Source of the DNA: a virus
DNA: 26,475 nucleotides
Virus record (IMG/VR): IMGVR_UViG_3300027881_000064
Coordinates: 1 to 26,475 of that record
Strand: one strand, 5' to 3'
Part shown: piece after piece, positions 1 to 26,475 of the stretch
How positions within the stretch are numbered: position 1 is the stretch's first letter
Layout: each line of letters begins with the position of its first letter
The notes under the pieces: generated by a model
Seen by the model: the letters and a program-made list of their open reading frames with translations, nothing else
Databases searched by the model: none
Told to the model about the DNA's origin: nothing
Position numbers and translations under genes: made by a program

Positions 1-18
1 GCGAAAGAGCTTGATATT

Positions 19-444
19 ATGTTAGAGGCAGCGAAAGGCCACGTCATGACGCCACGGGAATTGTGGATGCAACGTGTATCTTTCGTTTGTGCTCAACTGA
101 TGGAGTCTAACGTGACACGTGAACAGGTTGAGGCGAGCGCGGTTAAGACATACGGGCCGTGTCCAACGATTGAGCCGAACGATGACGACTACGACGACAT
201 GCACCACGCGTTGGGTCGCCCGTCGTCGCATAATCTTGACTCAGCGTATCGCAATCATTATTGCACAAATGCGTTGGGTGGCACCGCACAAAGATTTGAC
301 GCGTTGGGATGCTGGAATTTTGTTAAGTACATCAATGAGCATCTTGGTGCACAGAAGGACGCGATTTATTCAGTGAATTCTGAAGGCATTGCGGCGTTGA
401 CGAAATGGCTTCAGGTTAAGGAGGACAACGATGCTGCGGGATAG
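19..444 (+). CDS. Hypothetical phage protein, 141 aa, possibly 5'-partial
   Basis: Unknown function. The reading frame is open to the left edge, so the real start could lie outside the window. An ATG at 19 has a GAAAGAG-like ribosome site 9 nt upstream and is a reasonable start. The N-terminal stretch with MTPRELWMQRVSFV followed by an NVTREQVE segment resembles a common small phage protein family of the type MTPEER..QR.SF..GN...T.E.V, recalled from memory only. The middle is rich in Asp (DDDYDD) and the C-terminus is helical and charged. No membrane segment or catalytic motif is seen. It overlaps the next gene by 14 nt, so the two are probably co-translated. Confidence 0.8.
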   Translation: MLEAAKGHVMTPRELWMQRVSFVCAQLMESNVTREQVEASAVKTYGPCPTIEPNDDDYDDMHHALGRPSSHNLDSAYRNHYCTNALGGTAQRFDALGCWNFVKYINEHLGAQKDAIYSVNSEGIAALTKWLQVKEDNDAAG

Positions 445-715
445 TAAAATGTATCACTTTGTTGGGTCATTCACAACGCGTGATCACACGCGCGACTCGG
501 TTGGGGAGTCAGTTGGAATGCACGACCGACACGTTTCCTTCAATGTTAAAGTCGTGTCACCTTCTGAACCTTTAGCGTGGGCATTCGTCGATAATAAGTA
601 CAACGCCGAGTACCTTAATAACAAAAACTACGACCGTAAGTTAGCACGCACCGAGGACGCTCCTGAAATTATAACAGTGATGGAGATATTACATGCACGA
701 GAACGACTTTCATGA
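431..715 (+). CDS. Hypothetical protein, 94 aa
   Basis: Unknown function. The start at 431 is supported by a near-perfect ribosome site, AAGGAGG at 418-424, inside the end of the preceding gene. The protein is soluble, with an alternating polar/hydrophobic middle (HVSFNVKVV, AWAFVDN) that suggests beta strands. It has no cysteine pairs, membrane segment or recognisable motif. Its end overlaps the following gene by 23 nt. The position in a run of small overlapping genes ahead of rtcB suggests an early or accessory role, which is inference only. Confidence 0.8.
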   Translation: MLRDSKMYHFVGSFTTRDHTRDSVGESVGMHDRHVSFNVKVVSPSEPLAWAFVDNKYNAEYLNNKNYDRKLARTEDAPEIITVMEILHARERLS

Positions 716-911
716 GACGTTAACTGACGGGCCGTCGGCGACGATCATTGAAAAGTTTGGACCGACACAGGCGCAGGGAGGTAAGACGTTGCCTCGTGTG
801 CTCGTGCCTAGGAATTCGTTACCGGACAACGACTTTTGTCGTTATGATGCGAGTGAAGATTTGTTGTGGGACATCATTAACCGCACGATGGGGAAGAGGC
901 ATGACGTATAA
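693..911 (+). CDS. Hypothetical protein, 72 aa
   Basis: Unknown function. Short acidic soluble protein starting MHENDFHETL and ending GKRHDV. A GGAG ribosome site sits about 8 nt before the ATG inside the preceding gene. It overlaps the previous gene by 23 nt and the rtcB start by 11 nt, which argues that it is translated within the same transcript. No domain was recognised. The overlapping longer frame that begins at 748 is the upstream extension of rtcB and is not needed. Confidence 0.75.
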   Translation: MHENDFHETLTDGPSATIIEKFGPTQAQGGKTLPRVLVPRNSLPDNDFCRYDASEDLLWDIINRTMGKRHDV

Positions 912-2130
912 GTATCACGAGGGTTCTAAGTTCCCAGTCAAGTCTTGGACTGAAGGCGTTCCAATTGCACTGAATGCAATCGAGCAAACGCGTCACGTTG
1001 CGAACATGCCTTTCATTTATAAGCACGTTGCGTTGATGCCTGACGTTCATTGGGGTATGGGTGCCACGGTCGGCAGTGTCATCGCCACCAAGGGTGCAAT
1101 CATTCCTGCGGCGGTCGGCGTCGACATTGGCTGCGGTATGATAGCGATGAAGCTTGACTTGTGGGCGACTGATCTTCCCGACAGCTTGGCAGGGCTGCGC
1201 TCTCGCATTGAGAAGGCTGTCCCGCACGGTCGCACGAACAACGGCAGGCCGGGTGACAGGGGCGCGTGGGGTCAGGCTCCGCGCTCTCACTTTTCGGCGT
1301 TCAACCGGATCGAACCTCGCCTCAATGTCATCATGGACAAGCACCCTAAACTTCTCCGTTCTGGCACCGTCACGCAGCGCGCGGTACGTCACCTTGGGAC
1401 ACTTGGCACGGGTAATCACTTCATCGAGATATGCCTTGACGAGAATCAACAGGTGTGGATAATGCTGCACTCCGGTAGCCGGGGCATCGGCAACGCCATC
1501 GGAATGTACTTCATCAACCTTGCGAAAGAAGACATGAGAAAGTGGTTCATCAATCTTCCTGACGACGACCTCGCCTATGTAGTCGACGGGACAGACCACT
1601 TCGAAGATTATTTGGAGGCAGTCGAATGGGCACAGGAATACGCGCACATGAACCGTCAGCTTATGATGCAAGCGGCGCATCAGTGCATGGTGGACTTCAT
1701 GAGGCGTCCGGTTTTGGGCTCCGTCGAGGCTATCAACTGCCACCACAATTACATTTCATTTGAGAACCACTTCGGTTCTAACGTGTGGGTCACTCGGAAG
1801 GGCGCCGTGCGGGCGAGGAAAGGCGATTTGGGTATCATCCCGGGATCTATGGGCGCTAAGTCGTTCATTGTTGAAGGTCTTGGAAACGATGACTCATTTC
1901 ATTCTTGTTCGCACGGCGCAGGGCGTGTTATGTCGCGCAACGAGGCGAAGAAACAAATTTCGGTGCTGGATCATATTGTCGCAACGCACGGTGTTGAATG
2001 TCGAAAGGACCCAGGCGTGATAGACGAGTCACCAGCGGCCTACAAGGACATTGATGCCGTGATGGCGGCACAATCTGATTTGGTAAAGATCAGGCACACA
2101 TTGAAACAGGTGATGTGCATTAAGGGATAG
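901..2130 (+). CDS. rtcB: RtcB family RNA ligase (3'-phosphate/5'-hydroxyl)
   Basis: GTP- and Mn2+-dependent RNA ligase that joins 3'-phosphate or 2',3'-cyclic phosphate ends to 5'-hydroxyl ends. It reseals RNAs, typically tRNAs, cut by metal-independent nucleases. The 409-aa length matches E. coli RtcB (408 aa). The active site is complete: D75 and C78 in DIGCG, H173 in LGTGNHFIE, H190 in LHSGSRG, H281 in CHHNYI, and the guanylated His, H338, in SCSHGAGR. PGSMGAKSFIVEGL (from residue 314) is also typical. The ATG at 901 is chosen because the protein then begins where the family begins, with GAAGAGG just upstream; the frame stays open back to 748. A tRNA-like element follows 3 nt after the stop, which fits a role in repairing phage or host tRNAs damaged by anticodon nucleases (inference). 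Confidence 0.96.
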   Translation: MTYKYHEGSKFPVKSWTEGVPIALNAIEQTRHVANMPFIYKHVALMPDVHWGMGATVGSVIATKGAIIPAAVGVDIGCGMIAMKLDLWATDLPDSLAGLRSRIEKAVPHGRTNNGRPGDRGAWGQAPRSHFSAFNRIEPRLNVIMDKHPKLLRSGTVTQRAVRHLGTLGTGNHFIEICLDENQQVWIMLHSGSRGIGNAIGMYFINLAKEDMRKWFINLPDDDLAYVVDGTDHFEDYLEAVEWAQEYAHMNRQLMMQAAHQCMVDFMRRPVLGSVEAINCHHNYISFENHFGSNVWVTRKGAVRARKGDLGIIPGSMGAKSFIVEGLGNDDSFHSCSHGAGRVMSRNEAKKQISVLDHIVATHGVECRKDPGVIDESPAAYKDIDAVMAAQSDLVKIRHTLKQVMCIKG

Positions 2131-2133
2131 TGT

Positions 2134-2220
2134 GGGGAGGGTCAGACGGTGGACATGGCACATTGACACGGACCCGCGGTTACCCGGTCAGTGGCGGAGG
2201 TTCGAAACCTCCCCTCCCCA
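2134..2220 (+). ncRNA. tRNA-like cloverleaf, non-canonical
   Basis: The sequence shows a perfect 7-bp acceptor-type stem, GGGGAGG (2134-2140) with CCTCCCC (2213-2219), followed by an unpaired A. It also shows a perfect T-arm: GGAGG, loop TTCGAAA, CCTCC (2196-2212). Between them, 2172-2188 has the length of an anticodon arm (5+7+5 nt) with one C-C mismatch and loop CGGTTAC, which would place GTT (Asn) at 34-36 but has G instead of U at position 33. The D-arm region is about 12 nt too long (2141-2171); GTCA/TGAC can close it. No CCA is encoded. It may be a degenerate, intron-bearing or mimic tRNA. Its place between rtcB and the next gene, and the lack of a better-supported ORF through it, favour an RNA role. 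Confidence 0.5.
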
Positions 2221-2264
2221 GGACACATTTTGTAGGTTTTCGAGGCGAGGAGTATTTTAGTGCG

Positions 2265-2414
2265 GTGCGAGTGTGGGGTCTGCCTGACTTTTATCACAGA
2301 AACACTGATAGGCGTATGTGGTCAGACGTCATTGAAGGTGATACCGTTGTCTTTGCAAATGGTTTCGAGAAAAAGTTTTACCCGTTCGCGTTCAATGATA
2401 GCGAACACTTTTAG
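2265..2414 (+). CDS. Small hypothetical protein, 49 aa (start uncertain)
   Basis: The conserved-looking part reads VWGLPDFYHRNTDRR followed by GDTVVFANG. This resembles a small phage family of the form 'VWG.P.F.HR.WD.R....GD..VFA.G' (recalled, not searched). The frame is open from a GTG at 2130, but that reading runs through the tRNA-like element and yields the low-complexity peptide typical of reading a T-arm. GTG 2265 has GCGAGGAG about 12 nt upstream and is used here. The residues just before it (EEYFSA) look family-like, so an upstream non-standard start is possible. It ends 9 nt before the next gene. Confidence 0.6.
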   Translation: MRVWGLPDFYHRNTDRRMWSDVIEGDTVVFANGFEKKFYPFAFNDSEHF

Positions 2415-2423
2415 GAGAGAGAA

Positions 2424-2681
2424 ATGAGACACACATCATTTGGTGACCCAGTCGTTGACTCGGTCGAGGATGACATTGGATTACTCGACGTGTTGCAGGA
2501 GGCCGATGGCCAGGTATACGCAATAGTTGAAGAAGACCCCGCGACAGGGAAGTTTGCATTTGATATCGTCAACAATGGCGACGGTGAAAGCCTCGTGACA
2601 TCGGACCCTATCTTTGACGATAAAAAGGCCGTCGAGGTTTACCTTGACGGCTTCGTTGAAGACATTCAGGATGGATGGTGA
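2424..2681 (+). CDS. Acidic hypothetical protein, 85 aa, C-terminus altered by recombination
   Basis: Unknown function. Very acidic (many D/E), soluble, beginning MRHTSFGDP, with a strong AGGAGAGAG ribosome site directly upstream. The stop codon and last two codons lie inside a 32-bp segment (2671-2702) identical to an internal piece of the ribonucleotide reductase gene at 14198-14229. The original C-terminus was therefore probably replaced or truncated. The protein now ends QDGW. Confidence 0.75.
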   Translation: MRHTSFGDPVVDSVEDDIGLLDVLQEADGQVYAIVEEDPATGKFAFDIVNNGDGESLVTSDPIFDDKKAVEVYLDGFVEDIQDGW

Positions 2682-2702
2682 ATTTGTTAAGACATTGCCA
2701 CA
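2671..2702 (+). repeat. 32-bp exact copy of an internal nrdJ segment
   Basis: Bases 2671-2702 are identical to 14198-14229, beginning ATGGATGGTGAATTTG and ending GACATTGCCACA. In the reductase gene this stretch is coding (residues 388-398, MDGEFVKTLPQ). Here it spans the end and stop of a different gene. A related 14-mer, GACATTC(A/G)GGATGG, lies just before the copy here (2661-2674) and just after it in the reductase (14231-14244). Confidence 0.95.
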
Positions 2703-2767
2703 CATGTGATTTAAACGGGGCGTAGCTTAGTCTGGCACGGAATTTGGTATTAAAGGAATTTAAACAA
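2682..2767. other. Non-coding stretch with recombination debris
   Basis: No gene is seen. The first 21 nt belong to the nrdJ-derived repeat. Next comes TTTAAACGGGG, a word also found at 18306-18316, and then GGGGCGTAGCTTAGTCTGG (about 2718-2736), which reads like the 5' acceptor and D-arm of a tRNA but has no matching anticodon arm, T-arm or 3' acceptor. Confidence 0.5.
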
Positions 2768-2821
2768 ATGAAGTGTGTAGTTAAGGTCGAAGAATCAGTT
2801 ACGAGGTTGACCGATGGATAA
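2768..2821 (+). CDS. 17-codon leader ORF or gene remnant
   Basis: ATG at 2768 is preceded by AAAGGA at a good distance and encodes MKCVVKVEESVTRLTDG before a TAA that overlaps the start of the following gene by 8 nt. It could be a translated leader coupled to the downstream gene. It could also be the cut-off N-terminus of a small phage protein family with a similar beginning. Too short to decide. Confidence 0.35.
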   Translation: MKCVVKVEESVTRLTDG

Positions 2822-3479
2822 GAACGACGACGGATCACCGCGGGGTGCGGGCGGGAAGGACACGAACCCGAAAGACGCTGTTGGCACAAAGAAATGGCGT
2901 CAAATAATGTGCATCCCGTTCGCCGTGTTGTGGGAAGTCGGCGTTGGTATGCTCGAAGGGGCTAGGAAATATGGTAGGCACAACTATCGCGTGTCGAAGG
3001 TCCGGGCGTCGGTATATGTTGAGGCCGCGATGGCTGGGCACTTGATGCCGTGGTGGGAAGGGGAGGATATCGACGAGGAATCGGGTTTGAACCATATCAC
3101 GAAAGCCATTTGCTCGTTGGTTGTGCTGCGTGACGCGATGATAACCGGTCAGTGGGTTGATGACAGGCCGCCGAAGATAGACATGGGCGTCATGCGCGAG
3201 AAAATGCAGGGTGCTGTTGATTCTATCTTTGAACGTCATCCGGTGGCTGTTGCGGCGTATCTGGAAGGTGATCAACGCACAGAAAATTGGGTGAAGTCGA
3301 TTGTCATTGAGCCCGACGTTAAACTACGGGCGCGTGCATTGAGTTTGTGGAGGAGTGGTTCGGCAATAGCAGATACTGAAACAGTGTTATTTGAACATCT
3401 CACCCACGACACCCAGAAATATTACCTTGAAAAGGCACGTGATGAAATTCATAGTGAGGATCGCTCGACAGACTCCTGA
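2814..3479 (+). CDS. dATP/dGTP diphosphohydrolase N-terminal domain protein (DUF5664-type)
   Basis: Residues 15-110 carry the hallmarks of the phage family now named dATP/dGTP diphosphohydrolase, N-terminal (formerly DUF5664). These are NPKDAVGTKKW (18-28), GARKYGRHNYR (49-59), HLMPWWEGEDID (76-87) and GLNHITKAICSLVVLRDA (91-108). Such proteins are expected to hydrolyse purine dNTPs and so shape the nucleotide pool; in Z-DNA (diaminopurine) phages a relative depletes dATP/dGTP. The C-terminal half (about 110-221) is not recognised and is charged and helical. A MazG-like gene follows two genes downstream, supporting a nucleotide-pool role. No PurZ is visible in this window, so a modified-base pathway cannot be claimed. 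Confidence 0.8.
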   Translation: MDKNDDGSPRGAGGKDTNPKDAVGTKKWRQIMCIPFAVLWEVGVGMLEGARKYGRHNYRVSKVRASVYVEAAMAGHLMPWWEGEDIDEESGLNHITKAICSLVVLRDAMITGQWVDDRPPKIDMGVMREKMQGAVDSIFERHPVAVAAYLEGDQRTENWVKSIVIEPDVKLRARALSLWRSGSAIADTETVLFEHLTHDTQKYYLEKARDEIHSEDRSTDS

Positions 3480-3609
3480 GAGCAAGGAGGCGTACCGGGT
3501 CGTTGCTTTTGCATCGACGTGGGCGCAGGTTTACGAGGTTGCGGGACAACATTTAAGGACGCGCGAACGCGTGGTTCAAATTTCAGAAAGTGGATATAGC
3601 AATGGATGA
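3442..3609 (+). CDS. Hypothetical protein, 55 aa
   Basis: Unknown function. ATG at 3442 is preceded by AAAGG at a suitable distance and gives a compact beta-rich protein beginning MKFIVRIARQ. The in-frame upstream ATG at 3391 lies deep inside the previous gene and adds a Thr/Pro-rich shadow sequence, so it is rejected. It overlaps the previous gene by 38 nt and the next by 8 nt. Confidence 0.65.
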   Translation: MKFIVRIARQTPESKEAYRVVAFASTWAQVYEVAGQHLRTRERVVQISESGYSNG

Positions 3610-4018
3610 TGGCGATTACGCAGCATTTGTCCGGTTGGGCAATTTTACGAAAGAGGTTATTGAGTCGAGTACACTCGGTCCGATGGGGTTGATGGGTGAG
3701 GCTGCGGAAGTCATGCAGGTGACTGAACGTCGTCTACAAGATCATTTGACCGCGAGCCGGATGGCCATCTCGGCTGGTAGTGTGGGTGACTATTTGAAAA
3801 AGGTAGTCATTCACGGGGACCAGTTGGATCGTGAGAAGTTGATCAAGGAATTGGGTGATGTCTTCTGGTACGCTCAGCACATTATGAACACGTTCTTGAT
3901 TGACTTCGAGGAAGTGCGGGCGGGCAACGTCGCAAAGCTTTGTGATCGGTATCCCGAACGATATGGGCCGGCTGAGGATTGGGGTGTTAAGGCTGAGCCT
4001 GGGTCCGGGGCGCGATGA
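3602..4018 (+). CDS. MazG-like nucleotide pyrophosphohydrolase
   Basis: All-alpha NTP pyrophosphohydrolase of the MazG/dUTPase superfamily, expected to cleave nucleoside triphosphates to monophosphate and pyrophosphate. The metal-binding signature is present: EXXE in GLMGEAAEVMQ (E33, E36) and EXXD in KELGDVFWYAQ (E83, D86). The roughly 40 residues between the two motifs (about 41-80) are longer than in the smallest MazG domains. A GTG at 3590 would add four residues; the ATG at 3602, overlapping the previous stop, is preferred. Probable functions are housecleaning of dNTPs or lowering ppGpp-type signals, both inferred from the family. Confidence 0.82.
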   Translation: MDDGDYAAFVRLGNFTKEVIESSTLGPMGLMGEAAEVMQVTERRLQDHLTASRMAISAGSVGDYLKKVVIHGDQLDREKLIKELGDVFWYAQHIMNTFLIDFEEVRAGNVAKLCDRYPERYGPAEDWGVKAEPGSGAR

Positions 4019-4263
4019 AATCGATCACCGACAGGATGAAGGTGCCGGATGAGTTTAAGGACTTGTCCGGCTATACGCGGAAACAGTTGATTGTGATGGC
4101 GGCCCGTACCGACATCGAACAACTTGAACGCGTTCGATACATCTCGTATGGGCGTTGGATGGGCGATTGTGCAAAGGCGACTCATGAATTGATTGCATGG
4201 GCGCAGGATGCAAAGCCCGTTGACGTTCGAGCAGCATTGGCTGAATTGAATTGCGACGTTTAA
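4015..4263 (+). CDS. Hypothetical protein, 82 aa
   Basis: Unknown function. It starts in an ATGA overlap with the MazG-like gene, which indicates translational coupling. Mostly helical with a charged N-terminus (MKSITDRMKVPDEFKDLSGYT) and a C-terminal AALAELNCDV. No membrane segment or metal-binding pattern is seen. It is the last gene before a 107-nt gap with a regulatory palindrome, so it may close this transcription unit. Confidence 0.75.
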   Translation: MKSITDRMKVPDEFKDLSGYTRKQLIVMAARTDIEQLERVRYISYGRWMGDCAKATHELIAWAQDAKPVDVRAALAELNCDV

Positions 4264-4281
4264 GGTGGGCGTTAACGGATC

Positions 4282-4300
4282 GTTAGTATAACTAAGTTAT
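4282..4300. promoter_or_regulatory. Palindromic operator candidate, copy A
   Basis: The 19-mer GTTAGTATAACTAAGTTAT contains the near-perfect palindrome ATAACT-A-AGTTAT. The same 19 bases occur in inverse orientation at 18238-18256, and a shorter copy (TATAACTAAGTTA) lies at 18268-18280. All three copies sit in intergenic gaps, here 70 nt ahead of the gene at 4371. A shared regulator is the simplest reading. Confidence 0.6.
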
Positions 4301-4370
4301 GATTTGTCATTGAAACATTGATTAACTAATTGCTAAGTATTCGAAACGTCAATCAGGTAACGAGGACGAC

Positions 4371-4820
4371 ATGCCAAGAGTAACTCATGTAAAACGCGCA
4401 CGTAAACCGATACCTTCGATAGGGGTCGAGGTGGGCGATTCTTACTACTGGTGGCAGTTTGCTTTCTCAAAAAGATCAGTGTCAAAGACACCTCCAAAAC
4501 CATCTCAGTTGACGCGTTCAGAATTCATGATCTCGTTGTATGAACTTCAGGAGGAGCAATCGTCGTTGACGATTGAGGATGCAGAGGATTTCGCATCACG
4601 TATTCGTGAGATTGCAGACGAGTGCGAGGAAAAAATTCAGAATATGCCTGAGTCGTTGCAATATGCGCCATCTGGTGAATTGTTGCAGGAACGTTCTGAG
4701 TCGATGAATGCATGGGCTGACGAGGTTGAGGAAATATTTGGCCGGTTCGACGATGAAATGTTGGAGGATGACGTAGACGATTTGTGCACCGAATTGCACG
4801 AGACAGAGGTGTCGTTGTGA
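4371..4820 (+). CDS. Conserved hypothetical phage protein, 149 aa
   Basis: The N-terminal region MPRVTHVKRARK, then GDSYYWWQFAF, SKTPPKPSQLTRSEF, matches a widespread hypothetical family of phages and proteobacteria in which 'GESYYWWKFR...SKTPP..SQLT.S.F' is typical (recalled from memory; function unknown). The C-terminal two thirds are strongly acidic and predicted helical, probably coiled coil (DECEEKIQNM, EVEEIFGRFDDEMLEDDVDDL). GAGG sits just before the ATG. It is the first gene after the palindrome-bearing gap and so probably begins a transcript. Confidence 0.85.
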   Translation: MPRVTHVKRARKPIPSIGVEVGDSYYWWQFAFSKRSVSKTPPKPSQLTRSEFMISLYELQEEQSSLTIEDAEDFASRIREIADECEEKIQNMPESLQYAPSGELLQERSESMNAWADEVEEIFGRFDDEMLEDDVDDLCTELHETEVSL

Positions 4821-4897
4821 TCAGTAATTTACTGTACGGTGGGACGCATTGCGTTGTTGCGTTTAAACATGCTTTGCGGTCACTTGTTTTGTTTTAA
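4817..4897 (+). CDS. Possible 26-aa peptide with GTGA overlap start
   Basis: A GTG start overlaps the previous stop in a GTGA arrangement and runs for 26 codons, with a GAGG about 7 nt upstream. The peptide (starting MISNLLYGG) has two mildly hydrophobic stretches. The start arrangement resembles the real genes around it, but the length gives little support. Otherwise the gap 4821-4966 shows no feature. Confidence 0.3.
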   Translation: MISNLLYGGTHCVVAFKHALRSLVLF

Positions 4898-4966
4898 TGT
4901 TCCTTGAGGCATATTGCCCGAGGATGAAGACGTGGTATGGACGTAGTTTTAGGAATGAGGTTTAGA

Positions 4967-5584
4967 ATGAGTATCATTGACGATTTCAAATGTAGGCAGG
5001 ATTGGAAAGACGGCGGGTACGAGTTCGAAGTTGTTGACGAGGATCATGTCTTATCTGTTCAAGATGCCTTTAAGGGTCTCGTTGATCACTTCAAGTCGAC
5101 CGTTTCAGGTAGGCAGTTCAGGGGGTCTGCGGCGCCTGAGAAGTGTCCAATTGATCTTGAAACACGTTATTGTCGTCTGTTGTGGGGATCTCAGGTTGTC
5201 ATGCGGGATGATCGAATGCATCGCGTTGGGCTAATGGATGGGATTGAACCTCGTATTGATATCGAGGAGAATCAGTCGCGGGTTGCAGGTGATGGATGGT
5301 TCGGTAAGAGTTCGTTGCCCGAGGGGCAAATGGGCGACGATATCATGTACGCTCGAGTCGGCGACCGTGGTCCGGACGTTGAGGCGTTTCGAGTGATCGG
5401 TGATCGCGTGAGTAATGTTAAGATGACGCGTGATGAACTCAATTCGTTGTACAGGGATAAGGAATATCTTAACGTTGGTCAGCACGCGACGATATTGGGC
5501 ATGGACTTTGCGAAAGCTGAGTCGCGAATTGCGAGTTATATATCTGACGAAAGTCACACTTTAAAGTACGAGGTAGACGAATGA
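4967..5584 (+). CDS. Hypothetical protein, 205 aa
   Basis: Unknown function and no recognised domain. ATG at 4967 follows a GAGG at 6-nt spacing and gives MSIIDDFKCRQDWKDG. In-frame ATGs at 4937 and 4955 would add up to ten residues and have weaker sites. The protein is acidic and soluble. The middle (GLMDGIEPRIDIEENQSRVAG) and C-terminus (KAESRIASYISDESH) show no metal-ligand clusters or transmembrane helices. It overlaps the next gene by an ATGA. Confidence 0.8.
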   Translation: MSIIDDFKCRQDWKDGGYEFEVVDEDHVLSVQDAFKGLVDHFKSTVSGRQFRGSAAPEKCPIDLETRYCRLLWGSQVVMRDDRMHRVGLMDGIEPRIDIEENQSRVAGDGWFGKSSLPEGQMGDDIMYARVGDRGPDVEAFRVIGDRVSNVKMTRDELNSLYRDKEYLNVGQHATILGMDFAKAESRIASYISDESHTLKYEVDE

Positions 5585-5853
5585 TTTGGGTTTATGGGTG
5601 GCTGGGAGGTTGTGCGTGTTTCGTCGCCGGGATGTATTGGGCCGGGAGGCATAGGCCGAAGGAGGCTTGGCAACATGATTTCATGACGGGAATGATGGTT
5701 GTGTTTCATGAAGGCGAGGTGGCTCGCAACCGTCAGTTTATGACGCACGAAAATCCTTACCCTCATGGGTCAGTTGATTGGCGCGCGTGGAACTTTGGAT
5801 GGAGTTGGATAGACAATCGTATTTCTGGGGATGAGGGCAAAGCGAAACAATGA
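5581..5853 (+). CDS. Membrane-anchored protein with RMF-like C-terminal motif
   Basis: Ninety residues. Positions 2-21 form one hydrophobic segment (VYGWLGGCACFVAGMYW), probably an inner-membrane anchor. Residues 45-78 read GEVARNR..THENPYPHGSVDWRAWNFGW, close to the 'G..A.......NPY..GS..W.AW..GW' pattern of ribosome modulation factor-like and CrpP-like small proteins found in many phages and proteobacteria. That assignment rests on motif recall. Such proteins can bind ribosomes, but the membrane anchor is not usual for RMF. It starts in an ATGA overlap with the upstream gene and overlaps the downstream start. Confidence 0.7.
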   Translation: MIWVYGWLGGCACFVAGMYWAGRHRPKEAWQHDFMTGMMVVFHEGEVARNRQFMTHENPYPHGSVDWRAWNFGWSWIDNRISGDEGKAKQ

Positions 5854-6041
5854 TGGAAACATTTAAATTTTTTCAAGGTGATCGATTGATTACAACGACT
5901 CTATTGACTCTTGATCAGGTTCAAACCTTAAAGGCTGAAGAGCCCGACGCCTACTGGACATATTGGCGTGCGGCTGAGTCTGGTGATTTGGTCGACATCG
6001 AAGGGCACACAGGTATCCGTGTTGAGTGGGATCGTGAGTAA
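5850..6041 (+). CDS. Hypothetical protein, 63 aa
   Basis: Unknown function. Starts at ATGATGG overlapping the previous stop; the second ATG at 5853 would do equally well. A small soluble protein with an aromatic patch (DAYWTYWRAAESGDLVDIEGHTG) and an acidic end. No cysteines or membrane segment are seen. Part of the run of overlapping small genes 4967-6246. Confidence 0.72.
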   Translation: MMETFKFFQGDRLITTTLLTLDQVQTLKAEEPDAYWTYWRAAESGDLVDIEGHTGIRVEWDRE

Positions 6042-6246
6042 CGTTCAACGATTGCGGGATTGTGAAAATGATCCTATGTGGGCGGACCATGCTGAGATCC
6101 CGAAGGCATGGTGTAAGGCTGCGGCTGACGAATTGATTGAGTTGCGTGATATATTAAAGAGTGTGCAAGGCTTGCTTAGGCAATACGGTGATAAACGTGA
6201 GAAAGTTGCTTATGACAAGATTGAAGCCTTGTTGAACAAGCCCTGA
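6034..6246 (+). CDS. Hypothetical helical protein, 70 aa
   Basis: Unknown function. GTG at 6034 overlaps the preceding stop (GTGAGTAA) and yields MSNVQRLRDCENDPMW; in-frame ATG 5968 lies well inside the previous gene and is rejected. The C-terminal 45 residues form an amphipathic helix pattern (ADELIELRDILKSVQGLLRQYGDKREKVAYDKIEALL), probably a coiled coil. It is the last gene before the main regulatory gap. Confidence 0.65.
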   Translation: MSNVQRLRDCENDPMWADHAEIPKAWCKAAADELIELRDILKSVQGLLRQYGDKREKVAYDKIEALLNKP

Positions 6247-6473
6247 TCCGCAGTTACATATCGTGTGTGCGCGTAAGGGGTTTTGTGCAAGAATAATTTT
6301 TGTGGACGTGGTTGTTGCAGTGTCAACAGTTCGTTTACAGGTTAATCAATTGGTTAATCAGTGATATTGCTGGATTCATATCACCGCATGTAAAACCGCA
6401 CGTGTGCGCACAATATAAGCGTACCGTTTGACAACTCTTTGAAAAGTGGGATTAGTCGATCTACACATCCCAT

Positions 6474-6503
6474 TTGACAACCTACCTTGTTTCGTTCTAT
6501 AAC
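6474..6503 (+). promoter_or_regulatory. Sigma-70-type promoter
   Basis: TTGACA (6474-6479), 18-nt spacer, TATAAC (6498-6503); shifting by one gives a 17-nt spacer and CTATAA. It lies 38 nt upstream of the small-terminase start and is the best -35/-10 pair in the window. Confidence 0.7.
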
Positions 6504-6517
6504 TCGCTTATAACGAA
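6491..6517. promoter_or_regulatory. Inverted repeat over the -10 box (operator candidate)
   Basis: TTCGTT-CT-ATAA, five-base centre CTCGC, TTAT-AACGAA. The two arms match apart from the CT bulge and cover the -10 element and likely transcription start, as expected for a repressor or activator site. Confidence 0.5.
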
Positions 6518-6540
6518 ATGCAGAACAACAAGGTGCCGCA

Positions 6541-6978
6541 ATGCCTTTAGGTATGAAAACTCCACCCACTGATGGTAGGGCTAAGAACGGTCAACCCAAA
6601 AAGGTTGACGTTCCTCATTCCGATGACACCGCCCCTATATCACGTGCGGACATGCCTCCCTCAAAAGATGGCTCGAAGCGTGGTCGCCTACCCGGCGCAA
6701 AGACCAAGTCAGCACAGCTCCTCGAAGATGCTCAAAAGCTCATTGAGGAAAAGTTTAACATCGTCAATTTCCACCCAGTGATCTATATGTTGTTGACCGC
6801 GGCTGATGAAGAGCAGGACGCATCATTGCGCATGACCGCAGCCTCGAAGGCCGCTCCTTATGTTGCTCAGCAATTGCGTGCCGTTGAATTGAAGGGCCCC
6901 GACGATGGGCCTATTCAGGTTGACGTTACAGATGCTAAGACGCGACTCGCCCAAATGGCGGGCCTTGACATTGACTGA
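6541..6978 (+). CDS. terS: Terminase small subunit-like protein
   Basis: Probable DNA-recognition subunit of the packaging motor. Residues about 45-60 read KRGRLPGAKTKSAQLLEDA, a basic 'GRPKGAKNK' type stretch seen in small terminases. These are followed by a helical region HPVIYMLLTAADEEQDASLRMTAASKAAPYVAQQLRAVE that resembles the conserved 'HP...M..IA.D....L...M...A.YV.P....VE' pattern of the family. The N-terminal 45 residues are Pro/Asp-rich and probably disordered. Length (145 aa) and position three genes upstream of the large subunit fit. Motif recognition only; other DNA-binding roles are not excluded. Confidence 0.75.
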   Translation: MPLGMKTPPTDGRAKNGQPKKVDVPHSDDTAPISRADMPPSKDGSKRGRLPGAKTKSAQLLEDAQKLIEEKFNIVNFHPVIYMLLTAADEEQDASLRMTAASKAAPYVAQQLRAVELKGPDDGPIQVDVTDAKTRLAQMAGLDID

Positions 6979-7153
6979 GACACCACAAAATAAACTTAGC
7001 TGCCTGTTAAAAGATGTTAAGAATCGTCAGGCCGAACTCAGCAAACCTTATGGGAACTTACCTTTTTCAAGGCAACCCGAATGGTATAAAGACGACATGA
7101 AAAAGCTTACCGATGAGGAGTTGATAGTCCTTAGGGTTATGGACAAGGTATGA
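6971..7153 (+). CDS. Hypothetical protein, 60 aa, TTG start
   Basis: Unknown function. The upstream in-frame ATG at 6905 lies deep inside the small terminase gene. TTG at 6971, overlapping that gene's stop by 8 nt with GGCGGG upstream, gives MTETPQNKLSCLLKDV and is the economical choice. The protein is basic and helical (DVKNRQAELSK, WYKDDMKKLTDEELIVLRVMDKV). Tightly placed between terminase genes, so it may be a packaging accessory (inference). Confidence 0.6.
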   Translation: MTETPQNKLSCLLKDVKNRQAELSKPYGNLPFSRQPEWYKDDMKKLTDEELIVLRVMDKV

Positions 7154-7458
7154 CTGACAGTCCAACCGAGGCGTTGCTCGCTCAACTTGAAACGTTGTCC
7201 GAACCAAATCACTCAATTGACCAATACGTCCATGCTCACCTACATAAGCAGTCCTTTGACGCAATAACCGAGTTGCAACGTCAATTGACACTTATGGGGT
7301 ATGAGTGGGAGGGCGTTCACAAGAAACTCGAACAGCTTCGGAAACGTCGCGATGAAATAGTTCGCATCCTCGACACACCCACAGCCTCTGAAAACCTTGA
7401 TGCGGGAGGGTCCATATTTGACATGTTGCCTGATGGGACATACCCGGTACGCAAATGA
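7150..7458 (+). CDS. Hypothetical coiled-coil protein, 102 aa
   Basis: Starts in an ATGA overlap with the preceding gene and ends in an ATGA overlap with terL, so translation is coupled across all three. Residues about 38-75 (FDAITELQRQLTLMGYEWEGVHKKLEQLRKRRDEIVRIL) form a strong coiled-coil pattern. No catalytic motif is seen. The position between small and large terminase suggests a packaging or assembly role, not shown by sequence. Confidence 0.78.
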   Translation: MTDSPTEALLAQLETLSEPNHSIDQYVHAHLHKQSFDAITELQRQLTLMGYEWEGVHKKLEQLRKRRDEIVRILDTPTASENLDAGGSIFDMLPDGTYPVRK

Positions 7459-8795
7459 GTACCCGAGTCACCATGGAAGTCCTTCGGTCAATGGCTAAGG
7501 CCGATGCAAAGGCATGGCTCGAATCCTTGACACAAGCCGAAGTCGATACCTTGTACAAGGACTGGACCTTTATGGCCCGTTCTGAACAATTGGAGCCTGA
7601 GGGTGATTGGGCCAATTGGATATATCTCGCAGGCCGCGGTGCGGGTAAAACACGAACGGGTGGTGAATGGGTACGTCAGCAAGTCAGAAATGGGTTCATG
7701 CGAGGCGGGCTTATTGCGCCTACCGCGGGCGACGTTCGAGACGTCATGGTCGAGGGTGAGTCGGGTATACTCGCATGTTCTAATGCAGCCGACCTCGATA
7801 TCCATGGGCGAACGGTGGGCAAACCTTTATATGAACCATCGAAACGTCGACTGACATGGCACAACGGTGCGCAATGTGCGTTGTACAGTGCAGACGAACC
7901 CGAGCGACTGCGTGGTCCCCAACATGAGTACATTTGGGCGGACGAATTATGCGCATGGCGTAGGCCCGAAACATGGGACCTTGCAATGTTCGGTTTGCGC
8001 TTAGGCAAGAACCCACGATCCTTCATATCGACGACGCCCAAACCTAAAAAGATCATCATTGACTTGATGAAGGATCCGTCTACCGTGACGACGCGTGGGA
8101 CGACGTATGATAACCGAGCAAATCTTGCTGGCAAGTTCTTTGAGCAAGTCGTTAAGAAGTACGAAGGCACCCGATTAGGTAAACAGGAGCTTATGGGAAT
8201 CCTCCTTGAGGAGGCTGAAGGCGCGTTGTGGTCAAGGCCCAACCTTGACGAAACGCGTTTGCTTAAATTGCCAGGTGGCAACTTTTACTTTAAACGAATT
8301 GCAGTCGCAGTCGACCCAGCAATCACAGCAAAGGCGACATCTGACGAAACAGGCATCACTGTGTGCGGCATAGGTGTAGATAATCACGGATACGTCCTCG
8401 CTGATTACTCGGGCCGATTCTCACCTGCTGAATGGGCGAAGCGTGTTGATATGGCCTGGAAGATGTGGCAGGCAGACGTCGTCATAGCTGAGGGCAATCA
8501 AGGCGGGGAGATGGTTAGGCATACGATCCATACTCAGAACAAGAACATCAATGTTCAAATCGTTCATGCATCACGAGGCAAGGCCGCACGAGCGGAACCT
8601 ATTGCTGCATTGTTCGAACAAAAACGATGCCACTTAGTTGGCAACTTCAATGAGATGGAAGACCAGTTATGTGTGTGGGAGCCGTTATCAGGCGACGAGT
8701 CACCGGACAGGCTCGACTCATTGGTATGGGGGCTGACAGGCCTCATGATAGGCAAGGGCGATTCTGGGGAGGGTATGTTGAAAGGCGCTTACTAG
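7455..8795 (+). CDS. terL: Terminase large subunit (ATPase and nuclease)
   Basis: DNA-packaging motor. The N-terminal ATPase has Walker A LAGRGAGKT (58-66), Walker B EYIWADE with E164, and a coupling motif STT (192-194). The C-terminal RNase H-like nuclease domain has acidic residues D287 (AVDPA), E345 (IAEGNQGGE) and D418/D421 (SPDRLDSLVWGL). The 446 aa length is typical of short terminases of the Terminase_6/gp17-like family. It overlaps the upstream gene by 4 nt (ATGA). A 200-nt gap with a strong hairpin follows, so the packaging transcript may end there. Confidence 0.96.
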   Translation: MSTRVTMEVLRSMAKADAKAWLESLTQAEVDTLYKDWTFMARSEQLEPEGDWANWIYLAGRGAGKTRTGGEWVRQQVRNGFMRGGLIAPTAGDVRDVMVEGESGILACSNAADLDIHGRTVGKPLYEPSKRRLTWHNGAQCALYSADEPERLRGPQHEYIWADELCAWRRPETWDLAMFGLRLGKNPRSFISTTPKPKKIIIDLMKDPSTVTTRGTTYDNRANLAGKFFEQVVKKYEGTRLGKQELMGILLEEAEGALWSRPNLDETRLLKLPGGNFYFKRIAVAVDPAITAKATSDETGITVCGIGVDNHGYVLADYSGRFSPAEWAKRVDMAWKMWQADVVIAEGNQGGEMVRHTIHTQNKNINVQIVHASRGKAARAEPIAALFEQKRCHLVGNFNEMEDQLCVWEPLSGDESPDRLDSLVWGLTGLMIGKGDSGEGMLKGAY

Positions 8796-8888
8796 GAATT
8801 ATGTTGACGACGTGGGATAATATGATATCGTGTTGTGTATTGATTTAATGATGCAAAGTTGTGCATGTTCTAACCCAGGAGAGATCTG

Positions 8889-8900
8889 ATGATCAATTAA
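8889..8900 (+). other. Three-codon minigene with strong ribosome site
   Basis: AGGAGA at 8877-8882 is followed 6 nt later by ATG ATC AAT TAA. No longer frame continues from this start. It may be the beginning of a lost gene or a genuine minigene; see findings. A 13-codon frame ends at 8889 and overlaps it by one base. Confidence 0.35.
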
Positions 8901-8937
8901 CCCACTACCAATTAAATGCAAAATTTGAAAGAGTAAG

Positions 8938-8981
8938 ACGATTAACGCCCTAGGATCCGACCAACCTGGGGCGTTAATCGT
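8938..8981 (+). terminator. Strong hairpin after terL, probable terminator
   Basis: A perfect 13-bp stem, ACGATTAACGCCC (8938-8950) with GGGCGTTAATCGT (8969-8981), encloses an 18-nt loop. Only a short T-rich tail follows (TTTATAAAGG), so termination may be partial, or the hairpin may serve in RNA processing. It lies 142 nt after the terL stop and just before the first 43-bp repeat. Confidence 0.65.
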
Positions 8982-8986
8982 TTATA

Positions 8987-9029
8987 AAGGTCCCTGTGTC
9001 ATTATGCATAATCAGAACAAGGATACGGA
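8987..9029 (+). repeat. 43-bp direct repeat, copy 1 (leader of the gene at 9032)
   Basis: Identical over 43 bases to 9308-9350. It starts AAGGTCCCTGTGTC, contains the 12-bp palindrome ATTATGCATAAT (9001-9012) and ends with the ribosome site AAGGA plus TACGGA directly before an ATG. It is a portable promoter or operator plus ribosome-site module. Confidence 0.95.
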
Positions 9030-9031
9030 TC

Positions 9032-9298
9032 ATGTTGGTAAGACTTTGGAGCCGGGATTTGTTAATCGACGACGAGTCAGTTCGCAAGATGCAAGACCGC
9101 ATCCTCAGCACAATCAGCAAATCGCGTGACGAGCGCGAGTCAGTTTCGTACATGGTCGACGACGTGCGATTTTCCACGAAATTGCGTTTCCCAACAAAAA
9201 CGGTTGATGCGGAAACAATGTTCGAAGCACTCGGCTTCACCCTCGTCCGCGAGAAAAATGGTTCAGGCTCCACCCTGCGAACTTATGTGACCTTGTAA
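9032..9298 (+). CDS. Hypothetical protein, 88 aa
   Basis: Unknown function. ATG 9032 follows the AAGGA of the 43-bp leader; the longer in-frame reading from 8996 would translate the leader itself and is rejected. The protein is charged, with MLVRLWSRDLLIDDESVRKMQDRILSTISKS at the N-terminus and a mixed alpha/beta C-terminus (TMFEALGFTLVREKNGSG). No motif was recognised. Its own leader copy suggests separate control from terL. Confidence 0.75.
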   Translation: MLVRLWSRDLLIDDESVRKMQDRILSTISKSRDERESVSYMVDDVRFSTKLRFPTKTVDAETMFEALGFTLVREKNGSGSTLRTYVTL

Positions 9299-9307
9299 GG
9301 GTTTGTT

Positions 9308-9350
9308 AAGGTCCCTGTGTCATTATGCATAATCAGAACAAGGATACGGA
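9308..9350 (+). repeat. 43-bp direct repeat, copy 2 (leader of the gene at 9352)
   Basis: Exact copy of 8987-9029, placed 9 nt after the stop of the preceding gene and 1 nt before the next ATG. Palindrome ATTATGCATAAT at 9322-9333 and AAGGA at 9340-9344. Identity over the full length implies a recent duplication or selection on every base. Confidence 0.95.
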
Positions 9351-9351
9351 C

Positions 9352-9660
9352 ATGAAGATCATAGCACAATCAACTCACACCATGCACCTTCGACGCTTGA
9401 AACCTCGCGAACTTGAATTCAAGACATTGATCGCAGACATCAGGAACGCGAACATTGCGTTCCAGTCCCTCGAGTACAATACCTTCTACGCTGTACATAA
9501 TTGGACTGAGAAAGGCACAATCTTCATGTACATCGGTCGCCATAAGAATGGCCAATTGCATGTATGGTACCGCACGTCGATGCAGATGTGGTCGAGCTAT
9601 GGTAAGAACCTCAAGGCCGCAATCGACGGTGCGCAACGTGACGGGTGGCTTTATGCCTAA
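9352..9660 (+). CDS. Hypothetical protein, 102 aa
   Basis: Unknown function. ATG 9352 follows the leader repeat; in-frame ATG 9325 lies inside it and is rejected. Begins MKIIAQSTHTMHLRRLKPRE. The C-terminal half has aromatic beta-strand patterns (TFYAVHNW, GTIFMYIGRHKNGQLHVWYRTS). No membrane segment. It shares no obvious similarity with its neighbour at 9032 despite the identical leader. Confidence 0.75.
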   Translation: MKIIAQSTHTMHLRRLKPRELEFKTLIADIRNANIAFQSLEYNTFYAVHNWTEKGTIFMYIGRHKNGQLHVWYRTSMQMWSSYGKNLKAAIDGAQRDGWLYA

Positions 9661-9883
9661 AGAAATAAAACCTATATGCCGCAACTGCGCGCTAGCTGTA
9701 TGGCAAAGGACTGATGGTGGACGTATAAGGTCTCAGGTACCGGGACACTGTTCTTGGAAACCTCCTGAGATTGTGTACCCAATTCGAGTTAATAAATCGG
9801 TATTTACTCTTCCCTCCATATGGCGCGATGAGGACGAGGATTGCCCAGCCTTTGAAATGCCTAGGAACGAAATTGACGCATGA
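9653..9883 (+). CDS. Small Cys-containing (zinc-ribbon-like) phage protein
   Basis: Seventy-six residues. C9 and C12 (CRNC), C33 (GHCSWKPP) and C64 (DCPAFEM) match the pattern 'C..C..W.....G.C...PP......D.C..F' of a common family of small phage proteins thought to bind zinc (recalled pattern). ATG 9653 overlaps the preceding stop by 8 nt, with GGGTGG upstream. Function unknown; a DNA- or protein-binding role is only a guess. In-frame sequence upstream of 9653 lies inside the preceding gene. Confidence 0.72.
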   Translation: MPKEIKPICRNCALAVWQRTDGGRIRSQVPGHCSWKPPEIVYPIRVNKSVFTLPSIWRDEDEDCPAFEMPRNEIDA

Positions 9884-9904
9884 TGATCTTGTGTTATTGT
9901 GCAA

Positions 9905-10054
9905 ATGAAATTAACGCCCGAGCGTAGAATGCGCTTTCAGTTATTGGGGTATGCAGCAAGAACGTTGATTTCTACACACAATTTTTCAGGCTGTTTAAAC
10001 AGGTCGTACTATGAAAGAATTTTGGCACAATTTAACTCATGGCTTATCAGGTGA
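9905..10054 (+). CDS. Possible 49-aa basic protein
   Basis: A 49-codon frame starting MKLTPERRMRFQLLGYAARTL. The composition looks protein-like and it fills most of the gap before the gene at 10011, which it overlaps by 44 nt in another frame. No ribosome site is visible before the ATG, which weakens the case. Confidence 0.35.
   Translation: MKLTPERRMRFQLLGYAARTLISTHNFSGCLNRSYYERILAQFNSWLIR
9991..10002. promoter_or_regulatory. 12-bp palindrome before the gene at 10011
   Basis: CTGTTTAAACAG is a perfect palindrome 8 nt before the ATG and touching its ribosome site. It may be an operator or a chance palindrome; GTTTAAAC-type words recur elsewhere in the window. Confidence 0.3.
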
Positions 10055-10211
10055 TATCGCGAATATCCTGCCCAGGAAAATCGTCTGCCATTGCGCGATG
10101 CGAGTCCTTGCTCACGCGACGACGGGAAAACATTGCAAGACTGTTGTGCCCGATATTGCAGCCATGGAAGCTCTTGAACGATGGGACGAACCAAATGAAA
10201 TTAACGATTGA
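10011..10211 (+). CDS. Hypothetical protein, 66 aa
   Basis: Unknown function. The C-terminal half, RKIVCHCAMRVLAHATTGKHCKTVVPDIAAMEALERW, resembles a recurring small phage family of the form '..V..CAIR..A.ATTG....VVPEL..MDALKRW' (recalled, not searched). This supports the frame over the overlapping one beginning at 10039. AGG lies 8 nt before the ATG. It overlaps the next gene by 17 nt. Confidence 0.7.
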   Translation: MKEFWHNLTHGLSGDIANILPRKIVCHCAMRVLAHATTGKHCKTVVPDIAAMEALERWDEPNEIND

Positions 10212-10605
10212 CGACTCAATGAGCAGTATGGCCGCTGATCCGTGTGGCTTATTCGACGCATCAAAGCCATTGACGGCCTACGATAACCCAACCCTTGAAG
10301 ACGCAATCCGCAAACTCAAGCGTCGTCAGGACTTAATCCAAAATGTTATTGATGCACGTGAACCCGTGAACCTCAACGATGAACGCGCATCCCGTCAAGT
10401 CGACTCCCGTGAATGGACCCTTACAGACTGCCTGCAATCCCTCCTTCGAGAAAACAAGACGGCAAAGTGGGACAAGGCTCTTATTGTGCTTTCACATACC
10501 CATACTGGTATGCTCGAACTTGACTCCCGCATTGTCGGTTGCACGACGTTGGAAGCTAGAGGCCTACTTATGACAGAAATAAAACACGACATTAACAATC
10601 GATAA
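10195..10605 (+). CDS. Hypothetical protein, 136 aa
   Basis: Unknown function. The frame is open from 10039, but that part overlaps the better-supported gene at 10011; ATG 10195 gives MKLTIDDSMSSMAADPCG. A second possible start is ATG 10219. The middle (TLEDAIRKLKRRQDLIQNVIDARE) is a charged helix and the C-terminus (KALIVLSHTHTGMLELDSRIVGCTT) is mixed. No catalytic motif is certain; the HTH triplet at the end of SHTHTG is not in a known metal-site context. Confidence 0.7.
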   Translation: MKLTIDDSMSSMAADPCGLFDASKPLTAYDNPTLEDAIRKLKRRQDLIQNVIDAREPVNLNDERASRQVDSREWTLTDCLQSLLRENKTAKWDKALIVLSHTHTGMLELDSRIVGCTTLEARGLLMTEIKHDINNR

Positions 10606-10628
10606 AGGATTATTGAATATTGTTTCCC

Positions 10629-10799
10629 ATGAGCGATTACGCTTTACTGCGTCATACGATGCGCGCTGACGAAGACGTTGAAATACCCGACCGCGTCGTT
10701 GCACGTCTTGTTGATGCGGGACTCGTCCTGAAACGATATTGTTCCGATGGGGATTACATTTCCTTAACGAACAAAGGAAAAAGGTATATGGGAAAATGA
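10629..10799 (+). CDS. Small winged-helix-like protein, 56 aa
   Basis: A short gene reading MSDYALLRHTMRADEDVEIPDRVVARLVDAGLVLKRYCSDGDYISLTNKGKRYMGK. The pattern 'helix - RVVARLVDAGLV - strand - YISLTNKGKRYM' looks like the second half of a winged helix-turn-helix domain, as in small phage DNA-binding proteins. TTG 10620, with AAAGGA about 10 nt before it, could be the real start and would add three residues (MFP). Stop and next start overlap as ATGA. Confidence 0.68.
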   Translation: MSDYALLRHTMRADEDVEIPDRVVARLVDAGLVLKRYCSDGDYISLTNKGKRYMGK

Positions 10800-11146
10800 C
10801 TGTTAATTTCAATGCTGTTAGAATTCTTGTTATCGATGAACAGCCTCGCGATATCGATCATGATGGCAAACCATACGTCAACGTTGATGAAGGCGTTGAT
10901 ACAATCCTTTGCGTTGATCATGAGGGTAACGTGTACACATGGACGCACAAGGCTTCTGCACAAAACGCAAATCCGCGCAACCCCTCGTATTGGCCCCGTC
11001 GTCACTTCTCTCGTGGGATTCCGTTATTCCGTGACTATTGGAAATTCCTTTATAATCGACGTGAGCCGTTGGGTGCGCGATATCGTTCAATCGAGGCATG
11101 TAAAAAGACAACTGTCATGCCCCCAATCGGAGACAACGACCTATGA
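10796..11146 (+). CDS. Hypothetical protein, 116 aa
   Basis: Unknown function. ATG 10796 overlaps the preceding stop (ATGA) and has a purine-rich AAAGG region upstream; the longer frame from 10739 runs back over the previous gene and is rejected. Begins MTVNFNAVRILVIDE. It has an alternating strand pattern (DTILCVDHEGNVYTWTHKAS), then a basic C-terminal part (WPRRHFSRG, RYRSIEACKK). No known motif. Last gene before the portal promoter. Confidence 0.75.
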   Translation: MTVNFNAVRILVIDEQPRDIDHDGKPYVNVDEGVDTILCVDHEGNVYTWTHKASAQNANPRNPSYWPRRHFSRGIPLFRDYWKFLYNRREPLGARYRSIEACKKTTVMPPIGDNDL

Positions 11147-11224
11147 AAATCACATTGTCAGGAAAAGCCTTTCAGAAATCACACGGCGCCTAAAAGCAGC
11201 GATGAACGTAGATTAAGTCAACGC

Positions 11225-11253
11225 TTGCACGACGCATACCCAACATGTATGAT
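11225..11253 (+). promoter_or_regulatory. Sigma-70-type promoter for the portal unit
   Basis: TTGCAC (11225-11230), exactly 17 nt, TATGAT (11248-11253), ending 26 nt before the portal ATG, which has GAGGA at 11270-11274. The gap 11147-11279 otherwise holds only a 16-codon frame starting in an ATGA overlap at 11143. Confidence 0.6.
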
Positions 11254-11279
11254 CGGGGTTCTCCTAACTGAGGATCCCG

Positions 11280-12761
11280 ATGCCTGAAATTAATATAACT
11301 GATTGGCATGCCAACTATGCTGAGCGAACCGTCCAATGGGCGAAAATTCGTGATGTTATCGATGGCGAAGACAAGATAAAAAACCAAGGGCAGACGTACC
11401 TCCCCAAGCCTTCGGGCATGACGGGCAATAAGCAGTACGACGCCTACAAATTACGCACGGCATTTTACCCCATATGTGAAAGAACAATGCGCGGCCTTAC
11501 AGGCATGGTGTTTCGTCACGCGCCCGTCCTTGAAATACCTGAACGCATGGAGCCCATGCGCGAGAATCTCACTACCGATGGTTATTCGTTTGAGGTACTT
11601 GCTGAGGAAGTCGTTCGCGAGGTCCTCACCGTCGGTCGATATGGCATCCTGCCTGACTTCCCCGTGTACAATGAGGCCTCAAACGTCCTCCCGCATTTCG
11701 CAACGTATTTCGCGGAAGATATCATCAATTGGGAACAGGCCTTTATCGAAGGCAAGAAAGTCCTAACGCGCATCGTCCTGCGCGATGATATAGACAACAC
11801 CTTCGGTGACGATACCGTTCAGTACCTTGAGCTGATCCTTAATCAGGCGGGTCAATACGAGGTTCGTAAATGGAAGGTCGAGGTCAGTGAACAGCAATCA
11901 GTATCAGGAATCGGATCGACGAAAAATATATTCATGACGGAAGCTACTGTGCCCCTAATCAACGGTGCACCGCTTAATCGTATCCCATTCGTCTTCATCA
12001 ACACATTCGACCTACGGCCCGATATCGAAAAGCCGCCTTTCCTTGACCTCGCAAACGTCAACCTAGGCCACTATCGAAATTCAGCGGATTACGAGCACGC
12101 GTTGTACCTTACAGCACAGCCGACCGCATGGATCGCAGGTCAGCTTGATGAGACAAAGAAACCCACGTCGATTGGGTCAGGCACGATTTGGTATTTGCCC
12201 GAGGATACGAAAGTTGGCATGCTTGAATTCACGGGTGCGGGTGTTGAATCTCAACGTGCGGCGATGCAGGATAAAGAAACTCGCATGTCGTCACTCGGCG
12301 CCCAAATGATTAAGACTGAGTCGCGTTCGAACGAAACAGCCGAAACGGCCCGACTGCATGGCCGAGGTGAGACGTCTCTTTTGACGAATGCAGTAAACAT
12401 GTCAGCCGCTGGCTTGCGCATGGCCTTTCGTATTTCAGCCGAATGGGTTGGGGCAAAAGTAGAGGAAGTTGACGCGAAATTGAATAAGGACTTTGTTGAG
12501 ACGCGCCTCGCTCCTGAGGAAGTCAATGCAATCGTGAAGGCATGGCAGGGCGGTGCAATATCTCGCACGACGATGCATGAGAATATGCAATCAGGTGAAA
12601 TCATGCCACCTACGCGCACCGTCGAAGAAGAGAAAGAATTGATCGAAGAAGAGGGCGGCGGACTGTATGGCTTGCTGGCGCCTATCGAACCTGAACCCGC
12701 AGCTAATGAACCCGAAGAAGTTGAGGAGGGGGCTGGTAATCATCCCAACAATAATGGCTAA
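11280..12761 (+). CDS. Portal protein (DUF4055 type)
   Basis: Probable dodecameric portal through which DNA enters the head. The N-terminal WAKIRDVIDGEDKIK, then TYLPKPSGM and YDAYKLRTAFYPICERTMRGLTGMVFRHAP (roughly residues 20-85), match the DUF4055 family, whose 'RD.I.G...IK....YLP.P......Y..Y..RA.F.....T..GL.GM.F' pattern is typical of phage portals. Length 493 aa is usual. Residues about 340-390 form long helices, as in the portal stem and clip, and the C-terminus is Glu/Pro-rich and probably disordered (PEPAANEPEEVEEG). It has its own promoter and overlaps the next small gene by 8 nt. Confidence 0.85.
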   Translation: MPEINITDWHANYAERTVQWAKIRDVIDGEDKIKNQGQTYLPKPSGMTGNKQYDAYKLRTAFYPICERTMRGLTGMVFRHAPVLEIPERMEPMRENLTTDGYSFEVLAEEVVREVLTVGRYGILPDFPVYNEASNVLPHFATYFAEDIINWEQAFIEGKKVLTRIVLRDDIDNTFGDDTVQYLELILNQAGQYEVRKWKVEVSEQQSVSGIGSTKNIFMTEATVPLINGAPLNRIPFVFINTFDLRPDIEKPPFLDLANVNLGHYRNSADYEHALYLTAQPTAWIAGQLDETKKPTSIGSGTIWYLPEDTKVGMLEFTGAGVESQRAAMQDKETRMSSLGAQMIKTESRSNETAETARLHGRGETSLLTNAVNMSAAGLRMAFRISAEWVGAKVEEVDAKLNKDFVETRLAPEEVNAIVKAWQGGAISRTTMHENMQSGEIMPPTRTVEEEKELIEEEGGGLYGLLAPIEPEPAANEPEEVEEGAGNHPNNNG

Positions 12762-12891
12762 GAAATCACCTGTTAGTGCATCCGCACCTGATCCCGCGAA
12801 ACGTCACCGTCGTACCTCGATTGGTGACTCAGCAAACACCCGTAAACGTAACAAAAGTAAAACGTTTAAACGCAGTCGCGGTCAAGGGTAA
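12754..12891 (+). CDS. Tiny highly basic protein, 45 aa
   Basis: Starts ATGGCTAA, overlapping the portal stop. Reads MAKKSPVSASAPDPAKRHRRTSIGDSANTRKRNKSKTFKRSRGQG; about a third of the residues are Lys or Arg and there is no hydrophobic core, so it is probably unfolded and nucleic-acid binding or packaged. The in-frame extension to 12667 lies inside the portal gene. A second tiny basic gene lies at 22986. Function unknown. Confidence 0.65.
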   Translation: MAKKSPVSASAPDPAKRHRRTSIGDSANTRKRNKSKTFKRSRGQG

Positions 12892-12954
12892 TATACGGTT
12901 TACCACATAAAGTAAAGTTATGCGTTATTCCGTATAAATTACCTACATTAATCG

Positions 12955-12983
12955 TTGATTAACGTCTGTTGATCTTGCATAAT
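12955..12983 (+). promoter_or_regulatory. Sigma-70-type promoter for the reductase gene
   Basis: TTGATT (12955-12960), 17-nt spacer, CATAAT (12978-12983), 54 nt before the ATG at 13037, which has AAAGGAACTCACC upstream. The word TGCATAAT at the -10 also occurs in both 43-bp leaders and near 18180 and 18230. No B12-riboswitch-like conserved box was recognised in 12892-13036. Confidence 0.55.
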
Positions 12984-13036
12984 GATCAGTTCGTGGCGCT
13001 GGTGTCGGCGTCATTTTTTCATTAAAGGAACTCACC

Positions 13037-14743
13037 ATGTACGGCCCTACCAATGCAGTAGCAATGTTCGAACACGACGCGAAATACTGCCACGAGGGGG
13101 AAATGTTTCTTGACCAATGCAACCGAGTATCGGGAACCTTATCCGATAATGAGGAACACCGACGAGACATAAGAATGTCGATGTTGCACCAATGCTTTTT
13201 GTTTGCAGGTCGCATTCAACGTGCAGTTGGTTCTCCTTTACGCATCACGCCTTATAATTGTTTCGTATCGGGCCGGATTGAGGACGACTCCAACAGCATC
13301 TTTGATCGTGTTAAGGAAGCATTCCTTACAATGCGAACGGGTGGAGGCATTGGGTACGATTTCTCCGAACTTCGCCCATTGAATGCGCTAATCAAGTCAG
13401 TTAACAGCGGCTCCTCAGGGGCCGTTTCGTTTATGAAGCCATTTGATGCAACCTGCGAGGTATCACGATCAGCGGGCGGACGTCGTGGTGCACAGATGGG
13501 CACGTTACGAGTTGACCACCCAGACATCCAACAGTTTGTAGACGCAAAGCAAAACCTCACCGAACTCCTTAATTTCAATACGTCAGTAGGCATCCTCGAC
13601 GATTTCATGGCAGCCGTCAGCTCAGACGCGATGTACGACTTGAAGCATAATGGAATGGTGTACTCAGAAGTGAGTGCCGTCGAATTGTTTAATTCAATGA
13701 TGCGTGCAACGTGGGATTGGGCGGAGCCTGGTGTGTTATTCCTCGACACAATAAACCGAATGAACAATCTTCACTATTGTGAAACAATCTCAGCCACTAA
13801 CCCGTGCGCGGAACAGCCTTTGCCGCCTTATGGTGCATGTCTCCTCGGGTCAGTAAATTGGGTCCCATACGTTCGTGAAAATGGCGGGCGGTATATTGAC
13901 TTCGAAGGAATGGCTGCTGACATCCCGGGGGCAGTTCGTGCAATGGACAACGTTGTTGACTACGCGATGTATCCTTTGCCTCAACAGGAGTGCGAAGCGA
14001 AAAACAAACGTCGTATGGGCATTGGTGTAACCGGTGTTGCAAACGCAATCGAGGCGCTTGGGTATGAGTATGGGTCAGACGCCTTCATCGGTACGCTACG
14101 CGAGGGGCTGGCCTTGATACGCGATGAAACTTACCGCGCCTCCGTGCGACTCGCAGAGGAAAAAGGCGCATTCCCACTATTCGAACGTGACGCCTTCATG
14201 GATGGTGAATTTGTTAAGACATTGCCACAAGACATTCGGGATGGTATTGCGAAACACGGCATTCGTAATAGTCACCTAACGTCAATCGCGCCTACGGGAA
14301 CTATCTCACTTACTGCTGACAATATCTCATCTGGGATCGAGCCAGTGTTTTCATTGCGTCAAGAACGTGAAATAATCAACCCAGATGCGCAATCAAGTCG
14401 GTTAGTTCAACTCATTGACTACGGCCTTGATCGTTTCGGGACACAAGCTAAGACCGCAGACGAATTAACACCCGAAGATCACGTATCGGTGTTGTGTCAT
14501 GCACAGGAATTCGTTGACTCCGCGATCTCGAAAACGTGCAATGTTGGTGACGATGTGTCCTTTGATCGCTTCAAAGATTTGTACAAAATGGCATATGCAG
14601 GTGGGGCGAAAGGATGCACGACGTTCCGCGCTGCAGGTAAGCGGTTCGGTGTGATCAAGAAGCTTGACGAAGGAAAGTCATCGACAGCCGAGGGAAGCGC
14701 ATGCTACATTGATCGGGAAACCAATATTAAAACTTGTGAGTAG
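13037..14743 (+). CDS. nrdJ: Class II (adenosylcobalamin-dependent) ribonucleotide reductase
   Basis: Reduces ribonucleotides to deoxyribonucleotides using an adenosylcobalamin-generated thiyl radical. Recognisable signatures are NCFV (C75), a GGGIGYDFSELRP loop (102-114), NPCAEQPLPPYGACLLGSVNW (255-275, with N255, C257, E259) and APTGTISL (418-425). The C-terminus ends CYIDRETNIKTCE, with C556 and C567 as the likely shuttle cysteine pair. At 568 aa it is compact and lacks an N-terminal ATP-cone. No NrdB-type small subunit is present, which fits class II. Codons 388-398 contain the 32-bp segment duplicated at 2671-2702. It has its own promoter and sits between portal and head genes. Confidence 0.92.
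   Translation: MYGPTNAVAMFEHDAKYCHEGEMFLDQCNRVSGTLSDNEEHRRDIRMSMLHQCFLFAGRIQRAVGSPLRITPYNCFVSGRIEDDSNSIFDRVKEAFLTMRTGGGIGYDFSELRPLNALIKSVNSGSSGAVSFMKPFDATCEVSRSAGGRRGAQMGTLRVDHPDIQQFVDAKQNLTELLNFNTSVGILDDFMAAVSSDAMYDLKHNGMVYSEVSAVELFNSMMRATWDWAEPGVLFLDTINRMNNLHYCETISATNPCAEQPLPPYGACLLGSVNWVPYVRENGGRYIDFEGMAADIPGAVRAMDNVVDYAMYPLPQQECEAKNKRRMGIGVTGVANAIEALGYEYGSDAFIGTLREGLALIRDETYRASVRLAEEKGAFPLFERDAFMDGEFVKTLPQDIRDGIAKHGIRNSHLTSIAPTGTISLTADNISSGIEPVFSLRQEREIINPDAQSSRLVQLIDYGLDRFGTQAKTADELTPEDHVSVLCHAQEFVDSAISKTCNVGDDVSFDRFKDLYKMAYAGGAKGCTTFRAAGKRFGVIKKLDEGKSSTAEGSACYIDRETNIKTCE
14198..14229 (+). repeat. 32-bp segment duplicated at 2671-2702
   Basis: In-frame coding part of the reductase (MDGEFVKTLPQ). 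It is the probable source copy, because it is intact and in a conserved gene. Confidence 0.95.
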
Positions 14744-14751
14744 GATTTCCT

Positions 14752-15144
14752 ATGAAAGTATTAATTACAGCGCTGATTTTTGGAATCGTCATTACGGCGT
14801 TTGAGGCACAAGGATACAACAAATCACCTCTTGAAAATGATCAATTTGGAGTATTTTCAGTCTATTGTCACCTTCAAGAAGATGCACGACGCGCGATGCC
14901 AATAGCTGCAAAGTCAGACAATGCAGAAGCATGGGAAGAATTCATACTGACTACGGACAACTCGTGTATTGACGTGATTGTTTTTTATCATGCAGGAGTT
15001 TTAGTATTTCCCATTAAAGGAAAGGTCCTTCATATCATTGACCGAAAAATGTACGGTGACATCATGGTTGAATTCGTGTTGATCGCCGACGAGGAGGGCA
15101 AAATGTACTACTCATGGAGCCTGCGCGTATTAACGAGTGCCTGA
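14752..15144 (+). CDS. Exported hypothetical protein, 130 aa
   Basis: The N-terminus MKVLITALIFGIVITAFEAQG is a good signal peptide or membrane anchor: a short positive start followed by 14 hydrophobic residues. Cleavage would be near AFEAQG. The mature part is acidic with two cysteines (YCHL and NSCID) that could pair in the periplasm. The C-terminus alternates strands (GDIMVEFVLIADEEGKMYYSWSL). No family was recognised. It overlaps the next gene by 8 nt. It could act in lysis or superinfection exclusion; neither is shown. Confidence 0.75.
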   Translation: MKVLITALIFGIVITAFEAQGYNKSPLENDQFGVFSVYCHLQEDARRAMPIAAKSDNAEAWEEFILTTDNSCIDVIVFYHAGVLVFPIKGKVLHIIDRKMYGDIMVEFVLIADEEGKMYYSWSLRVLTSA

Positions 15145-16258
15145 CACGCTAAACGAGCTCCTGAATAACTTTCAGGTTGCGCAACAGATCAGATGGGTAC
15201 GTGTTGCCAATAGGAACACACGCGAAATCACTGAGCGCATGGCTCGTCTCGATGCACAGTTAACAGCCTTCCTGCAATCCCAGGATCTCACCCAATTTGT
15301 TCGTGTTCGCGCCCAAGCTGTCCAACGTCAAGTCAGCGCAATCCTCGACCGTTTCTATCGTCAGGAAATAACGCCTTTCCTCGAGCATCAATTGAATGGT
15401 ACGTCTCGCCAGTCGTCACAGACTGAAGCCGAACTCATCCGTCGCGCGTTGACAAGTATCGGTATTGACCTCGACGTTATAACGCCCAACCCGGGCGTTG
15501 TCGCAACGTCAGCATCTGCAATGCCTTTCAACGGTTTTCCTTTGAACGATTGGATCAACGGTTTAAAAACAAGCGACTTCAATCGAACGTGGTCAACGAT
15601 CCAAGACGGTATGGTGTCGGGCCGAACGAACCAGGAAATTGTTCGCGATGTTGTGGGCAGTTCCTCGTTGAGGTTTAAAGACGGTGCACGCGAGGCGTCA
15701 CGCAATGGCGCGAAGACACTCGTTCGCACGATGACCAATCATGCAGCGTCCCAAGGGCGTCAAGCCGTGTGGGAAGAGAATGAGGACATCATTCGTGCGG
15801 TGCAATGGGTCGCAACACTCGACACGCGGACAAGCCCTGTCTGTCGTCAACGAGATGGGCGTGTTGGCCCCGTAACATCAGGCGATGACTTTAAAATGAA
15901 GCAAGGAGAAAAGGCTCTTCATCCCCCAAATGCACGTCCACCCGCTCATCCCAATTGTCGCTCAACAACAGTTGCTGTGACGAAGTCCTTTCGTGAACTA
16001 GGTTTCGACGTTGACGATGTACGCCCCGAGACACGTGCATCAATGGATGGCAAGGTGTCATCTGATTTGACGTATTTTGAATGGCTCAATAAACAAAGCA
16101 AAGCTGCGCAAGTTGATGCATTGGGTGAAAAACGATTTAAATTGTGGAAAGAGGGTGGGGTTGCACCTGAACGATTTGTTAACGACGAGGGGCGGCAATT
16201 CACTCTCGATGAACTTGAACGCAAAATGCCCGATGCCTTTGACGAGGCAGGGATTTAA
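15137..16258 (+). CDS. Head morphogenesis protein (Mu F / SPP1 gp7 family)
   Basis: Minor head protein associated with the portal and DNA ejection in this family. The diagnostic C-terminal domain lies at about 190-285: KTLVRTMTNHAASQGRQ, then VQWVATLDTRTSPVCRQRDGR (223-243), and PPAHPNCRSTTVAV (268-281) with C236 and H271/C274. The N-terminal 90 residues are helical. GTG 15137 is used because it overlaps the previous stop and no ATG lies close; the ribosome site is weak, so coupling to the upstream gene is likely. Length 373 aa is normal. Confidence 0.88.
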   Translation: MPDTLNELLNNFQVAQQIRWVRVANRNTREITERMARLDAQLTAFLQSQDLTQFVRVRAQAVQRQVSAILDRFYRQEITPFLEHQLNGTSRQSSQTEAELIRRALTSIGIDLDVITPNPGVVATSASAMPFNGFPLNDWINGLKTSDFNRTWSTIQDGMVSGRTNQEIVRDVVGSSSLRFKDGAREASRNGAKTLVRTMTNHAASQGRQAVWEENEDIIRAVQWVATLDTRTSPVCRQRDGRVGPVTSGDDFKMKQGEKALHPPNARPPAHPNCRSTTVAVTKSFRELGFDVDDVRPETRASMDGKVSSDLTYFEWLNKQSKAAQVDALGEKRFKLWKEGGVAPERFVNDEGRQFTLDELERKMPDAFDEAGI

Positions 16259-16267
16259 GGATTTGAC

Positions 16268-16729
16268 ATGTACATGCTAGGAAATAACTCACGCGCCGAA
16301 CTCGAAGGCGTCCACCCCGACCTTGTCGCGGTTGTTAAGCGCGCGATTGAAATTGTACCTGTTGACTTCACTGTTCTTGACGGTCTGCGCACACCTGAGG
16401 AGCAGGCTGAATACGTTCAGCGAGGCGTATCGAAGACGATGGCTTCAAAACACCTTCGACAGGAAGATGGGTTCGGTCACGCAGTCGACCTCGTGCCATT
16501 CATCAACGGTAAGGTACGTTGGGAAATGCAAGCGTGCATTCAAATCGCTCGCGAGATGGCTACAGCAGCCGCTGAACTAAAGGTGAGAATCGTTTGGGGA
16601 GGTGGATGGGCTGAGTTAGGCACCCATGACGCGGCTGAAATTGTCACCAGGTACATCGAACATAAACGCAAGTGGGGAGAACCCGTCTTCATTGATGGAC
16701 CCCACTATGAGCTTGCAACAATTTATTAA
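16268..16729 (+). CDS. M15-family peptidase, endolysin
   Basis: Probable zinc peptidase that cleaves peptidoglycan stem peptides (VanY/L-Ala-D-Glu peptidase type) and releases progeny. The motif S..H...GHAVD is present, with zinc ligands H62 and D74 and a final H146 in DGPHYEL. The opening SRAELEGVHPDLVAVVKRAIEI and DGLRTPEEQAEYV are typical of phage M15 endolysins. A six-residue insertion (RQEDGF) splits the usual SxHxxGxAxD spacing. No signal peptide is present, so a holin would be needed. Nearby membrane candidates are the tiny minus-strand genes at 17683-17958 and the protein at 20986. Confidence 0.9.
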   Translation: MYMLGNNSRAELEGVHPDLVAVVKRAIEIVPVDFTVLDGLRTPEEQAEYVQRGVSKTMASKHLRQEDGFGHAVDLVPFINGKVRWEMQACIQIAREMATAAAELKVRIVWGGGWAELGTHDAAEIVTRYIEHKRKWGEPVFIDGPHYELATIY

Positions 16730-16787
16730 CGTCTCGACAATTTGACTCTATCTGTGTAGCCTGAGGTAACACAATTGGAGTGCCTTA

Positions 16788-17474
16788 ATGCCTGAGTCTC
16801 AACAGAAGAAGCGCAAAAAGAAAAGAGTAAAAACCAATGAGGCGATAGCGCCATTAAACGAAAAACAAGCTCAATACCTTAATTCCCTATCAACGACTAA
16901 CTGCGTCGTTGCAATCGGCCCAGCTGGAACGGGCAAAACGTTTCTCGCCTGCTCACACGCAGCAACAATGCTCGCGACAGGCCGAACAGAAAAAATCATA
17001 CTTACACGTCCCACAATTGGAGTTGCGAATAGGTCCCTCGGGTATTTGCCTGGCGGACTCGCGCAAAAGATGGGCCCTTGGGCTCGACCACTCGTTGATG
17101 CGTTTAAACGCATTCTCGGATCAAGTCAAGTTGATAATCTAATTGCGAAAAAGGTTATTGAAGTTGGGTCGCTTGAACATATGCGAGGCCTGACGTTCGA
17201 TGACTCAGTGATGATTATTGACGAGGCGCAGAACGCGACCACCATCGAACTAAAAGCATTTCTCACGCGCATTGGAATGCGGTCGAATGTTATCGTGTGT
17301 GGGGATATCAGTCAGTCTGACTTGCCGGGCACAAACGGCCTTAGCTTAGTCGTGACTGCGGTCAATAAAAAGCTTGTTGACGATGCGGAGTTAATTGAGT
17401 TCGATCATAGCGACGTAGTACGCTCAAAGCTATGCGCCCAATGGGCTGCTGCATTCGATAAACTTCAAACCTGA
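16788..17474 (+). CDS. phoH: PhoH-like ATPase
   Basis: P-loop ATPase of the PhoH family, common in phages; the cellular role is unsettled (RNA metabolism or phosphate stress). Walker A GPAGTGKT (44-51), Walker B VMIIDEAQN (141-149), ILTRP (71-75) and a CGD sensor (171-173) are all present. The N-terminus is strongly basic (SQQKKRKKKRVK), suggesting nucleic-acid contact. Length 228 aa covers the bare PhoH core. TTGGAG precedes the ATG. Its end overlaps the minus-strand gene at 17465 tail to tail by 10 nt, with no visible terminator between them. Confidence 0.93.
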   Translation: MPESQQKKRKKKRVKTNEAIAPLNEKQAQYLNSLSTTNCVVAIGPAGTGKTFLACSHAATMLATGRTEKIILTRPTIGVANRSLGYLPGGLAQKMGPWARPLVDAFKRILGSSQVDNLIAKKVIEVGSLEHMRGLTFDDSVMIIDEAQNATTIELKAFLTRIGMRSNVIVCGDISQSDLPGTNGLSLVVTAVNKKLVDDAELIEFDHSDVVRSKLCAQWAAAFDKLQT

Positions 17475-17686
17475 TGCGTCTTATAAGCAAAACGTAACGC
17501 GGCCTCTTCGATGTCTGCGGCTGCGCACCAGTAAGCGCGTGACATGGCCCAGTCCCCATCTCGGTCGGTAAGGAAATGTTTGGCTTCGCGTTTCGCGACT
17601 CGTTTTTCATGATCCGTGTCTTCTAAAACCGAATCTAATAACGCGCGTTCAATCACACCTAACGCTAAAGCCTGTTCTGCGCTCAT
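17465..17686 (-). CDS. Hypothetical protein, 73 aa (last gene of reverse cassette)
   Basis: Begins MSAEQALALGVIERALLDSVLED and ends AYWCAAADIEEAALRFAYKTHQV. This resembles a small phage family in which '...ALLD........A..WL........FWC..AGLD...VR..L' is typical (recalled). Helical and soluble. There is no Shine-Dalgarno before the start, but the ATG overlaps the stop of the upstream reverse gene (ATGA), so reinitiation is likely. It runs against phoH. Confidence 0.72.
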   Translation of the reverse strand: MSAEQALALGVIERALLDSVLEDTDHEKRVAKREAKHFLTDRDGDWAMSRAYWCAAADIEEAALRFAYKTHQV

Positions 17687-17808
17687 TGTGGGAGGGCGTT
17701 CAGTACCGTTGAAATGTGGTACATTGTGTCACTGAGGACGACTTTCATCGCCGGCAGGTAGAAGGCTGCGAAAACGCTTACTGATACTACTGTCCCAAAA
17801 ACTCTCAT
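17683..17808 (-). CDS. Tiny membrane peptide, 41 aa
   Basis: Reverse-strand frame with a good ribosome site (AAAGGAAGTGAC before ATG). Residues 2-20 (RVFGTVVSVSVFAAFYLPA) form one hydrophobic segment; the remainder is a short polar tail ending VLNALPQ. Its stop overlaps the start of the 73-aa gene by ATGA. It may be a signal-anchored peptide, a small holin-like protein or an exclusion peptide; size alone does not decide. Confidence 0.6.
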   Translation of the reverse strand: MRVFGTVVSVSVFAAFYLPAMKVVLSDTMYHISTVLNALPQ

Positions 17809-17835
17809 GTCACTTCCTTTGCTTCAATCATGTAC

Positions 17836-17841
17836 ATTATA
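17836..17841 (-). promoter_or_regulatory. Reverse-strand TATAAT box
   Basis: On the minus strand TATAAT reads from 17841 to 17836, 28 nt before the 41-aa gene. No clear -35 box lies 17 nt upstream, so this is a moderate promoter candidate within the reverse cassette. Confidence 0.4.
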
Positions 17842-17862
17842 CACGAAATTGTTAACGTGTGA

Positions 17863-17958
17863 TTAAATTCCTGCCATGTATCTTAGGAGGGGCTCAATTG
17901 CGAAAAAACCGATTGCACCTAAAACCGCTCCAATCAAAAGATTTTTCAATGTGTTCAT
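17863..17958 (-). CDS. Tiny membrane peptide, 31 aa
   Basis: Reads MNTLKNLLIGAVLGAIGFFAIEPLLRYMAGI: one glycine-rich hydrophobic helix (about residues 6-21) with few charges. GAGGG lies about 8 nt before the ATG on the minus strand, and the start is 4 nt after the previous reverse gene's stop. The in-frame extension to 18078 overlaps that gene and is rejected. The GxxxG-like spacing could allow helix packing. Confidence 0.62.
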   Translation of the reverse strand: MNTLKNLLIGAVLGAIGFFAIEPLLRYMAGI

Positions 17959-17962
17959 TGTA

Positions 17963-18154
17963 TTAACCCTCGAAATCACTGAATTTAAGAAAGCAACCTC
18001 GCAAAGAAAACCAAGCTGGTCGATCATTTTTAGATAGTAAAATTTCCACCGTATCGCCTGACTGAACCTTATCGCCACCTACTAACCAAACACCCGAAAC
18101 CTTTTTAGCTGTAGTTTCCTGACCATTAAGGTAGGCTTTGAAAATGTTTGTCAT
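17963..18154 (-). CDS. Hypothetical beta-rich protein, 63 aa (first gene of reverse cassette)
   Basis: Strong AAGGAGAA ribosome site. The sequence MTNIFKAYLNGQETTAKKVSGVWLVGGDKVQSGDTVEILLSKND reads as repeated short strands, like a small beta-barrel; the ending WFSLRGCFLKFSDFEG is unknown. Upstream on the same strand lies the palindrome ATTATGCATAAT with the same following order (C.GAACAAGGA, then ATG) as the two + strand 43-bp leaders. Confidence 0.72.
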   Translation of the reverse strand: MTNIFKAYLNGQETTAKKVSGVWLVGGDKVQSGDTVEILLSKNDRPAWFSLRGCFLKFSDFEG

Positions 18155-18173
18155 TGTTCTTCTCCTTGTTTCG

Positions 18174-18185
18174 ATTATGCATAAT
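18174..18185 (-). promoter_or_regulatory. ATTATGCATAAT palindrome, third copy
   Basis: Perfect 12-bp palindrome 20 nt before the reverse-strand start at 18154. On the minus strand it continues CGAAACAAGGAG; at 9013 and 9334 it continues CAGAACAAGGA. Same element, opposite strand; likely promoter -10 or operator. Confidence 0.6.
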
Positions 18186-18236
18186 ACAAAGAAATTATTT
18201 ACAAAACCTTAAATCTCAAAATAAAAATGCATAATC

Positions 18237-18280
18237 TATAACTTAGTTATACTAACCCCGGTTGAAATATAACTAAGTTA
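18237..18280. promoter_or_regulatory. Double operator candidate between divergent units
   Basis: TATAACTTAGTTATA (18237-18251) is a perfect 15-nt palindrome with a central base, and TATAACTAAGTTA (18268-18280) is a second, slightly incomplete copy 31 nt later. Both match the site at 4282-4300. They lie between the reverse cassette and the scaffold gene, so they could control both. Confidence 0.62.
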
Positions 18281-18310
18281 GGTGTACCTTCGGCGATGAA
18301 CGATGTTTAA

Positions 18311-18325
18311 ACGGGGAGACCCCGT
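18311..18325 (+). other. Small GC-rich hairpin in the scaffold leader
   Basis: ACGGGG-AGA-CCCCGT, a perfect 6-bp stem with a three-base loop, 40 nt before the scaffold ATG. It has no T run, so it is more likely an RNA-stabilising or processing element than a terminator. Confidence 0.45.
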
Positions 18326-18364
18326 GCGCGTTCTAGGCAGGAGCCGAAACCCAAGGAGCAAAAT

Positions 18365-19162
18365 ATGCCCAAGATGATTGTTAAAGATGCTGACGGGAAG
18401 GATATCGAGGTTGAAGTTAATCTCGACGCAACAAACCCTGATGTTAAACGACTGATTGACGAGGCAGTAGCCGCGTCAACAAAAGGATTGACTTCCAACC
18501 GGGACGAAATCCTGACTGAAAAGAAAGGGCTTCAGGAGAAGCTCGATGCACTCGGCAAGCAGTGGGACGGATTGGATCCCGAAGTGGTCAAGAATCTCGT
18601 CAACCGTATGAATACGGATGAGGAGACCAAATTGATTGCGGAAGGTAAAATCGACGAGGTAGTTGAAAAGCGAGTTCTCGCAATGAAGACAGACCTTGAA
18701 GCACGCCTCGCAGCCGCGACCGAGTCACTGACTACGCTCGAAGGAAAGAATGTATCGTTGTCCGACAAGGTAAAAAATCTCGTAATTGACGGGATGGTTC
18801 GCCAAGCCGGATCTGAGCTGAAAATTCTGCCTACCGCATATGATGATGCAATTCATCGCGCAAAGCGGCACTTTCAACTCGACGACAATGACCATCCAGT
18901 AGCTCGAGATGACGCAGGCACTTTGCTGTTTGGTAAAGACGGAAAGTCGCCCTTGTCGCCGAATGAATGGCTCGAAGGCATGAAGGAGACGGCACCACAT
19001 TGGTTCCCGGCACCTTCTGGTGGTGGAGCTGGCGGTGGATCGGGCGGTAGTACAGGTGGTGGTTTCACAATCTCCCGGGAGGATGCGCGTAATCCGCAGA
19101 CTTACCAGGTGACAAAGGAAGCTGCTGCAAAGGCTGGTCAAACGATGCAAATCGTTGACTAA
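18365..19162 (+). CDS. Capsid scaffold-like protein
   Basis: Probable internal scaffold that guides coat assembly. It is placed directly upstream of the coat gene, is acidic and mainly coiled coil (KKGLQEKLDALGKQW, AMKTDLEARLAAATESLTTLEGKNVSL), and has a Gly-rich linker (about 219-233, SGGGAGGGSGGSTGGG) before a short conserved-looking tail (FTISREDARNPQTYQVTKEAAAKAG). The start is supported by CCCAAGGAGC. Length 265 aa fits. It could instead be a fused assembly protease or minor capsid protein, but no Ser-protease motif is seen. Confidence 0.8.
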   Translation: MPKMIVKDADGKDIEVEVNLDATNPDVKRLIDEAVAASTKGLTSNRDEILTEKKGLQEKLDALGKQWDGLDPEVVKNLVNRMNTDEETKLIAEGKIDEVVEKRVLAMKTDLEARLAAATESLTTLEGKNVSLSDKVKNLVIDGMVRQAGSELKILPTAYDDAIHRAKRHFQLDDNDHPVARDDAGTLLFGKDGKSPLSPNEWLEGMKETAPHWFPAPSGGGAGGGSGGSTGGGFTISREDARNPQTYQVTKEAAAKAGQTMQIVD

Positions 19163-19188
19163 ACTGAGGCTCTAAAAACCGTCACTGA

Positions 19189-19245
19189 GGTTACGCTCGT
19201 CGTAAGTAAAGTGGCAACCAAGAACCGCGCGACGAGCGCATAACC
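19189..19245 (+). other. Long stem-loop ahead of the coat gene
   Basis: GGTTA-c-GCTCGTCG (19189-19202) pairs with CGACGAGC-gca-TAACC (19230-19245), loop 27 nt, ending 14 nt before the coat ATG with AAGG between. It could be a partial terminator setting the scaffold:coat ratio or an mRNA-stabilising 5' end. Confidence 0.5.
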
Positions 19246-19259
19246 TTAAGGAAAAATCG

Positions 19260-20486
19260 ATGCCCAATACATTAGGTAATTACAATCCTACTTTCTTCGC
19301 CAATGAGGCGCTCATTCAGCTTTTCAAAGCTCTTGGAATGGCTGGACGGGTTCATCGTGGTGCTGAAGAGGAGCGGAATACGACTGGTCGTGAACTTGGT
19401 GACACCATCAACATTCGTCGGCCTTCCCACTTCACCGCGGAAACGCATGTTCCTGGCGTCGGTTCGTCCGACCAGGACGTCGTGGGTCAGAACGTTCAGA
19501 TCACTCTCGACAACCATCAGGAAGTCAAGTTTAAGCTGACTGACCGCGAACTCTCGTATACTTCCGAACGCATCATCGACGAGCACATTGGCCCAGCAGC
19601 TTATGCTCTCGCCGACAAGATCGACGTTGACCTTCACGCCCTTGGCGCGACCGTCGGCCCGAAAAGTACCCTCACGGGTGCGGTTGGTGCGAACTTCATC
19701 ACTAACCCTCGCGCAGTGATGCGTCAGAACGAGGCCCCAATGGATCAGAATGTCCATTACCTGGTCGATACCGGAATGGAAAACGCCATGCTTCAGCTTG
19801 GTATTTTTCACGAGGCGCAGATCACGGGCCAGGGTTCAAACAGTGATGCTTTGATGAATGGTTCCCTTGGTCGCCGGTTTGGCGTCGAAGTGTTCACCAC
19901 TCAGAACGCTGACGTTTCAGTTAGTGCGAAATCCTCAACTGTCAGTGCATCTGATCTTTCGGGTGACGAACTGTTTGCCGTTGACAATGGCGCCGGATAC
20001 CTTGCGAACGTATCCACGATGGTCCTTGATGGCGGAACTGGGGTCGAGACAGTCGAAGTTGGAGACACCTTCACCCTCGCAGGTGATCCCACGGTGTATA
20101 CGCTAACGGCGGGTGGTACGGTTGCGACCGGCGCCCTTACCGTTTCATTCTATCCTCCTCTTCGCAAAAACGTCCTGGACAACGTTGTCCTCACTTTCGA
20201 CAATTTGTCCGCAACTCAGGAAGCGGCTCACTTGCGCAACCTGATGTTCCATCGCAATGCTTTCGCTCTCGCGTTTGCTCCGCTGCCTATGACAGGTGAC
20301 GGCGCCGGTGCGCAGATCGACACGGTCACGGATCCCATTACGGGCCTCAGTGTTCGTGCCCGCATGTTCTACGACGGCGGAACTGCTACCAACTTCATCG
20401 CGCTCGATGCGTTGTACGGTACCCAGGTTCTCGACGGTCAGCTTGCTGTCCGTGCCCTGCGTGCAACTTCAATCGCGCCTGTGTGA
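19260..20486 (+). CDS. Major capsid protein (P22 coat-like)
   Basis: Coat protein of the P22 gp5 type (HK97 fold). Support: LGDTINIRRPSHF (46-58), a long strand NVQITLDNHQEVKFKLTDRELSYTSERIIDEHIGPAAYALADKIDVDL (78-125) with the family-typical LTDRE...I..A..ALA..ID, and a basic-hydrophobic ending near the C-terminus. Residues about 220-305 (SAKSSTVSASDLSGDELF to ALTVSFYPPL) form an added beta-rich domain like the inserted domain of P22 coat. Length 408 aa is close to P22's 430. It follows the scaffold gene and has a structured leader. Confidence 0.9.
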   Translation: MPNTLGNYNPTFFANEALIQLFKALGMAGRVHRGAEEERNTTGRELGDTINIRRPSHFTAETHVPGVGSSDQDVVGQNVQITLDNHQEVKFKLTDRELSYTSERIIDEHIGPAAYALADKIDVDLHALGATVGPKSTLTGAVGANFITNPRAVMRQNEAPMDQNVHYLVDTGMENAMLQLGIFHEAQITGQGSNSDALMNGSLGRRFGVEVFTTQNADVSVSAKSSTVSASDLSGDELFAVDNGAGYLANVSTMVLDGGTGVETVEVGDTFTLAGDPTVYTLTAGGTVATGALTVSFYPPLRKNVLDNVVLTFDNLSATQEAAHLRNLMFHRNAFALAFAPLPMTGDGAGAQIDTVTDPITGLSVRARMFYDGGTATNFIALDALYGTQVLDGQLAVRALRATSIAPV

Positions 20487-20549
20487 TCGTAACGGGAGGC
20501 TCTTAACGGGGCCTCCCAAACGATTTTAACCTTATAAGAAAGAAACCCG

Positions 20550-20870
20550 ATGGCATCAGTAAAAACTTACCCGACCGTTCATATTGTCAATCCCAAAGAC
20601 CCGCATGATCCTGCGCCGCAGCTCGCGAATACAAGCGACGTTGCCAAGCGTGGATGGACTTTGTGGGCCGACCGACACGATCCCAAACGCGCCGCTGATC
20701 TCGAGAAGGCAGCCACCCGTGACACCTCAGTAGTTGACCCGAAACCTGATACACCCGTAGTTGACCCGAAACCTGACACACCCGCGGGCGACGATAGCGG
20801 GAAACCTGACGAAGTCAAAGACGGTTCAGCCGTTGACCCATCCGACGTAAGGAAGTCGCCTTCTCAATAA
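20550..20870 (+). CDS. Hypothetical protein with proline repeat tail, 106 aa
   Basis: The first 50 residues (TVHIVNPKDPHDPAPQLANTSDVAKRGWTLWADRHDPKRAADLE) may fold. Residues 61-78 are two exact copies of VVDPKPDTP, encoded by a 27-nt tandem repeat with one base change (20730-20756 and 20757-20783), followed by a degenerate third copy. The tail is acidic and disordered. It lies right after the coat gene and before the terminator, so it may be a head-associated accessory or decoration protein (inference). Confidence 0.75.
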   Translation: MASVKTYPTVHIVNPKDPHDPAPQLANTSDVAKRGWTLWADRHDPKRAADLEKAATRDTSVVDPKPDTPVVDPKPDTPAGDDSGKPDEVKDGSAVDPSDVRKSPSQ

Positions 20871-20896
20871 GAAGAGCATCGATAGCTCTCGAAACT

Positions 20897-20929
20897 TAAA
20901 CCCCAGATTAAACCCTGGGGTTTATTTTT
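20897..20929 (+). terminator. Rho-independent terminator
   Basis: TAAACCCCAG (20897-20906), 8-nt loop, CTGGGGTTTA (20915-20924), then TTTTT. A perfect 10-bp stem with a T run, 27 nt after the stop of the preceding gene. It ends the scaffold-coat transcript. Confidence 0.9.
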
Positions 20930-20933
20930 GTGC

Positions 20934-20962
20934 TTCACAGTTCATTTACAATTCGTTAATAT
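20934..20962 (+). promoter_or_regulatory. Promoter candidate after the terminator
   Basis: TTCACA (20934-20939), 17-nt spacer, TAATAT (20957-20962), 24 nt before the next ATG. An inverted CAGTTCA/TGAACTG pair (20938-20944, 20968-20974) surrounds the -10 region and may be an operator. Confidence 0.5.
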
Positions 20963-20985
20963 GTCTTTGAACTGGAGATTCAATT

Positions 20986-21306
20986 ATGGACCCATTATCG
21001 ATTTCTTGGCCTGCAGCGATTGCTGTTATCGGGTCAGTTGTGGCTTTAACATTTGGAGTTATAAAAGTAATGTCGCAGGGTAAAGCCCTCGTCACGACTG
21101 ATACCTTGCAAAAGGAACACGAGCATCTTAGCGAAAGGGTGCGTGCTGTAGAAACACAAATGGCAACTCTTGAGACTGATTTGTCGGGTCTTGTAACAAC
21201 TCAAATTAATGACTTGAAAGGCGACATCAATCGCTTAGACACAAAAATAGACACGATGGTAAAGGAAGTCATCGGCGCTCTTGCATCACTAAAAAATAAA
21301 GGTTAA
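20986..21306 (+). CDS. Membrane plus coiled-coil protein, 106 aa
   Basis: Residues 8-28 (WPAAIAVIGSVVALTFGVIKV) form one transmembrane helix. Residues 42-106 are a long coiled coil (LQKEHEHLSERVRAVETQMATLE, LKGDINRLDTKIDTMVKEV). This topology is seen in holin-like XkdX/BhlA-type and inner-membrane spanin proteins, as well as in many unknown phage proteins. CTGGAG lies upstream of the ATG. Together with the endolysin gene it is one of the better lysis-accessory candidates here, but no family assignment is possible. Confidence 0.75.
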   Translation: MDPLSISWPAAIAVIGSVVALTFGVIKVMSQGKALVTTDTLQKEHEHLSERVRAVETQMATLETDLSGLVTTQINDLKGDINRLDTKIDTMVKEVIGALASLKNKG

Positions 21307-21308
21307 AC

Positions 21309-22943
21309 ATGGCAGGACCAAGTCAGCTACTCACGGAGGATGACCTTCGTGAGACACACCGCATTTTTATGTTAATGGGCGGTTCGGTTCGCGCATCATC
21401 AAAATTTTTACAAATATCTAGAAGGGCAATTCGATATCGTCTCGAACAAGCCCAGGAGCAACTGGGCATCGAATGGAAGCCTGATCTTTCAGGAGGTCAA
21501 ATTCAAGCGAAGAAGGCGAAGAAGCGCCCCTTGCCTGACGAAGGAAAAACCTCTCATTACCTAATAACCTCAGCTCAAAACAACACGACTGTCCACTACG
21601 ATTTTTTCGCGAACCTCGAAGTGTATGCTGAGTACCTAGGCGCTGAAATACTTTGCTCACAATTCACTTACAACAAAACTTCTTACGGTCGCAAATCGAT
21701 CAAACCGGGGTCCGATCCAACTGCTGACGATGTTGCTGACTTGTGGTTTGACGACATATTTGATAAGTACATCGCGAACGAGCCAATTGAATTGGCGCCC
21801 ATGTTGGTCTACTGCGGTGAGCAAAACACTTTGCCCACCGACGTAAGGCCCTTATCCGGGTTCGACACGTACACAGGAGTCAAATCAGGCATATTCCCTC
21901 ATGCTAAAATGGCCTTGCAGAGCATACCCTCACTGAAGGCGTATGGGACGAAGTTCAATTACACGACGGGAACGGCTACCGCACGAAATTACATTCAGAA
22001 AAAGTCTGGGTTGAAAGCCGGATTTCATCACACGTATGGTGCCCTTCACGTTGAAGTCGATCACGAAGGCAATTGGTGGGTGCGTCAATTGAACGCAAAC
22101 ACAGAAGGCGAATTCCAAGACTTAGACATCGTAGTTTCAAAAGGTGAGATCACGCACTTCAATCGCGTCGAGGGCATCAATTGGGGCGACGTGCATCGTG
22201 AACAAATTGATCCCGTCATTCACAAAATGAATTGGATAGGCGAGGACTCAATAATTGATACATTGAAACCAAAGTATCAATTCATGCATGACATGATTGA
22301 TTTCTATAGACGCAACCATCATAACAGAAACGACCATCATAAAAACTTTAGCTTATGGGCCAAAGGTACCGAGAGCGTCGAAGGCGAATTACAGACTGTA
22401 GCGGACTTTCTCGTCAACGATGTGCAACGAGACTTTTGTAAAACAGTTGTTGTTTCGTCGAACCACGACAACGCATTACTCAAATGGCTGCGAGAGGCTG
22501 ATTTCAAAACTGACGCCCCCAATGCGATATTTTATTTGGAATCGCAGTTAGCATGTTACAAAGCTATTCGGGATAATAAAAAAAGATTTCACGTTGTTGA
22601 GCATGTCCTTCGAAAATTGGGTGTTCCTAATAGCATAAAATTCCTTAGGGATGAAGACCCGTTTAAAATTGCAGGCACAATCGAATGTGGGATGCATGGG
22701 CACGTAGGACCCAACGGTGTACGAGGCGCGCCTCTTAACTTATCCCGTATGGGGATGAAAGCAAACACCGGGCACACGCACTCAACACAAATAATTGACG
22801 GCATGTATGTAGCTGGTACGTGCTCGTATCTCGAACTCGATTACAACGGAGGGCCCTCTTCTTGGTCGCATTCACACGTAATCACTTATCCAAATGGGAA
22901 AAGGACGATAATCACGGTTTACAATGGGAAGTGGAGGGCTTAA
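21309..22943 (+). CDS. HTH plus metallophosphoesterase protein (T5 A1-like by motif)
   Basis: A 544-aa protein. Residues 24-50 (GGSVRASSKFLQISRRAIRYRLEQ) look like a Fis-type helix-turn-helix. The C-terminal part shows an ordered calcineurin-like metallophosphoesterase signature: GDVH (D294, H296), HD..D (D328, D331), SSNHDN (N385-D387), HGHVG (H463, H465) and GHTHS (H489, H491). Together these would bind two metals and cleave phosphodiesters. The arrangement recalls phage T5 A1-type proteins implicated in host DNA breakdown; that link is from memory and needs a profile search. It starts 2 nt after the preceding stop, within the structural block. Confidence 0.72.
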   Translation: MAGPSQLLTEDDLRETHRIFMLMGGSVRASSKFLQISRRAIRYRLEQAQEQLGIEWKPDLSGGQIQAKKAKKRPLPDEGKTSHYLITSAQNNTTVHYDFFANLEVYAEYLGAEILCSQFTYNKTSYGRKSIKPGSDPTADDVADLWFDDIFDKYIANEPIELAPMLVYCGEQNTLPTDVRPLSGFDTYTGVKSGIFPHAKMALQSIPSLKAYGTKFNYTTGTATARNYIQKKSGLKAGFHHTYGALHVEVDHEGNWWVRQLNANTEGEFQDLDIVVSKGEITHFNRVEGINWGDVHREQIDPVIHKMNWIGEDSIIDTLKPKYQFMHDMIDFYRRNHHNRNDHHKNFSLWAKGTESVEGELQTVADFLVNDVQRDFCKTVVVSSNHDNALLKWLREADFKTDAPNAIFYLESQLACYKAIRDNKKRFHVVEHVLRKLGVPNSIKFLRDEDPFKIAGTIECGMHGHVGPNGVRGAPLNLSRMGMKANTGHTHSTQIIDGMYVAGTCSYLELDYNGGPSSWSHSHVITYPNGKRTIITVYNGKWRA

Positions 22944-22985
22944 AAATATTAAAGAATAATTAACCATTAACCAGGGAATAAATCA

Positions 22986-23072
22986 ATGCCAAAAGGTAAA
23001 GGTTATCCGGTAACCCCCAAGGGCGTGAGAAAAACCGGTACGAAACAGCGCAAACCCGTTAAGCGCAAGTAA
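22986..23072 (+). CDS. Tiny highly basic protein, 28 aa
   Basis: MPKGKGYPVTPKGVRKTGTKQRKPVKRK; CAGGGAA lies about 8 nt before the ATG. Twelve of 28 residues are Lys or Arg. The 'MPKGKGY' opening recurs in small phage proteins next to virion genes (recalled). Possibly a DNA-condensing or minor virion peptide; compare the 45-aa basic protein after the portal. Confidence 0.6.
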   Translation: MPKGKGYPVTPKGVRKTGTKQRKPVKRK

Positions 23073-23100
23073 TTAATTTTCTCATACCAAGGATAATAAA

Positions 23101-24084
23101 ATGAGAACAATCGATACAGTCACTATGAGCAACGCGGCCTCCCATTACGCGTCCGAGTTTTTGAGGCCTGACGTAATGCACCGAGCTGTTGAAGGTAAGT
23201 TCGTCAGTGGCAAGTCCTACGTGATGCAGGACTTCTACAATTTCACATTCAAGGATGAATTCGAATTCATGCTCGAAGCCATTCGCGGTCGCATGGGAAG
23301 CATCACGCTTCAAGAATTTAACAAAATGGTGGACAACCATTTCGGCCCTCGAAGCCAGGACGAATTTGAACAGTTGCTCGCAGACAAATTGGCTATTGAT
23401 CCGAACGGTGTTCACATTGTTGGAAAGATCGGCACAACGAATGTTGGTAATCGTCACGTTGGGTTCCGACAGAAAATTTTGGTTACCAAAAAAGGTGAAA
23501 TTGTCGTTCCGAAAAACGTTTACTGGCCTATGTACGCAGGCGAGGGCGAGGAACGCATTCGTGAGGCCGAGGCTGATCAGGCGTCCGGTGAGGGTGGCAT
23601 TGTTGACGCGTTACCCTTACACGCACAACCCCTCGCACTTGGTGCACTGAATACCCGCATCTCAAACGAAGTCGCAATTCTTATGTGCGATGCGGCAGTT
23701 GACAACCTCGACGAAGGAACGGTCGGCGCAGTTGTTGAAGGACGTGTAGGCACACAGCCAGCCGATCCTGACACCGTAGCTTCGGGAACATTGTTGTTTG
23801 CCCTTAACGCAAACACAGCTACAACCTTCGGCGCCGCGTCTGACGCAGCTCCTGGTGCGACTGCAACGGCTAATACAATCGACGACGACACTTCTGCGAA
23901 CGCCACTGGCACATTGGGATATTGTCGTGCGAGCTCTGCGAACTCAGTTGACACTCCCCTTGATGACCATATTGACGGTGAGGCAGGAACGTCAGGCGCT
24001 GACTTCAACTTCAATACGTTGTCAATCGTATCAGGCGCAACTGTATCTCTAACGTCATGGACGATAACACAACCTGAAAGTTAA
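23101..24084 (+). CDS. Two-domain virion protein, 327 aa
   Basis: Residues 1-185 are mixed alpha/beta and unrecognised (FEFMLEAIRGRMGSITLQEFNK, HIVGKIGTTNVGNRHVGFRQKILVTKKGEIVVPKNVYWP). Residues 187-327 are a beta-rich domain with the pattern of a common phage structural protein: ISNEVAILMCDAAVDNL, then GTLLFALNANTATTFG, NTIDDDTSANATGTLGYCR, GEAGTSGADFNFNTLSIVSGATVSLTSWTIT. In other phages a similar sequence often starts its own gene (recalled). Here it appears fused to the N-terminal part. Probable head decoration or tail-associated role. Confidence 0.75.
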   Translation: MRTIDTVTMSNAASHYASEFLRPDVMHRAVEGKFVSGKSYVMQDFYNFTFKDEFEFMLEAIRGRMGSITLQEFNKMVDNHFGPRSQDEFEQLLADKLAIDPNGVHIVGKIGTTNVGNRHVGFRQKILVTKKGEIVVPKNVYWPMYAGEGEERIREAEADQASGEGGIVDALPLHAQPLALGALNTRISNEVAILMCDAAVDNLDEGTVGAVVEGRVGTQPADPDTVASGTLLFALNANTATTFGAASDAAPGATATANTIDDDTSANATGTLGYCRASSANSVDTPLDDHIDGEAGTSGADFNFNTLSIVSGATVSLTSWTITQPES

Positions 24085-24087
24085 GTC

Positions 24088-24501
24088 ATGGCAATTGACT
24101 TAGTAGCCCTCAAAGCGGAGATAGATACCGATCCTTTGGGTCGGGTCTACTCCGCCATGACGGACGACGAGGTGCAGATAGATATGAATCTGCTCATTCG
24201 TGATCTAGCACGGGGGTCCATAACTGGTGACGAGGCGTTTTCAGTTACAGACTCAACCCAGTTCGGTGCTCTCACAGACACTCAGCGTGATCTGTGGATG
24301 TCTTTCTGTGGTCGGGCAGTTATTGACCCATTTGGGGCTGCAAACGTAGCTTTCATGGTATTCCTATTCGGAGCTGGCACTGCTGCTATCACAGCGCTAA
24401 ATACGTTGAGACAAGGTGCGAACGGGCAGAGTAGAGCTACAGAGCTTGGGCTGTGGCCTGTAACAGTAGCGAATGTGGCTGCAGCAAGGGCGTTAGTATA
24501 A
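24088..24501 (+). CDS. Conserved phage structural-region protein, 137 aa
   Basis: Resembles a recurring phage family with '...ELETDPLGRGY..M.D......LN.......S....GDE.F...D..EF..L....R..W..FC.R..VDPFG..N..F....FG......L..LR......RA.ELGL..V'. Here TDPLGRVYSAMTDDEV, GDEAFSVTDSTQFGALTDTQRDLWMSFCGRAVIDPFGAANVAFMVFLFGAG and SRATELGLWPVT follow it closely (recalled). Often found beside tail-completion genes; function unproven. It begins 3 nt after the previous stop, and it is the first gene with the altered codon usage. Confidence 0.8.
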   Translation: MAIDLVALKAEIDTDPLGRVYSAMTDDEVQIDMNLLIRDLARGSITGDEAFSVTDSTQFGALTDTQRDLWMSFCGRAVIDPFGAANVAFMVFLFGAGTAAITALNTLRQGANGQSRATELGLWPVTVANVAAARALV

Positions 24502-25052
24502 TGGCTGATGGGGTACCCATAAGAGTAGTAATTGGGTTACGACCCAACGGTCATGCTGACCACCCTGACTGGACTACCTTACCGTTGGCAGCTAGTGGTG
24601 TTACTAAAGAGGACAAGGAGCACCTGGTGAAAGCTCAGCAGATTGTAACTTGGGTATATGACAAAGCATCTGGGCACGCAGAAGAAACCGCAGATAGTCC
24701 TGCAGGCCAGCAGTTAGGTATGTTGGTTGTCAGCCAGCAGTTTGCTGATGAGGCAGTACTCACTTTTCCGTCTCTAGTTACAGTGATGACTGAGCCTGAA
24801 GCTCAAGTGTTTTGGGAGAGCAAAGGACACGCGCATATGCCTGAAGAGAATATAGATCAGTCAAGGCTTCAGGCCCTTAAGGCACAGAAAGATTTACTGG
24901 ATTCTCTACAGGTATCTGCCCAAGTAAAGCAAGAGAACGACAGCAGGATAATGAAAGCCCTCGACCCTGACGACGCAGAGCCGGGGGTTAGGAGAAATAC
25001 AGACAAGTCTTGGACTGAGGCTAAGTTAAGAAGAGGCTTTGGAATTCTATAA
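24501..25052 (+). CDS. Hypothetical structural-region protein, 183 aa
   Basis: ATG 24501 overlaps the previous stop (TAATGG); the frame is open to 24453 but that part lies inside the preceding gene. The N-terminal half is mixed alpha/beta (VPIRVVIGLRPNGHADHPDWTTLPL), then SPAGQQLGMLVVSQQFADEAVLTFP. The C-terminal third is helical and charged (SRLQALKAQKDLLDSLQVSAQVKQENDSRIMKALDPDD). No motif was recognised. Arg codons are mostly AGA/AGG, unlike genes before 24 kb. Probably a head-tail or tail-fibre-related protein by position only. Confidence 0.75.
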   Translation: MADGVPIRVVIGLRPNGHADHPDWTTLPLAASGVTKEDKEHLVKAQQIVTWVYDKASGHAEETADSPAGQQLGMLVVSQQFADEAVLTFPSLVTVMTEPEAQVFWESKGHAHMPEENIDQSRLQALKAQKDLLDSLQVSAQVKQENDSRIMKALDPDDAEPGVRRNTDKSWTEAKLRRGFGIL

Positions 25053-25084
25053 GGGAATAAGTTTATGAGGATAAATGTACCCTC

Positions 25085-25726
25085 ATGACCCGGAAAAAGG
25101 TATTACTAGCCTTACCTAATTTACACTGGATACATAAACTTGTAATGGCCAAGGCTCTGGCTATACTACAGGACAAACGGTATCACGTGATACTCCAGAT
25201 GCCGAGCAACAAGCCTTTCGAAGCTACTCTGCAAGATTGTGTAGACTTATTCATTGAAGGCTCTTACGATTACTGGCTTAGTATAGACGCTGACAACCCC
25301 CCTGAAAACAACCCCTTAGACCTTATCGAATTGGATAAGGACGTCGTGGGTTGCCCCACACCCATATACCATAATACTAGAAACGGTGAACGCCCTGTGT
25401 ATTGGAACGCTTACCAGTTTGATCAAGCCACCGGTCTTTATCGAGAGTGGCCTTGCCGGGAGGGTTTGCAGAAAGTAGACGCCATAGGTACGGGGTGTTT
25501 TGTAGCGGCGCGAAGAGTATTTGAACACAGTGACCTTAGATACGGCGCGTTCCAACGTAAGTGGAATAAAGGGCGAGTTGAGAGAGGCAATGACTTAGCT
25601 TTCTGCGAGAGGGCGACTGAGGCGGGTTTCTCAATACACGCTCATTTTGATTACTTGGCAGAGCATATGGTAGAGGTGCCTCTGAATGAGATAACACGCG
25701 GTTTTTCGGAGATGCATAATGGCTGA
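25085..25726 (+). CDS. Glycosyltransferase-like protein (GT-A fold)
   Basis: Opens KKVLLALPNLHWIH and continues to YDYWLSIDADNPPENNP (61-77), where D68-A-D70 is a DxD motif for metal and nucleotide-sugar binding. Then VVGCPTPIYHN and VDAIGTGCFVAARRVF follow, ending in GNDLAFCERATEAGFSIHAHFDY, the usual order of acceptor-loop and C-terminal elements in family-2-type glycosyltransferases. Length 213 aa is short but matches phage versions. Substrate unknown; it may decorate virion protein, DNA or host surface sugar. It overlaps the following gene by 8 nt. Confidence 0.75.
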   Translation: MTRKKVLLALPNLHWIHKLVMAKALAILQDKRYHVILQMPSNKPFEATLQDCVDLFIEGSYDYWLSIDADNPPENNPLDLIELDKDVVGCPTPIYHNTRNGERPVYWNAYQFDQATGLYREWPCREGLQKVDAIGTGCFVAARRVFEHSDLRYGAFQRKWNKGRVERGNDLAFCERATEAGFSIHAHFDYLAEHMVEVPLNEITRGFSEMHNG

Positions 25727-26475
25727 TACACCATGGGGAGGTGGCGGAGATGCTAACCCTGATAAGCTGTACGTTCAGAGCGGTCAGTTCAGTGCAACAC
25801 TGAAAACCTCTAGGGATATATCTTCGCTTTCTGGCAATAACGAAGGAATGGATTGGGACGGCACTAATACTCCCTGGGTGGGTGATGGTACTGCTAACAA
25901 GCTCTTTTTACAAAGTGGACAGTTCAGCGCAACCCTAAAAACCTCCTTTGTTACTAGTTCAATAGACAACGGACCTAGAGATATTACGTGGGACGGAACC
26001 AACACCCCGTGGGTTGGTCAAGTCGATGATAAGCTGTACTTACAGAGTGGGCAATTCAGTGCTACTCTTAAAACCTCCCTGAGTATTGGTGGAGTAGACA
26101 CGGTACCAGACGGTATATCTTTTGATGGCACTAACACACCTTGGGCGGGCAACAGTGCTAACAAATTGTACTTACAGAGTGGGCAATTCAGTGCTACTAT
26201 CAAAACCTCTTTAGGGATTGGCGGAATAGACGTTACGCCTAATGACGTATCGTGGGACGGAACCAACACTCCTTGGTGTGGAAGTAGTGCTAACAAATTG
26301 TACCTACAGAGTGGGCAATTCAGTGCTACTCTTAAAACCTCAACAGCTATTGGAGGCATAGACGGAGACCCAACGGGTATAACTACCAGTGATGTGAATG
26401 CTAGGTTAGGTATTCCGGATGTGTTTACTGGAACAGCCGCTCAAACCCTTCCAGCGCTTGAACAGCTTGCAACTG
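25719..26475 (+). CDS. Tandem-repeat virion protein, 3'-partial
   Basis: Open from ATG 25719 to the right window edge, so the end is missing. The protein consists of five repeats of 44-45 residues with consensus D(I/V)(S/T)WDGTNTPW.G...KLYLQSGQFSATLKTS..IGGID. Copies of the QSGQFSATLKTS core start at nt 25776, 25911, 26043, 26175 and 26307, that is 135, 132, 132 and 132 nt apart. The W/D-rich, four-strand-like unit suggests a beta-propeller or beta-solenoid, probably a tail or host-contact protein. After the repeats comes TTSDVNARLGIPDVFTG, a different domain that is cut off. Confidence 0.8.
   Translation, partial: MADTPWGGGGDANPDKLYVQSGQFSATLKTSRDISSLSGNNEGMDWDGTNTPWVGDGTANKLFLQSGQFSATLKTSFVTSSIDNGPRDITWDGTNTPWVGQVDDKLYLQSGQFSATLKTSLSIGGVDTVPDGISFDGTNTPWAGNSANKLYLQSGQFSATIKTSLGIGGIDVTPNDVSWDGTNTPWCGSSANKLYLQSGQFSATLKTSTAIGGIDGDPTGITTSDVNARLGIPDVFTGTAAQTLPALEQLAT
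25764..26370 (+). repeat. In-gene tandem repeat, about 132-nt period, five copies
   Basis: CAGAGTGGGCAATTCAGTGC recurs exactly at 26043, 26175 and 26307, with diverged versions at 25776 and 25911. The last three copies are most alike, consistent with recent expansion by unequal recombination. Confidence 0.9.

Follow-up and report, generated by a model that had tools for sequence, protein, structure and literature searches.

A minus-strand island of exchangeable small genes and a group-wide set of candidate operators in a Nanhaivirus-like phage fragment

The morons of lambdoid phages are small accessory genes that have their own promoter, run counter to the late operon or independently of it, and vary among relatives; in the strict sense, a moron is an insert in a prophage-type genome. 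Cro/CI-type operators and the stoperators of mycobacteriophage L5, which are dispersed repressor sites, share a second arrangement, in which short palindromes occur many times per genome and are paired with a small HTH protein. The DNA studied here, a stretch of 26,475 nucleotides from an IMG/VR virus record (hereafter, the window), covers part of the genome of a Nanhaivirus-like siphophage. The matches to its head region are Dinoroseobacter phages R5C and R26L and Pseudanabaena phage Pan1, which are all assigned to Nanhaivirus. Published descriptions call these phages lytic or report no lysogeny markers in them (PMC5454422, PMC11806900), the latter being the case for R26L (PMC11806900). A term search of the R5C and R26L papers found no description of gene control in these phages and no mention of promoters or operators.

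An opposite-strand island of small genes lies directly before the scaffold gene in 19 contigs of the group, a count that includes the window and contigs beginning or ending inside the interval; in roughly eight further contigs whose MCP is related, our scan showed either no such block or another arrangement. The islands of relatives hold one to four small genes from several unrelated protein sets. R5C, R26L, and Pan1 resemble the window in locus, in strand relation, in encoding small hypothetical proteins, and in having a palindrome in the divergent intergenic region (Table 1), but they differ from it in carrying other proteins, none of them having orfA to orfD, and in having no membrane micropeptides annotated at the locus. 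The comparison indicates that the position of the island is fixed while its cargo is exchanged among relatives. The initial annotation had called the window's island the only minus-strand coding block, which holds for this fragment as far as examined, but complete relatives carry about four such islands. Long minus-strand frames at 25784-26359 of the window are mere antisense, because the start of a plus-strand gene of 132-bp repeats (LYLQSGQFSATLKTS...) covers 25719-26475. Further opposite-strand islands of small genes were seen in R5C (9154-12213, 18085-18948, and 44767-44907), Pan1 (1862-3853 and 5533-6425), and R26L (69824-70246 and 75827-79298), most of them with the same palindrome at the divergent head.

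Table 1. Coordinates of the island, its candidate control elements, and corresponding features in relatives
Feature	Genome	Position or gene	Strand	Remarks
phoH	window	16788..17474	+	left border; Pfam PhoH 5e-64
orfD	window	17465..17686	-	73-aa acidic helical protein; starts within ATGA overlap with orfC stop
orfC	window	17683..17808	-	41-aa single-helix membrane micropeptide; SD-like AAGGAA
Possible internal orfC-orfD promoter	window	17836..17863	-	ATCACA-16-TATAAT, 10/12 consensus; weak, chance-level scan
orfB	window	17863..17958	-	31-aa single-helix membrane micropeptide; SD GAGG
orfA	window	17963..18154	-	63 aa, predicted small beta-rich protein; ATG, SD AAGGAG
Putative operator, copy 1	window	18237..18251		TATAACTTAGTTATA, exact
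Putative operator, copy 2	window	18268..18282		TATAACTAAGTTAGG, 2 mismatches, 31 bp from copy 1
Capsid scaffold gene	window	18365..19162	+	right border, divergent; 48% identity to R5C "head scaffolding protein" of NC_041921; Phage_scaffold 3.6e-07, slightly below cut-off
Further putative operator	window	4287..4301		1 mismatch, before plus-strand ORF at 4371
Further putative operator	window	6498..6512		exact, TATAACTCGCTTATA, before plus-strand ORF at 6541
Island	R5C (KY606587)	gp48, gp49	opposite	phoH-scaffold interval
Island	Pan1 (ON968452)	gp19, gp20	opposite	phoH-scaffold interval
Island	R26L (PP882867)	gp94	opposite	phoH-scaffold interval
SSB-tailed island proteins	contigs L001; L002; L008; L013; L016; L017; L107	4441-4686; 3492-3734; 5378-5650; 2528-2857; 2218-2532; 4614-4901; 2543-2860	- (all)	
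HTH gene	R5C; Pan1; R26L; L008 genome; L127	gp70; gp39; gp73; 38986-39219; 18989-19219		R5C, Pan1, R26L, and L127: annotated only as hypothetical

The four minus-strand ORFs that had been proposed between phoH and the scaffold gene are present, with the tight spacing and the ribosome sites described for the first three. The orfB start lies 4 nt past the orfA stop, so that its SD overlaps the end of orfA; orfC and orfD share 4 nt at their stop and start, and the 3' end of orfD converges on that of phoH with a 10-bp overlap. The two single-helix membrane peptides were likewise borne out, orfB and orfC each having one strongly hydrophobic stretch (best 19-residue Kyte-Doolittle values of 2.18 and 1.96; orfA, 0.59; orfD, 1.02). 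Structure models were all-beta for orfA (low confidence, pLDDT 61) and helical for orfD (pLDDT 71, counted as low confidence), and Foldseek searches with the two models gave no meaningful match. Under a codon model built from 13 clear window genes, usage z scores were 3.3, 2.25, 1.16, and 4.28 for orfA to orfD, and the minus frame had the top score of the six frames for orfA, orfB, and orfD; codon usage in orfC is neutral and not distinctive. The chance of an equally long open run is 0.014 for orfA, 0.12 for orfB, 0.06 for orfC, and 0.007 for orfD; therefore, length alone backs only orfA and orfD. Codon usage supports orfA as a genuine gene and weakly favors orfB, the weakest of the four.

The closest relative, an 83.7-kb IMG/VR contig (3300032272_000006, here L008; MCP, 83% identity; PhoH, 72%), has homologues of orfC and orfD in the same place and order, with a 4-nt overlap that reads GTGA instead of the window's ATGA. 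Its orfD homologue (4735-4962, minus strand, 75 aa) is 43% identical overall, with an alignment score of 151 (shuffle mean, 25; standard deviation, 4.6). Codon changes between the two number 21, 20, and 42 at positions 1, 2, and 3, and because they fall mostly on third positions, orfD evolves as protein-coding DNA. The orfC homologue (4959-5102, minus strand) is a 47-aa membrane peptide (MKYGIAVVMVAFFASYYLPS...) whose membrane stretch aligns with that of orfC through the common core VVxVxxFAxxYLP, with a score of 48 that exceeds the maximum of 43 from 2000 shuffles. The comparison argues that orfC and orfD are real genes. In place of orfB and orfA, L008 has ORFs of 65 and 90 aa, the latter ending in an SSB-like tail; these were considered as relatives of the window's orfA and orfB and rejected as unrelated on comparison, the ORF in the orfB position being soluble. 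The palindrome pair is also present in L008, which differs from the window in having a good TTGACA -35.

Homology searches beyond L008 were negative. Pfam and PHROGs had no match at E below 0.1 for any of the four proteins, nothing there rising above chance (the one PHROG match of orfB, to a 'membrane protein' moron family at 0.18, was at chance level); orfA and orfD had nothing above chance in NCBIfam, and tblastn of each protein against 50,697 phage records gave no convincing match, with none for orfB. No orfA was found in 25 of 25 relatives searched or in a scan of a viral contig set. A search with the window and L008 orfD pair returned L008 as the sole match among viral contigs and no match in a genome contig scan. 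The gene order is kept for orfC-orfD, overlap included, in L008, and not for orfA and orfB, for which no relatives were detected. The leader of orfA, AAGGAGAAGAACAATGA (window 18151-18169), is identical to that of the L008 orfC homologue (5099-5117), although the genes are unrelated, and may be a trace left by gene exchange at ribosome sites.

The inverted repeat at 18237-18282 consists of two copies of a 15-bp palindrome, TATAAS-NNN-STTATA, that recurs across the group. With at most 1 mismatch allowed, the copies number 7 in R5C, 13 in Pan1, 8 in the L008 genome, and 14 or 15 in R26L, according to how the ends of the record are handled; the window has 3. Neither of two control palindromes had a match in the R5C, Pan1, R26L, and L008 genomes, one control had 2 matches in the window, which is AT-richer, and the reversed pattern had 0 matches. 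By the annotation tables, 34 of 34 listed sites in R5C, Pan1, and R26L are intergenic or at most 5 bases from a gene end. The palindrome heading the island forms the -10 element of a TTGAC[AG]-N17-TATAA/TTATAA promoter in L008, Pan1, and R26L, and several other sites have the same layout. We consider the palindromes to be a phage-wide set of candidate operators with dispersed sites at promoters. The promoter-like elements and operator region of the initial annotation survive in part: the palindrome pair belongs to this phage-wide set, but a sigma-70 scan of the window gave 3 matches versus 1.9 expected, no excess over chance. Similarly, the claim that the cassette has its own promoter is clear in L008, Pan1, and R26L, while the window has the operators without a good -35; because no TTGAC lies 17 bp from the pair in the island direction, the island promoter of the window is weaker or elsewhere placed. 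For the phage of the window, this missing -35 is the weakest point of the operator model.

A solitary opposite-strand HTH gene, situated in the interval that separates the structural block from the replication block, encodes a candidate regulator. Its small product has a conserved recognition-helix region, SN[YW]RN.RQ; the R26L protein matches Pfam HTH_19 at 1.9e-05, below the cut-off, and of 11 contigs of 35 kb or longer to which a profile was applied, 10 have the gene. The palindrome (at most 1 mismatch) lies 31 to 37 bp upstream of the gene start in R5C, R26L, and three contigs (G006, G010, and G016), about 35 bp upstream with 2 mismatches in Pan1, and 31 to 73 bp upstream in L008, depending on the choice of start codon; it is also upstream of the gene in G001. 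An HTH gene with the palindrome at a set upstream distance matches the arrangement of Cro-type proteins that regulate their own gene. The gene was not found within the 26-kb window fragment, and we infer that the phage from which the fragment derives would carry it. The small Cro-like HTH protein probably binds the palindrome. That the palindrome is instead the site of a host regulator is improbable: in its favor, a 70-kb contig (G014) has palindromes and no HTH match and two others (G002 and G011) have the HTH gene and hardly any palindromes, but against it, Dinoroseobacter phages share the site with a phage whose record names Pseudanabaena as host, and its fixed distance from the HTH gene is typical of autoregulation. 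The candidate system resembles Cro/CI-type operators and L5 stoperators in combining a small HTH protein with short palindromes present at many places in each genome, and in its autoregulation layout, and appears to differ from them in having sites at the promoters of many units and no recognized lysogeny genes. This newly recognized candidate regulon is the more interesting part of the finding. The locus offers a concrete, cheaply testable candidate regulator-operator pair together with a short list of small putative effectors.

The reading that we favor, with somewhat better than even confidence, is that of an accessory host-takeover island under a Cro-like repressor. In this model, the island, at its conserved site, would be transcribed away from the head genes, and the paired 15-bp operators, which coincide in part with the -10 of a host sigma-70 promoter in relatives, would govern its start. 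Host RNA polymerase would read the island early, at once; later, while the other strand is used to make the head genes, the phage's Cro-like HTH protein would shut off this island along with its sister islands. The island would encode small effectors aimed at the host, and these would be swapped among phages. The retained core would be orfC-orfD, two proteins joined by translational coupling, one a micropeptide that crosses the inner membrane once and the other its small, acidic, helical partner in the cytosol; orfA, a small beta protein, and orfB, a membrane micropeptide, would be phage-specific cargo ahead of it. Because of this coupling and their co-conservation, orfC and orfD most likely act together at the inner membrane; superinfection exclusion or altered membrane function would be the likeliest effect, a tentative suggestion.

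Other accounts of the cassette have to be weighed against this one. The term 'moron' used in the initial annotation fits loosely, in that an accessory island at a fixed site beside an operator region has changing cargo, its content being swapped between close relatives at one site; unlike lambdoid morons, however, this is an old, fixed, operator-headed locus and not a recent insert, its promoter has a phage-wide operator, and the group is described as lytic. More specifically, the two membrane peptides might serve superinfection exclusion or anti-defense, blocking DNA entry or disarming a membrane-acting host defense with orfA and orfD as cytosolic partners. The early-type control seen in relatives, the membrane micropeptides, and the variable cargo at a fixed locus all fit such a role, which we nonetheless regard as possible rather than likely, given that L008 keeps only one of the two membrane peptides and that the proteins have no family match in Pfam, PHROGs, or NCBIfam, including none to known exclusion proteins at E below 0.1 in Pfam and PHROGs.

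A holin/antiholin or lysis-timing module working with a nearby endolysin, also raised by the initial annotation, would fit an M15 peptidase gene (16268-16729) within 1 kb and the single-helix character of orfB and orfC. We rejected it as very unlikely on the grounds of strand and of replacement in relatives: the island lies on the opposite strand from this endolysin-like gene, with phoH between them, and has an early-type promoter in relatives; relatives with a neighboring N-acetylmuramidase carry soluble island proteins here; a soluble ORF replaces orfB in L008; the two membrane peptides are kept together in no relative seen; and the window has a separate coiled-coil membrane protein at 20986-21306 (DUF2730-like, slightly under the cut-off). 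Finally, only orfA and orfD, and perhaps orfC, might be genes, with orfB a chance hydrophobic frame and orfC-orfD served by a promoter of their own. The length of orfB is within reach of chance, it has no homologue that we found, and a TATAAT box lies ahead of orfC, but orfB has an SD, a 4-nt gap to orfA, and the best score of six frames, and we consider this account doubtful.

Under the favored host-takeover reading, an easily missed micro-gene block would be part of a conserved, exchangeable, and regulated locus in a marine and freshwater phage group. More speculatively still, the phoH-scaffold site may be a bay that is governed by a lytic Cro-like regulon and whose cargo is host-takeover peptides. 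The DDEIPF-tailed proteins of relatives might there commandeer or inhibit the repair and replication proteins that bind SSB, and the window's membrane micropeptide and its cytosolic partner would have a comparable anti-host role at the membrane. In seven relatives, island proteins terminate in an acidic tail of SSB type (DDEIPF, DVEIPF, DDIPF, DEEIPF, or DDEIPY). Elsewhere in the L008 genome, just two plausible proteins share such an end, a canonical SSB (74274-74729) and a Pam3_Gp34-like protein (49446-50324), one further match looking spurious; because such ends are so few, the tail looks like SSB mimicry.

A second palindrome, GTTTAAAC, mostly in the form CGTTTAAACG, was observed in the window (4861, 9993, 12864, 17102, and 18305) and in relatives; a search of the phage literature for it found nothing relevant. 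It occurs 16 to 25 times per genome in R5C, Pan1, R26L, and L008, versus 0.3 to 0.7 expected, about every 3 to 5 kb and both inside and between genes. Its spacing is more even than random (R26L: CV, 0.37, with 0 of 5000 simulations as even; Pan1: P, 0.004). The window also encodes, at 751-2130, an RtcB RNA ligase (Pfam, 8e-128).
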